NCBI RefSeq assembly: GCF_028713855.1
Contig: NZ_JAQTNN010000014.1
Span: 1 to 64,000, forward strand
Direction of reading: 5' to 3'
Source of the DNA: Sulfuricurvum sp.
Lineage (GTDB): Bacteria > Campylobacterota > Campylobacteria > Campylobacterales > Sulfurimonadaceae
DNA: 64,000 nt
A program made the translations under genes and the position numbers. The number at the start of each line of letters is the position of its first letter. Position 1 is the first letter of the stretch. This document shows positions 1 to 64,000 of the stretch, one piece after another. Under the pieces are notes generated by a model, which worked only from the letters and a program-made list of their open reading frames with translations, was not told the origin of the DNA and made no database searches.

Positions 1-2
1 AA

Positions 3-170
3 TCTGAAGTGATTGCAGGATGGAGTTTAGCTAAAACCCTCGATGCTCTTAAAGCCTATAAAGCGGGAACCCGCAATACCAAAGGTATGGGTGCGATCAT
101 GAAAGGTCAGACTGCAACTCTTAATGACACTGATATGAAAACGCTTTCTGAGTATATCGCTAAACTCTAG
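3..170 (+). CDS. C-terminal end of a c-type cytochrome-like protein (5' partial)
   Basis: The frame is open from base 3 and ends in TAG at 170, giving the last 55 residues of a protein cut by the window edge. The tail (GMGAIMKGQTATLNDTDMK, then SEYIAKL) has the look of the C-terminal part of class I cytochrome c domains, where a Met ligand lies in a G-x-M loop before the final helix that packs on haem. The CxxCH motif would lie upstream and is not visible, so the family call is an inference from the tail alone. It is followed by the replication region and so marks one side of the plasmid backbone. Confidence 0.55.
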   Translation, partial: SEVIAGWSLAKTLDALKAYKAGTRNTKGMGAIMKGQTATLNDTDMKTLSEYIAKL

Positions 171-184
171 GGGAGAAGTCCCCT
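169..184 (+). terminator. Short hairpin after the cytochrome gene
   Basis: AGGGGA-GAAG-TCCCCT forms a 6-bp stem that overlaps the stop codon. No T-run follows, so it is at best a weak terminator or a transcript end stabiliser. Confidence 0.3.
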
Positions 185-227
185 CCTCTGCTCTAATAAT
201 AATCTACTTTACAACCCTACAAATCTT

Positions 228-813
228 AAACGTAACAATCTTGTCAAAGAACTCTATACATTCAACCCATATTTGCAATCTAAACGTAACAATTCTGCGA
301 TTTTAATTGACAGACTTGTTACGTTTGAGGCTCAAAGCTATCATTTTGAAAATTACAATATAAAACAATAGTATATTTGCATAATATATTGAACTTTCTA
401 CCTCAGATTTGTTACTTTTGGCAGCAAACGTAACAAGTTTGCGGGATAATTATCGCGTCAATGTTACGTTTGCTTGTTAATTGACATGCTTGTGTTCTTT
501 ATTGACATCATTGTTACGTTTAAACGCTATTAGTGTTCATTTAGACAATGAGTTACTATTCTTACTACGCATTGTTGTTACGGTTAATTGGCAAAATTGT
601 TACGAAATATTGATTATAAAGTCCCTTCTGTAGGGCGTTAGAGGGATTTTACCTAACAATCAAATTTATTAACTATCTTAACATTACATAAAAATAAGAA
701 ACCCAAAATGCTTTTATTACCATCGAGTGCAAAACAAGTTGTTACTAATCTTACTTTGTTGTATCATGTCAAAAGCAATATTGTTTCAAATAAAACGCAC
801 TATTGTTACGTTT
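228..813. repeat. Iteron array and probable plasmid replication origin
   Basis: The 717-bp gap before rep carries about nine copies of an 11-bp core TTGTTACGTTT (or its complement). Clear copies lie at 228-238, 282-292, 316-326, 426-436, 461-471, 511-521, 575-585, 598-608 and 803-813; the 461, 575 and 598 copies are degenerate and weaker partial copies lie near 408 and 737. The best copies extend to about 20 bp as TTGACANNNTTGTTACGTTT (228-247 complement, 307-326, 502-521). Orientation is mixed: three copies on one strand, the rest on the other. An AT-rich stretch at about 655-720 could be the unwinding element. Iterons next to a Rep_3-type initiator are the standard arrangement of theta-replicating plasmids; origin function here is inferred. 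Confidence 0.85.
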
Positions 814-887
814 GTAAATAAAACTTGTTTCGTTAGTGGAACATAGATTGCTTTACAAAGAAAAAATCTTTTTGAGGGTAGTTTTTC

Positions 888-3122
888 ATGGCTGATGAGA
901 AAGTGATCATATTTCGTAAAAATGAGAAAGATGAATATTTCCGTAAGTCTACAGAATTTGCTAGTGCAGATGTTGTATTACGTGACGATGCAAAAAATTC
1001 TGGCTCAGTTGAAAGATTAAGTGCCACTATCCTTAAAGGTGTCCAAGATCAGTTATTTGATATGGCACGACAAAAACAGATTGAATTATCTTCCAAGCAA
1101 CTTACAGCAGGACTTTCTACTGAGTATAAAGATATTTATATTGACAATTATATAAAAGATGTGCGTAAAAAAGATAAATCTAAACCGATAGATCGACTTA
1201 CTGATGAAGCTGAAAAAAGTTATGAGCTTAAAAAGAAAAATATAGATCGTTTAGCAGAAAAAGAAGCATGGAGAATAACAATCAAAGAATCTGTAGCAGA
1301 TGATGAATTGATGTTTAAGTTTGATGCAAAAAGTATATTTGATTATGCGAAGGTTCACGGTGGTGGACATAAAGATCGACTCTATCAAGATGTAAAAAAG
1401 ATTCAGCAACGTTTTAATAACTGGTCAGAAAAAAAGTTTGATACAAAGTCCGGAAAAATAGTTGACAAAGAAGTTACAGGTGTTTTATTCCCCTACTCTG
1501 AATATTCCCATGGAGATAATGCAGCAATTGAGATTAAACTTGAAAAAGAAATGCTTTCAATGGTTCTCTTTTTAAATAAAAATTTCTTGAAATATCACCT
1601 AGATTCTTATCTTAAAGTGGAAACACCTAACGCCACACGTCTTTATGAACTACTCGTTGATTATATTTCTGGCAATATCTTTGTCTCTGGTAGAGATTTA
1701 ACTTTTGAATACCTACAAAAGAAATTTAATACCAACTATAAACTCTTTCGTCTCTTTTTACAGCGTTTAATGACGCCATCACTTGATAAAATCAATAGTG
1801 AGCTTGGAACATCGATTTCTTGGGAGGTCGATAAAAAGAAGGGTCGTTCCATTGATACTATTAAATTTGTTATCAGTACCCATGACAAAAAAATCCTACA
1901 AGGTATTAGAGATGAAGATATCGATGATTTCATTTTGTATTCATTTGAGTATTATTGTGCCCTACTCTCTCTCTCCGGACAACGAGCTCAAGGGGGGCTA
2001 AAAGCTTTATATGAGAAGGTCAGAGGGATGATCAATGATGGAAGTTTTAATTATCTCAACAAGACAAAAGAAGAGATGGTAAAAGAGCACCTTCAAAACC
2101 TTGAAGATGCTGAAGAGCTTGAGGGTCTTATAGAAAGAGACGAAACACTTGCGGAAAAATATTTCTATGATCGAAAATATATGAATATCATGGAGCGTGA
2201 TGAGACATCGTTTGTTGGATCAAATGCAATTGAGTCGCTAGAATATATTCGTAGCAGCTATTTGATTCCAAGAGGATTTCTGGGACCTACGCTATCATTT
2301 TTTACATCCCATGAAGAAGAAAAAGATCATATTTCTTCAATATTACCGATTACCTTTAAATTGACCGAGAAAAGGTCTATTGTTATAGCTGAAAATAATT
2401 TTGACTCAATGAAAACAACTATTGAACCTTATCTAACATCTACCGAACGCTTTATATTTGATAGTGCAGAGCATAAAGAGAAATTTTGCAAAGTATTTGG
2501 GATTGAATATTTTGATGATTTATCCCCAGCAATTGAAGCTGACGTGGTGACTGAAATACATGTAGATGATATCTCGACATTACAACCAGTAGAATTGAAT
2601 CTATTTGAGAAGCTTGAAAACATCATGAATATGATTGGAAACCGATCAATTGCAAAAAACAAAGATAAATGGTCAAGCGCTGTAGATGATTTAATTGAAG
2701 AATATGGCAATGCCGCAGTTGGAAATGTTATTAAATTCTTAACTAGTGGAAATGAAAGTGCCCTATTCTGGCTTAAAAATATTACTACTCCTACCAAATT
2801 CATTAAGCATTTTGAACAAATTGAACAAGTATGTAATGTAGAGCAGGTAAGTTTACTACAAAAAATAAAATCTGATCCAGAAATAAAAGTATTAATGAGC
2901 ATGATGCAAAACCGTGGAGAATCAGAGGAAGCAATTACTCATGAAGTTAATTCATTTGTATCAAGAAAGATTGAATCAGGTGTATATGAAGCACAATCTA
3001 AAGAAGCCCCATGGCAAACCGAAAAGCGAATTAAACGTGAATCAAATATTGAATTGATGGCAGAAATGCAAAAAGCAGGGTTTAATAATATATTTGATTA
3101 TTTAGAAAGTATAGATAGATAG
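888..3122 (+). CDS. RepB/Rep_3-family plasmid replication initiator with long C-terminal extension
   Basis: The product (744 aa) should bind the upstream iterons and start plasmid replication. Residues about 150-345 match the paired winged-helix layout of Rep_3 initiators: a first domain ending near the TRLYELLVDYISG segment, then a second with LQKKFNTNYKLFRLFLQRLM, a conserved Lys-Ile-Asn segment and KKKGRSIDTIKFVI. Typical members are about 250-400 aa, so nearly 400 C-terminal residues are extra; I recognise no domain in them, though they are charged and helix-rich. ATG 888 follows a GAGGG-type RBS. Location next to iterons and parAB supports the role strongly. Confidence 0.85.
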   Translation: MADEKVIIFRKNEKDEYFRKSTEFASADVVLRDDAKNSGSVERLSATILKGVQDQLFDMARQKQIELSSKQLTAGLSTEYKDIYIDNYIKDVRKKDKSKPIDRLTDEAEKSYELKKKNIDRLAEKEAWRITIKESVADDELMFKFDAKSIFDYAKVHGGGHKDRLYQDVKKIQQRFNNWSEKKFDTKSGKIVDKEVTGVLFPYSEYSHGDNAAIEIKLEKEMLSMVLFLNKNFLKYHLDSYLKVETPNATRLYELLVDYISGNIFVSGRDLTFEYLQKKFNTNYKLFRLFLQRLMTPSLDKINSELGTSISWEVDKKKGRSIDTIKFVISTHDKKILQGIRDEDIDDFILYSFEYYCALLSLSGQRAQGGLKALYEKVRGMINDGSFNYLNKTKEEMVKEHLQNLEDAEELEGLIERDETLAEKYFYDRKYMNIMERDETSFVGSNAIESLEYIRSSYLIPRGFLGPTLSFFTSHEEEKDHISSILPITFKLTEKRSIVIAENNFDSMKTTIEPYLTSTERFIFDSAEHKEKFCKVFGIEYFDDLSPAIEADVVTEIHVDDISTLQPVELNLFEKLENIMNMIGNRSIAKNKDKWSSAVDDLIEEYGNAAVGNVIKFLTSGNESALFWLKNITTPTKFIKHFEQIEQVCNVEQVSLLQKIKSDPEIKVLMSMMQNRGESEEAITHEVNSFVSRKIESGVYEAQSKEAPWQTEKRIKRESNIELMAEMQKAGFNNIFDYLESIDR

Positions 3123-3126
3123 TATT

Positions 3127-3144
3127 TATCCATCCGGATGGATA
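3127..3144. promoter_or_regulatory. Perfect 18-bp palindrome, copy 1 (operator or parS candidate)
   Basis: TATCCATCCGGATGGATA is its own reverse complement and lies 5 bp after the rep stop. The same palindrome plus ATAATTTAAA-type flank recurs at 3238, making a 25-bp direct repeat. It may be bound by ParA/ParB as an operator or centromere, or by Rep. Confidence 0.7.
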
Positions 3145-3237
3145 ATTTAAAACTAAATATAAATGCGTTCATATCTAAAAATATTTCCACTATACTTAAT
3201 TTATATGGTATACTTTTTACAGAGATAAAAAATCATC

Positions 3238-3255
3238 TATCCATCCGGATGGATA
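3238..3255. promoter_or_regulatory. Perfect 18-bp palindrome, copy 2, just upstream of parA
   Basis: This copy is identical to the one at 3127 and lies 17 bp upstream of the parA ATG, where a bound protein would block the promoter or ribosome access. An AT-rich promoter-like stretch (TATACT near 3191 and 3208) lies between the copies. Either copy could serve parAB autoregulation or partition-complex seeding. Confidence 0.7.
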
Positions 3256-3272
3256 ATTTAAAGAGGCACTAA

Positions 3273-4151
3273 ATGGGTTCAGTAATTTCAATTGTAAATC
3301 AAAAAGGTGGCGTTGGAAAAACGACGACCGCACAGGCATTGGCACGAGAACTAGCTAAAACCAATAAAGTTTTATTAATTGACTTCGATGGACAAGCAAC
3401 ACTCACTGAACTCATGGATCTTAACAATCATTTTGATAATGAATTCATTAAAGACTATATGCTGACTGAAAGCATAGTAAAAATTTTTGAACGTGCATCG
3501 ATAGATCCTTTGGATATTACAGGTATATTAAAAGATGAAAATGGCAAATCGATTGTTGCAATTAATGAGCTTCATTTTATACCCTCCCCTGGTAATTCTA
3601 TTGTTGCAGCTGCTGAGAGTGTGAGTGGCGGTAAAGATATGCTTTTAAATAAGTATCTGCAAAAAATTAAAGACGACTATGATTTTGTCATCATTGATGC
3701 ATTGCCGTCTGTATCAACGCTATTTAGAAACGTTTTGCTCGCATCGGATGCACTGATAGTTGCAATACAAACTAAAACAAATGCAATTGCAGGTGCTAAT
3801 GGCTTCTTACAGGTTCTCAATGATGTACTTGAAGATTATGACAAAACATACAAACATCTCTTCATCTTACCAACAATGTACAATAAACAACGCAGGGATG
3901 ACAAAGAGACTTTAGCTGAGATTATGGGTAGCTATATGACATCGTTAAAAACATACTCATCGATCGGAAAAATCCCAACGACTCTTTTGGAAGAGATTCC
4001 GGATCGTACTGTCTTTTCAAATGCTCAATCTGTCCGCTATTTTCTGCAAGACTATATTGAAGGATTTGATACTGGGAAGAGAGATATTTTACTTTTATTG
4101 GAAAACATCTCTAAAGTAATAACAAATAAACTTGAAGTAGGGGAGAGATAA
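3273..4151 (+). CDS. parA: ParA-family partition ATPase
   Basis: This 292-aa P-loop ATPase of the ParA/Soj/MinD superfamily should drive segregation of the plasmid together with the ParB-like product encoded 1 bp downstream. The deviant Walker A motif KGGVGKTT is at residues 11-18 with the signature Lys, followed by VLLIDFDGQATLT (Walker A') and VIIDALPS (Walker B-like). Length fits chromosomal-type (type Ib/Soj-like) ParA without a long DNA-binding N-terminus, so autoregulation probably depends on another DNA-binding protein. ATG 3273 has AAAGAGG as RBS. Confidence 0.92.
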   Translation: MGSVISIVNQKGGVGKTTTAQALARELAKTNKVLLIDFDGQATLTELMDLNNHFDNEFIKDYMLTESIVKIFERASIDPLDITGILKDENGKSIVAINELHFIPSPGNSIVAAAESVSGGKDMLLNKYLQKIKDDYDFVIIDALPSVSTLFRNVLLASDALIVAIQTKTNAIAGANGFLQVLNDVLEDYDKTYKHLFILPTMYNKQRRDDKETLAEIMGSYMTSLKTYSSIGKIPTTLLEEIPDRTVFSNAQSVRYFLQDYIEGFDTGKRDILLLLENISKVITNKLEVGER

Positions 4152-4152
4152 G

Positions 4153-5115
4153 ATGGCTAAACTACCTGCACGTAAAAATATTTCAGCTGAAACAACCTCA
4201 AAAAGAATTGAGGAAGCAGAGGCTTTACGTCAGAGCATTTCTGAAAGTATTGAAAACAAAACAAGTAATACAATAGAAGTACCTATTGCATCGATTTCCT
4301 CTCCGAAATTTCATGACCGAAGATGGCATGACAAAATGGCAATTGTCGAACTTTCAAAATCAATTGAAGCTGTTGGGTTAATTTATCCAGTAGTTTTACG
4401 AAGAGTAGGGGAAGGGCTTGAACGGATAATCGGATATCGCCGTATTGAAGCCTATAAAATTCTTGGAAAAGAAACTATTCCAGCGATAATTTTGGAAAAT
4501 GTAGATGATGATATGGCAATCTTGCTTATGGCTACAGAGAATATGCAAAGAGAAGATATCAGTGTTTATGATGAAACTCTCGCATTGATTGATTATCTCA
4601 AAGTAGCAATTAATGAGACCCAAGAAGGTATCGAGAAACTTCTTATTCGATTTAAAAATCATGATGCTGGATCGATTCAATTAAATGACGAAGAGAAAGA
4701 AAAGCGTCTTCAAATGAATGAAGTTCTAAAAAAGACAGGAAAAATTGAAATCAGCGGGTTATTAAATCGGCTTACAATGCTATCAATGCATCCGTTGATC
4801 AAAGAAGCTCTCAGCGCTAGCAGACTATCTTTTTCGAACGCACAGGTACTTCAAAAGCTCTCTAAGAACGAAGTAGCACTTAAAGCTGTGATGAGCAGAG
4901 TTATTGATGAGAATATGAGTAAACGTGAAGCGATGAAACTGATTGCTGAACATAAAGAAGGGAAAGTCCCTAGCACAGGGGAGGGCGATATGATAGCTAA
5001 ATGGAAATCACTCAGCAAAATCAGCGGTAAACAGATCTCCAAGCTCAATAAAGCCGATCAAGACAAGTTGATGGACTATTTTAAAAAAATTGATGAAATT
5101 TTAAAAAATCAATAG
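4153..5115 (+). CDS. parB: ParB-like centromere-binding partition protein
   Basis: The 320-aa product follows parA after a single base, so the two are co-translated. Residues about 38-125 fit the ParB/Srx nuclease-like N-terminal domain: the VPIASISSP start, the IGYRRIEAYKILG segment (GxRR box, here GYRR) and MATENMQREDISVYDE, the conserved E-N-x-Q-R-E-D box. The middle (HPLIKEALSASRLSFSNAQVLQKL) resembles the helix-turn-helix region that contacts parS. CTP-dependent clamp loading is family knowledge. Candidate parS sites are the twin palindromes before parA. Confidence 0.9.
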   Translation: MAKLPARKNISAETTSKRIEEAEALRQSISESIENKTSNTIEVPIASISSPKFHDRRWHDKMAIVELSKSIEAVGLIYPVVLRRVGEGLERIIGYRRIEAYKILGKETIPAIILENVDDDMAILLMATENMQREDISVYDETLALIDYLKVAINETQEGIEKLLIRFKNHDAGSIQLNDEEKEKRLQMNEVLKKTGKIEISGLLNRLTMLSMHPLIKEALSASRLSFSNAQVLQKLSKNEVALKAVMSRVIDENMSKREAMKLIAEHKEGKVPSTGEGDMIAKWKSLSKISGKQISKLNKADQDKLMDYFKKIDEILKNQ

Positions 5116-5136
5116 GACAAAAGGGGCTAGAAGTAT

Positions 5137-6402
5137 TTACAACTCCCCTCCCCCCCTCACAATATCCATCCCATACTTATCCCTTATCTTCGTCAGTGCA
5201 TCAGTAAGCTTTCTCATCTTTGTATCATCCTCATATTCGAGCATATCGAGTGTTTGAGGATCATGGTGGATGAATTTGCTCGCACTCATTCCAATATACT
5301 TAACCGCAATATGGGGATAGAGATCAAGCTCTTTGAACTTATCATAGGCAAACTCTTGAATAAACTTCTCGTTAAAGAGTCGGTAGATAGTGTATTGCTT
5401 CTTCGAACTTCCCCAGTTCTCATATCCGAGTGAGAAATGAAACGTTGTCGGATTGACTCCCAGTTTCATGATGGTATGACTCCAGTGCCTCACCATGATA
5501 TGGATACGTCGGAAGAGCTCAGAACGCTCTTTGATGGGATGATCCATACTCCTGGAAATTCCAATCCCTTTACGACTCCGTGATGCTTGAACACTCTCAT
5601 GATCCTCACCCGTGAGTCTGGCATAAAGATCTTTTCCTTGTCGTCCCCAGGAAGCAAAGAGATGAGGAGAGTCACATGCTTGACCAATCGTTCTGATCCC
5701 ATACTTCTGCATCTTTTTGGAAAACGCTCTTCCTACTCCGGGGAACTCATCTATTGGGATGTCGTTGACAAAGTCTCTGATCTGCTCTTTGTAGACCACT
5801 TTGGTTCCATAGGGCTTTGCCGTACCGGTAGCAAGTTTGGCAATCCATTTAGCTGGACTTGCTCCTATGGAGACGGGGAGTTTGAATTTCATGGTGATAT
5901 CGCTTTGAAGCTGTTTGATGAATGCATCCGTCTCATCATCTTCAATCCATCCTCGAAGATCTCCAAACATCTCATCGATGCTGTATTGCTCCATAACAGG
6001 TACTACGGTATGCAGATACTCCATCAACTCATGACTCATCGTGTGATAGAGCAGATGATTAGGTGGGAGCAGGGTGATATCGGGACACTTCTGTAGTGCT
6101 TCATAGATAGTCATTCCCGTCTTCACCCCAAATTGGCGTGCCTCATAACTTGCAGTCGTGACGATACCCCGTATCTTTTCCCCATCTTTAAAATACTTAG
6201 AGTGATCATGCTCGCTATGAAAGAGTGAGGGGACAAACGCACCGGAATTAAGTGCAACGAGCTTTTTGGCATGCGAGGGTTTACGATCAAAGATAAACGG
6301 ATCACCCCGTCCTCCCACGGCAATCTTCTTGCCGATCAAGGAGGGATTCATCACTCGCTCGCAGGAACAAAAGAAAGTATCAAGATCTAAATGGATTATC
6401 AT
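5137..6402 (-). CDS. Y-family translesion DNA polymerase (DinB/UmuC type)
   Basis: This 421-aa error-prone polymerase is encoded convergently to parAB. The palm residues are visible: HLDLDTFF at the N-terminus (Asp6, Asp8) and SIDEMFGD at 141-148, the catalytic Asp-Glu pair. VTTASYEARQFGVKTGM (81-97) is the conserved fingers segment and FPGVGRAFSKKMQKYGI the helix-hairpin-helix region. An oddity is about 40 extra residues between IAVGG (27-31) and GIVTTASYEA, where most DinB proteins need only a few. No umuD partner is present in the window. Plasmids often carry such polymerases; a role in damage tolerance is family knowledge. Confidence 0.9.
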   Translation of the reverse strand: MIIHLDLDTFFCSCERVMNPSLIGKKIAVGGRGDPFIFDRKPSHAKKLVALNSGAFVPSLFHSEHDHSKYFKDGEKIRGIVTTASYEARQFGVKTGMTIYEALQKCPDITLLPPNHLLYHTMSHELMEYLHTVVPVMEQYSIDEMFGDLRGWIEDDETDAFIKQLQSDITMKFKLPVSIGASPAKWIAKLATGTAKPYGTKVVYKEQIRDFVNDIPIDEFPGVGRAFSKKMQKYGIRTIGQACDSPHLFASWGRQGKDLYARLTGEDHESVQASRSRKGIGISRSMDHPIKERSELFRRIHIMVRHWSHTIMKLGVNPTTFHFSLGYENWGSSKKQYTIYRLFNEKFIQEFAYDKFKELDLYPHIAVKYIGMSASKFIHHDPQTLDMLEYEDDTKMRKLTDALTKIRDKYGMDIVRGGGEL

Positions 6403-6470
6403 AGTGCAAAGGATATTTCAATTTGCCACAATATGGACGATTTATTGCAAAACGTCATAGACTGGTGATT

Positions 6471-6806
6471 ATGAAAAAGTACCTTGAAACAAATGAATTG
6501 GCAGCACTCTTTTTTCTCCACTACTTCAAGTACACCCGCTATGCCTTTAAAAAGCAAAAGAGCGAAGAAGACATTGCCTCCATCCATGCCCATAGAGAAC
6601 TTATGCGTCTCTTTGGAAGGTTGCACAACGCCAAGGAGAGGGTAGGGGGGCAAAGTGTCATCGATATAATTGCAGAGCAGATATCACCATCCAATAACCC
6701 CTTTGTACAAAGGGTATCGAGTGTGATGGAAGAGAGTATTGCCTTTATTTACGATCATGTCCTCTTGGAAGAGAGGGAACACCCTTTGCTAGAGAGATAC
6801 GCATGA
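6471..6806 (+). CDS. Small helical protein of unknown function
   Basis: I do not recognise this 111-aa protein. ATG 6471 (product begins MKKYLETNELAAL) is preferred over the earlier in-frame ATG at 6423 because residues before it look like translated intergenic DNA. The sequence appears all-helical and charged, without signal peptide or membrane segments. Its stop overlaps the start of the next micro-ORF (ATGA), suggesting a coupled unit of small genes running to about 7873, divergent from the polymerase gene. Confidence 0.6.
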   Translation: MKKYLETNELAALFFLHYFKYTRYAFKKQKSEEDIASIHAHRELMRLFGRLHNAKERVGGQSVIDIIAEQISPSNNPFVQRVSSVMEESIAFIYDHVLLEEREHPLLERYA

Positions 6807-6898
6807 TAAAACGTCTATTTAAAAAACTGTTCGGTAGTCGCAGCAAACATACCAAAGAGTACCACATCACCAACCTCGCATTTGGATGCATAGAGTAG
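6803..6898 (+). CDS. 31-residue cationic micro-ORF
   Basis: It starts inside the previous stop (ATGA overlap) and encodes a peptide beginning MIKRLFKKLFGSRSK, strongly basic and amphipathic. Nothing shows it is expressed except the coupling geometry. It could also be the non-coding gap between the two neighbours. Confidence 0.35.
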   Translation: MIKRLFKKLFGSRSKHTKEYHITNLAFGCIE

Positions 6899-6907
6899 GG
6901 GGTATCC

Positions 6908-7120
6908 ATGATGAACTCGCTAAATGATTTTTGTACCGAAGTGATTGAAACCTTGTGTGAACTGGGGGGATACTGCGAAGGCGATGCCAAAGCCATAGCA
7001 GAAGAAAAGCTCTCCGATATCGAATACGGACATAAATACCGTCTCAGCCCAGCCATTGTCGCGGGGTCTATTTTGGGAATAAACGATTGCTGTGTCCCAA
7101 ACCAACCCCCAAAGAATTGA
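6908..7120 (+). CDS. Small cysteine-containing protein of unknown function
   Basis: This 70-aa protein starts at ATG 6908 (or the adjacent ATG 6911), with GGGGGT as RBS. It is acidic and helical in the first half, with Cys residues at CTEV, CELGGYCEG and DCCVP. I do not recognise a family. It ends 3 bp before the next start, consistent with one transcript. Confidence 0.5.
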   Translation: MMNSLNDFCTEVIETLCELGGYCEGDAKAIAEEKLSDIEYGHKYRLSPAIVAGSILGINDCCVPNQPPKN

Positions 7121-7123
7121 CCT

Positions 7124-7873
7124 TTGCAAAATCGCTATAGCGGTGATATGGGAGATTTCGGAAAGTTTCTCCTCCTCAAACACCTTTTCCCTACAGAATC
7201 CATTGCTACCATCTGGTATCTCTACCCAGATGAGACTCACAATAATGACGGAAGTCACAGGGTAGAAGAGGGCAATACCAACCTCTACCGCCACTGCCAC
7301 TCGCTAGATCCGCAGATGTCTGAACTCTTTCACCAAATCCATCAACGAGACTCTCGTCATATCGATTTATTCGAAGAGATGGGTGTCTTAGAGAACGGCC
7401 ATTATTTCACCGAGAGTATTCTAGGGGAGGGGGAGGGTCACCGGATTCAATGGATCGAACGCGCCATAGAGTTTATTCGATCCAAATCGTGCAGCGTCGT
7501 TTGCCTCGATCCCGATAACGGGATTGAACCTTCATCTATGTCTAAACTTTCCATTCTCAAACAGGGAAAATATGCCACTTATACCGAGATCGAGTCATTC
7601 TTTACCCTTGAGTGCGTAAATCATCTGGAGATCTATCAGCACTTTCACCGACAGCAATCGCATGAGGCTCAGATGAGGGAAGCAAAAGTAAAATTCGAGA
7701 GGCTGTATGAGGGGAGAGCGGTGGTAACTATCATCCGTCACAATCCGGTTCAGGCTCGTTTTTACATCGTTCTCTCCAAACCAACCGAGATTTTAGAGTC
7801 TCTACGATCATTGGAGAATCGTATGTATGGTCCCAGAGTGTTTTTTAGCGTCCTCAGAGCACTGAACGAATAA
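7124..7873 (+). CDS. Conserved hypothetical protein, MxNRY-GDxGDFGK family
   Basis: The 249-aa product begins QNRYSGDMGDFGKFLLLKHL after a TTG start, a beginning I recall from uncharacterised bacterial proteins of the form NRYVGDxGDFGKYGLL; the match supports the TTG at 7124. A second block VVCLDPDNGIEPSS (about residues 125-138) holds Asp and Asn residues that could be catalytic or metal-binding. No transmembrane segment or signal is seen. Function is unknown; related genes occur scattered in accessory DNA, so a defence or nucleic-acid role is possible but unsupported here. Confidence 0.65.
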   Translation: MQNRYSGDMGDFGKFLLLKHLFPTESIATIWYLYPDETHNNDGSHRVEEGNTNLYRHCHSLDPQMSELFHQIHQRDSRHIDLFEEMGVLENGHYFTESILGEGEGHRIQWIERAIEFIRSKSCSVVCLDPDNGIEPSSMSKLSILKQGKYATYTEIESFFTLECVNHLEIYQHFHRQQSHEAQMREAKVKFERLYEGRAVVTIIRHNPVQARFYIVLSKPTEILESLRSLENRMYGPRVFFSVLRALNE

Positions 7874-7962
7874 TAAACAACTCTGTGTTGCAATAAATCG
7901 TTTCTGAGCCTTAGAGGTGTGTTATCATTGCGCTAATTAAACATCCATAAGAGAGGAATACA

Positions 7963-8184
7963 ATGCAGCAACCTTTTATGGCGTATGAAAACGATACGGA
8001 CGGATTCACTACCGGTGAACTCCAAATCAAAAACGCTCTGGACGTCATAACGATTGAAGGAACCCTCGAAATCACCAAAGATCGCCAAGGGCTCGAAGCG
8101 GCACTCAAACTCAAACGAGCCGTCGATGCTGCCATCGATGCGCTCAAACGTGATCGTAATCTCCCAGATAGCATTCGAGACTGA
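7963..8184 (+). CDS. Small unknown protein (73 aa)
   Basis: A strong RBS (AGAGAGGAA) precedes ATG 7963, and a -10-like TATCAT lies near 7924. The protein has a short beta-like start and an amphipathic Lys/Arg-rich C-terminal helix (ALKLKRAVDAAIDALKRDR). I do not recognise it. The next small gene starts 14 bp after its stop, so the two likely form an operon. Confidence 0.55.
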   Translation: MQQPFMAYENDTDGFTTGELQIKNALDVITIEGTLEITKDRQGLEAALKLKRAVDAAIDALKRDRNLPDSIRD

Positions 8185-8198
8185 GGTGAGAACACAAA

Positions 8199-8429
8199 AT
8201 GGACGAGATAGAAGAATTACAACTTCATCCCCGGATTAAAACCGAAACGGCCCAAGGGCGCACCTATGGTGAGTGTGTCATGGATGAGATATCCAGCATC
8301 AAAATGATCGATGGGGAGTTTCGCACTACCTTGCACATTAAAGAGAAACCCAAACGGCTATGTCGTGATGATGCTTTGATCTATTACACCCAAAAGCTGC
8401 GCAGCGTATGGGCAAATATTCTGGAGTAG
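8199..8429 (+). CDS. Small unknown protein (76 aa)
   Basis: ATG 8199 follows GAGGTGAG. The product is a charged soluble protein with mixed strand/helix look and no recognisable motif. It is the second gene of the 7963-8429 pair and converges on the DUF3293 gene. Confidence 0.5.
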   Translation: MDEIEELQLHPRIKTETAQGRTYGECVMDEISSIKMIDGEFRTTLHIKEKPKRLCRDDALIYYTQKLRSVWANILE

Positions 8430-8446
8430 GGTGGGGTGTTAAAAGG

Positions 8447-8854
8447 CTATTTTTCTAATGTTCTTTCGGTAATCGCCACTCCTGTTTCACACTCATAATA
8501 GCCGACATGCGAAGATGAACGATAAAAGATCGCGTATTGCTCCTCTGCTTTAGCTAATTCAATCGCCTCTTCAAATGTGATATCATAAATGCAATAACTC
8601 TCTTCGCTGTGATCGTCCAAATACCCAAGCGCTTCATCAAACGGATAACCGGATTCTAAAAGCTTCTCAAAGAGCTGTTCGTTACGCGTTGTATTTTCCT
8701 CAAGACTTAGTGGTTGATTGTTCGGATTCCATGCGGTGAGAATGGCAAAGGGTGCATCGAAAGGTGCGTAAGTGGGTAGGGTATCAATCGTAAAATCGAT
8801 CACTTCGCCGTTGTGAGAAATTCTAAAATGGGTGTTATCGTAAATGTCTTTCAT
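8447..8854 (-). CDS. DUF3293 family protein
   Basis: This 135-aa protein matches the DUF3293 pattern: FAILTAWNPNNQPLSLEENTTRN (the T-A-x-N-P box followed by a conserved N-x-x-R-N segment), then a GLY/acidic middle and a C-terminal EEAIELAKAEEQYAIFY segment. The biochemical function of the family is unknown. It stands alone on the minus strand, convergent with 8199-8429. Confidence 0.7.
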   Translation of the reverse strand: MKDIYDNTHFRISHNGEVIDFTIDTLPTYAPFDAPFAILTAWNPNNQPLSLEENTTRNEQLFEKLLESGYPFDEALGYLDDHSEESYCIYDITFEEAIELAKAEEQYAIFYRSSSHVGYYECETGVAITERTLEK

Positions 8855-8902
8855 GCAATCAGTATAGCATCAAGATGGCTTGAGCTTAGCTGAATGCTAA
8901 AA

Positions 8903-9085
8903 TCAAGCCTTGATGTCGAGATTTTGACCCAAACCGGTCAGCTCGGCAGCTAGTGATGCGTTGGAATCTTGAGGAACAGGGGCACTCTCAAGCAATTTCA
9001 TAATTCCTTGATCTTGTGAATCGATCGCTTTTTTTAAAGCGTACATCTGCGGTCCCATTCCACTTTGTGAATTGATTGGATCCAT
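8903..9085 (-). CDS. YjfB-like putative motility protein
   Basis: The 60-aa product has the pattern of the YjfB putative-motility family: a short Met/Gln-rich start, then ALKKAIDSQDQGIMKLLES as the conserved central helix, and a Gly/Leu-rich tail. The RBS AAAGGAGG is near-perfect, indicating strong translation. The family name comes from neighbours in other genomes; no motility gene is near it here. Confidence 0.6.
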   Translation of the reverse strand: MDPINSQSGMGPQMYALKKAIDSQDQGIMKLLESAPVPQDSNASLAAELTGLGQNLDIKA

Positions 9086-9167
9086 GATTTATCCTCCTTT
9101 TGGAGTTAGAACCTATATCGGCAGTTATTGGGAAAAAGCGTAACCCAATAAAGCTAAAGATGTGTTC

Positions 9168-10568
9168 TCATTCGACACCTTGATCTTTGATCTCTTCAAA
9201 CTTTGCTGCCATGGTAGGGTTGTGTCGTGTTAATTTCTTCACCGTCACATCCTGAGCTTTATCATTGGCAATACGGAGATTTCTATCGGCTCCAAGCAAG
9301 GCATCTTTTGTCTTTTGGAGATGATCGATCGATTTGTCGATCTCCATGATGGCTGTCTCGAACTTCTTTGATGCCAATTCGTAGTTTCTCGAAAACGCCG
9401 TTTTAAATGCGTCCAAATCGTTCTCAAAATTGGTGACATCGATGTTTTGCGCTTTGACGAGGGCAAGTTCGTTCTTATAGGCCAGAGAATTCATGGCAGC
9501 ATTGCGAAGCAGGGTGATGATCGGGATAAAAAACTGCGGTCGAACCACATACATTTTCGGATAACGATAGGAGACATCCACGATACCCGTATTGTAGAGT
9601 TCATTCTCCGGTTCAAGGAGTGAAACGAGGATCGCATATTCGCAGTTTTTCTCACTGCGGTCTCGATCAAGTTCCTTGAAAAAATCCTCATTTTTCTTCT
9701 TGGTTCCTGATGTATCGCTCTCATTTTTCATCTCGAACATGATGGAGACGATTTCTGTCCCTGATTCATCAGCATCCCGGAAGATATAATCCCCCTTGCT
9801 GCCGCTTCTGGCATCATTGTCCTTCTCAAAATAAGCTCTAGGAAACGCAGTAGGGCGTATACGGTTGAACTCTATCTCACAATGCTGTTCAAGGCTCTCG
9901 CCTATCATCTTCGTTGAAAGGCGGGCTTTCATGTCTTTGAGACGCTCAATCGCATCGTCACGATCTTTGATCTGCGTCTCATATTTGTCTTTTAACGACT
10001 TTTCGGAGAGCTGTTTTTCAAGTTCAATCTGCTTAAGGCTGTTGGTGAGTTCATCTCGCTCTCTTTCAACACTGCTGAGCGCTTGGTTGATCTCAAGCTT
10101 TTTGCTCAATTCATTCGAATCAAGTTTGGCTTTGAGTTCTTGAATCTCTTTTTCTTTTTGAGCGTTTACCTCTTGAAGCTCTTGCATGTATTTTGCATCG
10201 GCGAGTTTTACGGCGGTCTCGTTCTCCTGCTGTAACCGTTGTAGGGAATGGGAAAGCTCATCACGCTCTTTCTCTATGGCTTTGAGCGCTTCGGAGACGG
10301 CAAGCTGCTGCATCATCTCATTTTTGCTGATCAGGGATTTGAGTTCTTGGATTTCTGATTCTTTTGCAGAAGAGGCTTTTTGCAATTCACTGTTCAGTTT
10401 TTCTTGTGCAAGCTGGAGCGCGTATTGTTTATCCTTTTCTGCGAGTTCAAGTCTCTCAGAGAGCTGTTTTTCAAATGCGCTGTCACGGACTTGTTTGAGA
10501 ATATCGGCATAGCCAGCTTCATCGATTTTAAATGCCTTATGGCAATGCGGACAGATGATTTCATTCAT
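9168..10568 (-). CDS. DUF2130 protein: zinc-ribbon, coiled coil and nuclease-like domain
   Basis: The 466-aa protein opens with [11 protein letters not shown] (Cys5, Cys8, His9), probably half of a zinc knuckle. A long heptad-like coiled coil follows (about 25-215), rich in Glu/Lys/Leu. The C-terminal DUF2130 region begins around [21 protein letters not shown] and includes [31 protein letters not shown] and [19 protein letters not shown]. The D-Y-I and E-M-K pattern agrees with a PD-(D/E)xK fold assignment, as I recall for this family. Its role is unknown; the domain mix suggests DNA end or repair processing. Confidence 0.75.
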
Positions 10569-10646
10569 GTATGACCCTCGTGTACATAATTATCTAATAG
10601 GTTTGTGACGCTCACTGTTTTTCGTGCGATGAGTATAGCTAAAATT

Positions 10647-10880
10647 TTACGACGCCATCAACTGATCATAAAACACCTCATACATGCTCTCATCATCACG
10701 ATCCATGACCAGAGCGATCCGTTTTCCCATTCTCGTATAGGTATCGAGCAGATAGACCTGCTCGCCTTGATGGGAGTAGAGTGAGGAGGTCATTTTTGAG
10801 AGCCCATAGGCTTGATGGGTCGGACGGGAACGCTGAGATTCGGCTCGCGCCGCAGTTGAGGAGAGATTGGTTTGCATCAT
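10647..10880 (-). CDS. Small unknown protein (77 aa)
   Basis: ATG 10880 follows AGGAGAAGATC, a good RBS. The N-terminal 30 residues are Ser/Thr/Arg/Gln-rich and probably disordered; the C-terminal half (GEQVYLLDTYTRMGKRIALV, then an acidic segment) looks like a small beta-rich domain. I do not recognise it. The micro-ORF at 10894-11016 lies directly upstream on the same strand. Confidence 0.5.
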   Translation of the reverse strand: MMQTNLSSTAARAESQRSRPTHQAYGLSKMTSSLYSHQGEQVYLLDTYTRMGKRIALVMDRDDESMYEVFYDQLMAS

Positions 10881-10893
10881 GATCTTCTCCTAC

Positions 10894-11016
10894 TTACGCG
10901 ATAAATTTAAAGGTAAGGGTTTTAAGGGCGTGATAAACACCCATTTGCGTGTGCATCTCTTTGACTTTTAGAGTTACCCATACCAAAGCCAGTGAAGTAA
11001 TGATTAACGATTCCAT
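10894..11016 (-). CDS. 40-residue membrane-anchored micro-protein
   Basis: ATG 11016 is preceded by TAAAGGATAAGTCT, a well-placed RBS. The peptide starts with a hydrophobic helix (SLIITSLALVWVTL) followed by a basic tail, so a single-pass membrane micro-protein is likely. It is 13 bp upstream of the 77-aa gene and may share its transcript. The RBS and the helix support it; no homologue is known to me. Confidence 0.45.
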   Translation of the reverse strand: MESLIITSLALVWVTLKVKEMHTQMGVYHALKTLTFKFIA

Positions 11017-11053
11017 AGACTTATCCTTTACGGGGTTAATTTAGATTTTGGTA

Positions 11054-11087
11054 TGATGCACTACTCATTGGACAACATAGTGTCTGT
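11054..11087 (+). promoter_or_regulatory. Promoter and GGACA-N6-TGTCT operator of the first WYL gene
   Basis: A -10-like TATGAT lies at 11054-11059 and the palindrome GGACAACATAGTGTCT at 11072-11087, immediately before the RBS AAAGGA and ATG 11101. Unlike the other five copies, here the palindrome lies downstream of the -10, over the transcription start, as expected for simple autorepression. Confidence 0.6.
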
Positions 11088-11100
11088 TTAAAGGATCGAT

Positions 11101-12030
11101 ATGGGACAAATTCATGACTACGATAAAATCCTTACCCGTTTAACTATCATCCTACAGCGATTATATGAGGGAGAAGTGTTATCGGTTCAGGATTTAGCCG
11201 CAGAGTTCAATGTCTCGACAAAAACCATCCAGCGTGATTTTAATCAACGACTGATCCGTTTTCCGATAGAGAAGCAGGGGAGTAAGTGGAAAATGCAGTT
11301 AGGGCATTCCCTCACCAAAGAGCGAACTCCCGAAGAGGCACTGGTATTGGAGATGCTGGGCAATATCGCTGAGGGGATAGGAAGTGAATTTGGTGTCAAA
11401 GCCAAATCGCTCTTCTCCAAACTTCAAAACAACACCAAAAACCCTATTTACTCTAAAACCATCATCGAAGATATCTCAGATAAACTTGGACACTTTCATA
11501 TCATCGAACAAGCGATTATGGAGAACAAGATGGTACGGTTTCATTACAACAATAAACTCCGTCATGTCCATCCCTATAAGATCGTCTCCTTTGAAGGGTA
11601 CTGGTATCTCTATGGAGAAGAGTTCATGGAGAGCAAACTCAAGACTTATTACTTCAAAGGAATAGATCATCTTGAAATCACTCCAGAATCCTTCATCCCT
11701 AGCGATACAACCTATCGGATATTAGAACGTGCCATCAACGCATGGTTTGAACCGGACAAAGAACCGTTTGAAGTGACCCTCAAAGCATCCCCAGAGATCG
11801 CCAAATACTTCCACCGCAGACCACTCGCCAGTACCCAGCGAATCCTCAAAACATACGAAGATGGAAGTATGGAGATCGAAGTGCTTGCCACCTCTGAGCG
11901 TGAGATCATGCAAGAAGTAAAGAAATGGATGCCTGATCTCATCATCACCTTTCCCAAGCCACTAGCTCTTAAAGCCAAAAGCATTGCCGATAGCTTTTTG
12001 AATCGTCAGATTGAAGAGTTGATCGGGTAG
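11101..12030 (+). CDS. WYL-domain transcriptional regulator (WYL-1)
   Basis: The 309-aa protein has an N-terminal winged helix-turn-helix (residues about 10-60; LSVQDLAAEFNVSTKTIQRDFN is the recognition region) and a WYL domain at about 135-215, with GYWYLYGEEF as the name motif and RFHYNNKLRHVHPYKIV as its first strand. A WCX-like C-terminal part follows (FEVTLKASPEIAKYFHRRPL). WYL regulators commonly repress phage-defence genes and sense a ligand, probably nucleic acid or nucleotide. Its own promoter carries the shared palindrome, and the same palindrome precedes several defence operons downstream. Confidence 0.88.
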   Translation: MGQIHDYDKILTRLTIILQRLYEGEVLSVQDLAAEFNVSTKTIQRDFNQRLIRFPIEKQGSKWKMQLGHSLTKERTPEEALVLEMLGNIAEGIGSEFGVKAKSLFSKLQNNTKNPIYSKTIIEDISDKLGHFHIIEQAIMENKMVRFHYNNKLRHVHPYKIVSFEGYWYLYGEEFMESKLKTYYFKGIDHLEITPESFIPSDTTYRILERAINAWFEPDKEPFEVTLKASPEIAKYFHRRPLASTQRILKTYEDGSMEIEVLATSEREIMQEVKKWMPDLIITFPKPLALKAKSIADSFLNRQIEELIG

Positions 12031-12251
12031 TATTGGAGAATGGGCTTGAGTCATGTGGTAATCAGAAATCTGCAAAAAATGCTTTTAAGTATTTCTTAAA
12101 AAAATACTCATTAGAATTTGGGTCAAGGAATCGGTTCCGTCGCTTGGCAATGTAGGTTGCGCAAGGTAAAAATGCCTTCTAACTGAAAAACTTCAAATAG
12201 TAAATTCTGCTTATTATCCCACACCTATACATTCTTATAACAAGGCATTTC

Positions 12252-13994
12252 ATGCTAAAAAAATTCGTTTTAAGTCGGTATGCTGTTGAGTGTAACGGCA
12301 GTCCGCGATTCGTTGCCATCCCTGTGGTTGGATTAAATCCTGATATGATTAAACAAGGCTATCGTGATTTGCAAAGATCAGATTTGTCATTGAAGAAGAA
12401 TGACTATTTAAATCGTGTCGCCGATGCAATAGGTATTTATCCATGGGGTAAATATGAGTCATTTTATGAGAATAACATAGTGCCTTTTCTTGAGCAGAAT
12501 ACCTTAACATTTTATGCTCAGGATCACGGAGTTGATCTGCTAGGTAATCGCTTCACATTTCGTTCTATTGCCGACAGACTCTTCTTTTCGGATCGGCCTA
12601 TCCCTAAAGCAATATTCACAGGATATGGTTGTAATATCGATCATGAGTATTTTTATAATCCGAGTGTAGCGTTTGGAAAACCGGTGAAATCATATGATGA
12701 AATTGTTTCAGAGGCAAATGTCGACCTATTGATACCATTTAGACATAAAAATAATTTTCTTGGTATTTTTAATAATCTGCTTGGCGATGTTTTTATTCTA
12801 AATCATTCTCATGAAGATGATCGATATATAGTAACTTCCTACCCTCAAAATGGCGAAAAATACAAGACCAATGAGAGTATGATAGAAGATGCTAAAGAGC
12901 TCAAAAAGCTAATGTTGCAGTGTGCAAAAGGGTGGATAGAAATAATTCCCTTCAATGAGCACCTTATATTTTTGAAAGGGCCGAATGGAATATATGATTT
13001 TGTATTCAAGCATCTCAGAAATTCAGACTTTGAGGATCAATCACCATTCAGACCTTATTTGAATCATGACCGTATTCCATCGGTGATGAATGAAACTTAC
13101 GACTTTGCCAGATGGCTCTATTTTGGCAGAAAAGAAGACGATTCAAAGAAGAAACAGCAAGATGCACGTAGATCGTATTGGCTTGAAGAACTTCAGCATC
13201 ATGCAAATATAGATTTCTATGAATCCGGTGGCAGGATACATCCTGGGCATGAAAACTTATTGAAAAACTATTTTGAAAAAATGGGGGAGTACTCGTACAC
13301 CAAAAAAACAAAATCGGATCAACTACCCGGTTTTAAAGAAATCGAGCTAGCAAACGGTAAAGTATTGTTTACTTCAGACCTGATCACGATCGGAGAGTTT
13401 TCAGAATTTTACAATGATGAATCTTCTCATTCAAAAAGCTATCGAGAAGGGCGACATCCAGAGAATGATATTTGGGAAACAGTCAATTTAGAACCTGATA
13501 ATTATCCGGTAGCTGTGACCTATTATGATGCTGTCGCCTATTGCCGATGGGTTGAATTGAAACATAATGCTCCGGTGCGGCTCTTATCAGCCATTGAATG
13601 GTATGAGATGTTCGATAATCCTTTTAAAGTGTCTGATTTGAATGGGTTAAATCGATGGTCTGATGATCTAATATGTTTTACTCCGGCAAATGATGTCATT
13701 GAAGACATTACTAAACCCAGAAATGATTTCCAGGAAATTTATGTCCGTTTCAAAAATCCGCCTGAAATGATTCCACAGAGTAATGGTTTACAGTTATGTA
13801 TCAATCACCATTTTTCTGAATGGCTTTTGGAGTTTAATGGTCACGATGCAGCAATGGTTACGCCCTCATTGATGAAACCGTTGACTTTATCTTTCTTGTC
13901 CGGGGATGAGTTATCCACACCATCATTTTCGGCTGAAAGTACCGGAAAATATAAATATCAAAAAATCGGCTTTAGGATCTGTTATGAGAAATGA
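12252..13994 (+). CDS. Unknown protein with C-terminal FGE/SUMF1-like domain
   Basis: The 580-aa protein has two parts. Residues 1-355 match nothing I know. Residues about 362-578 follow the formylglycine-generating-enzyme/C-type-lectin pattern: VLFTSDLITIGEFSEFYND, then NYPVAVTYYDAVAYCRW (418-433), APVRLLSAIEWYEMF in place of yRLPTEAEWE, a weak GN-x-x-EW equivalent (HHFSEWLLEF) and the closing IGFRICYE. The paired catalytic cysteines of true FGE are not evident, so it is more likely a binding or scaffold version of the fold. The stop overlaps the NYN gene by 11 bp, implying a two-component unit. Confidence 0.65.
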   Translation: MLKKFVLSRYAVECNGSPRFVAIPVVGLNPDMIKQGYRDLQRSDLSLKKNDYLNRVADAIGIYPWGKYESFYENNIVPFLEQNTLTFYAQDHGVDLLGNRFTFRSIADRLFFSDRPIPKAIFTGYGCNIDHEYFYNPSVAFGKPVKSYDEIVSEANVDLLIPFRHKNNFLGIFNNLLGDVFILNHSHEDDRYIVTSYPQNGEKYKTNESMIEDAKELKKLMLQCAKGWIEIIPFNEHLIFLKGPNGIYDFVFKHLRNSDFEDQSPFRPYLNHDRIPSVMNETYDFARWLYFGRKEDDSKKKQQDARRSYWLEELQHHANIDFYESGGRIHPGHENLLKNYFEKMGEYSYTKKTKSDQLPGFKEIELANGKVLFTSDLITIGEFSEFYNDESSHSKSYREGRHPENDIWETVNLEPDNYPVAVTYYDAVAYCRWVELKHNAPVRLLSAIEWYEMFDNPFKVSDLNGLNRWSDDLICFTPANDVIEDITKPRNDFQEIYVRFKNPPEMIPQSNGLQLCINHHFSEWLLEFNGHDAAMVTPSLMKPLTLSFLSGDELSTPSFSAESTGKYKYQKIGFRICYEK

Positions 13995-14682
13995 TCCTAA
14001 AACAATTGCACTTTATATTGATTGCGAAAATATCAGCTACAAACGGCTTGATGAAATTATCGAGCAACTCTCCTCTTACGGGGAGATTATTATTCGCAGG
14101 GCTTATGGAAATTGGCAGAAAGAGAATCTAAAAGCTTGGAATGACAAGCTTTATGAATATGCTTTAAAACCGATTCATCATTTGGAGTATGCAAAAGGAA
14201 AGAATTCGAGTGATATGACCTTGGCTATAGATGTAATGAATATGTTGTCAAGGAATATTGATATTTTTGCTTTCGCATCAAGTGATAGCGATTTCACACC
14301 ACTCATTATGGAATTACGAGAACACAGTAAAAGAGTTTTATGTTTTGGAGAGAGCAAGGCATCTCAGTTGTACAAACAAATCTGTACAGATTTCATTTGT
14401 ATTGATGCACAATTTGGTAAAAAAACTCGAAAAGAATTACGGCAGGACACAAGGCTGGTCAATATGCTTCGTAACGCAGTGGATGAAGAAAAAAATGAAA
14501 ATGCTCATGCCAGTTTTTTTTCTGTTGAAGCTAATTTGAAAAGAAACGGGTTTTCCGCAACAACTTTTGGATATGAAAAATTGAGCGATTTACTCAAAGA
14601 GATTGATATATTTGAAATTGATGTGAAGCAGGGGCTGCACAAGGCTATTCTTTGGGACAAAAGAGTACGGAATCATGGTTGA
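13984..14682 (+). CDS. NYN-domain (PIN-like) nuclease with C-terminal LOTUS/OST-HTH-like domain
   Basis: From ATG 13984 the product is 232 aa. Residues 7-135 fit the NYN/LabA fold: ALYIDCENISY with the Asp-x-Glu-Asn quartet, DMTLAIDVMNML, and FAFASSDSDFTPLIMELRE, which supply acidic residues for metal-dependent RNA cleavage. Residues about 150-220 (LRNAVDEEKNENAHASFFSV, then TTFGYEKLSDLLKEIDIFEI) resemble an OST-HTH/LOTUS RNA-binding domain, a frequent partner of NYN. I chose this ATG because the upstream in-frame ATG at 13906 lies deep inside the FGE-like gene. The 11-bp overlap indicates coupling. Confidence 0.8.
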   Translation: MRNDPKTIALYIDCENISYKRLDEIIEQLSSYGEIIIRRAYGNWQKENLKAWNDKLYEYALKPIHHLEYAKGKNSSDMTLAIDVMNMLSRNIDIFAFASSDSDFTPLIMELREHSKRVLCFGESKASQLYKQICTDFICIDAQFGKKTRKELRQDTRLVNMLRNAVDEEKNENAHASFFSVEANLKRNGFSATTFGYEKLSDLLKEIDIFEIDVKQGLHKAILWDKRVRNHG

Positions 14683-14720
14683 GTATGGGTGCAGTTATTA
14701 ATCAAATTTAAGCAATAAAC

Positions 14721-14753
14721 GGACACTAGGGTGTCTAAAATGTGTTCTACACT
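14721..14753 (+). promoter_or_regulatory. GGACA-N6-TGTCT operator with -10 TACACT
   Basis: Palindrome GGACACTAGGGTGTCT at 14721-14736 is followed after exactly 11 bp by TACACT (14748-14753). It should control the 14782-15501 genes. The same 11-bp geometry recurs at 16537-16568 (minus), 16618, 18504 and 24246. Confidence 0.65.
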
Positions 14754-14781
14754 ATACGCATAAAATACAAAGGTCATTGAG

Positions 14782-14883
14782 ATGGAAAGTATGACAGATA
14801 CCGAATGGATAATTATAGCGCTGATGATACCGACCCCTGTGTATATCTACAAACATCAAAAGACGTTTGAGAAATGGTTTTAG
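14782..14883 (+). CDS. 33-residue single-pass membrane micro-protein
   Basis: ATG 14782 follows AAAGGTCATTGAG. The peptide carries one hydrophobic stretch (WIIIALMIPTPVYIY) with a short acidic N-terminus and a basic C-terminus, the profile of a tail- or signal-anchored micro-protein. It sits between the palindrome promoter and the 202-aa gene, 9 bp upstream of the latter, so it is probably its first cistron. Confidence 0.45.
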   Translation: MESMTDTEWIIIALMIPTPVYIYKHQKTFEKWF

Positions 14884-14892
14884 GGGGCAAAA

Positions 14893-15501
14893 ATGGATAA
14901 AAAAATACTGTTGCGTGTTTGGCCAGAATTCGGGAGTACCGGAATATGGATGCCACCAAACCCTTCGGATAACATTATGGGACAAATGCTTACCTATGAA
15001 TCTCTTAAACTTCCTAATGATTTAGCAGACGCATTTACGCAATGGCAAGAACGTTATAACGAGCGTCCGTTGCCTGATAATGGAATCTTTGATTGGGAAT
15101 CTTTGCATAAAGAGGGGTTAGAACTCGCAAAAGAGCTTAAAAATTATAAACTTTATGATTTTTCAGTTCAGTACTGGATGAATGAATCATGGCAAATGAT
15201 CTACGGTTATGACGTAATGGCAGATTACAGTGCCTCATTATGGGATGATGAAGGGACAAGTATCACTGTTGATAGTATCGAAGACGATTTAAGAGGGTAT
15301 ACTATTTCCAATAGTGATGAACTTCAAAAGGAATTCGATGCATGGGAGGAAGATTTTTACAAATCGTTGGACAATACGTTGGAATGGGAAGCATTTAATG
15401 CAGAAGGTCATCGGCTGACAAATGAACTACAATCTAGGTTACCGGAGTATTGTACTGTGAGATATATGCATGCTTTTGAAGAAACGTATCCGCCGTTTTA
15501 A
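14893..15501 (+). CDS. Unknown 202-aa protein with internal duplication
   Basis: ATG 14893 has GGGGGC upstream. The protein contains two related halves: LADAFTQWQERYNERP followed by FDWESLHKEGLELAKELK, and LQKEFDAWEEDFYKSL followed by LEWEAFNAEGHRLTNELQ. Each half then runs into a Tyr-rich strand segment. The protein is acidic and rich in Trp, with no signal or membrane helix. I do not recognise the family. The palindrome promoter and the position between WYL regulators place it in the defence regulon; its job is unknown. Confidence 0.65.
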   Translation: MDKKILLRVWPEFGSTGIWMPPNPSDNIMGQMLTYESLKLPNDLADAFTQWQERYNERPLPDNGIFDWESLHKEGLELAKELKNYKLYDFSVQYWMNESWQMIYGYDVMADYSASLWDDEGTSITVDSIEDDLRGYTISNSDELQKEFDAWEEDFYKSLDNTLEWEAFNAEGHRLTNELQSRLPEYCTVRYMHAFEETYPPF

Positions 15502-15511
15502 AAGTGATTTT

Positions 15512-16510
15512 TTATCCTCTTTTGCAGCCACCGTATGTCCGAGCGGGCTGTTGGCGAAGTTTCTCGACTGCCGCTTGCGCTTCACGTAGCAGTATCTCTC
15601 GAAGGCTACGCGGATAATGTACCTGTATATGAGGCAGCCACTGACGACACAACGGTACCATCTCCCAAACACTGGTGACGGTATAGGTGACGATGATATC
15701 TCCATCGTCTAAATGGGAGACAACCTTTTGACTCGGTAAAAACTTTTTGAGTTTGAAATAACGTGCTACTTCGCCACTGATTTGCAGTTTTACTTCACGT
15801 TCATCGAATGTCCCATCCGCTTTCGGATAATACTTCGCCCATGAGGTCTGAAAACGCTCGACGAATTTCAAAAATGATGGATCTGGTCGGAACAGCTCTC
15901 CGGTGGATTCGATACTTTGAATCATAGCTACACGTGATAGAAGCAATGACGGAATTCCCTCATGAAACAACTCACTTGCGAGGTAAAAATTCTCATTCAA
16001 AAAGACGATTGAGTAGGGACGGGCGATAAAGACCGATGCTTCACCATCACGCAGATAATCGATACGGATCTCCTGATGGAACTTCACGGCACGTTCTAAC
16101 TCACGAAACAGCTCAGGACGGCTGTTAAACTCTTCAAACGGTCGGGTTTTAAATGTATAAAGCCGCTCGTATTCGCTGATCTTGCCGGTGAGCTTTTCGC
16201 GCTCTTTTTTATCCATCTTTTTGGTGAGGGATAATCCTCCTCGCTCCGCCAGTCCCAATGCCCCTTTGAGCAGGGATATCTCATCAGGGGTGAGTACATT
16301 GTCTAAGAGCTCTTTTTGAATCGCGTAGATCATCCCGTTGTCATTAATGAGAAATTCACCGAATACCTCTTTGATGAGGGCAATGTCACGGCGAATGGTA
16401 CGATCGGAGGTTTCGAACTCAGCAGCCAAGGAAGCGGTGCTTAGACGTTTGCCTTCATTCAGACGCGCGACGATGGTGCTAACGCGATTCATGGAAGATG
16501 CTTTGCTCAT
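15512..16510 (-). CDS. WYL-domain transcriptional regulator (WYL-2)
   Basis: This 332-aa paralogue of the protein at 11101 has an N-terminal HTH (LSTASLAAEFETSDRTIRRDIALI), a WYL domain around 140-215 (RIDYLRDGEASVFIARPYSIV and NENFYLASELF, with the W of WYL replaced) and a C-terminal WCX-like region ending VHYPRSLREILLREA. It is divergent from the TROVE gene, and its promoter carries a 5-bp-spacer version of the palindrome with TATAAT on the minus strand, so autoregulation together with control of the TROVE side is likely. Its base use is richer in GC than most of the island. Confidence 0.87.
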   Translation of the reverse strand: MSKASSMNRVSTIVARLNEGKRLSTASLAAEFETSDRTIRRDIALIKEVFGEFLINDNGMIYAIQKELLDNVLTPDEISLLKGALGLAERGGLSLTKKMDKKEREKLTGKISEYERLYTFKTRPFEEFNSRPELFRELERAVKFHQEIRIDYLRDGEASVFIARPYSIVFLNENFYLASELFHEGIPSLLLSRVAMIQSIESTGELFRPDPSFLKFVERFQTSWAKYYPKADGTFDEREVKLQISGEVARYFKLKKFLPSQKVVSHLDDGDIIVTYTVTSVWEMVPLCRQWLPHIQVHYPRSLREILLREAQAAVEKLRQQPARTYGGCKRG

Positions 16511-16536
16511 ATGGTCACCTATGGTAATTTCGAAAG

Positions 16537-16568
16537 ATTATATCGAGATGAACGGACACATTATGTCC
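16537..16568 (-). promoter_or_regulatory. WYL-2 promoter: GGACA-N5-TGTCC operator and TATAAT
   Basis: GGACACATTATGTCC occupies 16554-16568, within the longer dyad ACGGACA/TGTCCGT. On the minus strand a perfect TATAAT (16542-16537) lies 11 bp from it and 26-32 bp before the WYL-2 ATG. Confidence 0.7.
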
Positions 16569-16617
16569 GTTTTTAATTTATATTGCTCTAAAAATGTTTT
16601 TTTGTAAATTTCACCTC

Positions 16618-16649
16618 GGACATTATACGTCCAATATTCACCCTATCAT
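16618..16649 (+). promoter_or_regulatory. TROVE-side promoter: GGACA-N5-CGTCC operator and TATCAT
   Basis: GGACATTATACGTCC at 16618-16632 is followed after 11 bp by TATCAT (16644-16649). Transcription would start near 16656 and run through the hairpin-rich leader into the TROVE gene. Both sites between the divergent genes have 5-bp spacers. Confidence 0.6.
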
Positions 16650-16655
16650 GTCATC

Positions 16656-16788
16656 GTTCCAATCAGGCATTACGAAAAAGAGTTCATCGTAAAAGCACAG
16701 TAACTAGCTTAAAACCGCTAAGCATCAACGCCACCATACGTTGAAAGATCATAGAGGAATGTAGCGAGGGAGTGCCCTCGCTACATTC
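16656..16788 (+). ncRNA. Candidate structured small RNA upstream of TROVE (Y-RNA-like by position)
   Basis: From the predicted start near 16656, three perfect stems follow one another: TTACGA/TCGTAA (16670-16692, 11-nt loop), TCAACG/CGTTGA (16725-16744, 8-nt loop) and a 14-bp stem GAATGTAGCGAGGG with loop AGTG and CCCTCGCTACATTC (16757-16788). The last could end a small RNA, though no T-run follows. Bacterial Ro60 homologues (Rsr) bind Y RNAs usually encoded next to them, so a Y-like RNA is the natural guess. I could not identify a tRNA-like Y-RNA module, so the identity is unproven; a structured 5' leader is the alternative. Confidence 0.4.
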
Positions 16789-16969
16789 ATGAATTTATGA
16801 GAGATGAGGCTGTTGTCTCTGCTCATTATTCACTCTATGGGCGTAAAGTCACTCTTTTTATTTTTATCCTGTGCGGAACGGGGAGCATTACGGTCAAAGC
16901 ATCAACGAAATTTATCCTGGAAAGCGGCTTTGACACTTTCATCTCCCCACCTAATACTTGGAGACTATT

Positions 16970-18499
16970 ATGTCTAAATTTAACACCATACCTTCACAAA
17001 AGCAGTCTAACCTTGCCGATGGCATCTCATACCGCAACGATGCCAAACATGAACTGGCTATCAGTGTCATGAGTTCGACTCTGAGCAACGACTTCTTTTA
17101 TGAGCGTGAAGAGAGCCGTATCGCATCTCTCGAAACCCTATCCAAAGAGCTGATAGCAGATAATGAAGCTTCCTTCGTCGCCAAATGCGCGATCTATGCC
17201 CGTCATAATGCCAACCTGCGTTCCGTATCCCATGTACTGGGCGTTACCTTATGTGAAAACGCTACCGGCAGCGGAGTGATCAAACCCGCTATCAATCGTC
17301 TAATCAAACGGGTCGATGATATGACCGAGCTGGTATCACTATGGAATACCAAGCACCCACAATCAATGGTGCCAAATGGAATGCGAAAAGCATTTCGTGA
17401 GGTACTTGAAGAGAAACGTTTTGATGCGTATCAGCTCAAAAAATATGAGCAGAAAAATGCCAAAGTAAAACTCAAAGATATTATACGTTTAGCACGCCCC
17501 TCAAAACATTTGGAACTTTACAAACAAGTGCTTGATGTCAATCTCCCTAAGATTGAGCAGCTGCATACGTCAATCAAACGTGACACCGATATTCAAGAGA
17601 CGTTTATTGACCTAGCCAAAGCTAATAAAGTGGGCTATATGGAAGCACTCAAAATGACACCGAAGATATTAGAAGGCTACGGACGTGAAGAGACCTTCAA
17701 AGTGTGGAAAGAGATCATTCTTTCAAAAACGTTGCAGAGCCGTTCGGGTGTATTGCCGTTTCGGTATTACAAAGCCTATATCGATCTCACTCAATGCCAA
17801 AGCACCCCTGTAGTAGATCCGATGAACCAAATCGATCTTGAAGAGGTGAGAGAAAAGTATCTTCCCCGTAGTGTATACAAAGATATTCGTAATGTTCTCG
17901 AAGAAGCATTCTCATATGTGACACGTATCGAACCTCTTGCATCTGAGGGAGAAAAAGTAGCGATTCTTATTGATAATTCAGGCTCCATGGACAGCCAATC
18001 ATTAGGGATAAGCTTGTTTTCTCATGCACAGATTTTAGCTAAAGCGATTATTGAGAATGTAGGATGTTCAAACACCTATCTCTATTTTTGGTCGGATATA
18101 TGTGAAGAATGGAAATTGGAGTTAAATTTCACATTTGAGCAAATCAGTCGACATCATGCTGCTAACCGCGCTACTTACGTCAATATGCCGTTTCATCGTT
18201 TAATAGAAGATGAAATCATAGTGGATAAAGTAATCATACTTACCGATAATCAAATGTATGCGCAAAACAGCAAGAAAGAGACTTTCAAGACCTACGCCGA
18301 TCTCTACAAACAGCGTATTGCACCGGATGTAAAAGTGCTGTTCTGGGATTTGGCAGGATATGGTGCCGGAACACCGATCAAACTCGATGGGGATTTTTTA
18401 GAGATTAGTGGGCTCTCCGATAAACTTCTCAGGGTTGCTCCGAAACTTTGGAATGATCCGGATGCATTGGTAAATGAGATCGAATCGATCAATCTTTAA
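16970..18499 (+). CDS. TROVE-domain RNA-binding protein (Ro60/Rsr family)
   Basis: From ATG 16970 (RBS GGAG at 16960-16963) the product is 509 aa. Residues about 10-310 follow the TROVE HEAT-repeat ring: SYRNDAKHELAISVMSSTL, FVAKCAIYARHNANLRSVSHVL and MRKAFREVLEEKRFDAYQLKKY. Residues 328-500 form a von Willebrand A domain with an intact MIDAS start Asp335-x-Ser337-x-Ser339 (IDNSGSMD) and IILTDNQM. Ro60 proteins bind Y RNAs and misfolded or damaged RNAs. The gene is divergent from WYL-2 and preceded by a hairpin-rich leader. rtcB and rtcA are absent from the window. Confidence 0.92.
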   Translation: MSKFNTIPSQKQSNLADGISYRNDAKHELAISVMSSTLSNDFFYEREESRIASLETLSKELIADNEASFVAKCAIYARHNANLRSVSHVLGVTLCENATGSGVIKPAINRLIKRVDDMTELVSLWNTKHPQSMVPNGMRKAFREVLEEKRFDAYQLKKYEQKNAKVKLKDIIRLARPSKHLELYKQVLDVNLPKIEQLHTSIKRDTDIQETFIDLAKANKVGYMEALKMTPKILEGYGREETFKVWKEIILSKTLQSRSGVLPFRYYKAYIDLTQCQSTPVVDPMNQIDLEEVREKYLPRSVYKDIRNVLEEAFSYVTRIEPLASEGEKVAILIDNSGSMDSQSLGISLFSHAQILAKAIIENVGCSNTYLYFWSDICEEWKLELNFTFEQISRHHAANRATYVNMPFHRLIEDEIIVDKVIILTDNQMYAQNSKKETFKTYADLYKQRIAPDVKVLFWDLAGYGAGTPIKLDGDFLEISGLSDKLLRVAPKLWNDPDALVNEIESINL

Positions 18500-18503
18500 A
18501 AAC

Positions 18504-18536
18504 GGACACAATGGTGTCCAACCTCTCCTTTACACT
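18504..18536 (+). promoter_or_regulatory. GGACA-N6-TGTCC operator with -10 TACACT
   Basis: GGACACAATGGTGTCC at 18504-18519 starts 4 bp after the TROVE stop; TACACT follows after 11 bp (18531-18536). Operator and -10 match those at 14721 almost base for base in layout. It should drive the small-protein operon 18566-20029. Confidence 0.68.
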
Positions 18537-18565
18537 GCCATCATCAAAACGTAAAGGATTACACG

Positions 18566-18649
18566 ATGAAACCTACAACTGCTACACGCACTTCATGGAT
18601 GAAGAGAACTCAAGAGACGATTACGCAATGGATGTTTTTTGCGTTTTAA
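18566..18649 (+). CDS. 27-residue micro-ORF
   Basis: ATG 18566 follows GTAAAGGATTACACG, a good RBS, 30 bp downstream of the -10. The peptide is Thr-rich and basic with an aromatic end (QWMFFAF). It could be a leader peptide or a bona fide micro-protein; the RBS is the only support. Confidence 0.4.
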   Translation: MKPTTATRTSWMKRTQETITQWMFFAF

Positions 18650-18673
18650 GAAATACATATATAAAGGATATCC

Positions 18674-18847
18674 ATGTGTATTGCACTCATGTTAATAGCG
18701 CTGATCAGTATCATCATCGGATTCTATCGCATTGTCACTAGACCATCAGCAACGCTGGAAGTACGTTCTTTTGCTATGACATGGGTTTATTCGATGATAT
18801 GGCCGATTATCGTCGTGATAATCGCATTATCGATATGTCTGAGATAA
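18674..18847 (+). CDS. 57-residue two-helix membrane protein
   Basis: ATG 18674 has the RBS AAAGGATATCC. Two hydrophobic helices are clear: IALMLIALISIIIGFY at the N-terminus and MIWPIIVVIIALSICL at the C-terminus, joined by a short loop with Arg residues. It ends 4 bp before the next gene. The RBS, hydrophobic pattern and tight spacing make it a credible gene of unknown function. Confidence 0.6.
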   Translation: MCIALMLIALISIIIGFYRIVTRPSATLEVRSFAMTWVYSMIWPIIVVIIALSICLR

Positions 18848-18851
18848 CGAC

Positions 18852-19550
18852 ATGAAATACACATTGGATGATATGTTCGAATCCCAAAATAAGTTCTGGT
18901 CATTGGAATATCAGGATTTTTATCGCAAAACTTTCGAAGAAACGGTTAGGTTATATCCCCATGATACACAACGGGTGGCTATCCTGCAAAATCGAGCCAG
19001 AAAGATTTTGGATAAATCGCCTCATTACCATTTTTTGAAAAACCATCTTTTTGATTTTCCTGCAATCAATGCCTATGGCTTTGAGCATTTCGGATGGTTG
19101 GATGAGAAGATAACCGGATTAACGGATCATTCCCCTTTAGAACTGATATATCTATACTGGTTTGTGACCGTCTGTATCGAAGTGGGATATGGGGACGATA
19201 AATATGAGTTTGAAAATGACTTGCTCAATGCTATAGGTCTGATCGATGAGTTTAAAGCAGGCGTTTTACTCGATGATATTGCTAAAAGACTCCGAAGAGA
19301 GCTGATGCTGTGGCTTGCCGCATATCGAATTATCTGTGATTCTAAATATAAACTGGCGGCTTCTATCGATGTCGAATTTTGGTATTGTGAACCGGAAAAA
19401 CACGATCCTGTAAATGAATGGTTTTTCTACTATCTGCCTGTTAATCTCGATCTTGGCGGTGGAAGCGATTGGCCATCATGGGAGGTGCTGATGAAAGCCC
19501 GTGAAAAAATCCTCATCTTTTCCGAAATTGCAAAAATAGAGGTCAAATAA
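18852..19550 (+). CDS. Unknown 232-aa soluble protein
   Basis: The product is acidic, rich in Trp, Tyr and Phe, and probably helical, with a hydrophobic patch (LELIYLYWFVTVCIEVGYG) that is too polar around it for a clear membrane segment. I recognise no family. Its TAA overlaps the next ATG by one base (TAATG), so the two products are translationally coupled and probably made in equal amounts. Expression from the palindrome promoter at 18504 links it to the WYL regulon. Confidence 0.65.
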   Translation: MKYTLDDMFESQNKFWSLEYQDFYRKTFEETVRLYPHDTQRVAILQNRARKILDKSPHYHFLKNHLFDFPAINAYGFEHFGWLDEKITGLTDHSPLELIYLYWFVTVCIEVGYGDDKYEFENDLLNAIGLIDEFKAGVLLDDIAKRLRRELMLWLAAYRIICDSKYKLAASIDVEFWYCEPEKHDPVNEWFFYYLPVNLDLGGGSDWPSWEVLMKAREKILIFSEIAKIEVK

Positions 19551-20029
19551 TGCCATTAATCGCGTTGTATATTTTGAGTGCAGTGATTTTGCTAATAAGT
19601 GATATTGATGGCATTCGTACAGATCTATTTAGCGGAGAATTGTCCGTTTGGGTATTTTTTCTGATACTGGTTCCTATCGTATCTTTTGCCATGATTTTAG
19701 CTCTTATGTCCATTGTTCTTCTCATCACAATGTTATGGATGATATTTGAAGCACCCCTGCGGTGGCTCTTCGTAGAGTTGTATATTTTGAGTATGCGAAT
19801 ATGGTATTACGGGCGATTAATTTTTATGTCACGTCAGCGCAGACGCATCGAATATGAGAAAACCCTTCCTGCACTGATCGAGCTTAAACGATTGCGCAAC
19901 CGCTTGAAAGCATCGATGCGTGAACCGACTCCAGCTCCTATCGAAACCGATGTGCAGAAAAAAGCAAAAAACGACTTATGGGTGGTAGTGGCAATTTTGG
20001 TTGCATGGGGTTTGCTCAGTGGGGGATGA
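19550..20029 (+). CDS. Unknown multi-pass membrane protein (159 aa)
   Basis: Hydrophobic stretches lie at about residues 2-18, 33-66 (long enough for two passes) and 141-157. Between the second block and the last lies a basic, probably cytoplasmic region (RQRRRIEYEKTLPALIELKRLRNRLKASMRE). No family is recognised. As the last gene of the 18566-20029 operon it could be a membrane effector or anchor for the preceding soluble protein; that is inference from coupling only. Confidence 0.65.
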   Translation: MPLIALYILSAVILLISDIDGIRTDLFSGELSVWVFFLILVPIVSFAMILALMSIVLLITMLWMIFEAPLRWLFVELYILSMRIWYYGRLIFMSRQRRRIEYEKTLPALIELKRLRNRLKASMREPTPAPIETDVQKKAKNDLWVVVAILVAWGLLSGG

Positions 20030-20161
20030 ATAACTTGATGAAAATGAACATCGATTCTCTTGTGTGAATCGACGCGATTGAGTGGGTTAAGTCCTTCTCT
20101 AATGAAATCAAGGTAAAATCAACTTTATTTTTTCTTTACTTAAATTAATAGGATTTAACAT

Positions 20162-21709
20162 ATGCCTTCTCTCGACTGGATCGGTAAAGCTTCCATACTC
20201 AATCATCACAATGAAATCCCCTACCGACTCGTCGAATGCAATGAAGTTGTTGGTGATTTGAATGCAGGGAACCTCATAGTTAAAGGGGATAACCTTCATG
20301 CATTAAAGGCTCTTCTGCCTTATTACAAGGGCAAAGTTAAACTGATTTATATTGATCCTCCCTATAACACAGGAAATGAAGGATGGGTCTATAATGATGC
20401 TGTAAATAGTCCCGAGATAAAAGAGTGGCTTGGACGAGCTGTTGGGCAAGAAGCTGAAGATCTTTGTCGTCATGATAAATGGCTGAATATGATTTATCCT
20501 CGTCTAAAATTATTGAAAGAATTTTTATCTGAGGATGGCTCCATATGGATTAGTATTGATGATAATGAAGTTCATCATCTTAGAACTCTTATGGACGAAA
20601 TCTTTGGTGTAAAAAGATTTATTGCATGCAATGTATGGCAAAAGCGTTACTCACGTGAAAACCGTGAGGCGATTGGAGATGTTCATGAATATATTGTTGT
20701 TTATGCTATGAATCCAACATTATTCAAACAAAAACGAAACCGTATTCCATTTGATGAAAAACAAGCTAAGGTATATAAAAATCTCAATAATGATCCAAAA
20801 GGACGATGGCGTGGTATTCCGATGACAGCTCAAGCTGGACATGCCACGGCTGAACAGTTTTATGAAATAATTTCACCTGCGGGAAAGGTTTTTCGACCTT
20901 CTGAAGGCAGATGCTGGTCATTATCCAAAGCAACATATGAAAAATTTCTATCTGAAGGAAAAATATATTTTGGTAAAGATGGAAAATCTCAGCCAAATGT
21001 AATTAGATATCTTTCAGAAGTACAAGGTGTTGTTCCTTGGACGTGGTGGCCACATGAAGAAGTTGGACATACTGATGAAGCTTCAAAGGAACTATTATCT
21101 ATTTTTGCAGGGACTTCTGGTTTTAATACAACCCCCAAACCAACCAGATTAATTCGTCGTATCCTCCAAATCGCAAGTAACCCCGGAGATATTATTATGG
21201 ATAGTTTTGCGGGGAGTGGTACTACAGCTCATGCCATATTGGCTCAAAACAATGAAGACAACGGTCAACGCAAATTTGTTTTGGTAGAGATGGAAGATTA
21301 TGCTCGTGATATTACGGCAGAACGAGTAAAAAGAGTCATGCAAGGGTATGGGTCTACTCTAGGCATAGGAGGAGGATTCCGTTACTGTGAACTTGGAGAA
21401 TCTATCAAAGATGAAAATGGAGCGTTAAATCCTGAAGTTTCTGCCGAGGTATTGGCCAAACATCTCTTTTTCAGCGAATACGGCGTACCTCTCGAAACCA
21501 AACCAACTTTGCCTTACATTGGTTCATTTAACGAAAGCGGGCTCTATCTTTTCTTCGATACGTTTGAGCGTAAAAAACTTGCCAAACTCCTCAAAGATTC
21601 AAATGAATCTCGAATCGTATATGCTGCATCTTGCACCATCGATCCTCAAAAACTCAAAGATGCAGGAATTACTTTTCGCCAACTCCCTTTTGAAATCAAG
21701 GATCGATAA
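20162..21709 (+). CDS. mod: Type III restriction-modification methyltransferase (Mod)
   Basis: This 515-aa N6-adenine methyltransferase of the beta class carries the catalytic motif DPPY at 65-68 (IDPPYNTGN) before the AdoMet-binding motif FAGSGTT at 349-355. The segment between, with SIDDNEVHHLRTLMDEIFG after the catalytic core, is typical of Mod subunits and holds the target recognition region. ATG 20162 lies behind AATAGGA. The TAA is immediately followed by the res ATG. It recognises the site for both subunits and protects the host strand. No simple-sequence tract that would make it phase variable is visible. Confidence 0.92.
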   Translation: MPSLDWIGKASILNHHNEIPYRLVECNEVVGDLNAGNLIVKGDNLHALKALLPYYKGKVKLIYIDPPYNTGNEGWVYNDAVNSPEIKEWLGRAVGQEAEDLCRHDKWLNMIYPRLKLLKEFLSEDGSIWISIDDNEVHHLRTLMDEIFGVKRFIACNVWQKRYSRENREAIGDVHEYIVVYAMNPTLFKQKRNRIPFDEKQAKVYKNLNNDPKGRWRGIPMTAQAGHATAEQFYEIISPAGKVFRPSEGRCWSLSKATYEKFLSEGKIYFGKDGKSQPNVIRYLSEVQGVVPWTWWPHEEVGHTDEASKELLSIFAGTSGFNTTPKPTRLIRRILQIASNPGDIIMDSFAGSGTTAHAILAQNNEDNGQRKFVLVEMEDYARDITAERVKRVMQGYGSTLGIGGGFRYCELGESIKDENGALNPEVSAEVLAKHLFFSEYGVPLETKPTLPYIGSFNESGLYLFFDTFERKKLAKLLKDSNESRIVYAASCTIDPQKLKDAGITFRQLPFEIKDR

Positions 21710-24232
21710 ATGACGCTTAAAACCTATCAACAAAACGCTCTCGATGCATTGCAACGTTATTTTGTCGAGTTTCGAAGTGATGAGAACCCAAAAGCGTCAT
21801 TGGAACGGACTCAAGAAGCGTTAGGGCTCAGCAAAACCGCCTACACTCTTGTCAGCTCTGAAGCATGGGATTATCTTCGCCCTTATCTTTGTGTTCGTGT
21901 TCCTACCGGTGGTGGAAAAACACTTATCGCTGCACACAGTGTTTCGTTGGCAATGCGTGAGTTATTACGAAGTGATAGTGCTGTAGTCTTTTGGTTGGCT
22001 CCTACCAAAGCGATCGTGGATCAAACATTACGTGAACTTCGTAATCACAATAGTGCAGAGCGACAAGCTATTAATGCTGCAACATCCAAAAGCGTTAAGA
22101 TACTTTCAATTGATGAGGCATACTCGAACGCATTTGATTTGGTCAGTGATTTTGTTGTCATTGTCGCAACCTTTGCAACGTTTCGTGTCGATAAAGAAGA
22201 GGGGCGTCGTTTCTTTGGTTTAAACGGTCAATATGTCCATCTCAAACATGCTTTAGGTGATAAACTGAGCTTGCGTGACGTTTTAGCAAAAGCACATCCT
22301 ATTATCATAGCCGACGAAGCACACAGTGCTCGAAACGATTTAGCTATATCTCGACTACTGGAAATAGAACCATCGTGTATACTCGAATACACGGCAACTC
22401 CACAAATGCAAACGCGTGGTGAAAAAGTTGCTAGCAATATCCTAATCAGCGTTTCTGCTTCTGAACTCAAAGCCGAAAATATGATCAAACTTCCTTTGGA
22501 AGTTCAAGTGATCGATAAGTGGGAAATTGTCGTCAAAGCGGCTATTGAGAAACGGCAAGAGCTCGAAGACCTTAGTGCCGTCGAACTCTCAACAACCGGT
22601 CAGTACATTCGTCCGTTAATCCTCTTCAAGGCTGAGCCGGAAGGGAAGAATGATTCTGTTACCGTCGATGTCTTGGAAGCGTTTTTAAAAGAGAATTTTG
22701 CAATACCGGCTGAACAGATAGCTGTACATACCGGAAAGAGAAAAGATCTCGATGGTATCGATATCATGAGTCAACGCTGCCCGATTCGTTATGTTATTAC
22801 TGTTGCAGCACTAAAAGAGGGATGGAATGCCCCTTATGCATCCGTATTCTGCTCTGTTGCTAATATCGCAGGCGGTACAGCAGTAGAACAATTTTTGGGT
22901 CGCGTATTGCGGATGCCGTATGCTAAACCAAAATCTCAACCAGCATTGGCAAAATCCTATGCGATTGTTACTTCACTGCGAACATCTGAAGTCATTAAAG
23001 CGCTCAAAGATAATTTGATAGAGTGCGGGTTTGAAGAACAAGAAGCGGAAAAAGTCGTCATTCTTCGACCGTCATTGCCAGAAGTACAAGCTCCTGAAAC
23101 ATTACCTTTGATCGAAACAACTGAAGCCGATGATTATTTAGAACGTTGTTTTGCTCCAATCCAAAGCAATTTTAATCCTAATGATATTTCAGTTGAAAAG
23201 AAAATCGAAGTTATTGCATCGGCTCGTAAAGAGGGTGGAGAGTCATTGGCAAAAGCTGTCGAGCAAAGGGTTATGCAAGAGAGTGAAGCCCGTTTTGCTC
23301 AATTTTTCGAGGTACCTACACTTGCTGTAAAAGAACAGGGTGAATTGTGGGATTTTGATAGTGAAATTTTGATTGAAAGATCAATGCTAAGCGAAGCAGA
23401 AATGATCCGTTTGGCTGAGTTTGATGAGAAAGTTTTCAGTGTCCATGCGCACGGTATGAAACTGGAAGTTGATATTGACGGTAAAAAGCTGGTTACACAA
23501 ACGCTTGGAAGCATTAGAGATGATTTGCTTAGTCTCAGCGGACAGGCTGCAACACCTGATGAAAGAGCATTGACGAATGCTGTTTTAAATAAGTTGGATC
23601 GCCGTAATCTGACAATGATTGATCAAGCCAAACTGGTCTTTTTTGTTGCCCATGCGGTTCACTATTGTATTCATACTCGCAACATGGATCCAGTCGCTAT
23701 ACGTGCGAATCTATACGATTTCGCAGATACCGTCAAGCATATGCTCGAAAGCGGATTGGGGCAAGCACGACAACATGCTTTTCAAGAATTGCTTGAAGGG
23801 GATGAACTTGCTATCGGACATGCATTTAGATTTGACAGTGATCGTTACCCTTGTAAGCCGGATAAGAACAGTTTGAATTTTAAAAAGCATTTTTACAAAA
23901 AAGTGCACGAAATGAACAATGAAGAACTTGAGTGTGCGTTATTTATCGATTCTCTTGATGAAGTAGAGATGTGGGTTCGTAATATAGAGATGCAGCCGCA
24001 ACTTGCGTTTTGGTTACAAACGGCTACCGATCGCTTTTATCCGGATTTTATTGCAAAACTCAAAGATGGGCGGATATTTGCTATCGAATACAAAGGGGAA
24101 CATATTATGGAAAGTTCCGATTCGATTGAAAAAAGACGCGTAGGGGACGTATGGGCTAAGGTGACGGGGAATCTATTTGCGATGGTAGGAAGAAGTGATT
24201 TTAAAAACAAAATAACTGATTCTATACTCTAA
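21710..24232 (+). CDS. res: Type III restriction enzyme helicase-nuclease (Res)
   Basis: The 840-aa protein is an SF2 ATP-dependent translocase: Walker A PTGGGKT at 65-71, DEAH at 202-205, LEYTATPQ as motif III, EQFLGRVLRMP as motif VI. The C-terminal nuclease is intact: FYPDFIAKLKDGRIFAIEYK from 776 gives the PD-(D/E)xK triad Asp779, Glu793 and Lys795. It should cut unmodified DNA when two head-to-head sites are present, as known for type III enzymes. It begins directly after the mod stop. Nothing suggests inactivation. Confidence 0.92.
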   Translation: MTLKTYQQNALDALQRYFVEFRSDENPKASLERTQEALGLSKTAYTLVSSEAWDYLRPYLCVRVPTGGGKTLIAAHSVSLAMRELLRSDSAVVFWLAPTKAIVDQTLRELRNHNSAERQAINAATSKSVKILSIDEAYSNAFDLVSDFVVIVATFATFRVDKEEGRRFFGLNGQYVHLKHALGDKLSLRDVLAKAHPIIIADEAHSARNDLAISRLLEIEPSCILEYTATPQMQTRGEKVASNILISVSASELKAENMIKLPLEVQVIDKWEIVVKAAIEKRQELEDLSAVELSTTGQYIRPLILFKAEPEGKNDSVTVDVLEAFLKENFAIPAEQIAVHTGKRKDLDGIDIMSQRCPIRYVITVAALKEGWNAPYASVFCSVANIAGGTAVEQFLGRVLRMPYAKPKSQPALAKSYAIVTSLRTSEVIKALKDNLIECGFEEQEAEKVVILRPSLPEVQAPETLPLIETTEADDYLERCFAPIQSNFNPNDISVEKKIEVIASARKEGGESLAKAVEQRVMQESEARFAQFFEVPTLAVKEQGELWDFDSEILIERSMLSEAEMIRLAEFDEKVFSVHAHGMKLEVDIDGKKLVTQTLGSIRDDLLSLSGQAATPDERALTNAVLNKLDRRNLTMIDQAKLVFFVAHAVHYCIHTRNMDPVAIRANLYDFADTVKHMLESGLGQARQHAFQELLEGDELAIGHAFRFDSDRYPCKPDKNSLNFKKHFYKKVHEMNNEELECALFIDSLDEVEMWVRNIEMQPQLAFWLQTATDRFYPDFIAKLKDGRIFAIEYKGEHIMESSDSIEKRRVGDVWAKVTGNLFAMVGRSDFKNKITDSIL

Positions 24233-24245
24233 GTGATTTGAAATA

Positions 24246-24278
24246 GGACACGACGTTGTCTCATATCTGTGGTAAAAA
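24246..24278 (+). promoter_or_regulatory. GGACA-N6-TGTCT operator with -10-like TAAAAA, ahead of Wadjet
   Basis: GGACACGACGTTGTCT at 24246-24261 is followed after 11 bp by TAAAAA (24273-24278), the same geometry as at 14721 and 18504, and 36 bp before the jetA ATG. It suggests Wadjet is under the same regulator. Confidence 0.6.
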
Positions 24279-24313
24279 TATTCATTTTAAATAATTAAAG
24301 GGATGCATTGTAA

Positions 24314-25516
24314 ATGCGAGCTAAAAACGTCGGCGAATTACTGAAAATATTGCACTCAAACTCTGCCCTCTTGAGTGCAATATTCGATAGCAACGGTCGG
24401 CAGATGAATATCAACAGTGCCATTGGAATGTCCAATAGTGATACGATATCTTTTTTAGAAGATTACGGCATCATCGAAATTTTTAACAATGAAGTTATCC
24501 TCGATGATCAAATCATCCATATGCTCGAAGCGCATTTGATAGACGGGTACGATGAAAATCTCTATGATTACGTCGAAATCTTCAAAAAAATAGATACTTC
24601 AATTTCAAAATACTACAACACCTCCGAAAACGGAGGGGATCCGGCTCGACATCTCCGTGATATCCAAAGAGAATTACAGCGGATGCCAAGAAATCTGTTG
24701 GATACGTTACGTGGTATTCAACGGCATGTAGAGTTTACGTATCGATCTGCTTCCAGTGCACAAGAAAAGCTTCAAGAACTTACTTCCTACAATGAATCTC
24801 TTCTGCGATTTGAATCAAAACTCAGATTTATTCGAGACGAACTGTCTCGATTTAGAGGCTTTTTTACGCATGTGGGTGACACGGCTATTTTGCTTCGCCG
24901 AATGCGTCTGAGAACTTATATATTAGATGTTTCCAATACGCTCATTCAATTAAACAGCAGTGTTGTCGAGTATATACGCAAAACCAATGAAAATATCCGT
25001 TTTTACAAACATCTAGTCGAGCTTAAAGAGTTGAGAGACCGTAGGGAAATTATTGATAAGACCAATCTCTATGAACTGATTTACGAGTCTGAAAAAGAAC
25101 CACTTTTAAATGGCTATTCAACCGTAGAGAGACCAAACTATACTATCAAACTGCATCCTGATTACTCCTATGAAGATGAGTTTGAACAAAAAGTTCTTTC
25201 ACGGGGTTCAGTGAGCCAATCCATAGGAAAAATTGAAGCTACCAATGTCCCCATAGACGATTCTTTGTTCAAAGATGAGACCATCGAGGTTGTCAGTTAT
25301 GCAGTTCTTTTGGATGGATATGTAATGTCGGATAGCCAGCAGAACCTACTGGAATACATTAAAACGTCTTATCCTGATATTAACGATGAAAACCTTCTTG
25401 AAGTTTATTTGTCTGCAGCTGTTTTTGGAGAACGCTATCTCGAATTTAGTGAAGCAGAAATGGAAATCATTTCAACACACATGTGTATTCCTGCACATTT
25501 AAAATCAATACACTGA
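24314..25516 (+). CDS. jetA: Wadjet subunit JetA (MukF-like kleisin)
   Basis: This 400-aa protein is the first gene of a jetABCD operon. I identify it mainly by position: it precedes a JetB-size MukE-like gene, a Walker-A SMC-type ATPase and a TOPRIM gene, as in Wadjet/MksBEF-G systems. In the sequence, an N-terminal winged-helix-like region (about 1-80) is followed by a helical middle (RHLRDIQRELQRMPRNLLDTL to LRRMRLRTYILDVS) and an acidic tail, as expected for a kleisin bridging SMC heads. JetA does not match the DUF3375 type from memory, so a type II or III Wadjet is likely. Confidence 0.8.
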   Translation: MRAKNVGELLKILHSNSALLSAIFDSNGRQMNINSAIGMSNSDTISFLEDYGIIEIFNNEVILDDQIIHMLEAHLIDGYDENLYDYVEIFKKIDTSISKYYNTSENGGDPARHLRDIQRELQRMPRNLLDTLRGIQRHVEFTYRSASSAQEKLQELTSYNESLLRFESKLRFIRDELSRFRGFFTHVGDTAILLRRMRLRTYILDVSNTLIQLNSSVVEYIRKTNENIRFYKHLVELKELRDRREIIDKTNLYELIYESEKEPLLNGYSTVERPNYTIKLHPDYSYEDEFEQKVLSRGSVSQSIGKIEATNVPIDDSLFKDETIEVVSYAVLLDGYVMSDSQQNLLEYIKTSYPDINDENLLEVYLSAAVFGERYLEFSEAEMEIISTHMCIPAHLKSIH

Positions 25517-25525
25517 GGATACAAA

Positions 25526-26110
25526 ATGGCACTTATTGATACCGCCAAGCTTCCGATTGAAATCAAAGAAATTTTTGACACGTTACGCAGAGGGAATTTT
25601 ATCGTTGATAATCATCCCGATTCCCATCAAAAAAGACTCTATGGCGTTTGCGATTCACACCATTCACTCCTCTTTTCTTATTTTGATAAGCTGGGTTATG
25701 AATTGACAGGAGGGGAGGGTTACTTCCTTTTTACCGTCTCGGATATGCCTGAGAGCGCGAAAGAAAATAGGATTGATCGGGTTCTCGAACTTCTGGATTT
25801 TATGGAACTTTTTCACGGAGTATTTCCCTCTTTTGGTATAGGGTGGCGTGGCTCTCCTGCAGAATTAGCCACAGCGCTCAAAAGTGATGCTATCCGTTAT
25901 GAGAAACTGGAAAATGCTCGTATTTCTAGGGGGAAATCATTACAGGAGCTTTGCGAGAAAGTGTTTAGTGAGATGGAGCGCTTTGGAATCATAGTTCCCA
26001 TTAGTGACAATCAAAATAATTACATGGTGACATCAGCTTATAACTATGCCAAAGAGTTTTTTGAATCAGTGAAACGAATCAATACCCGTGATGATGAGGC
26101 GATACAATGA
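25526..26110 (+). CDS. jetB: Wadjet subunit JetB (MukE-like)
   Basis: This 194-aa DUF4194-like winged-helix protein has the RBS GAGGATACAAA before ATG 25526. It contains the typical order of a compact WH domain (FDTLRRGNFIV, then FSYFDKLGYELTGGEGYFLFT) and a second helical lobe ending in an ELCEKVFSEMERFGII segment. MukE/JetB binds kleisin and DNA inside the SMC ring. Its stop overlaps the jetC ATG by four bases (ATGA). Confidence 0.82.
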   Translation: MALIDTAKLPIEIKEIFDTLRRGNFIVDNHPDSHQKRLYGVCDSHHSLLFSYFDKLGYELTGGEGYFLFTVSDMPESAKENRIDRVLELLDFMELFHGVFPSFGIGWRGSPAELATALKSDAIRYEKLENARISRGKSLQELCEKVFSEMERFGIIVPISDNQNNYMVTSAYNYAKEFFESVKRINTRDDEAIQ

Positions 26111-29100
26111 AGGGGCTTAAATCGATTACATTCTATAACACCGGTCGCTTTGCCTATGGGCATATCGATGTGGATGAAAATTCTCTTCTGACCGGGACAA
26201 ACGGCGTCGGTAAAACAACGACTAGTCAAGCAATGTTGTTTTTTTATGGAACGACGCGAAGTGATCAGCTTGGCATTACAAGACGTGAGGGGAAAACGTC
26301 ATGGTCAAAATACATGTACCCTCATTCAAACTCCTATATTTTTTACCGCTACACTGGGCTACATGGTGACATACTATTGATGACGTATCAGCATGGAAAC
26401 GGTGTTGCTTGGCGATTTATGCTAGTTGAGGGAAATATTGATCTCAATGCCATTGTATTGGAAAACCAAGTTGTTAAAAATCCTAAAGAGGTCATAAAAT
26501 ATTTTCTGATTGCAGGCTATAAGCCAAGCACACAAATTACCGATCCTGGGGTGTACCGTAAAATACTTTATGGAAGTATTGATACACGTAAGGAAAAAGA
26601 TCTTGGCGTTTTTCGAGAGTATTCGTTAATGGAAACGGCAGGGGAATATCGTCATATACCTGACATGCAATCGAGTATCTTTGTCGATTCAAGTGTAAAA
26701 GCAGGTGCAATCGAAAAAGCGATTACCAGTGGTTATGGGGCATCGTCTACACTGTCATTGCCACAAATACGTAGTCAGCTATATAGTGCGATTGAGCAAT
26801 TTCGTGCTGTGAGAAATTACGAACAGCAAAAAAAACTGATTGAAAAAATGGGTGAAGAGGTTCATAATTACACCCAGCATACGGATGCGATTGAGCGGGT
26901 ATTGCGACAGATGCAATCAAACAAAAAAGCGTTAATTCTCAAAAAAGAAGAGGCTGGTTTAACAAAAGAGAAGCTTGACATAGAATATGGGGTAATCGAA
27001 GGCCGACAACGTGAAGAGCAACGTGAACTTGATGCGCAAGTAGATGCTGTAAAAGCGGATTTTGTGACTGCAAAGCTTGAATTTGAGGAGGCACAAAGGC
27101 TTCAAATCTATTATTCTGATAAAGATATGGTGAGTGCTTCTGCTGAAGTCGATGCTATCCCTACCCTTGAAAAAGAGTTGAATCAGAAGAAAACGGAATA
27201 TGACAATAGTTTAGGGGGAGCAAAAAGTTTAGCCCAAACGTATGATGATATGCTCCTTAGTGAACAAGAAGGTCTTGCTAAGCAAATACGTCTTCATGAG
27301 CAAGGATATGAAAACGTTAAAAAGGAAAATGACTCGCGTAAAGAGCTTTTAGAACAACAGCACGACCTTGATCTTGAACGGATCGAAAAATATAACGAAG
27401 AAAAAAATAAACAATTGGTACTCGATTTGGCGAAAGCTGAGACGATGTATATGGAAGCCTATAAGAATCATACGAATATAGTATCTGCAAATCCGTATAA
27501 CGTCCCTGTGATGCAGCTCAAAGAATCCATTCTAGTCTTGAAAACAACGATTTCCAAAACCAATGATGATAGAGAACTGCTAAGTCGTCAAATGGAGTCT
27601 AATGCCAATCATAGGGATGCCTTAGAACAACGAATTGAAACGATCAGCTCTGATACGACCCGTAGGATTGAAATTGAAAAAAAACCTTTCCTAGAGACTA
27701 TTAAAACGCTAGAAGATTTACTAGAAGCCAATGAAAAGACTTTATTGCATCTCATACGTACCCAATTACCGTCGCGTGAGGGGATTCTGACCTCTATACT
27801 AAAAGATGAAATACTGCTAAATACAGAATTGTTCCCAAGGGTAGGGGAGGTGCATCCATCTATTTACGGCCTGATACTCGATGAATCGGTATTACCGCAA
27901 TCGAATTTGTCTCGTGAGACAATTCTTGAAAAAATCAGGGCAGAGAAAAAAGCTATCTTAGTCATAGTGAAAAAAATTACGGATGAGTCGGATGAAATTC
28001 TTGCATCAATCAACAAAGAAAAAAACGATCTTCAGAAAGAATATTTCTCTCTCAAATCCAAAAAAGATGGTCTGGATACAGACTTGCTCAGAGACAATGC
28101 AAAATTAGTCTTATTAGAAGAAGAGTACGAAGCTCTCACGAAATCATCTCAAATACAATGGGATAACGCTAAAGAGAGTTTAAAAAATGCTTATGATGCG
28201 GCTAAAGCATTGGTTGAACAATTGAAACTTCAAAATGATGCAGCGGGAAGTCTTTTACGAGAAGAGATCAATCAATGTAAAATCATATACAAAGATACGT
28301 TAACCCAGCTTCGGGAAGAGCTTGTTCGGGCAAAAGAGTCTCTTGAATCGATAATTGAGGCAGAAAAAAATAAAAGTGCCCAAAGTCGAATGGATATAGA
28401 GCAGCGACGCAAAAATGCTCTCCTTGAAGGGGGATATTCTGTAGAGTTGATTGAAACCTTGCGAAATGAGTTTGAAGCTTCGCAAAAACGGCTTGAAACA
28501 GCTAAATCCCATAGAAGTGCAGTTGAGCGATGGCGGGAAGAGCTTAAAAAAATTGAACGCCTATCTTCATTCAAAGAGAGAGTAGATACCCTCACGCTTT
28601 CAGTTCAGAATGTTGAAAACAAACGCTCGAAACGTATGGAAGAGATGCGTAGAGAAGAGAAAGCAATTCATGAAAAAATAAATGCTTTAGCCCTCACTAT
28701 CGATAGCTGCGATATGTACATCAAAGAGGCTGATATTGTATGGAATAAAAATGACTTTCATTTTTTTACCCAAAAGATTGATGATGAGGGCGAAGCCACA
28801 TGTGTTCCTATGCCAAGTGAAGAATCTACAAGTAACCTTGGCAATACAGCGTCCATTGAACATCAGCGCCGCTCAAGTGCCGGCAAGGAAGTTGGATTAC
28901 TCTTTGGGAGATTTTTATCCTATTTTAAAGGTTCCGATCAATTTATCTTTTTTCAATACAGTATTGCTTCGAGTGAAGCTACTATTCGCTCAGCCAAGAA
29001 TCTTATAGAGTTCGTCGAAGGTGGAGGTCTTGATGAGATCAAAGAGACGGTTGCATCCGAAATTCGCCTTATTCAGGGAAATATATCTGAGCAATATGAA

Positions 29101-29769
29101 AGTTTCAGCAGTGAGACGCGTACGATAGAAACGCTCGTTAATCGAATTGACAAAGGGCTCAAACAAGCAATTGTGAATATTCCGGTTATAAATGATATCG
29201 GGATTCGTATGGTCCGTAATGAACATCGAATCTTCAAAGATCTAGAAGCGATTTCCGCTGTTGAAATTCCTTATGGGAAAAGTGACTCATTATTTGGGGA
29301 TTTAGAACACAGCAATAGGGCATCATCTGAGATTCTCGGACATTTTGATACGCTATTAAATCATATTAATGATGAACGTCGAGAAGAGCTGAGCATTGCA
29401 GACACGTTTGATGTACAGTTTCGTGTTGTTGAAAATGACAATGTATTCGATTGGGCAAGCTCACGTTCGGGCATAGGTTCTACCGGTACCTCGATTATCA
29501 TCAAAACGTTAACCTATATTTCCCTTTTGCAATCCGTAATGGAAGGAACGCAGAAAGGTGAACGAATTCCAGTTCATGTCGTATTGGATGAGATTGGGAT
29601 GCTTGATCAACAAAATATGCGTCAAATCATTAATTTTGCGAATGAAAACGGTGTTTATCTTCTCAATGCGGCACCGGATGTAAAAGTACCTGATCGATAC
29701 AAAAATATTTATCTGTATCGCATCGTGAATAATAAGTCTAAAATCTCTCGATTAGCAGTACACAAGTGA
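26107..29769 (+). CDS. jetC: Wadjet subunit JetC (MukB-like SMC ATPase)
   Basis: The 1220-aa SMC-like motor has Walker A GTNGVGKT at 30-37 and the C-terminal head with a signature-like SGIGSTGTS segment and Walker B VVLDEIG at 1158-1164 (Asp1161, Glu1162). Between the heads runs a long antiparallel coiled coil (about 260-900) with a hinge-like interruption near 590-640 (TSILKDEILLNTELFPRVGE and following). MukB-family SMCs extrude DNA loops; in Wadjet this recognises small circular DNA before cleavage. Full length and intact motifs suggest function. Confidence 0.92.
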   Translation: MKGLKSITFYNTGRFAYGHIDVDENSLLTGTNGVGKTTTSQAMLFFYGTTRSDQLGITRREGKTSWSKYMYPHSNSYIFYRYTGLHGDILLMTYQHGNGVAWRFMLVEGNIDLNAIVLENQVVKNPKEVIKYFLIAGYKPSTQITDPGVYRKILYGSIDTRKEKDLGVFREYSLMETAGEYRHIPDMQSSIFVDSSVKAGAIEKAITSGYGASSTLSLPQIRSQLYSAIEQFRAVRNYEQQKKLIEKMGEEVHNYTQHTDAIERVLRQMQSNKKALILKKEEAGLTKEKLDIEYGVIEGRQREEQRELDAQVDAVKADFVTAKLEFEEAQRLQIYYSDKDMVSASAEVDAIPTLEKELNQKKTEYDNSLGGAKSLAQTYDDMLLSEQEGLAKQIRLHEQGYENVKKENDSRKELLEQQHDLDLERIEKYNEEKNKQLVLDLAKAETMYMEAYKNHTNIVSANPYNVPVMQLKESILVLKTTISKTNDDRELLSRQMESNANHRDALEQRIETISSDTTRRIEIEKKPFLETIKTLEDLLEANEKTLLHLIRTQLPSREGILTSILKDEILLNTELFPRVGEVHPSIYGLILDESVLPQSNLSRETILEKIRAEKKAILVIVKKITDESDEILASINKEKNDLQKEYFSLKSKKDGLDTDLLRDNAKLVLLEEEYEALTKSSQIQWDNAKESLKNAYDAAKALVEQLKLQNDAAGSLLREEINQCKIIYKDTLTQLREELVRAKESLESIIEAEKNKSAQSRMDIEQRRKNALLEGGYSVELIETLRNEFEASQKRLETAKSHRSAVERWREELKKIERLSSFKERVDTLTLSVQNVENKRSKRMEEMRREEKAIHEKINALALTIDSCDMYIKEADIVWNKNDFHFFTQKIDDEGEATCVPMPSEESTSNLGNTASIEHQRRSSAGKEVGLLFGRFLSYFKGSDQFIFFQYSIASSEATIRSAKNLIEFVEGGGLDEIKETVASEIRLIQGNISEQYESFSSETRTIETLVNRIDKGLKQAIVNIPVINDIGIRMVRNEHRIFKDLEAISAVEIPYGKSDSLFGDLEHSNRASSEILGHFDTLLNHINDERREELSIADTFDVQFRVVENDNVFDWASSRSGIGSTGTSIIIKTLTYISLLQSVMEGTQKGERIPVHVVLDEIGMLDQQNMRQIINFANENGVYLLNAAPDVKVPDRYKNIYLYRIVNNKSKISRLAVHK

Positions 29770-30623
29770 AGCCGATAACACTTGGTGATGCCCGTTTGTT
29801 TCGGGATTTATTCGAAACACAAAGCAGCGTTTATAAAAGTGGGTTCAGCAGCAGTGGAAAAAAACTGCTTGAAGATTTAGAACGTTGTGGCGTGATACGC
29901 ATTCGACATGTAGCTGCAAGGTCATGGCAAGTTTTTCCTCTTTCATACGATGGGTTTTTGGCTCATATCAAAACCTACTACAATATTGATGATTTTGAAC
30001 GTTACATACAGGCATTGGAGCTAATATCACCCAGTAGGGAAGAGCTATCTGCCCTTGGGGTAAGTACAAAATTACGAAATATTGGTCCTAAAACCGGTAT
30101 CCACATTAATGCGCCATTTCCTTTAGAAGTGATAATTGGAGGACAAAAAGTGAACCTTAGCTTTCCTATAGGTACAGCTTTGTTTGTTCATGAAAACGTT
30201 GAAATCCAAATACCTGTTGATGTTGTGATTGTTGGAGTTGAGAATTTTACCAATATCACCAATGCATTTAGACAAAGTCATTTGTTTGAGCAATTTGGAA
30301 GAGTATTGTTTGTGGAACGTTGCGGCACATTACAAGGATTACTTGCCAGAGTCAGTAACCGTTACATCCATTATGGGGATATTGATCTCGCAGGGATACA
30401 TATTTATCAAGTACAGTATGCTCCGATAGTGGATGAACGAGGGTCTTTTTTTCTACCATGTTCTGTGGATGAATTATTTGAGAGATTTAAAGGGCTTCCT
30501 GAATTATTTGAACAACAAAAGCGTAAATACGCTGCTCTCAAAGGGATTGATGAATCAATGCAGATACTTATCGATGAGATCCGTACTCAGAAAAAGGGAA
30601 TTGAGCAAGAATCTTTTATTTAA
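29766..30623 (+). CDS. jetD: Wadjet nuclease JetD (TOPRIM)
   Basis: This 285-aa protein starts at GTG 29766, overlapping the jetC TGA by four bases. The C-terminal half is a TOPRIM-type nuclease: Glu159 in VIVGVENF and Asp205-x-Asp207 in HYGDIDLAGIHIY, the metal-binding acidic residues. The N-terminal half should be the arm that docks on the SMC complex. It is shorter than the JetD proteins I recall (about 350-400 aa), so part of the N-terminal region is reduced. JetD makes the cut in circular plasmid DNA. Confidence 0.88.
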   Translation: MKPITLGDARLFRDLFETQSSVYKSGFSSSGKKLLEDLERCGVIRIRHVAARSWQVFPLSYDGFLAHIKTYYNIDDFERYIQALELISPSREELSALGVSTKLRNIGPKTGIHINAPFPLEVIIGGQKVNLSFPIGTALFVHENVEIQIPVDVVIVGVENFTNITNAFRQSHLFEQFGRVLFVERCGTLQGLLARVSNRYIHYGDIDLAGIHIYQVQYAPIVDERGSFFLPCSVDELFERFKGLPELFEQQKRKYAALKGIDESMQILIDEIRTQKKGIEQESFI

Positions 30624-30646
30624 ACTTGATATATGCAAATATTAGG

Positions 30647-31720
30647 TCATTGCTTATGTTGTTTGATTGTATTATCTGAATTCAATTGTACAGCCCAGTC
30701 ATATGTTCCAGATCCTGCATTATAATTATGAATGACCCAACTTTTATGTGTACCTTCTTGATAATTTCTGCCAATCTCTAATGCTAAAGAAGATTGAACA
30801 GATAAAAATAAGTGAATACTACTGCAATTTTCTTTGCTAGAAAGTTGGTCAATGATTATTTTTAATTCTTCAGATATTCGCTGAAGATTGTCTTGGTTAT
30901 TAATTAGATTTCTACCAATATTCTTACTTGAGGTAATAATCAATGTATGGCCATGAATAGATGCAGGCAATTGATGTTCTTCTATTTGAGTAGTGAAACA
31001 GATAGCTAAACCTACTGCACCTTCCTTATTAGGATGTATCTCATTGATAGGATGGTAACTTAATCCAATGTTTTCATCTTCATCATCAAGTAAATGCCAC
31101 TTATTATTTGCATGTTTTTGATCAAAATAGACTATATTAGCGCTTATATTTCTAAAACGTGAACCATACGCTACCAATAATGGTACTCTCGCTCTACCTC
31201 CCAAAAAAACCTTTTTACAATCATGATGTAAAATAAAACGGTGATAAATATCTACCATTTGTTCAGCATTAAACATCTCTATAGATTTTTCAATATAATT
31301 TTGGCCTTCAGATACCCCAAGTTTAATGGGCTCTCTTGAATCAATTTTTTCTGATTCATACAAGATTTCATCAGGAAAATGCGCTGATTCGCCGAGCATT
31401 GAGACAATCATAACTTTTGCTGTTTTTCTAGCTTGGTTACGTACAGTTTTGATACCGTAGTAGATTAGTGAAGTACCAACTAACGTAAATATTATGGCCA
31501 TCCATAAAGAGATATCTGAAATATCTGCAACTGTAATTTCAAATTGATCAAACAAAACTAAAGGTTTGGCATTCTTGAAAACAATATCTATTTTCCAACC
31601 ACCGAGTAATACTGGAACCAGATACAAAATTCTTATCCCATAGTTAACAAGTGGATATGATTTTTTTCGTAATTCGATTAAGACACTGAGCAACCATTTA
31701 ATTTTAGGCCAAATTGGCAT
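30647..31720 (-). CDS. cap14: 2TM-SAVED CBASS effector (Cap14-like)
   Basis: The 357-aa product is the last gene of the CBASS operon. Two membrane helices are visible near residues 24-42 (VNYGIRILYLVPVLLGGW) and 70-90 (ISLWMAIIFTLVGTSLIYYG). From about 150 a SAVED domain follows, ending with the typical IHLFLSVQSSLALEIGRNYQ and the YDWAVQL strand. SAVED binds the cyclic oligonucleotide made by the CD-NTase; in 2TM-SAVED effectors binding is thought to trigger membrane disruption and cell death. It has the RBS GGAGAATACA and overlaps cap3 by 17 bp. Confidence 0.88.
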   Translation of the reverse strand: MPIWPKIKWLLSVLIELRKKSYPLVNYGIRILYLVPVLLGGWKIDIVFKNAKPLVLFDQFEITVADISDISLWMAIIFTLVGTSLIYYGIKTVRNQARKTAKVMIVSMLGESAHFPDEILYESEKIDSREPIKLGVSEGQNYIEKSIEMFNAEQMVDIYHRFILHHDCKKVFLGGRARVPLLVAYGSRFRNISANIVYFDQKHANNKWHLLDDEDENIGLSYHPINEIHPNKEGAVGLAICFTTQIEEHQLPASIHGHTLIITSSKNIGRNLINNQDNLQRISEELKIIIDQLSSKENCSSIHLFLSVQSSLALEIGRNYQEGTHKSWVIHNYNAGSGTYDWAVQLNSDNTIKQHKQ

Positions 31721-32204
31721 TGTATTCTCCTATTAACTCGATTTTATTAAAAACTGCTCTCTTAGTTCCCATCCAACAACGGATATGAGTCTGGCCAACT
31801 ATGAAATAAAATAGTCGATCACCTTCGTACATAGACTTATTCAAGGCGATATTCCAATCTCTTTTATCTACAGAAGAATAATTTGGAATTGGCTCCGCAT
31901 GTGTATGCCACAAACCTACATATGTTGATTTGCGTTGTGATTCTTGCCATATTTTTTGTACTAATCGATTGTGGTCGTCTGATCTATAATATTCATATCT
32001 TCCTTGTCTATCAGACGGCTGAGGCGGGGTATAATCATCGATTAATAGAGTCCCATTTGAATTCAAATGTTTCCCGATCAATACTCCACCCGATTCTGCC
32101 GCACTAGAATTTATTTGTCTATAGCTCAATAGGTGTTCAATCAACGATTTGGATATTCTAACCAAACCATATCCATGGACTTCTATTTCCCATTCATTTG
32201 TCAT
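31704..32204 (-). CDS. cap3: JAMM-type isopeptidase Cap3
   Basis: From ATG 32204 (166 aa; AAGG 7 bp upstream) the protein shows a complete JAB/Mov34 metalloprotease motif: Glu37 in ESGG, then His100-x-His102, Ser110 and Asp113 in HTHAEPIPNYSSVD, exactly the HxH-x7-S-x2-D pattern. An in-frame start 45 bases earlier exists but lies within cap2 and lacks a good RBS. Cap3 removes the conjugates that Cap2 makes on the CD-NTase, restraining the pathway. It overlaps cap2 by 11 bp. Confidence 0.9.
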   Translation of the reverse strand: MTNEWEIEVHGYGLVRISKSLIEHLLSYRQINSSAAESGGVLIGKHLNSNGTLLIDDYTPPQPSDRQGRYEYYRSDDHNRLVQKIWQESQRKSTYVGLWHTHAEPIPNYSSVDKRDWNIALNKSMYEGDRLFYFIVGQTHIRCWMGTKRAVFNKIELIGEYNANLA

Positions 32205-33927
32205 TGCAAACCTTGCATAGCTCTGCCCTCGATATTGCAAATTCATCAACTAAATTTATTGCGTCATAACGAGCAGTTGTTTTTAAACTTCCCGTACCTT
32301 TACCTTTCCAAGACGCTGCTTTAGATGTTAAATCTTGGTTTAGAAGCAATTGGACAGATTGGTTAGCAGCCAAAATAGCTGTTTGGGAAGAGTCCAAGTA
32401 AGAAAACGGAGTAAATACTCCAGCACAACCTGTCAAATTCTTTGATATTTTTTGGTCTGAATCCAGTAGATTTAATTTACAGATATTTGAATATCCATCT
32501 TCATATGTATATAGACAATTCAAACAGCATGTATCAAGATTTAAACGTACGGAATGCCCTCCATATCCAGCTGCTTCATTCCAGCAAAATATTGCATGTT
32601 TTACGTCCCTTCCCTTTAAGTCAATATTGAATTTTAAATTTAGTGAAGGTGAGCCAACCGCAATAATGACCAAATCTGAATTAACAATATATTCTTCATT
32701 CAAAACTTTCTCAAAAACTTTTTTAATTGCAGTAACTTTGACATATGGCAAATCTTTTTGCAAAGCGAATTGTAATGCTACGACCTTGCTATTATGTTTT
32801 ACTTTTGGAGTGCTAGTTTTTAATTTTTCAAGCTCATAATTTAAATAGCTTCCTCCTAATCTATGCCTATAAATATTGTCAACCTTTAAATCGTCATTAT
32901 CTATAAGTGTCAATTCTCCAATACCTGTTTTAGCAAGCATAAAAGCTATTTCACTTCCGACAGAGCCACATCCTACAATGGCCACTTTTTTGTTTGACAA
33001 AATATTTTTAGCCCCGCCTCTTTCGAGTAAATACTCTCTATGATTCCGTTGCATTGTATAAAATCTAAGTTCCCATTGATCTGAATATTCTGCACAAGGA
33101 TGAGGCCTATCATCTTTGTGTATATATTGCAATAACAGCTGGGTCCGTTCATTTGCCTGTCTAGGCATACTTAAGAGAATAAAAAATTCCTTTTTAGGGT
33201 TGGTTTTTTCTAAAAATTCATTTAGAGCACTCTTGTTTTCCGGGGAAATATTATCGAAAATGGAATAGATATATTTAGCTGTCAATTTTTCTGCATTTGA
33301 CGGTGGCAAAACAGGTGTATCAAGCGGTAAATGTATTATGTTTATAATCGTAGAAATGGCTTTTTTAACATTACTGAAATGTGTTGGATATTCATTACGT
33401 TGATTTAATAATAAAACAGGAAAATGGTAATGATGATTTTGTCGATAAAGATACCCAGATCTTATTGGTATGACAGAAAGTGTGATAATTTCGAATTTAT
33501 CAGTAGCTACATAAAAAGAATTAACGTCGCCAATCGCATCGTGTTGAAAATATCCTTCATATTCATCTGTTAATTCAACTTGATTGATTCTCACACTTGC
33601 ATGATCAAGAGTTTTAACAATTTCTTCTAAAAAATACTCGATAACTTTTGAAGGATTTGATGTATTAATGACTATACTATCGCTCTCTTCAACACATACA
33701 GTACACGCTCTATTCACATGAGCCAATATACCTACATCATCTTTATCTAAAAGTTTTGCGAAAGGAAGACGGTTGGGAAAGTCATATGAAAAATCAAGTG
33801 AAACATTCCAAATCTTTCTTCCTTTTAGTGAAAAATTCCATACTTTCTCACTTGCGCCCTTTTCGCATGAAATCAAACACTGAATAGAGATCTTTCGTAT
33901 TTCCTCTTCTAATTCTTCATGGCTCAC
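32194..33927 (-). CDS. cap2: E1-E2 fusion ligase Cap2
   Basis: This 577-aa protein starts at GTG 33927, overlapping the CD-NTase TGA (GTGA). The N-terminal E2-like domain (1-145) has a catalytic cysteine candidate at 75 or 78 (ACTVCVEE). A linker follows (about 150-290), then an E1-type adenylation domain with nucleotide loop VAIVGCGSVGSE (314-326), the acidic LIDNDDLKVDNIYRH motif and catalytic Cys501 in LTGCAGVF. C-terminal CxxC (CKVC) may help bind zinc. Cap2 attaches the CD-NTase C-terminus to a target, priming it for signalling. Confidence 0.92.
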   Translation of the reverse strand: MSHEELEEEIRKISIQCLISCEKGASEKVWNFSLKGRKIWNVSLDFSYDFPNRLPFAKLLDKDDVGILAHVNRACTVCVEESDSIVINTSNPSKVIEYFLEEIVKTLDHASVRINQVELTDEYEGYFQHDAIGDVNSFYVATDKFEIITLSVIPIRSGYLYRQNHHYHFPVLLLNQRNEYPTHFSNVKKAISTIINIIHLPLDTPVLPPSNAEKLTAKYIYSIFDNISPENKSALNEFLEKTNPKKEFFILLSMPRQANERTQLLLQYIHKDDRPHPCAEYSDQWELRFYTMQRNHREYLLERGGAKNILSNKKVAIVGCGSVGSEIAFMLAKTGIGELTLIDNDDLKVDNIYRHRLGGSYLNYELEKLKTSTPKVKHNSKVVALQFALQKDLPYVKVTAIKKVFEKVLNEEYIVNSDLVIIAVGSPSLNLKFNIDLKGRDVKHAIFCWNEAAGYGGHSVRLNLDTCCLNCLYTYEDGYSNICKLNLLDSDQKISKNLTGCAGVFTPFSYLDSSQTAILAANQSVQLLLNQDLTSKAASWKGKGTGSLKTTARYDAINLVDEFAISRAELCKVCNDK

Positions 33928-34928
33928 GCATTATTTCCAGAAGTTACATAGGGCATAACTCTGGCTTCTTTCACATCTTCTACCAGTGGAAATTCATCAC
34001 CGAAAACATTACGCAAAATTTTACTTGCCTTATGTGCCGATTCTTCCCGTTCAGCCTCTTCTAGAGCTTCCAAAAGAATATCTACTTTCTCATGGAATTT
34101 ATCTTTTTGTATCAAAGTCATTTTGTAATAAACATTTTTATAAGGTGCGACCGGTAGATCAACAACGATATTTTTCATCCATTTAGATAAGGCGTGATCA
34201 TATTCATCGCAAAACGAATCTTTAATATACTTCGCTACAGTTATGAGGGCATTTAAATCACTTTTTTTATCATAAAAATTAAAAGCTTTTCTTGTCTGAA
34301 TAGTCAACCCAATAGATGGCGGCGCACCATTTCCTCCGGAATTAAATTGCTTTTCTTTCCATTTTTTTAAAAATCTTACACAGCGTCTAAACTGAGCAGC
34401 CTTGTCTGGATCAGTTGAAACATCTGCAACCCATGAAGTGAGCTCTTCCGGTTCAGATTTATACCAAAGTTTTTCATCTGAAAATTCTTTCCCCCATGCA
34501 ATATGAATGTCACTATTGTTATCTGAATAAACCGCCAAATCAACATGATAATCTTCTGTTTTATATTCCACTGTAATACATGGCCGCTTGTATTTGACAG
34601 TCCGATTGCTCTTATTAAGCTTGTCTCTAACAAGTTTTTTTAAAGTGCCAGACTCATATTCCTCATTAGTAACGTTAAAGATAACACCAACATCAATATC
34701 ATAATCATCATGCTTGGGTCTGATACCTGTGTTCATTGCATATGAACCTTGATTTATTGATCTGAATGTTAGGCTTTTATCGGTACCGGGTATTTTTTCA
34801 TCCTTCAATGCATCTCTAAGTTCATCAATCAACAAATCTCTTTTATCTCGAAGATCTTTATTCTCATCATACTTTTTAAGTTTTATTTTTTCATGAAATG
34901 TATCAAACTCTTTTTGCATATTTGGCAT
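33924..34928 (-). CDS. CBASS CD-NTase (cGAS/DncV-like nucleotidyltransferase)
   Basis: The 334-aa first gene of the operon carries the nucleotidyltransferase motif Gly61-Ser62 (NQGSYAMNTGIRP) with Asp77-x-Asp79 (DYDIDVGV) and a third acid at Asp130 (YHVDLAVY), all intact. It should make a cyclic oligonucleotide when phage is sensed. The product is not deducible from sequence by eye. The C-terminal tail ends VTSGNNA, a small flexible tail suited to Cap2-mediated conjugation. ATG 34928 lies 10 bp behind GGAG. Confidence 0.9.
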   Translation of the reverse strand: MPNMQKEFDTFHEKIKLKKYDENKDLRDKRDLLIDELRDALKDEKIPGTDKSLTFRSINQGSYAMNTGIRPKHDDYDIDVGVIFNVTNEEYESGTLKKLVRDKLNKSNRTVKYKRPCITVEYKTEDYHVDLAVYSDNNSDIHIAWGKEFSDEKLWYKSEPEELTSWVADVSTDPDKAAQFRRCVRFLKKWKEKQFNSGGNGAPPSIGLTIQTRKAFNFYDKKSDLNALITVAKYIKDSFCDEYDHALSKWMKNIVVDLPVAPYKNVYYKMTLIQKDKFHEKVDILLEALEEAEREESAHKASKILRNVFGDEFPLVEDVKEARVMPYVTSGNNA

Positions 34929-34980
34929 TGTTTAGAATCTCCAATAAATTTAAACAATAATAACAAAAAAATGATACGTA

Positions 34981-35014
34981 TACAAATATAATGACTTTTT
35001 GCAATATATTTGTA
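34981..35014 (-). promoter_or_regulatory. 10-bp perfect inverted repeat in the CBASS promoter region
   Basis: TACAAATATA (34981-34990) and TATATTTGTA (35005-35014) are exact complements with a 14-bp spacer, 53 bp before the CD-NTase ATG. The AT-rich content fits both promoter elements and a repressor site. No GGACA palindrome is present here, so CBASS seems outside the WYL regulon. Confidence 0.45.
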
Positions 35015-35109
35015 TTGTAGACAAATGCTTTTTCATCAGCTTTTATACTTAAAGTACAGTATTGGAATAAGATTTTTATGGATAGTGTTTTATAGTGATA
35101 AGTGTCAAA

Positions 35110-35700
35110 TTATTTTATAACTGAACAGTCATTTAATTCACTAGACCTTTTAAGTGTATCAATCAACGTCGACCGTTTGACTTCAAATGTTCGACACACT
35201 GCCGCTTTGGACATCCCGTTATTTAAAGCTTCTAAAATAGCATCCATCTTTTCTTGAGCAATCGCTCGTGGCCGTCCACCGATACGTCCTCTTTTTCGCG
35301 CCGCTGCTAATCCAGCATTAACACGTTCCTGTATAAGCGAGCGCTCGAACTGTGCCAATGCTCCAAATACATGAAAGAGCAGTTCTCCTGACGGACTGGA
35401 AGTATCCATACCCTCAGTCAAAGATTTAAACCCGACACCTTTGGATTTTAGATGCGAAATGATTTCGATCAAGTGGGGCAGGGAGCGTCCTAAACGATCA
35501 AGTTTCCAAACGACCAGTACATCTCCCTCTTTAACATATTCTAATGCTTGAGCTAAACCAACTCGATCATCTTTAGAACCCGAAGCTTTATCTTCGAAAA
35601 TATTCCTTTCATCTACGTTGGCACTCATCAATGCATCACGTTGAAGATCAGTACTTTGTCGATCACCGTCAGTCGATACTCGCATATATCCTATTAGCAT
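35110..35700 (-). CDS. Serine recombinase/resolvase
   Basis: The product from ATG 35700 (196 aa) is a small serine recombinase. The catalytic Ser9 lies in IGYMRVSTD; KLDRLGRSL and the FHVFGALAQFERSLIQERVNAGLAAARKRGR-type E helix are conserved (here split), and a C-terminal HTH (MSKAAVCRTFEVKRSTLIDTL) binds the crossover site. It fits Tn3-type resolvases or invertases. No transposase accompanies it, so it may resolve plasmid multimers or be a relic of a transposon. An earlier in-frame ATG at 35715 lacks support. Confidence 0.9.
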   Translation of the reverse strand: MLIGYMRVSTDGDRQSTDLQRDALMSANVDERNIFEDKASGSKDDRVGLAQALEYVKEGDVLVVWKLDRLGRSLPHLIEIISHLKSKGVGFKSLTEGMDTSSPSGELLFHVFGALAQFERSLIQERVNAGLAAARKRGRIGGRPRAIAQEKMDAILEALNNGMSKAAVCRTFEVKRSTLIDTLKRSSELNDCSVIK

Positions 35701-35724
35701 GCCGGAAAACCTCAAATTTTAGTA

Positions 35725-35820
35725 TCCGACTATTATATCATTCCGACAGTGTTTTTTGTATGGAATATCACAGCTTTTTTGGCTTTAAAAACAGGGTAGG
35801 GCAGAGTGTACGAAAAACAC
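35725..35820. other. Candidate recombination (res) site upstream of the resolvase
   Basis: A near-perfect inverted repeat, GTGTTTTTTGTA (35749-35760) and TACGAAAAACAC (35809-35820), matches at 11 of 12 positions; two TCCGAC-type half-sites surround TATTATATCA at 35725-35747. Multiple half-sites next to a resolvase gene are the expected layout of a res site. The match to known res sequences is weak. Confidence 0.35.
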
Positions 35821-35831
35821 TAGATTGAGCT

Positions 35832-36122
35832 TTATGGGCGATTTTTCCAGTAAAAAGGTTTTTGATTTTGGTGCATGATTGCAATGATAATAATTTCATT
35901 GTCGATGATTTGATAAATAACTCCAAAAGGGAACCGATTGGTTAAACAACGTCTCGTTTTAGAGGTCATGGGTTGCCAAGCATTTGGGAAATCAATGATT
36001 CGATGGATGGTTACATAAATCTCTTGAGCAAATTCCAATCCCAAATGTTCCTGGCACTCTTCATAATAATCAATTGCAACATTTAATTCGAGTTCGGCGT
36101 CAGGATGGAATCGAAATGTCAT
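35832..36122 (-). CDS. ParE/RelE-family toxin
   Basis: This 96-aa protein from ATG 36122 overlaps the antitoxin stop by one base (TGATG). It shows the RelE/ParE fold pattern: FRFHPDAELELNVAIDYYEE helix, then a C-terminal strand set FPFGVIYQIIDNEIIIIAIMH. Full length for the family. It probably acts as a gyrase poison or RNase; eye inspection cannot tell. With the adjacent antitoxin it forms a plasmid addiction module next to the resolvase. Confidence 0.85.
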   Translation of the reverse strand: MTFRFHPDAELELNVAIDYYEECQEHLGLEFAQEIYVTIHRIIDFPNAWQPMTSKTRRCLTNRFPFGVIYQIIDNEIIIIAIMHQNQKPFYWKNRP

Positions 36123-36352
36123 CAAGCAAAGCGTTTTTGTATTTTTTGAAAGACTTCATTCCCATCTACCAGTAATACTGTGCCTGATTCGATGGAATCA
36201 ACGCGCTTGTCAATTTCTTGTTTCCACAAAGCATCAATACTTTCTGAATGAGGAGTAAGACTGCGCAAAAGCTTATCGATCAATTTGGTCTTAAGATCAA
36301 GAGGCATTGAATCGACTTCTGCCAATAACTGATTTGCGTTTAAAGCGATCAT
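36122..36352 (-). CDS. Antitoxin of the addiction-module component family
   Basis: From ATG 36352, preceded by a perfect AAAGGAGG, the 76-aa antitoxin has the pattern of the TIGR02574-type putative addiction module component: LLAEVDSMPLDLKTKLIDKLLRSL, ALWKQEIDKRVDSIESG and a VFQKIQKRF end. It is the first gene of the pair, so its better RBS gives antitoxin excess. An upstream in-frame ATG at 36391 is ignored because the RBS fits 36352. Confidence 0.82.
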   Translation of the reverse strand: MIALNANQLLAEVDSMPLDLKTKLIDKLLRSLTPHSESIDALWKQEIDKRVDSIESGTVLLVDGNEVFQKIQKRFA

Positions 36353-36519
36353 GAAGACCTCCTTTTTTGTTCTGACATTATTATAACGCACATTAGAATA
36401 TGAAGCAAAAATTCTTTTGTAGAAAGAGCTGATTTGAAAAGCATACGGAAAACACTTGTTTTTCTATATTTTAAAAAGTTGACAGTATAAGGGAAGAATT
36501 TCTTTGTAGATTTTAGACC

Positions 36520-36828
36520 CTATTTGCTATTGCACGTAATCAGTTGGGGCAAGAAAGCTATCTGTTTACGTGCTTCTTCAATCCAACATAGTAAAGTAGA
36601 ATCAGGATTTTCAATTAAAGAATAAATCACCCATTTTCCTTCTTGTATTGATTCAAGAATACCGGCTTCGCGCATTTGCTTAAGATGTCGGGATACGAGC
36701 GGCTGTGAAAGCTCTAACGTGTCACAAATCTCACATACACACACTCTTTTGTCTCTTAAAAGAAAAATTAGTATTTTCAACCGATTAATATCGCTAAATA
36801 TTTTTGATAATTGAACCAATCTTTCCAT
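36520..36828 (-). CDS. ArsR/SmtB-family metal- or metalloid-responsive repressor
   Basis: This 102-aa winged-helix protein has the ArsR core: LSKIFSDINRLKILIFLL, a CVCEIC cysteine motif (the As/Cd-type sensor site in helix alpha3), LELSQPLVSRHLKQM as recognition helix and GKWVIYSL wing. Three cysteines near the recognition helix argue for As(III), Cd(II) or Cu sensing. It is divergent from the permease gene with a tandem palindrome between, and should repress the 36914-44445 operon. Confidence 0.9.
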   Translation of the reverse strand: MERLVQLSKIFSDINRLKILIFLLRDKRVCVCEICDTLELSQPLVSRHLKQMREAGILESIQEGKWVIYSLIENPDSTLLCWIEEARKQIAFLPQLITCNSK

Positions 36829-36851
36829 CTAACCTTCTTCTAAGTCTTTTT

Positions 36852-36887
36852 ATATAACAATCTCGTTATATAACATTAAAGTTATAT
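36852..36887. promoter_or_regulatory. Tandem ArsR operator
   Basis: Two overlapping dyads ATATAAC-N6-GTTATAT lie at 36852-36871 and 36868-36887, sharing four bases. They sit between the divergent arsR-type gene and the permease gene and cover the likely promoters of both. This is the expected form of an ArsR/SmtB site. Confidence 0.8.
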
Positions 36888-36913
36888 GATTATAACGTAA
36901 GAAGAGGTTATTT

Positions 36914-38041
36914 ATGGAAGATATTGTTCTTTTCATTGATGCTATAGTAGCTTTGAGCAATGCAATGGCTTTTTATATCCTCTTCGGTCTGCTCTTCGCT
37001 GGAATCTTACATGAAATGGTACCTGAAACATTGGTTTCCAAACATCTAGGAAAGGACTCTATCGCTTCCGTAATCAAAGCTACCTTATTTGGTATCCCTT
37101 TACCCGTGTGCTCTTGTGGGGTGATCCCGTTAGCCGCTTCTATCAAAAAAAATGGTGCAAGTAACGGGGCAACGCTCTCTTTTTTGATTTCTACCCCCAT
37201 AACCGGAGTCGATTCTATTCTCGCTACCTATGGAATATTTGGCTGGGCTTTTACAATTTACAGAGTTGTTACGTCCATTATTATCTCTATGATAGCAGGA
37301 ATAATTACTAATCTGAAAGCTCCCGGTGAATCAAAAAACTCTCAACCATTGTTCACTATGGCACACTCAAAGCCGGTTAATCCATCCACGGTTTTAGTTA
37401 GTGCATTACCTAATAATGAAAATTGTTCTGCCGGTGATTGTGGGTGCGGTCAACCCAAAGCGAAAAAACGTTTTTCCTTTATCGGTGCGATGCACTATGC
37501 GTTTGTGACTTTGCTGCGTGATATCGCCAAGCCACTATTGTTTGGACTCATTATCGGTGCATTGATAACGGTGGCAATTCCCAAAAATTTAAGCGACATA
37601 TTGATTACCTATCATTGGATCTCTTATCTAATCGTCGTTGCGATTGCGATACCGATGTATGTGTGTGCAACAGCTTCTTTACCTATTGCGGCGGGGCTTA
37701 TGCTCGCAGGTGTTTCACCCGGAGCCGCTTTTGTCTTTCTCTCAGCCGGACCTGCAACCAATACGGTGACAATCGGCGTTGTCAAAAAAATGATGGGTAC
37801 TCAAATCCTCACTATTTATTTGGTGACCATCGGTATTGGAAGTATTCTATTTGGTTTTGGATTGGACTATTTGTTAGATGGTGTTAATGTCAACGAGATT
37901 ATCCATATCGATGAAAACCCCGGATTGATCGAGTGGATAAGCAGTACAATTTTATGGGGATTTGTGCTCTATTTCATCGCGAAGCCCTATATTAGACCTA
38001 GTAAAATCAAAAATACAGGAGACAAGAACAATGATTTATAA
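36914..38041 (+). CDS. SO_0444/ArsP-like permease (metal or metalloid efflux)
   Basis: The 375-aa DUF318-type permease has about eight to ten membrane helices, with the conserved PLPVCSCGVIPLAASIKKNG (Cys pair in TM region) and FLISTPITGVDSI. A cytoplasmic loop holds a cysteine cluster, NCSAGDCGCGQPKAKKR, likely binding metal or metalloid. Homologues export Cu/Zn (SO_0444 type) or organoarsenicals (ArsP). Adjacent ArsR-type regulator and RND genes support a metal role. It overlaps the DUF302 gene by 11 bp. Confidence 0.82.
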   Translation: MEDIVLFIDAIVALSNAMAFYILFGLLFAGILHEMVPETLVSKHLGKDSIASVIKATLFGIPLPVCSCGVIPLAASIKKNGASNGATLSFLISTPITGVDSILATYGIFGWAFTIYRVVTSIIISMIAGIITNLKAPGESKNSQPLFTMAHSKPVNPSTVLVSALPNNENCSAGDCGCGQPKAKKRFSFIGAMHYAFVTLLRDIAKPLLFGLIIGALITVAIPKNLSDILITYHWISYLIVVAIAIPMYVCATASLPIAAGLMLAGVSPGAAFVFLSAGPATNTVTIGVVKKMMGTQILTIYLVTIGIGSILFGFGLDYLLDGVNVNEIIHIDENPGLIEWISSTILWGFVLYFIAKPYIRPSKIKNTGDKNNDL

Positions 38042-38414
38042 GCACGAGACAAAGCATTCGATTGGTGCGATTAAAGAGCAAATGACATCAAAAGCAAAAG
38101 AGTATGGATTCGGTGTGCTCAAAGAGTATAATTTTAAAGATCTTCTACATGAAAAAGGCTTTCCGATTGAGAGAGATATTACCGTATTCGAGCTATGCAA
38201 TCCCAGCGGGGCACAAGCCATTCTTGGTTTGCATCCGGAAGTATCTATTTTTCTTCCTTGTCGCATCTCTATATATGATGATAATGGTCAAACAGTCATA
38301 AGCACCATAGGTATGGAAGATATAGTGCATAATTTCAATCTTGAAGAAACCATTAAAAGCCATATGACAGGACTTTTTAGCAAACTTCAGGCATTGATAA
38401 ACAGTTGGGAATAG
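38031..38414 (+). CDS. DUF302 family protein, copy 1
   Basis: This 127-aa soluble protein from ATG 38031 (RBS AGGAGA) has the DUF302 pattern: KAKEYGFGVLKEYNF, VFELCNPSGAQAIL and LPCRISIYDDNG. It lacks a signal peptide, so it is cytoplasmic. DUF302 proteins occur with metal-efflux genes; the conserved Cys (LCNP, LPCR) may bind metal. A paralogue identical at more than half its positions is at 57609-57992 within the copper cassette. Confidence 0.85.
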   Translation: MIYKHETKHSIGAIKEQMTSKAKEYGFGVLKEYNFKDLLHEKGFPIERDITVFELCNPSGAQAILGLHPEVSIFLPCRISIYDDNGQTVISTIGMEDIVHNFNLEETIKSHMTGLFSKLQALINSWE

Positions 38415-38430
38415 TATATAATCATCCATC

Positions 38431-38739
38431 ATGAAAAAACGTAATTTTTGGACAATACTGCTATTGCTCTCCTTTAGCTTCTCAATTGTGAATGATTTTG
38501 TTATTGAAGCCAATGAGAAAGATCATTGTAGCATCCAACAATATGTTCAAGAATTTTCTCAACCTACGCATTGTGGGGATTTATGCGATATTCGATATAT
38601 GTTTCATATCAGCTTTATTCTCCCTGCTCAGACACAACTTGTCGAATTTGAGAGCCATACGTTTGCGTCGATTTATAACTCTGAGTATTATATCAGCCAT
38701 AATCCCCCTTCTAATTTTCGTCCCCCGATAGCCGCTTAA
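38431..38739 (+). CDS. Small exported or membrane-anchored protein of unknown function
   Basis: The 102-aa product starts with a signal/anchor helix (NFWTILLLLSFSFSIV) and contains four Cys residues (HCSIQ, HCGDLCD) and a short hydrophobic middle (MFHISFILPA). It lies between DUF302 and PepSY genes in the metal operon. I do not recognise a family; the periplasmic cysteines suggest metal binding. Confidence 0.6.
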   Translation: MKKRNFWTILLLLSFSFSIVNDFVIEANEKDHCSIQQYVQEFSQPTHCGDLCDIRYMFHISFILPAQTQLVEFESHTFASIYNSEYYISHNPPSNFRPPIAA

Positions 38740-38816
38740 TTTTTCTATTTTTCAAAAAACAATAATCATTAAAACAGCCTTTTTGGCAAATTATTAACAG
38801 TATAAAAGGATTAGTC

Positions 38817-39140
38817 ATGAAAATATTATTCGCACTTAGCACATTAATTTTTGCATTACACGCTCAATCAGCGGAAATGACCGTACAGGAACATATGTCG
38901 ATTCACACCTCTAACGCTCGCCCTTCCGTACAGCTTCAAGCCAAACAGGAAATGCACCGAATTCATAAAGTTGATGAAAAGCAATTAGCAGACTTGGTTC
39001 AAAAAGAGACCGGAGAAGAAATTACCAGTAAAAAATTAACCCATAGAGGTAGAATCCTCTACTACGATGTACGCACTGCGAATTATCGTTTGGAAGTCAA
39101 TGCTCTCGACGGTGCCTTCCTGAAAAAAGAAAAAAAATGA
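38817..39140 (+). CDS. Periplasmic PepSY-like protein
   Basis: A signal peptide (ILFALSTLIFALHAQSA, cleavage after ALHAQSA) precedes a His/Met/Gln-rich linker and a PepSY-like domain (DLVQKETGEEITSKKL, ILYYDVRTANYRLEVNALDG). The 107-aa size is usual for single-domain PepSY proteins in RND metal operons. Its stop overlaps the next ATG (ATGA), so it is coupled to the TolC-like gene. Confidence 0.78.
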   Translation: MKILFALSTLIFALHAQSAEMTVQEHMSIHTSNARPSVQLQAKQEMHRIHKVDEKQLADLVQKETGEEITSKKLTHRGRILYYDVRTANYRLEVNALDGAFLKKEKK

Positions 39141-40285
39141 TTAAGCTTATTCTTTCTTTGTCGCTGTATTCAGCGGCAGTTATGGCAGAGAGTTTTGATC
39201 TTTTTTTAGAACAGGCTATCGAAAAAAGTCCCTATTTGAATGCTTCAGCATTAAGAACTGATCAAGCCATACTTGAAGGAAGTAAACTGACCCGTTATGA
39301 AAATCCTACTCTCGAAGTGGAAAGATCCCGATTTAAGTCCGATAATGGCTATCGGTTTGGACTCAATCAACCGGTTCGTATATGGGGTGTAGGTGAAGAC
39401 AAAGAACGCATTGCCAGATCGTTATCAAGCAATGCCAAAGCCAATGTTGCGGTTGAGCGATCCCGCTTTATCAAAGAGCTTTCACTTTTGTATGTCGATT
39501 ACGCGCAAAATCAAAAATTATTGAATCTTGCCAACGAAGAATTGAAAATTGCTCAAAACATTAATGATGTCTCTAAAGCACGCTATGCTAATGGCACTTT
39601 ATCTAAGGCACTAATGCTCCAAGCCGATGTTGCGTATTTCGATGCTCTCTCCAATCGCGCTGAATCCCAAAAAGAAGCGGTAAAAAGCTATGACGCGTTA
39701 CGTGAATACGCTGGGTTTAGTGAAGAAATAACAATTGACGCGGATAATAACTTCATTCGTCTTGGGGATGAGAAATCAAATCCTGATTTAGCGTTATTGA
39801 CATCGGAAAATGACCTTAAAGCATCGCAGGCAAAACTCGAAACTCATATCATCGAATCAATTGGGGTATTTGGAGAATACGAAAAAGAGCCCGATCAAAA
39901 TATTTACCGTGCAGGAGTTTCGATCCCTTTACCGATTTTCAATACGAAGCGCGAAGAAAAATCGATTCAAGAACTTCAAATACGCCAAAACGCACTGTTT
40001 TTCAAAGCGCAAAATGACCGTCTTGGGCTTCGAAAAAAGAGTTTGATGAAAGAGATTACATCTCTTGAAACACTTTTGCAACAACGCAGAGAAAATCTTA
40101 AAAATGCCCAAGAACTCTTGGGGATGTATCAGGATGCCTATGCGATTGCTAATGTTAATCTTTTAGAACTCTATGAGATCAAAAATCGCCGTATTGCGAC
40201 CCAAGAAGAGATCATTTCTCTCCAATCACAAATTAATCGTTCTACTATCGAATACAACTACCTTCAGGGAGCTTACAATGAATAA
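39137..40285 (+). CDS. TolC/CusC-like outer membrane efflux channel
   Basis: The 382-aa protein has a signal peptide (IKLILSLSLYSAAVMA) and two helical repeats typical of TolC proteins (FDLFLEQAIEKSPYLNASALR at the start; YRAGVSIPLPIFNTKREEK in the middle; IRQNALFFKAQNDRL near the end). It forms the outer membrane exit duct for the RND pump encoded downstream. ATGA overlap upstream and 8-bp overlap downstream tie it tightly into the operon. Confidence 0.88.
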   Translation: MIKLILSLSLYSAAVMAESFDLFLEQAIEKSPYLNASALRTDQAILEGSKLTRYENPTLEVERSRFKSDNGYRFGLNQPVRIWGVGEDKERIARSLSSNAKANVAVERSRFIKELSLLYVDYAQNQKLLNLANEELKIAQNINDVSKARYANGTLSKALMLQADVAYFDALSNRAESQKEAVKSYDALREYAGFSEEITIDADNNFIRLGDEKSNPDLALLTSENDLKASQAKLETHIIESIGVFGEYEKEPDQNIYRAGVSIPLPIFNTKREEKSIQELQIRQNALFFKAQNDRLGLRKKSLMKEITSLETLLQQRRENLKNAQELLGMYQDAYAIANVNLLELYEIKNRRIATQEEIISLQSQINRSTIEYNYLQGAYNE

Positions 40286-41366
40286 AATATCACTGAGCGC
40301 ATTATTTTTTTCTGTAGCACTATTTGGTGCAGTGCAAATACCGACCGATACCGTACAAACACGACCATTTGGTGCCACAATTGACGTAAACGCCAAAGTA
40401 ATTGTGCAAAAGAATGATCAATATGCTATTACAACGTCGCTGGAAGGGTACATCGAAGAATATTACGTCCGTGTCGGTGATGCGGTTAAAAAGGGGGATA
40501 AAATCGCATGCTTGCGTTCGGTTGCCCTCTCCAAACTTTCCATCGATTATCAGTCGTTAAAAACCCAATACACCCATTTCGATAAAAATTTTCAATCCGA
40601 TAAAGCGTTGTATGAACGAGGTATGCTCTCACGGCAGGAGATGACGACAAAACAAATTGAGCGGGATGCACTGTTATCTCAAATCAAAGGGATCGAAGTC
40701 CAGCTCAAAGGCTCTAACGTCAACCCCTCATCACTAAAAAATAACGGCAATTCTCACTATGTCTATGCGTCTGCATCAGGACGAATCGGTGAGATTCTTG
40801 AACCGGTGGGTGCATTTATCAAAGACGAGAAAGTGATGGCAACCATTATCAACGCCGATGCGTTTTATTTGCAATGTTTTATCCCTCTCAAATATTCGGC
40901 ACAGGTGCAGAAGGGACAAAAGGTTTTGGTGAAAAGTAATACACCCTCTGTGATATATGGACAAATTAATCGTGTATTGCCGAGTATTGATGAAGCAACT
41001 CAGCGAATCAGCGCATTGGCTTCGCTGGATAAATCTTCATCCTTGTATTTGAATCAGTATGTCGGGGCAACCATCTATACCCAAAAAGATAAAAACTACC
41101 TCGCTGTGAAAAAATCGGCACTTACCTTTTTTCAAAACGAATGGGTTGTTTTTGTCCCTACTGTTACTAAAGCGCACGTAAAAAAAGAAAAGAACGATGA
41201 GCATGAGGAAGAAAAAGCCCCCTATGAAGCGAGAGTGGTAGAAATCATTGCTAAAGACGACCAATATATCGCCATTAAAGGGTTGAATGCCGGTGAACGC
41301 TACGTTAGCGATAAAAGCTATTACGTTAAATCAATGCTGTTGAAATCAGCTATTGGCGAGGAATAA
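40278..41366 (+). CDS. RND efflux periplasmic adaptor (CusB/HlyD-like)
   Basis: From ATG 40278 (362 aa) the protein has a signal peptide (LSALFFSVALFGAV), the HlyD lipoyl-like half motif GYIEEYYVRVGDAVKKGDKIACL, a coiled coil (LKTQYTHFDKNFQSDKALYERGML) and the closing half-motif SASGRIGEIL with beta-barrel. A charged KKEKNDEHEEEK loop near 300 could bind metal. Adaptor of the RND pump; overlaps the TolC stop by 8 bp. Confidence 0.88.
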   Translation: MNKISLSALFFSVALFGAVQIPTDTVQTRPFGATIDVNAKVIVQKNDQYAITTSLEGYIEEYYVRVGDAVKKGDKIACLRSVALSKLSIDYQSLKTQYTHFDKNFQSDKALYERGMLSRQEMTTKQIERDALLSQIKGIEVQLKGSNVNPSSLKNNGNSHYVYASASGRIGEILEPVGAFIKDEKVMATIINADAFYLQCFIPLKYSAQVQKGQKVLVKSNTPSVIYGQINRVLPSIDEATQRISALASLDKSSSLYLNQYVGATIYTQKDKNYLAVKKSALTFFQNEWVVFVPTVTKAHVKKEKNDEHEEEKAPYEARVVEIIAKDDQYIAIKGLNAGERYVSDKSYYVKSMLLKSAIGEE

Positions 41367-41376
41367 GGGAGCAACG

Positions 41377-44300
41377 ATGATAGATAAATTAATCGATAGT
41401 GCACTCAAATATCGTATGCTCGTTTTAGTGGTATTTATCGGGATTGTTGTATCGGGAATACGTTCCTATCAGACAATCCCCGTGGATGCCTTTCCTGATA
41501 TTACCCCTAAACAGGTGGTGATTTATACTGAAAGCCCGGGTAATTCCGCCGAAGATATTGAAAAGCTGATTACTTATCCGATTGAATCCTCACTCTCAGG
41601 AATGGCGGGTGTTAAAACGGTTATGTCCAACTCTATTTTCGGATTGTCATATGTATCAGTCTTCTTTGATGATAATATGGATATTTACTTTTTACGCCAG
41701 TTGGTCAACGAACGCCTCAATAGTGTTAATATACCGCAAGGGTGGGGCAAACCTGTTATTGGACCCAATACAACCGGTTTGGGACAAGTCTTTTGGTATC
41801 AAATCTATGACAAAACCGGTCGTTTTAGTCTCAGTGAACTGCGCCAGATGCAAGAGTACATCGTTGCCCCTTTGTATAAAGGAGTTTCAGGAGTAGAAGA
41901 AGTCACAGGATGGGGCGGTCATGAAAAACAATATGACGTTGAAATTGATACCCATAAACTTCAAGATTTTGGAATCACTTACGAAGAGGTCGTTCAAGCT
42001 CTGGAAAAAAGCAATACCGCCGCAGGTGGGCAGTATTTGGAGTTTAATAAGGAACAATACCTTATCCGTGGTGTAGGACTTTATAGCTCATTGGATGATG
42101 TACGCAATACTCCTATCAAAGCATTAAAAGGCGAATCGATCACGATCAATGATGTTGCCGAAGTCAAAGAGGGGACATCGCCACGATCCGGTGCCGTATC
42201 GCTTGATGGACATGAAGCCGTTATGGGGATGGTATTGCAACGGGCTGGGACGAATGCAGCAGAGGTTGTTCAACAGCTCAAAGCGAAAACCGCTACAGTT
42301 AATTCAGCTTTACCAAAAGGTGTAAGTATCAAGTTGTTATACGACCGGACGGAAATCACAAAAAAAGCGGTTGAGACAATGGATATAGCACTAATGACCG
42401 GTATGGTATTAGTAGGGATTGTTCTGTTCTTATTTTTGTTTGAATTGCGCTCGGCTTTTATCGTTATCCTCTCGCTTCCTGTATCGCTATTGATTGCATT
42501 TTTACTGATGGATTATTACGGTCTTAGCGCCAATCTGATGAGTTTGAGTGGACTTGCCATTGCGGTGGGAATGATCGTAGACGGTACGGTTGTTATTGTT
42601 GAAAACAGCTTTCGAAAACTTCACGATCATCCTGATGCTTCGAGGTTTGAAGTAATAGCAGGAGCGGCTAAAGAGGTATCAACCCCGGTTACCTTTGCCA
42701 TTTTAATCATCGCCATCGTATTTATACCGCTATTGAGTTTGGATGGTTTGGCGGGAAAACTTTATGTCCCCATGGCTCTTAATATTACCTTTGTGATGCT
42801 GGGATCGCTTGCGGTTGCTCTAATCTTGGTTCCGGTACTGGCAACATTTTTGCTTAAACCCACATCCCATCACGACAACAGTGTTATGCGTGCCATTAAA
42901 AAACGCTATACCCCCATGCTAAATTATGCGTTATCGCATGCCAAAGCATTGCTCATCGGAGTTGCACTGCTTTTCTTCGTTTCAGTGGCACTTTTGAGTC
43001 AACAGGGGCGAGAATTTATGCCCAAACTCAATGAAGAGTCGATTATGTACCGCGTCACTGCTATTCCGGGTACGGGATTGTCTCAATCAACCGATACTGC
43101 GCAGAAGATAGAAAAATTTATTCTCAAACATCATGGGGATAAAGTTCAATCCGTTCTTTCCATGATCGGACGAAGTGAAAAAGGGGAAACGGCGCAAGCC
43201 AACTATTTTGAGGTATTGTTGATTCTCAAACCTGAAATTGGCAATTACGAAAAACTCTCCAAAGAGATTGATACAGAGCTGGACAAAGAGTTTACGTACG
43301 TGCAGTTTACACCTACTCAACCCATCGGTATGCGCATTGAAGAACTACTGGAAGGAGTTAAGGCTGAGCTCGCCATTAAGGTGTATGGCGAAGATCAAAA
43401 AGTACTTGATAGGGTTGCTACGGATATTCAAAAGAATATTGGTTCCATGAAGGGTATTCAAGGAATGGAAGTTGAATCGCAACTGGGTCAGGCTCAAATT
43501 AAAATAGAACCAGATTATCAAGCACTAGCTCGTTATGGAATCAGTGTTGAAGAAATCATGGATGTGATTCGTTACGGCATCGGTGAAGAACCGGCGACCT
43601 ACATGATTGAAGGTGTACGCCGTTACGGTATCGTTCCAAAAATCAAAGATGCTAAAATCGATATCGAAACGATTAAAAATATTCCGATTCGATCACACGA
43701 TGGCAATGTGATTAATTTGGAAGATGTGTGTCGTATTGATACGGTACAAGGTTCATCGTTTATTAAACGGGAAAACATGAGTCGCTACCTTGTCATTTCT
43801 CTCGATGTCGAAGGTCGCGATATTGCGTCGTTCGTCAAAGAAGCCGATGCCAAAATCACACAAAGCGTTGATTTACCGGATGGGTATTACATCGGTTGGG
43901 CAGGGGATTTTAAAAACATGCAAGAAGCGACTCAAAAGCTCATGATTATTATCCCGATTACTCTGTTGGTGATCGTTTTGCTGTTGTACATGGCGTTCAA
44001 TTCATTGTCAAAAGCGGGGTTGATTTTACTTAATGTCCCGTTTGGATTGATCGGGGCGATATTTGCGTTGGTTATCAGCGGTGTCTATCTATCGGTATCG
44101 GCGATTGTCGGGTTTATCGCCATTTTTGCCATTGCGGTACTGAACGGAATTGTTTTGGTGAGTTTCATCGATGAAATGCGTGCCAAATTTCCCGATGTTG
44201 AACTCAAAGAAGTCATTAAAAATGCTACTCTTTTACGTCTTCGTCCGGTACTCATGACTGCTTCTACCGCATTGCTCGGTATTTTACCTTTACTTTTTGC

Positions 44301-44445
44301 AACGGGTGTGGGAAGTGAAATTCATTATCCTCTTGCTATCGTTGTAACAGGAGGAATTATCAGTTCAACATTTTTGACACTGATGATTTTGCCATCGGCT
44401 TACTGGATTTTTTATCGGAAAGAATCGGCTATTTCACAAAAATGA
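41377..44445 (+). CDS. Heavy-metal RND efflux pump (CzcA/CusA family), system 1
   Basis: The 1022-aa inner-membrane antiporter has twelve-helix RND architecture with two large periplasmic loops. The TM4 signature IAVGMIVDGTVVIVENSFRK carries the proton-relay Asp and Glu of HME-RND pumps. It is closer to the divalent-cation (Zn/Co/Ni) pattern than to the Cu/Ag one, as the pump at 47255 shows the DASIIMIENAHK form. I do not assign the metal. ATG 41377 with GGGAGC RBS; the TTG 24 bases earlier is not needed. Confidence 0.9.
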   Translation: MIDKLIDSALKYRMLVLVVFIGIVVSGIRSYQTIPVDAFPDITPKQVVIYTESPGNSAEDIEKLITYPIESSLSGMAGVKTVMSNSIFGLSYVSVFFDDNMDIYFLRQLVNERLNSVNIPQGWGKPVIGPNTTGLGQVFWYQIYDKTGRFSLSELRQMQEYIVAPLYKGVSGVEEVTGWGGHEKQYDVEIDTHKLQDFGITYEEVVQALEKSNTAAGGQYLEFNKEQYLIRGVGLYSSLDDVRNTPIKALKGESITINDVAEVKEGTSPRSGAVSLDGHEAVMGMVLQRAGTNAAEVVQQLKAKTATVNSALPKGVSIKLLYDRTEITKKAVETMDIALMTGMVLVGIVLFLFLFELRSAFIVILSLPVSLLIAFLLMDYYGLSANLMSLSGLAIAVGMIVDGTVVIVENSFRKLHDHPDASRFEVIAGAAKEVSTPVTFAILIIAIVFIPLLSLDGLAGKLYVPMALNITFVMLGSLAVALILVPVLATFLLKPTSHHDNSVMRAIKKRYTPMLNYALSHAKALLIGVALLFFVSVALLSQQGREFMPKLNEESIMYRVTAIPGTGLSQSTDTAQKIEKFILKHHGDKVQSVLSMIGRSEKGETAQANYFEVLLILKPEIGNYEKLSKEIDTELDKEFTYVQFTPTQPIGMRIEELLEGVKAELAIKVYGEDQKVLDRVATDIQKNIGSMKGIQGMEVESQLGQAQIKIEPDYQALARYGISVEEIMDVIRYGIGEEPATYMIEGVRRYGIVPKIKDAKIDIETIKNIPIRSHDGNVINLEDVCRIDTVQGSSFIKRENMSRYLVISLDVEGRDIASFVKEADAKITQSVDLPDGYYIGWAGDFKNMQEATQKLMIIIPITLLVIVLLLYMAFNSLSKAGLILLNVPFGLIGAIFALVISGVYLSVSAIVGFIAIFAIAVLNGIVLVSFIDEMRAKFPDVELKEVIKNATLLRLRPVLMTASTALLGILPLLFATGVGSEIHYPLAIVVTGGIISSTFLTLMILPSAYWIFYRKESAISQK

Positions 44446-44472
44446 AGCCCGTTATTTGATTGGTATTATAAG

Positions 44473-44524
44473 TATTGCATAAAGATTACTTTTTAAGTCA
44501 TGTAAGTAAATCCTTCATGCAATA
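44473..44524 (+). terminator. Long imperfect hairpin after RND operon 1
   Basis: TATTGCAT (44473-44480) pairs with ATGCAATA (44517-44524), and inner segments AAGATTACTT / AAGTAAATC extend the stem with small bulges. It lies 27 bp after the pump stop and could end or protect the transcript; no T-run follows. Confidence 0.45.
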
Positions 44525-44657
44525 TAAGTGCTGTCTAAACCACAGTAATCTACCACATAAATAAGCAGATTCTTATTTGTACCCTATTAATACTGCGTTT
44601 ACACTCATCGCTCACATATAGTGTTATAATAATAAAATGTTATCAGAGGAGTCTATA

Positions 44658-45038
44658 ATGAAATTCAAATTTATCCTTCTTAGTATGTTGTTCGCTTCGT
44701 TGGCATTCGGTTCGGCGTGGGAACAAAGTACATCATCACAAAATATCAAAGCGGTGGTCAGTTCTGACAAGGCTCTGATCGTCGGAAGCAATGCTGTCAT
44801 GATTACCTTGAATCAGCAAAATATGCCACTCGATAATGCAGGGGTAGAGGTGAAAGCCTTTATGCCATCCATGCCGGGAATGCCAGTGATGGAATCAAAA
44901 GCAAAAGCCGTCGCTCAGGGGCACGGTGTCTATAAAACATCCGTTAATCTCGATATGGGCGGAACATGGCAGTTTCATATTTTTGTAACCACGAAAGAGG
45001 GAAAAAAATACCGTCTTAAAACATCGTTGAGCCTCTAG
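44658..45038 (+). CDS. YtkA/FixH-like periplasmic protein
   Basis: This 126-aa protein from ATG 44658 (RBS AGAGGA) has a signal peptide (ILLSMLFASLAFGSA) and a beta-rich domain with VMITLNQQNMPLDNAGVEVKAFMPSMPGMPVM, GVYKTSVNLDMGGTWQFHI: the YtkA-like fold with Met-rich strand, often near copper-efflux genes. A TATAAT at 44625-44630 suggests its promoter. It heads the second RND operon and probably binds Cu in the periplasm. Confidence 0.78.
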   Translation: MKFKFILLSMLFASLAFGSAWEQSTSSQNIKAVVSSDKALIVGSNAVMITLNQQNMPLDNAGVEVKAFMPSMPGMPVMESKAKAVAQGHGVYKTSVNLDMGGTWQFHIFVTTKEGKKYRLKTSLSL

Positions 45039-45048
45039 GAATCGGGCG

Positions 45049-46248
45049 ATGATCAAAGTTGCACTTGCACTGTCGGTTATCACAGCACTAAGCTACGCCG
45101 AGAGTATCGATGTCCTCATCCGTGAGGCATTGCAAAACAATCCCTCTCTTATCAGTGCGCAGGCTCGGGTTGAAGAGAGCCGATTTCAAAAAGAGATATC
45201 GAAGAATTTGGACAATCCCTCATTGCAGCTGCAGGTAAATGATATCCAGACACAGGACATTACTAACCGCTCGATTGAGCCGATGCAGTTTACAACCCTC
45301 TCTTTACAGCAAAAATTGCCGTTCGCCGGAAAAAGGGATCTTCGTTATGAGGATGCACAGGCGCAAGAAACTTTTGCCGGACTATCACTGAGCCAATCTA
45401 GGGCATTACTCTCAAGTGAGATCAAAAAAGAGGTCTACCGTCTTTGGCAGATTGGTGAGGAGGAGCGGATATACAGCAATTTTGAGATAATAGTCCGTCA
45501 AAACGGCGAACTCTATACGGCTCTCTCATCTTCTGCCGCTGCAGGACGGCACATGGGGATTATGTCCTCGCAGATGGATCTTTCTCAGATCAAAATCATT
45601 CAGGCTGATTTGGCTCAGGAGAAGGAACGATCTTATGCAAACCTTTCGCAGTTGTGTGCAAAACGGATCGAGAAGGTAGACGTCGATTTAAATATGGGGC
45701 AGATCGAACCGATCGAGTCGTATAAAAAATCGCTGGAAAATAACTTCGGATACCGTGCCAAAGATGCTCAGTTAAAATCAGCAGGGGTACAGCTGCGCCA
45801 ATCTCAGCTCGATGCCTATCCCGATGTGACGGTGCAGGCAGGATACAGCCGCCGTGAGGCGTTTAATGACTTCTGGAGTGTCGGTGTCAATATTCCGCTA
45901 CCCGTGTACGGAACAGAGTCGGTGAAAGAGCAGATTAACCGTGAAAAGGTACTGGAGCGGAGCCGTGACAAAGAGGCGGCCTATCTGCAGCTGGAAGCCT
46001 CAATGCGCCAAAAATATGCGGAAATGCGCAAAGCATCCGAGGTATGGAAAGTAATCCATGATGAGAGCCTTCCGCAGCTTAACCACATGTTCGAGCTCTC
46101 CGAAGCCTCGATCCGCAACGGCGAGGATCTGTTCCGTTTTACTGAACTGCTCAAGCAAAAACTGCAGCTGGAATTACAGCAGTCGCGTTCAGTTGCCACT
46201 TTCTACCGCGCTCAAGCGGAACTTGATCTATTGGTAGGGAAAGAGTAA
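45049..46248 (+). CDS. TolC/CusC-like outer membrane protein, system 2
   Basis: The 399-aa channel has a short signal peptide (VALALSVITALSYA) and the TolC repeat pattern (IDVLIREALQNNPSLISAQARVEES; SVGVNIPLPVYGTESVKEQ). It starts 10 bp after the YtkA-like gene and its last base overlaps the next ATG. Codon use is visibly more GC-rich than in the 39-44 kb operon (CTGCAG, GCGGGG), suggesting separate origin. Confidence 0.87.
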   Translation: MIKVALALSVITALSYAESIDVLIREALQNNPSLISAQARVEESRFQKEISKNLDNPSLQLQVNDIQTQDITNRSIEPMQFTTLSLQQKLPFAGKRDLRYEDAQAQETFAGLSLSQSRALLSSEIKKEVYRLWQIGEEERIYSNFEIIVRQNGELYTALSSSAAAGRHMGIMSSQMDLSQIKIIQADLAQEKERSYANLSQLCAKRIEKVDVDLNMGQIEPIESYKKSLENNFGYRAKDAQLKSAGVQLRQSQLDAYPDVTVQAGYSRREAFNDFWSVGVNIPLPVYGTESVKEQINREKVLERSRDKEAAYLQLEASMRQKYAEMRKASEVWKVIHDESLPQLNHMFELSEASIRNGEDLFRFTELLKQKLQLELQQSRSVATFYRAQAELDLLVGKE

Positions 46249-47246
46249 TGAAATATTTTTTAGCGATGGTGTTGGCGGGGGCGGTTTTATGGGGCAAACC
46301 TGCTCCGATTATCCAACAGTTCAATGTGACGACGGTAAAAGTCAAACGTGCCGACGCCACAGTAAATGTGGGGAAAAACTTCGGCTATATCAGAGCGGAT
46401 GAATCTCAAGAATCGATCATTACACTTCGTTTCGGTGGGTATGTTGAAAAGCTCCGAGCCACCGAGACCTATCAGCACATTTCCAAAGGGGAGGTGATCG
46501 CCGAGGTCTACAGCCCCGAAGTGCTGCAGGCGAAGGATGAGTATCTCAGTTCTCTCAAATACAACGCTATCCGTCCCAATCCAGGGATGGTTCAGAGTAC
46601 GAAAGAGCGGCTGATCTATCTGGGTGTTCCGATGTCGGAGATAACGGCTATCGAAAAAACGGGGACGGTGGGTTCCACTACGACCGTCCGCTCTCCCGTC
46701 TCCGGCTATATTTTCGAGAAAAAGATTGACAAAGGTTCAGCCTTTAGTGCGATGCAGCCGTTGTTTCGGATTGTCAGACTCGACCCGATCTGGCTGGAGA
46801 TGCGATTTCCTCCCGAACAGCTCGAAGCGCTTCAAAAAGTGGACTCTTACGAAATCCGTGTAACGGGGTTCGAGCGACCACTGTATGCCAAGCGGGGAAA
46901 AATCTATCCAAACACGAATCCGGCCGAATCGACATTGACGATGCGATTGAACCTCTCCAATCCGAGCGGGAAACTGTTTCCGGGGATGTATGCGGCTATC
47001 ACACCGATCATTCAGTCAAAAGCTGCATTGATCGTGCCGCGTACTGCCGTGATCCGAAAAAAAGGGAAATGGTTCTGCTTCAAAAAAGGGGAATACGAGG
47101 GGGAATACGAGCCGGTCGAGGTGAATGTGGTTCCGGTCGGAAATGATCGTTATGAGGTTCGCTCAGGATTGGTTGATGGGGATGAAGTAGTCGCCAATGC
47201 CCTCTTTATGATCGATTCGGATGCCCAGATCAACGGGAATTTTTAG
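46248..47246 (+). CDS. Periplasmic adaptor of Cus-type RND pump (CusB-like)
   Basis: The 332-aa protein has a signal sequence (YFLAMVLAGAVLWG), the HlyD half motif GGYVEKLRATETYQHISKGEVIAEV, SPVSGYIFEKKIDKGSAF and the barrel with RVTGFERPLYAKRGKIYP. CusB adaptors pass Cu(I)/Ag(I) from periplasmic carriers to CusA. Met in LFRIVRLDPIWLEMRF might be a metal relay. Overlap with the upstream gene by one base; the pump gene follows after 8 bp. Confidence 0.88.
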   Translation: MKYFLAMVLAGAVLWGKPAPIIQQFNVTTVKVKRADATVNVGKNFGYIRADESQESIITLRFGGYVEKLRATETYQHISKGEVIAEVYSPEVLQAKDEYLSSLKYNAIRPNPGMVQSTKERLIYLGVPMSEITAIEKTGTVGSTTTVRSPVSGYIFEKKIDKGSAFSAMQPLFRIVRLDPIWLEMRFPPEQLEALQKVDSYEIRVTGFERPLYAKRGKIYPNTNPAESTLTMRLNLSNPSGKLFPGMYAAITPIIQSKAALIVPRTAVIRKKGKWFCFKKGEYEGEYEPVEVNVVPVGNDRYEVRSGLVDGDEVVANALFMIDSDAQINGNF

Positions 47247-47254
47247 GATATGTC

Positions 47255-50200
47255 ATGATAGAGCGTTTGATAGAATGGAGTTTACGGTTCCGATACTGGG
47301 TTATAGCGGTGGCTATTGTGCTGAGCCTGTTATCCGTTTGGGCAATACGGCACACTCCGCTCGATGCTATCCCCGATCTCTCCCCTCCGCAGGTTATTTT
47401 GCAGCTCAAATGGAAAGGGCAGAGCCCTGAGATTATAGAAGCGCAGGGAACCTATCCGCTTGTGCGTCAACTGCTTTCTCTTCCAAATATCAAAACGGTT
47501 CGGGGATTTTCGGGGTATGAAAACGGCCTGATTTACATCATTTTTAAAGATGGCGTCGATCTTTATTGGGCACGATCACGGGTGCTCGAACAGCTCTCGA
47601 CCTTGCAATCGCAACTTCCAAAATCGCTCGAAGTCTCTCTCGGGCCGGATGCATCGGGGGTAGGCTGGGTATATGAGTACGCACTCGTATCCAAAACCAA
47701 AAATATCGCCGAACTGCGGACTCTGCAGGACTACACCTACCGCTATGCGCTTCAGGGGGTTTCTGGGGTCAGCGAGGTTGCCTCGGTAGGGGGTTTCGTC
47801 CCGACCTATCAAGTGACGCTGAACAATGATGCACTGGTACGCTATAACCTCAGTGTCAGCGAAGTCGCCGCAGCGATCAAAGGAAACAACAACGACGTCG
47901 GAGGGAGGATCGTTGTCCAAAACGGGTATGAGTGGATGGTGCAGGCCAAAGGGTATCTGCAAAACATCGACTCGATCGAAAAGCTTGTTATCGCAACGCG
48001 CGGCGGAGTACCTATCTTTTTTTCCCAGATTGCCCGCATAGAAAAAGTTCCTGAAAACCGTCGCGGCTATGCCGATCTGAATGGTCAAGGAGAGACGGTC
48101 GGCGGGATCGTCATCGTTCGATACGGCGAAGACGTCTACCGTGTCATTCAGCGGATACGGGACAAACTTGACTCGATCCATGTTGAGGGGGTAGAGGTGA
48201 TCCCCGTATATGACCGCTCCAACCTTATCCAAGCCGCCATTGCTACCCTCACGACGACTCTTGAGCATGAAAGCCTGATCGTTATCGCGGTAATTGCCCT
48301 TTTTTTACTTCATCTGCGCAGTGCGCTGATTGTGTTGATCGTCTTGCCGCTCACCATCGCGATCACGTTTTTATTGATGAAACTATTCGGGATCGGATCG
48401 AACATTATGTCGCTCGGAGGGATCGCCATCGCGGTGGGGACGATGGTGGATGCGTCGATTATCATGATCGAAAATGCCCATAAAGTTCTACTCCAGCGTG
48501 AAAGCGAGTTGGGGACGCTCACCACTGCACAGCGCCTTGATGCCGTCCTCTACTCTTCGAAGATGGTGGGGCGCCCGATCTTTTTTGCACTGGCTCTCGT
48601 CGTCGTATCGTTCCTCCCTATTTTTGCTCTTCAGGGGCAGGAAGGGTTATTGTTTACCCCTCTGGCGTTTACCAAAAGTTTTGCGATGGGGGTAGGGGCA
48701 TTGCTCTCGGTGACCCTCGTTCCGGTACTAATTTTTATGATCGTGCGGGGGCGTATCCTCTCAGAGCAGGCCAATCCGGTGAGCCGTTTTTTTATCTGGC
48801 TCTACCATCCGATACTCCTCGCCTCGATGAAGTTCCGCTATCTGCTCATGATTCTGGTTATTATCGCCTTAGGGTATACGGCGTATGTTTATCGCTCTTT
48901 GGGATGGGAGTTTATGCCGATGATGGATGAACAGACACTGATGTACATGCCCGTTACCCAAAGCGGTGTCAGTATCGATCAGAGCAAACAGCTGACCCAA
49001 TATACCGATTCGGTGATCAAAAGCTTTCCTGAAGTAGAGAGTGTATTCGGTAAAGGGGGTCGGGCGGAGAGCGCGACCGATCCAGCTCCACTAGGGATGA
49101 TCGAGACGATTATCACCCTTAAACCCAAAGATAAGTGGCGAGAGGGGATGACAACCGCAAAACTGCAGCAAGAACTGGATAGTGCCTTGCAGGTTCCGGG
49201 ACTGGTCAACTCATGGACCTATCCGATCCGTGGGCGGATTGATATGCTCCTCAGCGGTATCCGCACCCCGCTGGGGATCAAACTCTACGGGGATGATTTG
49301 CCGACCTTGCAAAAAACGGCGCGCGAAATCGAAAGCCGCCTGCAGCAGCTCCCCTCTACCCAGAGCGTTTTCGCTGATCGCAGCGACAGCGGATACTATA
49401 TCGATATCGACATCGACGAAGCGGCATTGGCACGCTACAACCTCCGCAAAGAATCGCTGCTCGATTACACCTCTGCTGCGATCGGAGGGATGGGACTCTC
49501 GACGATGTACAAAGGTCGTGAGCGCTACAGCGTCAATCTTCGCCTCGAGGAGGATGAACGCACCTCTCTCGAATCGATTCGCTCCATTCTGATCAAAACA
49601 CCGCTCGGATTTGCTCCGCTATCGACCTTTGCACATATCAATTATCGCGAAAGTGCGGCGATGATCAAGAGTGAAAAAGCGCGTCCCGTAGCCTATGTCT
49701 ACATCACTCCGAAAGAGGGGATAAGTGCCACGGCGTATAAAGCAGAGGCGCAAAAACAGCTCGCTTCGATCAAACTCCCAGAGGGGTACACCTATGAGTG
49801 GGCGGGGCAGAGCGAATATCTCGAATCGGCGCTCAATACCCTGATGTGGATCGTCCCTGCCGTGATAGTGCTGATTATAGTGCTTATTTATTTGGCGTTG
49901 CGTGAGTGGGTCTCGACGATCATCGTCCTCTCGATGCTACCGTTTGCCCTTTTGGGCGGTGTTCTCTATCTCAAATGGCTGCAATTTAATATCAGTGTCG
50001 CTGTTATCGTCGGATTTTTGGCACTGCTCGGGGTAGCGGCGGAGACGGCGATTGTGATGATCGTTTATCTGCATGAAAGTATCGAGACCCGTATCCGTGG
50101 AGGCGTCGTTATGGACCGCGCAGCGCTTAATGAGGCGATTTATGAGGGGGCGGTCAAACGGGTACGTCCGAAACTGATGACGGTTTTTGCGATCCTCGCG

Positions 50201-50374
50201 GGGCTGTTTCCGATTATGGTTAACCACGGTGTGGGGAGCGAAGTGATGCAGAGAATTGCTGCTCCGATGATCGGCGGTATCGTCACATCGGCGGTGGTCA
50301 GTCTTATATTGATACCGATTTTGTATCAGATGGTGATGCAGAGAAAATTACAACGAGGTGAACCACTTTTATAA
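47255..50374 (+). CDS. cusA: CusA-type Cu(I)/Ag(I) RND efflux pump
   Basis: The 1039-aa pump shows the Cu/Ag class signature IAVGTMVDASIIMIENAHKVL in TM4 (HME4 pattern DAxxxMIENAHK), unlike system 1. Signature residues include PLDAIPDLSPPQVILQ near the N-terminus and three Met-rich periplasmic positions (MMDEQTLMYMPVTQSG). It exports monovalent copper or silver through the TolC-like partner. GC-rich codon use matches the two upstream genes. Confidence 0.9.
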   Translation: MIERLIEWSLRFRYWVIAVAIVLSLLSVWAIRHTPLDAIPDLSPPQVILQLKWKGQSPEIIEAQGTYPLVRQLLSLPNIKTVRGFSGYENGLIYIIFKDGVDLYWARSRVLEQLSTLQSQLPKSLEVSLGPDASGVGWVYEYALVSKTKNIAELRTLQDYTYRYALQGVSGVSEVASVGGFVPTYQVTLNNDALVRYNLSVSEVAAAIKGNNNDVGGRIVVQNGYEWMVQAKGYLQNIDSIEKLVIATRGGVPIFFSQIARIEKVPENRRGYADLNGQGETVGGIVIVRYGEDVYRVIQRIRDKLDSIHVEGVEVIPVYDRSNLIQAAIATLTTTLEHESLIVIAVIALFLLHLRSALIVLIVLPLTIAITFLLMKLFGIGSNIMSLGGIAIAVGTMVDASIIMIENAHKVLLQRESELGTLTTAQRLDAVLYSSKMVGRPIFFALALVVVSFLPIFALQGQEGLLFTPLAFTKSFAMGVGALLSVTLVPVLIFMIVRGRILSEQANPVSRFFIWLYHPILLASMKFRYLLMILVIIALGYTAYVYRSLGWEFMPMMDEQTLMYMPVTQSGVSIDQSKQLTQYTDSVIKSFPEVESVFGKGGRAESATDPAPLGMIETIITLKPKDKWREGMTTAKLQQELDSALQVPGLVNSWTYPIRGRIDMLLSGIRTPLGIKLYGDDLPTLQKTAREIESRLQQLPSTQSVFADRSDSGYYIDIDIDEAALARYNLRKESLLDYTSAAIGGMGLSTMYKGRERYSVNLRLEEDERTSLESIRSILIKTPLGFAPLSTFAHINYRESAAMIKSEKARPVAYVYITPKEGISATAYKAEAQKQLASIKLPEGYTYEWAGQSEYLESALNTLMWIVPAVIVLIIVLIYLALREWVSTIIVLSMLPFALLGGVLYLKWLQFNISVAVIVGFLALLGVAAETAIVMIVYLHESIETRIRGGVVMDRAALNEAIYEGAVKRVRPKLMTVFAILAGLFPIMVNHGVGSEVMQRIAAPMIGGIVTSAVVSLILIPILYQMVMQRKLQRGEPLL

Positions 50375-50384
50375 GGGAGACATT

Positions 50385-50441
50385 ATGGGTACAAATAAAA
50401 ATCTGTACCAAAGCGGACACCGATCCTTTAATAAGACTTAA
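50385..50441 (+). other. 18-codon ORF with strong RBS (possible gene remnant)
   Basis: AGGGAGACATT precedes ATG 50385, directly after cusA, but the frame stops after 18 codons. The DNA carries a 6-bp hairpin GGTACA/TGTACC (50388-50409). It may be the stump of a gene lost by rearrangement at this junction, just before the broken HTH gene. Confidence 0.25.
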
Positions 50442-50477
50442 TTCTAGTTTTCTAGCCCCGTCAGGTGCACTAAGCGC

Positions 50478-50744
50478 TTAATGGGCAAACACTTCCGGAT
50501 GAGTAGCTGCAATCCCAAGCAATACAAGTGCAGGACCTTCAGGTTTGCGACGTGCCTGTTTCCAGTTTCTTAGTGTGTTTACACTGATATTTAAAAGTCC
50601 TGCAAATTCATCTTGGGTAAGTTGCAATCGTGCTCGTATAGACTTGGCATCCGGTTCATCAATCATAAATGAGCGTGATGGTTTTTTTGTCTTACCAAGA
50701 ATCTCTTTTGCCTCACCAACGCTTGCAAGAAAGTGGGTGTAAAC
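50478..50744 (-). pseudogene. 5'-truncated XRE-family antitoxin (HigA/NadS-like)
   Basis: The intact part from ATG 50666 encodes 62 aa with a clear HTH (IRARLQLTQDEFAGLLNISVNTLRNWKQ) and the typical RRKPEGPALVLL end. Homologues have about 30 more N-terminal residues (a LLASVxEAxxILKGEKKPSRxF pattern). In the same frame the DNA upstream encodes FLASVGEAKEILGKTKKPSRSF but without a start codon, and it runs directly into the inverted repeat at 50734-50771. The gene has lost its start at the repeat boundary; the partner toxin is absent. Confidence 0.8.
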
Positions 50745-50771
50745 CTACAAAGGGACTTTTTTCCCTATGCG
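50734..50771 (+). repeat. Left 38-bp terminal inverted repeat of the copper cassette
   Basis: Its outer part reads TGGGTGTAAACCTACAAA and its inner part TTTTTTCCCTATGCG. It matches the inverted copy at 58123-58160 at 33 of 38 positions; mismatches cluster at positions 19-23 plus one at 6. It cuts the HTH gene at its 5' end. Confidence 0.88.
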
Positions 50772-51259
50772 CTTTAAAGTTTGCTTAAAATTATTACGTA
50801 TGTAAGAATAAAGTCTTTTTAATTCTTTGATTTACAATTACACATATATTAATGTACAGCATTTCTTGTGATTGTTTAAAAAAGAATGTTTTTTACCAGC
50901 CTCCAATAAATTGAGTCATTTTTAGAGTTAGAATCTAATCTTTAGTCTACGAACACTTCATCAGCATACCTATGTAAAAAAAAATACAAAGAAATCACTA
51001 TGAAAATTATCAATATCATCGCTTTTTCATCTTTTACAACCTATTACAGCTCTATAAGCGTAAAGATTAGATTATTGATTTAGCATGTTAGATTATCACA
51101 CGGGCACAAGGATGACTGGTAAATATGATGTTTTAATACGTAGTTTAATTCAGACAATACGCCAGAATAAAAAAAGTATTAACATTGTTATTATTTGATT
51201 AAATGATTTTTGCAGTGTTTCTGATAAACTGCTTTTAATTATTACATAGGGGATTTATA
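50772..51259. other. AT-rich non-coding leader of the copper cassette
   Basis: No credible gene is visible here. It includes a perfect 13-bp inverted repeat AATCTAATCTTTA (50932-50944) and TAAAGATTAGATT (51061-51073) about 116 bp apart and a weak 27-codon ORF at 51000-51083. The cusF promoter should lie in the last 100 bp. A metal-responsive regulator gene is missing from the cassette, so control must come from elsewhere or from this leader. Confidence 0.5.
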
Positions 51260-51697
51260 ATGAAAACAAAAATTCTGAGCGCTGTATGTTTTGCAGCATT
51301 GACACTTAGCCCAGCGATTTGGGGAATGGATATGAACGATAGCAAAGGCATGAATATGGAAAAGTGCAATGATATGGACATGAAGATGGACAAAGGTATG
51401 GATATGAACAAGGGAATGAATATGGGCAATAAAAAGCATGATCACTCTTCATCTTCTAACGTAGTCTCTACTGCAACTATCCATGCGAGTGGTACAGTGA
51501 AGCAGATTGCCGATAACCACGAAAACCTTCAAATTTTTCACGATCCGATTTCAGCCCTTAAATGGCCTGCTATGAATATGCCTTTTGAGGTGGTCGATCA
51601 TGAATTAACCCATCCTCTCAAAGTGGGAGATAAGGTTGATTTTGAATTTATTCAAAAAGATGGGAAAAATGTCATTGTGCGGATGAAGAAGCAATGA
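51260..51697 (+). CDS. CusF-like periplasmic copper chaperone with Met-rich N-terminus
   Basis: The 145-aa protein has a signal peptide, then a long Met/Asp/Lys/His-rich linker (22-66) able to bind many Cu(I) ions, and a CusF domain (about 75-145). His94, Trp102, Met105 and Met107 (IFHDPISALKWPAMNMPF) reproduce the CusF Cu(I)/Ag(I) site including the capping Trp. It probably feeds copper to the export path. RBS GGGGAT before ATG 51260; next gene overlaps by four bases. Confidence 0.88.
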   Translation: MKTKILSAVCFAALTLSPAIWGMDMNDSKGMNMEKCNDMDMKMDKGMDMNKGMNMGNKKHDHSSSSNVVSTATIHASGTVKQIADNHENLQIFHDPISALKWPAMNMPFEVVDHELTHPLKVGDKVDFEFIQKDGKNVIVRMKKQ

Positions 51698-51888
51698 ATC
51701 GCAGCGTCACTCTCTTACTTATTATAGGGATGTCGGCACTTAATGCACAGGACATAGCACCTGTTTCACCCAATGTTGCTGAAGGAAAAACTGTCTATAT
51801 CCCCATAGCCAAGCCTGTTAATCTCTACGAAGAAGTAGACATCCAAAAAGAGGATCAAAACACGACCAAACTAGGTAGTGCAAAATGA
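51694..51888 (+). CDS. Small exported protein
   Basis: This 64-aa protein starts ATGA-coupled to the CusF gene. A signal peptide (VTLLLIIGMSALNAQ) precedes a short acidic mature part (VSPNVAEGKTVYIPIAKPVNLYEEVDIQKED). I do not know the family. It overlaps the next gene by four bases, so it belongs to the copper transcript. Confidence 0.65.
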   Translation: MNRSVTLLLIIGMSALNAQDIAPVSPNVAEGKTVYIPIAKPVNLYEEVDIQKEDQNTTKLGSAK

Positions 51889-53237
51889 TAAAAGCGATCT
51901 CTATATCCTTAACGACTTTGGCTTTTTTTGGATGTTCGACTGTTTCTCAAAATGAGGTTTTTGATGGGGTAAAGAAAGAAACCTCTACGCGTGGCATTGA
52001 AAATCTTCAATGGATCAAAACACAAAAAGAAGCAGATAGTGTCAATGAGAGTGTAAATACCCTTCTTTCATCCCCTCTTAGTCAAGAAAATGCTGTTCGA
52101 ATCGCATTAATCAATAATCGTTCATTACAACAAACGTATGAGCAAATCGGAATTTCTCAGAGTGAATTGGTGCAAGCGGGATTGATGAGCAACCCGTTAC
52201 TTGGTTATTCGGTTGGACGCGGTGGTAGTGTTACGACAACGAAGGTGACCCTTGATGTGGCATTTTTAGATTTGCTATGGATACCACTTCGTAGAGAACT
52301 AGGTGGACTGGCGTTGGAAGAGACCAAAGCACATGTAGGTAATGAGGTTCTCAAAACGGCTCGTGACGTCAAAAAAAGCTTTATTGATGCACGTGTGGCA
52401 CAAGAACAAGTGGTACTTTATGAGAGTCAGCTCAAATCATACGAAGCCTCGGTACAGTTGGCAATTCGTCAATATACGGTAGGCAATCTCTCAAAGCGAA
52501 GTTTTTTGAAAATTCAAGATACCTATTCTCATGCACGACTTGAATCAATGCGGTTGAACCAAGAAAATGCACGTGCTAGGGAAGCACTCAATCGACTTCT
52601 TGGTGTGTATGGCAGTCAAACACGCTATAGCATTGAGTCAAAGCCTTTAGATATTTCTATCCCTTTACAATCTCCAGAAGGATTGGAAAGATATGCGATT
52701 GAACATCGTCTGGATATGAGTGCCGCGATAAAAGCCGTTGATTATGCTGCTTCAGAAGCGGGATATGCGAAAAATACGCGATTATTAAGCGAAGTAGAAC
52801 TCTCGGCTGAAAGTGAAAAAACAACCGATGCTGATCGTTTCAATACCTTTGGAATCAAGATCCCCATCCCGATTTTTGATTTTGGACAAGGACGTGTTGG
52901 CAAAACGCAAGCGATGTACAACCAAAAAGTTCATCGTCTGTATGAAGTGGCGGTAAATATTCGTTCTGAAGTGCGTGAAGAGTACGCTACATCCCATTAT
53001 GCTTTTGAGCGAGCGCATGAAACTCAGGAGGTAATTGTTCCTGCGAATAAGCAAATCCTAGAGGAGACACAGCTGTTTTATAACGGTATGTTGGACGGTA
53101 TTTATGAACTTCTCGAAGATCAGCGTCGTTATGGCGAGGCACGAATGGAATCAATTACTGCGATTGGAATGTATCAAAAAGAACAAGCCGATTTAGAGTA
53201 TGTATTAGGAGGAGATGTCAATGCAACAGACAAATAG
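51885..53237 (+). CDS. TolC-like outer membrane lipoprotein
   Basis: The 450-aa protein carries a lipobox (LAFFGCS) after a hydrophobic signal, then TolC repeats (SQENAVRIALINNRSLQQTYEQIGISQSEL and FNTFGIKIPIPIFDFGQGR). It forms an outer membrane channel, probably linked to CusF/multicopper oxidase copper handling rather than a dedicated RND pump, since none lies in the cassette. Its stop region overlaps the multicopper oxidase gene start by 17 bp. Confidence 0.83.
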   Translation: MIKAISISLTTLAFFGCSTVSQNEVFDGVKKETSTRGIENLQWIKTQKEADSVNESVNTLLSSPLSQENAVRIALINNRSLQQTYEQIGISQSELVQAGLMSNPLLGYSVGRGGSVTTTKVTLDVAFLDLLWIPLRRELGGLALEETKAHVGNEVLKTARDVKKSFIDARVAQEQVVLYESQLKSYEASVQLAIRQYTVGNLSKRSFLKIQDTYSHARLESMRLNQENARAREALNRLLGVYGSQTRYSIESKPLDISIPLQSPEGLERYAIEHRLDMSAAIKAVDYAASEAGYAKNTRLLSEVELSAESEKTTDADRFNTFGIKIPIPIFDFGQGRVGKTQAMYNQKVHRLYEVAVNIRSEVREEYATSHYAFERAHETQEVIVPANKQILEETQLFYNGMLDGIYELLEDQRRYGEARMESITAIGMYQKEQADLEYVLGGDVNATDK

Positions 53238-54564
53238 ACGAGATTTTTTAGGATTAGGTGCTACATTATTGGCATCGGCAGCTCTTGCTGGCAATGCACA
53301 AGCAGAGGAAAAAAATCATTGTGAAATACCTCCCAAAAATAGACAACTCACGCTCGTCAAAGACCCGAAACGTGTTTTGTCACCATCCACAATCATTACT
53401 TCAAAAAAAGGAAAAAACTATAATCCTGTTGTTACTCTCAATGGATGGACATTACCATATGAGATGAAAGAAGGAGTAAAAGAGTTTCATCTTATTGCTG
53501 AACCTGTAGTACGTGAATTTTCTCCTGGGATGGTAGTGAACTGTTGGGGATACAATGGTACCTCTCCAGGACCTACGATCGAAGCGGTGGAGGGAGATCG
53601 GGTACGGCTAATCGTGACCAATAAACTTCCCGAGCATACGACGATCCATTGGCACGGACTGATATTACCTAATGGCATGGACGGAGTAGGAGGGCTTACT
53701 CAACCTCAAATAGCACCCGGAGAAACATTCATTTACGAGTTTACATTAGTACAAAGCGGAACGTTTATGTATCATCCCCATGCCGATGAGATGGTGCAAA
53801 TGGCGATGGGAGCGATGGGAATGTTTATTATCCATCCCAAAAATCCAAAAGAGCACGCTGTAGATAGAGATTTTTGCTTTTTGCTCGCCAGTTACGATGT
53901 GGCAGCAGGGACATATACCCCCAATCCCAGCACGATGACCGAGTTCAATCTCTGGACATTCAACTCTCGCACGTTCCCTTCGATTGACAGCATGAATGTT
54001 GCTGTTGGGGATCGCGTCCGTATCCGCGTGGGCAATCTCACGATGACCAATCATCCAATTCATATGCATGGGCATACGTTTGAGGTGACATGTAGCGATG
54101 GCGGATGGGTACCAAAAAGTGCCCGTTGGCCCGAAGTGACTACGGATGTTGCAGTGGGACAAATGCGAGCCATAGAGTTTACGGCAAAATATGAGGGAGA
54201 CTGGTCGATTCATTGCCATAAAGCGCATCATACCATGGGACCAATGGGGCACAGCGTCCCCAATATGCTAGGGGTAAAACAAGACGATTTAACCGAAAAA
54301 ATCAGTGACCTCATGCCCGATTATATGTATATGCCTATGGGGAAAAACGGGATGGCAGAGATGCAAGAGATGGAAAATATGGGAATGGCATTGCCTGAAA
54401 ATACTCTACCTATGATGACAGGCACTGGACCTTTTGGCCCCATCGAAATGGGGGGAATGTTTACGTTGGTAAAAGTGCGTAAAGATCAACCGAAAGGCGA
54501 TTACTCCGATCCGGGTTGGTATAAGCATCCACAAGGGACCGTTGCAAGAAAAAGTGAACGTTAA
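53221..54564 (+). CDS. Multicopper oxidase (CopA/CueO-like), Tat-exported
   Basis: The 447-aa protein starts at ATG 53221, 8 bp after AGGAGG. RRDFLGLG is a twin-arginine signal. Copper ligands are in place: HWHG at 143-146, HPHAD at 185-189, HPIHMHGH at 278-285 and HCHKAHHTMG at 331-340, giving the type 1, 2 and 3 centres. C-terminal Met-rich tail (MYMPMGKNGMAEMQEMENMGM). It should oxidise Cu(I) to Cu(II) in the periplasm. Usual length for a two-domain-reduced family member. Confidence 0.9.
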   Translation: MQQTNRRDFLGLGATLLASAALAGNAQAEEKNHCEIPPKNRQLTLVKDPKRVLSPSTIITSKKGKNYNPVVTLNGWTLPYEMKEGVKEFHLIAEPVVREFSPGMVVNCWGYNGTSPGPTIEAVEGDRVRLIVTNKLPEHTTIHWHGLILPNGMDGVGGLTQPQIAPGETFIYEFTLVQSGTFMYHPHADEMVQMAMGAMGMFIIHPKNPKEHAVDRDFCFLLASYDVAAGTYTPNPSTMTEFNLWTFNSRTFPSIDSMNVAVGDRVRIRVGNLTMTNHPIHMHGHTFEVTCSDGGWVPKSARWPEVTTDVAVGQMRAIEFTAKYEGDWSIHCHKAHHTMGPMGHSVPNMLGVKQDDLTEKISDLMPDYMYMPMGKNGMAEMQEMENMGMALPENTLPMMTGTGPFGPIEMGGMFTLVKVRKDQPKGDYSDPGWYKHPQGTVARKSER

Positions 54565-54605
54565 TCTGCTAGAGATAATTTACTAGATGAAATAAGGGAT
54601 ATGAA

Positions 54606-55112
54606 ATGAAACTTTTAAAAAATAGGACAATCGCTTTACTGTCAATAAGCTTATTTCTTCCAGCTATTGTGTTTGGTCATGGGGATCATCATGATGAAAT
54701 GAAAAGTAAAGAAATGGTTTCTAATCAGACAGTACACGCATATGAAACTATTAATAGTGAATACATTAAAAGCATAAAACCTATTATTGAAAAAAAATGT
54801 TTTGACTGTCATGGAAATACAACACAATACCCTTGGTATTATAAGGTTCCAGGTATTAAACAGATGATTGATTATGATGTCAAAGAGGCAAAAAAGCATC
54901 TGGATATGAGTAAAAACTTCCCTTTTATTTCTCATGCAACACCGTTGAAAGATTTAGAGAGTATAAAAAAAGTTACTATTGAGGGTGATATGCCACCACT
55001 TCGCTATGTTCTTGGACATTGGGATTCTCGTTTAAGTGAGAGTGAGAAGCAAACTATTGTCACGTGGAGTAAAAATTCTATAGCAACCTTAAAGGGAGTT
55101 CATAATGAATGA
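54606..55112 (+). CDS. Periplasmic haem-binding domain protein (cytochrome c-like)
   Basis: The 168-aa protein has a signal peptide (IALLSISLFLPAIVFG), a His-rich start (HGDHHDEM) and one CxxCH haem motif in KKCFDCHGN, followed by MPPLRYVLGHWDSRLSESE. This is the Haem_bd pattern. Covalent haem attachment and electron transfer next to the oxidase are inferred. Overlaps the SHOCT gene by 8 bp. Confidence 0.8.
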   Translation: MKLLKNRTIALLSISLFLPAIVFGHGDHHDEMKSKEMVSNQTVHAYETINSEYIKSIKPIIEKKCFDCHGNTTQYPWYYKVPGIKQMIDYDVKEAKKHLDMSKNFPFISHATPLKDLESIKKVTIEGDMPPLRYVLGHWDSRLSESEKQTIVTWSKNSIATLKGVHNE

Positions 55113-55296
55113 ATATAGTATACATGAAATGGGATTTGGGTGGTTAATTGTACTGCTTGTCATCATTCTAATCTTATACGTTATAAATAATAATAAAGAA
55201 GAGCAATCAGCCCAAGATATACTGGATAAGCGGTATGCTAATGGCGAGATTGATGATACAGAGTATAAAATAAAAAAAGCTGATCTAGAAAAATAA
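55105..55296 (+). CDS. SHOCT-domain small membrane protein
   Basis: This 63-aa protein has one hydrophobic helix (FGWLIVLLVIILILYVI) and a C-terminal SHOCT motif (SAQDILDKRYANGEIDDTEYKIKKADL). Such proteins are common next to copper ATPases; function is unknown, perhaps oligomerisation. It lies 13 bp upstream of the ATPase. Confidence 0.82.
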   Translation: MNEYSIHEMGFGWLIVLLVIILILYVINNNKEEQSAQDILDKRYANGEIDDTEYKIKKADLEK

Positions 55297-55309
55297 TCGG
55301 AGGCGTATT

Positions 55310-57589
55310 ATGGATATTAATAAACATAGCTGCTGTAAAAAGGATGAAGCTAATAGCAAAAATGCTATTTATACGTGTCCCATGCATCCAAAAATTCGTC
55401 AAGATCACTCTGGAGCATGTCCAAAATGTGGTATGGCTTTAGAAAAAGAAATAGAGACAACTCAAAGTATCAGCACGCAGTATACCTGCCCCATGCATCC
55501 TGAAATCATACAAGATCATCCCGGAAGCTGCCCCAAGTGCGGTATGGCGTTAGAACCTATGATGCTTGAAGCGGTTGATGATACTACTGAACTGGATTAC
55601 ATGACAAAACGGTTTTGGATCAGTACAATCCTATCCCTGCCTGTTTTTATCGTTGCTATGATAGCTGATTTGGCTCCGAAATTACTGCCTGATGCTATTA
55701 GTATGCAAAGCGTTCAGTGGTTTGAATTTCTTTTAGCCACTCCGGTTGTTCTTTGGGGTGGCTGGCCTTTTTTTCTTCGAGGGTATAATTCGGTTAAGAC
55801 ATGGAATTTAAACATGTTTACCCTTATTGCTCTTGGTGTCGGCGCAGCTTATCTTTACAGTCTTGTTGCACTTTTTTTACCTGCAATATTTCCACCCCTT
55901 ATGCAAACCAAAGAGGGGATGGTTCATGTTTATTTTGAAGCTGCAGCTGTAATTACCACTTTAGTACTTTTAGGACAGGTGTTAGAGCAAAATGCACGCA
56001 GTAAAACCAACAGCGCGATCAAAACACTGTTAAACCTTGCACCCAAACAAGCACATCGTATCATTGATGAAAATGGTAATGAAGAGGATGTCAGTCTTGA
56101 ATTGATTCACGTTGGTGATAAACTGAGAATCAAACCGGGTGAAAAAATCCCCATTGACGGTGTGGTCTTAGATGGACAAAGTAATCTTAATGAATCGATG
56201 ATAACAGGAGAACCGATACTGGTTCCAAAAAGTACCGGAGACTCCCTAATCGGTGCAACACTCAATAAAAATGGGACACTGATAATGCAAGCGCAACGAG
56301 TAGGTAGTGATACCATGTTGGCGCAAATCGTCCAGATGGTTGCCCTCGCTCAGCGTTCACGCGCTCCGATTCAAAAACTAGCCGATACTATATCGGGCTA
56401 TTTTGTACCGGCAGTTGTGCTATCTGCCGTGCTATCTTTTATCGGATGGTATTTTTTTGGACCTGAACCCCGCTTAGCGTACGCGGTTGTCGCAGCTGTT
56501 GCGGTATTAATTATTGCCTGTCCCTGTGCACTGGGACTGGCTACGCCAATTTCAATCATGGTGGGTACAGGACGCGCAGCTCTCATGGGAATTTTGATCA
56601 AAGATGCCAAAACCTTGGAAACCATGGAAAAAGTCAATACGCTCGTGGTCGATAAAACGGGTACGCTAACCCAAGGCAAACCCAAAGTGACCAGTTTTAT
56701 CACAGTGAATGGTTTTGATGAAAAAGAGCTTATTCGCTATGCGGCAAGTTTGGAACGTGCGAGCGAACACCCTTTGGCGGATGCTGTGATTGAACACGCT
56801 AAAACCATGGAAGTAGCGCTTACTGAAGTTGCTGATTTTAATTCCATTACCGGCAAAGGTATCGAAGGCACCATTGATACTAAAAAAATCGTACTAGGCA
56901 GTGAGCCTTTTTTACAAAGCTTAGGCATCTCAACACACACCATCACACAAAACGCCGATATTTTACGTAATGAAGGGAAAGGGGTCATCTTTATGGCTGT
57001 AGAGTCGCAATTTTGCGCCCTAATCGCCATAGAAGATCCAATTAAACCTACCTCTATAGAAGCCATCAAAGAGCTACAAGCTCAGGGGATCAAAGTGGTA
57101 ATGCTCAGTGGAGACAATGAAAATACGGCCAATGCAGTTGCACGAAAACTCTTCATCGAGGACGTATATTCCAATATTATGCCTGATGGAAAAGCAAATG
57201 TGATTCAACAATTGCAAGCAAACGGCGCAATAGTTGCCATGGCAGGGGATGGAATCAATGACGCGCCCGCATTGGCACAAGCCGATGTAGGAATTGCTAT
57301 GGGAACAGGTACGGACGTCGCTATAGAAAGTGCCGGTGTGACGTTAATCAAAGGTGATTTAACGGGGATAGTCAAAGTATTAAAACTCAGTCGTGCCACG
57401 ATGAAAAATATTCGACAAAACCTCTTTTTTGCATTTATCTATAACATTGCGGGTATCCCCATTGCTGCCGGTGTCCTTTACCCATTTTTTGGGATATTAC
57501 TCTCTCCGGTTATTGCGGCTGCTGCCATGAGTTTCAGCTCTGTATCGGTAATCCTCAATGCTTTGCGTCTTAAAAATATTAAAATTTAA
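55310..57589 (+). CDS. Copper-translocating P1B-type ATPase with two zinc-ribbon-like HMBD domains
   Basis: The 759-aa pump starts with two repeats of the heavy-metal-binding pattern YTCPMHPxI...CPKCGMALE (21-45 and 58-83). The membrane part has CPC at 404-406 (IIACPCALGLATP), TGEP at 299-302, DKTGTLT at 448-454, the SEHPLADA histidine and GDGINDAPAL. These mark a Cu(I)/Ag(I)-type P1B ATPase; the HMBD form is typical of the CopB/CopA group with periplasmic export. It is the core of the cassette. Confidence 0.93.
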   Translation: MDINKHSCCKKDEANSKNAIYTCPMHPKIRQDHSGACPKCGMALEKEIETTQSISTQYTCPMHPEIIQDHPGSCPKCGMALEPMMLEAVDDTTELDYMTKRFWISTILSLPVFIVAMIADLAPKLLPDAISMQSVQWFEFLLATPVVLWGGWPFFLRGYNSVKTWNLNMFTLIALGVGAAYLYSLVALFLPAIFPPLMQTKEGMVHVYFEAAAVITTLVLLGQVLEQNARSKTNSAIKTLLNLAPKQAHRIIDENGNEEDVSLELIHVGDKLRIKPGEKIPIDGVVLDGQSNLNESMITGEPILVPKSTGDSLIGATLNKNGTLIMQAQRVGSDTMLAQIVQMVALAQRSRAPIQKLADTISGYFVPAVVLSAVLSFIGWYFFGPEPRLAYAVVAAVAVLIIACPCALGLATPISIMVGTGRAALMGILIKDAKTLETMEKVNTLVVDKTGTLTQGKPKVTSFITVNGFDEKELIRYAASLERASEHPLADAVIEHAKTMEVALTEVADFNSITGKGIEGTIDTKKIVLGSEPFLQSLGISTHTITQNADILRNEGKGVIFMAVESQFCALIAIEDPIKPTSIEAIKELQAQGIKVVMLSGDNENTANAVARKLFIEDVYSNIMPDGKANVIQQLQANGAIVAMAGDGINDAPALAQADVGIAMGTGTDVAIESAGVTLIKGDLTGIVKVLKLSRATMKNIRQNLFFAFIYNIAGIPIAAGVLYPFFGILLSPVIAAAAMSFSSVSVILNALRLKNIKI

Positions 57590-57608
57590 TCTGGAAAAAG
57601 GATATAAA

Positions 57609-57992
57609 ATGCTCTATACGATTACATCACAAGAAAGTATTGCCATAATTAAAGAAGAGATGGGAAGTAAAGCTAAAGAGGTGGGTTTTGGTATTTTAAA
57701 AGAATACAGTTTTAAAGAAATACTCCAAGAAAAAGGATATCCGATTGAAAGAGATATTTTTGTTTTTGAACTTTGCAATCCTGTTGCTGCGCAAGCTGCA
57801 TTAAAGACACACCCGGAAGTTTCTGTTTATTTACCTTGCCGTATTTCTTTATATGAACGAGATGGAGCCACTGTGTTAAGCACAATTGGTATTGATGAGA
57901 TATTAGATAGCTTTGACCTTGATAGTGAATTTAAAAGTCATATGAAAAATATTTTCAGTAACCTAAAAAAATTACTTGGGAGTTGGAAATGA
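57609..57992 (+). CDS. DUF302 family protein, copy 2
   Basis: The 127-aa product from ATG 57609 (RBS AAAAGGAT) shares with the copy at 38031 the segments KAKEVGFGILKEYSFKEIL, GYPIERDI and VFELCNP, plus LPCRISLYERDG and STIG. Identity is over half, so the two metal modules share this accessory. No signal peptide is present. It ends the copper cassette, 131 bp before the right repeat. Confidence 0.85.
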   Translation: MLYTITSQESIAIIKEEMGSKAKEVGFGILKEYSFKEILQEKGYPIERDIFVFELCNPVAAQAALKTHPEVSVYLPCRISLYERDGATVLSTIGIDEILDSFDLDSEFKSHMKNIFSNLKKLLGSWK

Positions 57993-58122
57993 CCCTGATT
58001 TTGGTAAGACCCATATTGTTATCAAAATTGCATATTGTAAATAGTAACGGATAAATGAACCCATTTGAGTTCGATGTAAGTGTATTGTTTGATTTACAAA
58101 AATTAGTTCAAGACTCTGAAAT

Positions 58123-58160
58123 CGCATAGGGAAAAAAACCTATTTGTAGGTTTATACCCA
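58123..58160 (-). repeat. Right 38-bp terminal inverted repeat
   Basis: Read on the minus strand, its outer part is TGGGTATAAACCTACAAA and its inner part TTTTTTCCCTATGCG, equal to the left copy save five mismatches. The CDF fragment on the minus strand runs straight into it. Confidence 0.88.
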
Positions 58161-58396
58161 ATAATAGCGGACAATGCCATACCGACCTGTACACGTCGAT
58201 GGAGACTCCATCCTATGGCAATAAGAATCAACAAATTGACCGCAGCATCTTCTAAAAAATCGATAGAATCGGCAAATAGCGATACGGAACCGATTTGAAG
58301 AGCTACACCGTATTCGACCCAAAAATAGGCAAAATTGAGCAGGGCGACCCAAAAGACCGCTTTTTTGAAGTGATTAGTTTGTAAGGCAGAGTTCAT
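58158..58396 (-). pseudogene. 3'-truncated CDF-family cation transporter fragment
   Basis: The N-terminal 80 residues (KAVFWVALLNFAYFWVEYGVALQIGSVSLFADSIDFLEDA and on) have the first helices and the S-x-x-A-D-S-x-D motif of cation diffusion transporters. Then reading enters the inverted repeat (GYKPTNRFF) and ends at 58103. A working CDF needs about 200 or more residues. It is a broken gene whose rest was lost at the cassette boundary. Confidence 0.82.
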
Positions 58397-58492
58397 AGAG
58401 TTCCATTTTCAAGACTCATTTCCATTAAAAAGAGATATGCAATCCAATATAAGGCGCTTGTGAAATCTCTTTAAGCAGGCAAATATATGCCA

Positions 58493-59281
58493 TTATACAC
58501 TTTTGAGACTTTTACGATAGAGCTTGATTGCCGATGCCGATAGTATCCCTGTAAGTCCGATGCGAAGCATTTCACTGGAAATGATCCCCATCATGGATTT
58601 ACCCAATGCCGCACCGACAATTGATCCGATAGCCATCCAGAGAATAAAGCGAAAATTCGGGCGTAATATTGCAAACGGCTCTTTCTTGCGATAACGTGAA
58701 AGTCCCACTAGTATCGTCGGCAAGCTGATCGCCAGACTTAGCGTCCCTGCAATCTTAATGTCCAAACCATATAACAACATAATTGTGGGGATGATAAGCT
58801 CTCCCCCCGCAACGCCGAGCATACTGCTAAAGAGTCCGATAACAAGCCCAGCGATGACACCGACGATCATTTGAACCATCGGGCTGCATTCGATATTTTG
58901 AGGAGCAAATGAAGACTCGCCGATAATGATTATTGCAAGAATGCCTAATAGAACGGCTACGATTTTATCGAGCTTTTTTTCATCAATCCGTGAAGCGATT
59001 CCCGCTCCAATAAACGCCCCCGTCAGTGAACCTGTTAGTAGCGTTAAGATAATTGGCAAATAGGGAATCAGCCAATCGATACTTTCCAACCTAAGAGATA
59101 ATGATGCGGCAACCGTTACAAGCGAGACGACGAGATTGATGACGACGGCATGGATTGTCGCAAAACCAAAAAGAAATGTCAAAACGGGTAGGCGAAATTC
59201 CGCTCCGCCAAGCCCCATTAGCCCGCCCAATATTCCGATCAATGCCCCCCAGAAGAAAGCCGATACGAGTTTCTTATTCAT
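58493..59281 (-). CDS. TauE/SafE-family permease
   Basis: This 262-aa protein has about eight membrane helices with the twin TauE half motifs: FFWGALIGILGGLMGLGGAEF at the N-terminus and VIGLFSSMLGVAGGELIIP in the second half. Family members export sulfite, taurine or related oxyanions. Its start overlaps the ModA-like stop by four bases, so the two are translated together. Confidence 0.88.
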   Translation of the reverse strand: MNKKLVSAFFWGALIGILGGLMGLGGAEFRLPVLTFLFGFATIHAVVINLVVSLVTVAASLSLRLESIDWLIPYLPIILTLLTGSLTGAFIGAGIASRIDEKKLDKIVAVLLGILAIIIIGESSFAPQNIECSPMVQMIVGVIAGLVIGLFSSMLGVAGGELIIPTIMLLYGLDIKIAGTLSLAISLPTILVGLSRYRKKEPFAILRPNFRFILWMAIGSIVGAALGKSMMGIISSEMLRIGLTGILSASAIKLYRKSLKSV

Positions 59282-60027
59282 TTAACGGCAAATCCGTATT
59301 TTTTCATAATCGCGTCCCCTTCAGGCGATTCAACCGTTAATAAAAAAGCTTTTGCCGCTTTATTATTTTCACCACGTTTGAGAAGTGCATATCCCTGAAT
59401 AATGTCAGGGTGTGCTTTCCCATCAATAAGGGCAAAATTTACTTGTTCCGCTATAACAGGAGCTTTGGCAATGGAGAGGGCAATAATGCCTACATCGGCT
59501 GCTCCGGTTTGAACGTATTGGGTAGCTTGTTGGATATTTTCACCAAAAACAAATTTGTCTTTTACTTTGTCATAAAGACCCAGGGATTTTAATGCGGCAA
59601 CTGCTGCTTGACCATAAGGGGCATGTTCGGGATTTGCAATAGCTATCTTTTTTATTTTATCACTTGCAAGAATAGAGAGATTATTGACGGGAATATTGCT
59701 TGATTTTAATGTCATTAGTCCGACACGACCAAGGGCGTAAGGTTTTACGTCACCTACGGCTAAGCCTTTTTCTTTAAGCTGTTTAGGATAATTCATATCA
59801 GCCGCAAAAAAGGCATCATAGGGAGCACCACTTTCAATTTGAGTAAGTGCTTTACCGCTTGAACCGAATTGAAAATTAATGGTTTCGGTTGGATATTTTT
59901 TGGCACATAAAGTTTGCATCTCTTTAAACGCATATGACAGATCAGAAGCGGCGGCGATATTGGCCGTGTCTGCAAAAGCCAAAGATGCGGTTGCCGTTAA
60001 AGCGATAAGAAAATGGGAAAGTTTCAT
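59278..60027 (-). CDS. modA: ModA-like molybdate/oxyanion-binding periplasmic protein
   Basis: The 249-aa protein has a signal peptide (HFLIALTATASLAFA) and a complete ModA pattern: ANIAAASDLSYAFKEM, GSSGKALTQIESGAPYDAFFAAD, ALGRVGLM, ANPEHAPYGQAA and VQTGAADVGIIALS. It should bind molybdate or tungstate. modB and modC are not in the window. A single half-site like a ModE target (ATATAACG, 60052-60059) lies upstream. It is coupled to a TauE/SafE permease instead of an ABC transporter. Confidence 0.85.
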   Translation of the reverse strand: MKLSHFLIALTATASLAFADTANIAAASDLSYAFKEMQTLCAKKYPTETINFQFGSSGKALTQIESGAPYDAFFAADMNYPKQLKEKGLAVGDVKPYALGRVGLMTLKSSNIPVNNLSILASDKIKKIAIANPEHAPYGQAAVAALKSLGLYDKVKDKFVFGENIQQATQYVQTGAADVGIIALSIAKAPVIAEQVNFALIDGKAHPDIIQGYALLKRGENNKAAKAFLLTVESPEGDAIMKKYGFAVK

Positions 60028-60106
60028 AAGTTAACCTCTATTTATTTTTTGATATAACGTATTATGCAAAAAATATTCTTGAATTCTTATATAAACTATT
60101 CGACCT

Positions 60107-60538
60107 TTATTTCTTTTTCATTTCATCGATAAACTCTTTGGCTTCATCCCCGCGTAAATAATCGGCAAGTCCCAGTAAACCGTCGGTAAGATAACGGCTT
60201 TTGTACCCTTTCAGGGTCAAATAAAGTCGAGCCATTTCCGCACGGTCATAGTGGGGACAGACGGTGACGATCGTTTTGTTTTTATCGAGCTCATTCAATC
60301 GATCAGGGAGTTCATTAAGAGGAATTTGTTTCATAAACGGAAAGCCCCATGATGATTGCTCTTCTTTAAAGCGGATATCGACAAACTCCACTTCCCCCAT
60401 TTTATAGAGTTCAATCGCTTCGAGGCTTTTGATTTTCATATCGGTACGTTCGTTGTAATCAAACCGTTTGAGATAGGCATCGAATGTCTCGGCACCCAGA
60501 GCGGATACGATGAGAAGAATCCATAAAATGCTCTTCAT
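60107..60538 (-). CDS. Periplasmic rhodanese-like protein
   Basis: From ATG 60538 (143 aa) a signal peptide (ILWILLIVSALGAE) precedes a rhodanese domain. The active-site loop reads VCPHYDRAEMA, with Cys as the sulfur acceptor, but the loop differs from the usual C-R-S-G. Sulfur transfer or redox sensing in the periplasm is possible. It begins 2 bases after the ferredoxin stop; the GTG at 60544 would overlap. Confidence 0.75.
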   Translation of the reverse strand: MKSILWILLIVSALGAETFDAYLKRFDYNERTDMKIKSLEAIELYKMGEVEFVDIRFKEEQSSWGFPFMKQIPLNELPDRLNELDKNKTIVTVCPHYDRAEMARLYLTLKGYKSRYLTDGLLGLADYLRGDEAKEFIDEMKKK

Positions 60539-60540
60539 TA

Positions 60541-61164
60541 TCACCCTTTATCGTGTTTGGACAAGGTCAGCCCTTCATTGTGTACAAGGGATAGCAAACG
60601 CTCCCCGATGGAGTCGAGTAATTCAGGGATGCCGATTAATGTCATTCGGATAACTCCCGGTGCCCCCTGTGTATGCTCCACGATCGAGGGGATGGCAATC
60701 GATAAATCGATCAAATCACATCCGCTCCCCTCTACCAAGGAACGCAATGCGCTTAAATTCAGTTTTTCAACTTCACCGGCGATTTCGAAGTGATGGCGTC
60801 CGATAGAGGGAGGCGTTTGGATGGCAACGTTGCGCTGAGCACTCTTTTCGCGGCGGGCATCGGCTTCTTTGTGGACGGTTGAGAAAATCTTGTGTTCCCG
60901 TTCGGCATTGAGGACGATAATCGGGTCTGGAAAGCCGATCGCATGGGTCGGGCAAATATTGGCACAAGTCGTACAGCCGACAACGCAGGCATAAGGGTCA
61001 TGGACGAGGGCTTTGCGTTTATGATCGATTTCGCCCATCGAATAGACGCTTTTTCCGCACGTCACAAAACAGAGTTCGCATCCGATACACGCTCCGGGAT
61101 TAACGCTAGGATACCACGGGATATCTGTTCGATCAATGCCGTGCCAAGTGGGTTTGTTTTCCAT
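60541..61164 (-). CDS. 4Fe-4S ferredoxin-like protein
   Basis: The 207-aa protein holds two clusters of Cys: CIGCELCFVTC and CVVGCTTCANICP, giving a bacterial-type 2[4Fe-4S] fold at about 26-80. A C-terminal region of 100 residues (VEKLNLSALRSLVEGSGCDLIDLSIAIPSIVEH and on) is unknown. It likely passes electrons for a sulfur or metal reaction, with the rhodanese gene next in the operon. Confidence 0.82.
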   Translation of the reverse strand: MENKPTWHGIDRTDIPWYPSVNPGACIGCELCFVTCGKSVYSMGEIDHKRKALVHDPYACVVGCTTCANICPTHAIGFPDPIIVLNAEREHKIFSTVHKEADARREKSAQRNVAIQTPPSIGRHHFEIAGEVEKLNLSALRSLVEGSGCDLIDLSIAIPSIVEHTQGAPGVIRMTLIGIPELLDSIGERLLSLVHNEGLTLSKHDKG

Positions 61165-61202
61165 GAGATGCTCCTTTGGAGATAGTGGTTTATTGTACTC
61201 TT

Positions 61203-62174
61203 TTATTCCTCATGCGTGTGTAAATCTGCCCGATGCCCGTTGCAATATCCCGCATTAGCATCATCGTATTTTGCCGTTTCGGGCTGGAGGAGAATGTGGG
61301 TCGCTCCGGCGTGGGAGAGATCATGACGGAGGGTTTCGATAACGGCTTCTACCTCTTTTAAATTCAGTGCTTCATCGAGGATAATATGAGCGGAGAAATA
61401 GCGCTCTTTGCTGGAGGGGCAATGCATATGGATATCGTGGGTCTGGCATACCATCGGATGGTTCATCACAATTTGTGAGAGTTTTTCAACTATCTTCGGA
61501 TCGGCACGATCCATCAGGCTCTCGAAGGAGCGTTTGAGAAGCTTGCTGCTGGCGATCAGAATAACTGCTGCAAATACCAGCGATAAAACTGAGTCGATCC
61601 ACGGTATTCCCCATAGGATCATCGCACCTCCGCCCAATACGACCGCAAGGGAGAGAATTGCGTCGCTGGCCATATGCCAAAATGCCGCGCGGACATTGAG
61701 ATCGTGCTCCTCTTCCTCTGCTTCGTCATCCTCATGGGTATGAACATGTGCGTGTCCTCCCAATATTATCGCACTGGCGGTATTGACGATCAGTGCGATA
61801 CCGGCGGTAATCATCATGAGCCATCCGTCCACCGGCATAGGATGGAGCAGTCGATCCACCGCCTCTACTGCTACCCAGATCATCAGAAGCGATAAAAATC
61901 CGGCATTGATAAAAGTCGCCATCATCTCAGAGCGAACATATCCGTAAGTCATTTCAGAGTTTGCAGGACGGGTTCCTAGTCCTAAAGCAATCGCCGTTAC
62001 GACGAGGGCGAGAACGTCGCTCAGATTGTGCCATGCGTCGGAGAGGAGGGCGAGCGAACCGCTGATAACCCCGACGGTACTTTCGATGATGACAATGGCG
62101 ATGTTGAGGGCGATGACTAGTCCGACACGGCGTTGATCGGGTGAGAGGTTTTTAATGAATGACACTATTGCCAC
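61203..62174 (-). CDS. Cation diffusion facilitator (CzcD/ZitB-like)
   Basis: This 323-aa exporter starts at GTG 62174 (RBS AAGGA). It has six helices with the Zn site pairs LSDAWHNLSDV and WHMASDAIL, a His-rich loop (HAHVHTHEDDEAEEEEHD) between TM4 and TM5, and a C-terminal metal-binding domain. It likely exports Zn or Co with protons. Intact, in contrast to the CDF fragment at 58.3 kb. Confidence 0.9.
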   Translation of the reverse strand: MAIVSFIKNLSPDQRRVGLVIALNIAIVIIESTVGVISGSLALLSDAWHNLSDVLALVVTAIALGLGTRPANSEMTYGYVRSEMMATFINAGFLSLLMIWVAVEAVDRLLHPMPVDGWLMMITAGIALIVNTASAIILGGHAHVHTHEDDEAEEEEHDLNVRAAFWHMASDAILSLAVVLGGGAMILWGIPWIDSVLSLVFAAVILIASSKLLKRSFESLMDRADPKIVEKLSQIVMNHPMVCQTHDIHMHCPSSKERYFSAHIILDEALNLKEVEAVIETLRHDLSHAGATHILLQPETAKYDDANAGYCNGHRADLHTHEE

Positions 62175-62186
62175 AATAATCCTTTT

Positions 62187-62786
62187 TTACTTGTCGCTCT
62201 CTAAATCTTGAGCACGGATAACACTTTTTTCTTTTGCTTCCATCTTGCTTCCGATACGAAAGCCCGCCGTAGCAAGAGCGATCAATCCAACTAAGATCAC
62301 CCATGTCGGAACATGGAGCAATTGAGGCAGGGTTTCCCTGTTTGCCCCTTTCGCCGCCGTATAAAGCCCTTGAAGATCATCAAAACTGAGTGCAAAAATA
62401 AAGACGCCTATCACCATCCCGATCATAAAAACGAGGGCGTCTAATCGGCCGCTGAAAAATCCGACGACCGAAGTACCGGGGCAATATCCCCCAACGGCAA
62501 GCCCGGCTCCCAAAAGTGCACCGCCAGCCGCCATCGCCCAAAAGAATGTGGTCTGTATTTTTAACGCATCAAATCGTACCCATCCAAGGATGTCAAAAAG
62601 CCATAATCCTGTTGCTGCTACCACAATAGCGACAAACATCACTTTAAAAACGCTCCAATCTTTAAAGGTAAACTGGGCGTTGAGTTTGCGGGGACTTCCA
62701 AGCCCCGATACTTCGAGAAAATAGCCGAAGAAAAAACCGGCAATAATGATCATAATGCCGCTGGTGTATTCAAGAGGAAAGTTCAT
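62187..62786 (-). CDS. YeeE/YedE (TsuA-like) half-size sulfur transport protein, second half
   Basis: From ATG 62786 the 199-aa product has membrane helices and the motif AVGGYCPGTSVVGFFSG with its key Cys. Together with the next upstream gene it covers the two halves of TsuA-type thiosulfate transporters. ATGA overlap links them. The larger frame reaching 63080 on this strand is the shadow of the first half. Confidence 0.83.
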   Translation of the reverse strand: MNFPLEYTSGIMIIIAGFFFGYFLEVSGLGSPRKLNAQFTFKDWSVFKVMFVAIVVAATGLWLFDILGWVRFDALKIQTTFFWAMAAGGALLGAGLAVGGYCPGTSVVGFFSGRLDALVFMIGMVIGVFIFALSFDDLQGLYTAAKGANRETLPQLLHVPTWVILVGLIALATAGFRIGSKMEAKEKSVIRAQDLESDK

Positions 62787-63304
62787 TGCCAAATCCTTCG
62801 CGTGATGAGTGAGACAACTATCCCGGCCACGAAAAATGCAATCAAAAAGACAAATGCAGCCACCGCCAGTGTTGCGCCGCCTGAGAGACCGAGTCCGCTG
62901 GTGCATCCGCGTGAGAGCTGTGCCCCAAAGCCGGTGAGTATCCCGCCGATCAAAGCCAATAGAATTCGCGCGGGTTTCCCTATGCTTTGTCCCCGTTCTA
63001 TCTTGAAGCGAAACCGTCTGCTCATCAAACTCCCTGCAAGCGCGCCCAAGGCTACCCCCGCAATCTCCCAGCTGATCCATTCATTCAGTGGGTTACCATC
63101 TCCCGTCATAGTGTAGAGAAAATTGTTATTCTCCGTCCATACAGGGATAACCGTATCGCTCAGCCATACGCTCAAACGGATAAAAAAGCCATTGGCACCA
63201 AGCCCATGCCCTGTGATAAGAAACATAAACATAAGGGCTAATCCAAGCCCTATGCCGGCAGTAAGAGGGGACAAAAACTCTTTTGGTGTTTTATTTTCCA
63301 TCAT
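62783..63304 (-). CDS. YeeE/YedE half-size sulfur transport protein, first half
   Basis: The 173-aa protein (RBS AGGAGCG) has helices and the signature GFGAQLSRGCTSGLGLSGGATLAVAAF with a conserved Cys. In single-chain relatives these halves are fused. Supply of thiosulfate or another reduced sulfur species is inferred from the family. First gene of the pair. Confidence 0.83.
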   Translation of the reverse strand: MMENKTPKEFLSPLTAGIGLGLALMFMFLITGHGLGANGFFIRLSVWLSDTVIPVWTENNNFLYTMTGDGNPLNEWISWEIAGVALGALAGSLMSRRFRFKIERGQSIGKPARILLALIGGILTGFGAQLSRGCTSGLGLSGGATLAVAAFVFLIAFFVAGIVVSLITRRIWQ

Positions 63305-63389
63305 AACGCTCCTTAATTGCTTACTAAACGGTTCCTGCCTAATCGACTTATTTTAAAGTGTAGCACTTTTTGGTTATAAATACTCCTAA

Positions 63390-64000
63390 TTAACTTCTTC
63401 CAACCTTTTTATTAATGACATCGCCCCGTTTTCCGAATACATCGACAGAGCTGTTCGGTACGAATTGGTAACCTTCAAGTTTATCAATTTTAACGAGTTT
63501 TTCCAGCGGTGTAGAGAGCATCGTTGTGATAAAATCGTCGGCCAGTTTTTCGACATGGTCAATTTCAGCCGGAGTAACGCTCTGATTGGTGGCAACTTTG
63601 GCACGGATGGAATCTTCGGCATTTTTAAGAGCATCATTGAACATCTCCTTGGCAAGTTGGACTTGATAGGTTTCTCCGGTTGATATTTTCTGTATGATAT
63701 GAGATGCTCCCAGAGAGGCGTCGATACGCAAGGTTTGGAAATTGATTCGAGCTCCCGTCAGATACGAGAGACCATCGACCATGCAGGGGCTGTTTTTACA
63801 TGCTCCTCGAATATCTGTACGGTCGATAACACCATCCGGAAACAGAGTATTCAACGCAACCGAAAGCTGTAAAAAGGTAAAAACGATTCCGTCGCACAAA
63901 TGACCGTGATATTTGACCAATTCATCAAGGGTAACGGTTTTTATGCATCCGTTGGGATTGTAGCGTCCAAGCGCACTATCGGTATCTCGGACGTTTAAAG
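63390..64000 (-). CDS. FmdE-domain protein (5' partial)
   Basis: The frame remains open to the window edge, so the N-terminus is missing. YHGHLCDGIVFTF and CKNSPCMVDGLSYLTGARINF fit the FmdE superfamily, in which Cys and His bind metal. The earliest start seen inside (TTG 63920) would cut into the conserved H-G-H block, so the true start is outside. It is upstream of the yeeE pair and its relation to formylmethanofuran dehydrogenase is only at the fold level. Confidence 0.78.
   Translation of the reverse strand, partial: LNVRDTDSALGRYNPNGCIKTVTLDELVKYHGHLCDGIVFTFLQLSVALNTLFPDGVIDRTDIRGACKNSPCMVDGLSYLTGARINFQTLRIDASLGASHIIQKISTGETYQVQLAKEMFNDALKNAEDSIRAKVATNQSVTPAEIDHVEKLADDFITTMLSTPLEKLVKIDKLEGYQFVPNSSVDVFGKRGDVINKKVGRS

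Follow-up and report, generated by a model that had tools for sequence, protein, structure and literature searches.

A candidate mobile defence module of an FGE-like protein and a NYN-LOTUS RNase in Sulfuricurvum

Do two overlapping genes in a defence island of Sulfuricurvum sp., one for an FGE-like protein and the other for a predicted RNase, constitute a defence system of their own? The window, the whole stretch of 64,000 nucleotides that was analysed, is labelled contig C14 here and comes from a genome of 2.8 Mb (the home genome, G000). The first gene of the pair (12252–13994, + strand) encodes a protein of 580 aa, in which residues 1–337 are without a match and residues ~338–580 form a degenerate FGE/EgtB-OvoA-type (C-type-lectin-like) domain. 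The second gene (13984–14682, +) encodes a predicted RNase of 232 aa with a NYN domain (residues 8–140) and an OST-HTH/LOTUS domain (155–215). Both ORFs exist as claimed in the preliminary description, which had also proposed translational coupling through an 11-bp overlap. The NYN ORF as listed begins at 13906; its start was reset to the ATG at 13984 based on relatives and the N-terminal motif MRNDPKTIALYIDCEN. Since this start is conserved, the 11-bp overlap of stop and start (ATGAGAAATGA, 13984–13994, +) is correct.

The downstream protein had been described as a PIN-like RNase with an RNA-binding tail, and the domain and fold analyses agree. Pfam detects NYN (1.3e-34) and OST-HTH/LOTUS (8.7e-6). 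The protein is modelled with a pLDDT of 78 from an alignment of five relatives, and the best PDB matches of the model by Foldseek are VPA0982 (2qip) and the NYN domains of mouse and human MARF1. All nine NYN proteins compared have D13, N16, D77, D101, and D103. Of these residues, D13, D77, and D101 correspond by position to active-site acids of other NYN RNases. In a CRISPR-associated NYN, the active-site acids are D13, D118, and D143, and D13A abolishes cleavage (PMC11346440). With both domains present and the catalytic acids intact, the 232-aa protein can be assigned to the NYN-OST-HTH (LK-nuclease/LabA-like) RNase family, and ribonuclease activity is predicted. Among PADLOC models, it matches the general NYN model only (3e-4). 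Its nearest matches outside the home genome include Helicobacter and Sulfurovaceae.

The full-length FGE-like protein is seen in three of ~670 genomes searched: the home genome, with one copy on C14 and another on contig C11, and two genomes of another family, G568 and G618. A fourth genome, G593, contains a C-terminal FGE-like fragment at a contig edge, so that three or four genomes carry the gene. The paralogue on C11 shows 92% identity to the 580-aa protein, and the relatives show 39–41%. At all five loci (C14, C11, G568, G618, and the G593 fragment), a NYN-LOTUS gene lies directly behind the FGE-like gene, with stop and start overlapping by 11 bp in C14, C11, and G593 and by 4 bp in G568 and G618. 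The pairing thus survived the refutation proposed beforehand, that homologues of the two genes never occur together elsewhere. Between the C14 and C11 copies, dN/dS is 0.19 for the FGE-like gene, 0.24 for the NYN gene, and 0.02 for an upstream WYL regulator gene; for the NYN genes of G568 and G618 it is 0.155. These low values indicate purifying selection and therefore maintenance of all three genes. Purifying selection, and the recurrence of the pair wherever a relative was detected, place it beyond chance. The independent lineages with the pair number only two or three. No relatives of the FGE-like protein were found on plasmids, phages, or viral contigs; the scans of viral and genome contigs detect close relatives only, and this absence is therefore weak evidence.

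The sequence shared by G568 and G618 is limited to 2.7 kb (7628–10296 of locus L068, 87.5% identity), extending from ~175 bp before the FGE-like gene to a hairpin just behind the NYN gene, and the flanks are unrelated. Such sharing of the pair and its borders only, inside unrelated flanks, indicates at the sequence level that the pair moves as a unit. In the home genome, a unit of WYL, FGE-like, and NYN genes (10861–14735, +) is duplicated on C11 with 90% nucleotide identity. The surroundings of the two copies differ, and the identity between them is patchy. A third NYN end is found at the edge of contig C19. The non-coding leader of the FGE-like gene (12031–12251) is 98–100% identical between the copies, above most of the flanking coding DNA. 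A structured RNA in this leader was considered and rejected, as its folding is not unusual (z −0.24) and the window contains no Rfam match. In the catalytic middle of the NYN gene (14088–14444), C14 and C11 are 63–77% identical, with flanks at 97–98%; the gene is apparently a mosaic in which the nuclease core was replaced by recombination with divergent relatives. The NYN genes linked to FGE-like genes do not form one clade (tree test, p-AU 0.016). In their history, partners have probably been exchanged or the FGE-like gene lost.

The window annotation bears out the placement of the pair in a defence island between two WYL regulators (11101–12030, +, and 15512–16510, −). Downstream of the pair are a type III RM system (20162–24232), Wadjet-like genes (MksE at 25526, DUF3584 at 26107, and a JetD-like gene at 29766), and a CBASS cyclase (33924) with E1-E2 (32194). 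A Rep3-type replication initiator is encoded at 888–3122, so that the island on this contig may be plasmid-borne. Near the C11 copy are FRG-domain PDC-S15 genes and a Mokosh-like helicase, with SIR2-HerA within ~20 kb. PbeA and PbeC adjoin the NYN fragment on C19, followed further on by DndC and a DndD-like gene. Lamassu (LmuA-LmuB-LmuC) is near the pair in G568. In G618, two integrases accompany the pair, with type I RM and AbiEii ~10 kb away, and one integrase is near the fragment in G593. In total, recognised defence genes lie ~0.2–20 kb away at five of five loci checked (C14, C11, C19, G568, and G618). A defence role drawn from this position is guilt by association.

The joint travel of the two genes between unrelated defence islands points to a so far undescribed system of two parts, which would sense invaders and destroy RNA. 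On balance, the pair is probably a mobile two-gene defence (conflict) module in which a non-catalytic lectin-fold binder is translationally coupled to a NYN-LOTUS RNase. It is a very rare candidate. As the preliminary description had supposed, the defence-model libraries and the literature searched contain no system with this combination of genes.

A two-gene operon of this kind could also be a toxin-antitoxin-like addiction pair, in which the NYN-LOTUS RNase is the toxin, the FGE-like protein is the antitoxin, and the function is to stabilise mobile DNA with no phage sensing. The putative neutraliser is translated first with an overlapping start for the toxin, the mobile unit adjoins integrases in G618 and G593, the window contig bears the Rep3-type initiator, and one genome has three copies of this NYN (C14, C11, and the C19 fragment). 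However, a partner of 580 aa far exceeds the usual size of antitoxins, and its domain has been proposed elsewhere as a sensor. NYN relatives stand alone without such a partner; NYN-LOTUS proteins are therefore not generally dependent on a neutraliser. Together with the defence neighbours at each locus checked, these points make an addiction pair unlikely.

It can also be supposed that the two genes are an ordinary mobile accessory pair of such islands, with a regulatory role in RNA decay apart from defence. NYN-LOTUS genes are common as stand-alone genes in these bacteria (match in 106 of 228 family genomes), and related solitary genes occur in housekeeping settings. Among the NYN loci examined, no FGE-like neighbour is found other than at the five loci above. 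Bacterial NYN-LOTUS RNases are widespread and have been described as stand-alone RNA-degradation enzymes, a role that is only suggested (PMC2848206). The linked NYNs, however, are distinct from the conserved copy of the home genome on contig C17 (33% identity), their distribution with the partner is very patchy, and the known defence systems beside the pair differ from locus to locus. An accessory role is slightly less probable still than an addiction pair.

What the partner of the nuclease is depends on its C-terminal domain (13263–13991, +), which lacks the CX4C Cys pair and GG[ST] and ends with KIGFRICYEK like FGE domains. The Pfam match to FGE-sulfatase (residues 378–450, E 2.4e-4) scores 21.3 bits, under the curated cut-off of 23.3. 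NCBIfam OvoA matches the 580-aa protein at 2.8e-6, and both NCBIfam and PDB profile searches lead to the FGE-like domain of OvoA/EgtB. With a probability of 94% and E 1e-7, hhalign links residues 338–479, and not the N-terminus, to OvoA-like proteins encoded on chromosomes; the alignment used here was built from chromosomal proteins of ~700 aa that are themselves weak matches. Residues 1–337 have no match. AlphaFold, for the 580-aa protein alone and without an alignment, gives an uninformative model (pLDDT 31). Sequence profiles thus support the degenerate FGE/C-lectin-like domain of the preliminary description, and the FGE-like (C-type-lectin) fold is weakly supported. No PADLOC model matches this protein or its relatives (four proteins).

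The catalytic Cys pair CX4C and the GG[ST] motif are absent from four of four FGE-like proteins. Members of the EgtB/OvoA family have an iron site, HX3HXE, in the N-terminal DinB-like domain; it is also absent from all four, whereas the OvoA controls contain it. H316 is the sole invariant His among the FGE-like proteins. Identity as a catalytic FGE (SUMF1/FGE) is rejected for want of CX4C and for the low Pfam score, and identity as an EgtB/OvoA sulfoxide synthase is rejected for want of HX3HXE. Hence a catalyst for formylglycine generation or EgtB/OvoA-type sulfoxide synthesis, linked with an RNA-processing NYN so as to modify or process RNA or a small molecule, is highly improbable, even if OvoA/EgtB are the closest relatives that can be recognised for the domain. 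With both sets of catalytic signatures missing, binding is a more likely role for the FGE-like protein than catalysis. A variable protein diversified by a DGR is likewise rejected: the sole RT found in the genome is on contig C5, and there is little variation in the FGE-like C-terminus from copy to copy, with no amino-acid change at codons 441–520 between C11 and C14. This RT (locus L145, G000:C5:137220) adjoins phage-like genes and a gene with a DGR-target-like lectin C-terminus, and the locus is likely a prophage DGR.

Returning to the defence module, a sensor-plus-RNase mechanism is plausible. Based on comparative genomics, FGS domains have been proposed to contact invader molecules directly (PMC8195603), and work on DGRs treats FGE/FGS domains as antigen sensors (PMC10907252). 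The FGE-like protein could be a non-catalytic, ligand-binding partner with a C-type-lectin fold, and the NYN-LOTUS protein a metal-dependent single-strand RNase whose LOTUS domain would hold the RNA. Translational coupling would allow both proteins to be made together, probably as one complex. In this proposal, the FGE-like protein would restrain the nuclease until contact with an invader-derived ligand. Once the ligand is met, transcripts of the phage and/or the host would be cut, and the infection would be stopped.

In the home genome, the pair is joined also to a BrxR/CapW-like WYL regulator. Control of defence islands has been described for HTH-WYL-WCX regulators of this type (PMC9122601, PMC9122588). 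The regulator at 11101–12030 (+) belongs to the mobile unit here, is 97% identical in the C11 copy, and is missing at the G568 and G618 loci. By sequence it resembles the BrxR/CapW type, with HTH, WYL, and WCX, defence neighbours, and an inverted repeat near the promoter. The imperfect palindrome GGACAacataGTGTCt (11070–11085), between this gene and a divergent small ORF of 40 aa (10894–11016, −; kept in the C11 copy), is a candidate WYL operator. The second WYL (15512–16510, −) is divergent from a different gene, which encodes a Ro60-like TROVE + vWA protein (16970–18499, +) without a PADLOC match. This TROVE locus, followed by a palindrome and a 27-aa ORF, may be another module of the island.

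GGACA-N5/6-TGTCC recurs in the intergenic DNA of the island: before the first WYL gene, behind the NYN gene, before the second WYL gene, and behind the TROVE gene. The palindrome ACGGACAC-N4-GTGTC is seen behind the NYN gene at 14719–14735. Its exact form has four copies genome-wide, one after each of the three NYN copies and one after the TROVE gene (none for the reversed control). The homology of C14 and C11 stops exactly at 14719–14735, the right edge of the unit. Here C14 contains an extra block of 3.8 kb, with a small ORF, a 202-aa ORF, the second WYL gene, and the TROVE gene, bounded by two direct copies of the palindrome (14719–14735 and 18502–18518); this block is missing from C11 and C19, and cassette exchange at the palindrome is possible. 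On C11 and C19, the NYN copies are immediately followed by a ~155-bp element that corresponds to 18502–18657 (+) of C14 and consists of the second palindrome and the small ORF of 27 aa (18566–18649). Small ORFs of 27–57 aa are found near the palindromes: 10894–11016 (−), 14782–14883 (+; 33 aa with a hydrophobic stretch, behind the first palindrome), 18566–18649 (+), and 18674–18847 (+). The 27-aa ORF is conserved on C11 and C19, with the C-terminus QW-FFAF. From this distribution, the homology edge, and the bounded block, the palindrome may serve as an operator, as a recombination seam, or as both. The stretch between the WYL and FGE-like genes contains no GGACA palindrome, which leaves WYL as no more than a possible regulator of the pair.

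These observations permit a more specific and more tentative proposal, one that is possible and somewhat doubtful. A lectin-fold (FGE-like) receptor might directly gate a MARF1-like NYN-LOTUS RNase without an NTPase or second messenger. The two genes would form a cassette moving from one defence island to another; in one genome, palindromic seams doubling as WYL operators would be the sites of its exchange.

The closest known systems share some features with the pair and differ from it in others. As in the FGS/FGE-domain conflict systems (STAND NTPase-FGS, VMAP ternary, and DGR-target systems; PMC8195603, PMC7159879, PMC10907252), a C-terminal lectin-like FGE-type domain is on a putative sensor beside an effector, at loci directed against invaders. 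Unlike those systems, the pair is without a recognised STAND NTPase, EAD, or vWA partner and without a DGR nearby, and a separate protein, the NYN-LOTUS RNase, would act as effector. The nuclease resembles bacterial NYN(LK-nuclease)-OST-HTH proteins of the VPA0982/MARF1-like type (PMC2848206; PDB 2qip, 5yaa) in architecture, fold, and catalytic acids. That family was described without a conserved neighbourhood with known RNA-processing systems (PMC2848206), whereas the gene here has a fixed place after that of an FGE-like partner, with an overlap of stop and start codons. The CRISPR-associated NYN (PMC11346440) is similarly an RNase in an immune locus, and for that enzyme Mn-dependent cleavage of ssRNA requiring D13 has been shown; LOTUS is unmentioned there, and the present pair differs in its partner and in that no recognised CRISPR genes adjoin it. 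The WYL gene is like BrxR/CapW (PMC9122601, PMC9122588) as an HTH-WYL-WCX regulator adjoining defence genes with inverted-repeat sites. It differs in being confined to the home-genome copies, with the best palindromes behind the NYN gene and before the WYL gene, not before the FGE-like gene. The locus type seen here fixes a NYN-LOTUS RNase to a partner whose domain has been proposed as an invader receptor. If the proposed function is true, the pair would be a minimal and directly testable receptor-RNase system, different from the known sensor/effector systems in having no recognised NTPase and a MARF1-like nuclease as the effector, and it would place relatives of MARF1 and other RNA-silencing proteins in bacterial immunity.

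Follow-up and report, generated by a model that had tools for sequence, protein, structure and literature searches.

A probable Wadjet-type SMC nuclease operon, divergent from PADLOC types I to III, on a plasmid-like replicon of Sulfuricurvum

Does a four-gene operon carried by a plasmid-like replicon of Sulfuricurvum, a sulfur-oxidising bacterium, encode a machine that destroys plasmids and, if so, of what kind, and how would its own carrier be spared? The operon lies in a window of 64,000 nucleotides, by which we mean the whole stretch of contig C14 that was analysed. A first-pass annotation had described a complete JetABCD system here, and the gene calls confirm the span and the completeness of the operon: four intact genes occupy 24314-30623 on the + strand without interruption, with a gap of 9 bp between jetA and jetB and overlaps of 4 bp each between jetB and jetC and between jetC and jetD.

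24314-25516, + strand: jetA-like kleisin, 400 aa, called as an open reading frame, predicted fold MukF-like
25526-26110, + strand: jetB-like KITE subunit of the MksE family, 194 aa (PF21980, 1.5e-21)
26107-29769, + strand: jetC-like SMC ATPase, 1220 aa (PF12128, DUF3584/MukB-like, 1.2e-35)
29766-30623, + strand: jetD-like Toprim nuclease, 285 aa, GTG start, identified by predicted fold

All four components of Wadjet or MksBEFG in the broad sense, namely a kleisin, a KITE subunit, an SMC protein and a Toprim nuclease, are thus encoded. An Rfam scan of the window found no RNA family.

The AlphaFold2 model of JetD, built from an alignment of 36 sequences, has a pLDDT of 95.3. Residues 1-98 are predicted to form a generic winged helix, and residues 109-285 match TopoVI-A (Z 12.5), Corynebacterium glutamicum MksG (8b7f; Z 12.4) and Pseudomonas aeruginosa JetD (7til; Z 11.1). 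The acids E159, D205, D207 and E282 are invariant in 36 of 36 aligned sequences, as the catalytic acids of a Toprim domain would be. Alanine mutants of the Mg-binding MksG residues E236 and D279 were drastically impaired, with most nuclease activity gone, and E349 and E351 are proposed residues of the same protein (PMC10123090). By motif and spacing, rather than by residue-level superposition, JetD E159, D205 and D207 correspond to MksG E236 and D279, and JetD E280 and E282 to MksG E349 and E351. No tyrosine is invariant among the aligned relatives in the winged-helix part, which fits a nuclease and not a religating topoisomerase. The modelled residues 109-285 align to residues 209-368 of 7til, leaving JetD without the N-terminal arm of type I. 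Its length falls about 100 residues short of type I JetD, the catalytic residues are kept, and because the arm is missing its activation may differ from that of type I.

The other three proteins are consistent with an SMC machine. JetA is predicted to consist of an N-terminal winged helix, long helices forming a helical bundle, a disordered linker and a C-terminal winged helix (AlphaFold2 model, pLDDT 79). The best Foldseek matches of this model were MukF structures (9gm7, 4e-5; 7nz2, 3.7e-4), with a weaker match to Escherichia coli JetA (8as8_E, 4.9e-3). JetA matched no family in PADLOC, NCBIfam or Pfam at gathering level, and VIA-align did not distinguish it from other helical bundles. The jetB gene is the only place in the whole genome that matches PF21980. 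JetC has a Walker A motif (GTNGVGKTT, residues 30-38), a signature region (S1125/G1127) and a Walker B motif (DE, residues 1161-1162); the residues of all three are invariant across seven relatives, and JetC accordingly appears to be equipped as an SMC ATPase. Searches of PDB sequences with JetC or JetD, as single sequences or profiles, returned nothing informative.

Among 84,980 species genomes scanned, 251 JetD relatives were confirmed, from which 80 loci were kept. Together with one plasmid locus these make 81 loci, 66 of which have the ABCD order intact; incomplete loci are in many cases close to the end of a contig. Median sizes in the inspected loci are 398, 187, 1223 and 286 aa for JetA to JetD, and the recurrence of order and sizes places the arrangement far beyond chance. 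Pfam MksE, DUF3584 and DUF7281 each matched in all ten family members scanned. Hosts of the ABCD family are mainly Bacteroidota and Campylobacterota, and a sister operon in CBAD order is found on proteobacterial plasmids (Aromatoleum, Rhodoferax, Enterobacter, Acinetobacter). Within Campylobacterota the distribution is patchy, with JetC present in 11 of 397 genomes and absent from all nine other Sulfuricurvum genomes listed. No JetD relative was confirmed in viral contigs, and phage records yielded one marginal JetC match. Two further loci were noted in passing: a Campylobacterota locus (L182, 9564-12972) has a differently built operon with a 268-aa JetD-like and a shorter SMC-like protein, matched weakly by the family profiles, and L063, which is among the nearest jetABCD relatives sampled, has a KfrA-like coiled-coil gene, recognised by eye, immediately upstream at 2496-3407.

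The replicon had been called plasmid-like, large, and provided with an iteron origin and parAB, and each of these points holds, on a contig that is unclosed. Its replication and partition region comprises the following features.

227-814, no strand assigned: iteron-type origin region, with six exact copies of TTGTTACGTTTR, found in both orientations, as well as variants
888-3122, + strand: Rep_3-type replication initiator, 744 aa (PF01051 over cut-off)
3273-4151, + strand: ParA partition ATPase (NCBIfam ParA_partition, 1.8e-23), colinear with pSULKU01
4153-5115, + strand: ParB partition protein (TIGR00180, 6.9e-16)

The exact iterons occur nowhere else in the window. Rep is 94.1% identical to the Rep of pSULKU01, a circular plasmid of 118,585 bp with which the Rep-parAB block is colinear, and it was found in only eight of 41 Sulfuricurvum genomes. 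C14 measures 80,812 bp, so the replicon is at least 80.8 kb. Its left end has 127 exact bases identical to the start of contig C11, and about 125 bases at its right end are common to C11, C15 and C24. A further plasmid-like contig is C11 (101 kb), whose Rep shares 66% identity with the Rep of a Sulfurimonas plasmid. As candidates for small plasmids, C25 and C26, the smallest two contigs, were rejected, because the genes on them are chromosomal and the two contigs overlap; the assembly has no contigs under about 5 kb, and plasmids below that size would escape view. In locus L002 (15672-16812) a hipA-like gene is truncated at 339 aa, compared with 529 aa in pSULKU01, and breaks where an insertion-sequence-like terminal repeat common to four contigs begins.

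The operon is part of an exchangeable defence slot at 20034-35821 of the window, whose flank, cargo and border are as follows.

18496-20033, + strand: left flank, 93% identical in another Sulfuricurvum (contig G413:C70)
20162-24232, + strand: type III restriction-modification by PADLOC, with mod at 20162-21709 (MTase_III, 7e-176) and res at 21710-24232 (REase_III, 2e-110)
30647-34928, - strand: type II CBASS operon by PADLOC, with Cyclase (7e-110), Cap2 (E1-E2, 1e-202), Cap3 (JAB, 3e-66) and a 2TM-SAVED effector (4e-120)
35110-35715, - strand: small serine recombinase at the right border, about 83-87% identical in DNA to copies on other Sulfuricurvum replicons
35703-35821, no strand assigned: res-like site of about 120 bp, with 13-bp inverted arms at 35748 and 35809

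The res-like site is positioned upstream of the recombinase, and nearly all of ten copies stop aligning at one right-hand base, 35821. The element recurs on many Sulfuricurvum replicons, with or without an adjoining serine recombinase. In G413:C70 the same left flank and the res-like site (82%) enclose type I restriction and QatABCD, and in pSULKU01 the site begins 16 bp past qatD. From these alignments we infer that slot cargo is exchanged by recombination at the res-like site. Since the same slot holds type I restriction and Qat in another Sulfuricurvum, the operon can be read as defence cargo of an exchangeable slot on a large pSULKU01-type plasmid, and the exchange is the best sequence evidence for this reading. 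Two other observations concern the region to the left: a TROVE/Ro60-like protein, recognised by eye, stands beside a divergent WYL-type regulator (16958-18499 and 15512-16510), and another WYL-type regulator at 11101-12030 lies in a region that is 90% conserved left of the slot in G413 and has a related copy on pSULKU02.

We consider it probable, with good though not full confidence, that the four genes encode a Wadjet-type anti-plasmid SMC nuclease belonging to a divergent branch outside PADLOC types I-III. This reading rests on the operon anatomy, the conservation of ABCD, the matches of the JetD and JetA models and the intact motifs, as well as on the patchy distribution, the exchange against type I restriction and Qat, and the plasmid backbone; weak sequence similarity to the canonical types, the mostly housekeeping flanks of relatives elsewhere, the missing JetD arm and the unclosed contig count against it. 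In such a machine, JetC dimers with the KITE subunit JetB on the JetA linker would form a motor unit, and the N-terminal winged helix of JetA would pair two such units as in MukF. ATP-driven loop extrusion around a circle would bring the motor units into collision, and DNA would thereby gain access to a dimer of JetD, at whose Toprim site (E159, D205 and D207, with E282 as a candidate extra catalytic acid) both strands would be cut, by analogy with type I. The operon would presumably shield host and plasmid from small circular DNA, and the host plasmid itself would presumably be spared.

How a plasmid could carry such a system leads to the narrower proposal, compatible with the Wadjet-type reading and more specific than it, that the operon serves its plasmid as a weapon against rivals and that this large carrier is spared by size alone. 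As sequence evidence goes, a weapon against competing plasmids is plausible; for the combined proposal our confidence is tentative and clearly on the doubtful side. In its favour are a replicon of at least 80.8 kb with a relative of 118.6 kb, set beside a reported Wadjet size cut-off of about 50-100 kb (PMC10586767; PMC12287153), and the similarly large size (101 kb) of C11, the plasmid-like contig that shares the genome. Wadjet operons on plasmids have already been noted in published work (PMC10586767; PMC12287153). In PLSDB, 29 plasmids, a count that includes some partial matches, have the family or the sister operon; they range from 40 kb to 1.58 Mb with a median of about 341 kb, and three are under 100 kb. 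Plasmids carrying CBASS Cap2, taken as a control, are similarly large, however, so that the size of the carriers may only reflect cargo capacity, and we rejected the plasmid-size statistics as proof of escape by size. Also against sparing by size, the sister operon is present at full length on pACI-b25a, a circular plasmid of 40,249 bp, and a plasmid record of 22 kb has a type I JetC match; moreover, benefit to the host and benefit to the plasmid are inseparable by sequence. The earlier proposal of escape by size therefore lacks support in the form in which it was made, and we offer both the attack on rival plasmids and the sparing by size as hypotheses.

The first-pass annotation had also filed the operon as a known JetABCD system; the type of machine stands, and membership of PADLOC Wadjet types I-III does not. 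Against the type I models, JetA gave no match, JetB 0.013, JetC 0.0019 and JetD a partial JetD1 match of 1.6e-7 (its match to DUF7281, at 4.5e-5, was sub-threshold), which does not amount to type I. The type II models JetA2-D2 found nothing in the operon even at E 10, with the proviso that the phylum yielded no type II operon to serve as a control, and of the type III models only JetD3 matched, at 0.0027, which falls short of type III. None of the window Jet proteins matched LmuA or LmuB of Lamassu. Across ten family members JetA was recognised in 0/10, JetB at 3.5e-4 or worse, and JetC and JetD weakly. Could this nevertheless be an ordinary type I, II or III system that has drifted below the model thresholds? 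The best PADLOC matches of JetD are indeed to JetD1 models, but type I and III operons of the same phylum, used as positive controls, match their own models in each subunit examined, with best hits of 4e-45 to 0 (at one type I control locus, L179, JetC and JetD alone were tested, the two upstream genes being restriction-modification), and a type III control operon (L181) matches all four type III models. In a tree of JetC heads that covered types I and III, the family and its sisters stand apart from both types (100/98), a separation to be read with caution given the long branches. Together with the failure of PADLOC to recognise JetA in any of the ten family members, this makes the ordinary-type explanation improbable. 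Comparison of JetA and JetD with single type I proteins by hhalign was not significant, and is weak because one side is a single sequence. Judged from these searches, the operon is a divergent Wadjet-like branch outside PADLOC types I-III.

One alternative is an MksBEF-like condensin working in the organisation or segregation of the plasmid or the chromosome, in which JetD would be an auxiliary topology enzyme and not a plasmid killer. It would accommodate the MksE-family JetB, a JetA closer to MukF than to JetA, and the many relatives among housekeeping genes. Flanks of relatives elsewhere do consist mostly of housekeeping genes with no strong defence-island signal, and the strong defence context is accordingly confined to Sulfuricurvum. 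A condensin of this kind nevertheless seems to us unlikely, as a Toprim nuclease with conserved catalytic residues is always paired with the core, JetD has no invariant winged-helix tyrosine for a religating topoisomerase, the distribution is very patchy, and the operon is swapped against restriction and Qat in the defence slot; nor does the locus resemble MksBEF without a nuclease, jetD being present and overlapping jetC. Also unlikely is that the same machine serves mainly against phage DNA circularising on entry, which the anti-phage neighbours (CBASS and type III restriction) and the presence of Qat in the slot elsewhere might suggest, but studied Wadjet systems act on plasmids and do so independently of sequence (PMC10586767).

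A bolder form of the Wadjet-type reading deserves mention, to which we give a little less than an even chance. The branch would be a fourth Wadjet type, so far undescribed, distributed widely in Bacteroidota and Campylobacterota and marked by a compact JetD that lacks the arm. Rules of activation and self-sparing of its own would permit carriage on plasmids well below the reported size cut-off, as with the sister operon on its 40-kb circle, and in Sulfuricurvum it would be spread by resolvase-site recombination. A search of open-access papers found no description of a type IV Wadjet and no Wadjet paper mentioning DUF3584. Catalogues of plasmid defence would miss the branch, as the operon is unrecognised by PADLOC 2.0.0 and NCBIfam, and in the public plasmid annotations examined the family genes are labelled as ATP-binding or hypothetical proteins. 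The residence of an anti-plasmid system on plasmids, which in the sister group are as small as about 40 kb, makes self-sparing directly testable, and the slot in Sulfuricurvum offers a natural experiment, with one defence taking the place of another at a single site. The combination of an MksE/MukF-like core with a nuclease also bears on the kinship of the chromosome-organising MukBEF and MksBEF with the plasmid-cutting Wadjet systems.

Among known relatives of the replicon, pSULKU01 of Sulfuricurvum kujiense has a Rep 94% identical, colinear parAB and defence genes beside the same res-like site, but there they are Qat, and the plasmid has no JetC match. With Wadjet type I (E. coli GF4-3, P. 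aeruginosa PA14) the operon shares the assembly of kleisin, KITE subunit, SMC ATPase and TopoVI-A-like Toprim protein and the gene order of the type I operons examined. It differs in a JetA of about 400 aa, compared with 467-479 aa, and an arm-less JetD of 285 aa, compared with 381-387 aa with an N-terminal arm, and its JetA-C are either missed by the PADLOC type I models or score far below them. C. glutamicum MksBEFG, likewise a plasmid-defence operon, has in MksG the same Toprim fold (Z 12.4) and matching metal-binding acids, whereas the Sulfuricurvum JetD is short and arm-less, and the JetD3 model, which matches C. glutamicum, has no significant match to it. With MksBEF, which has no nuclease, and with MukBEF the operon shares an MksE-family KITE subunit, a MukF-like kleisin fold and a MukB-like SMC protein; unlike either, it has a nuclease gene attached through a 4-bp overlap.
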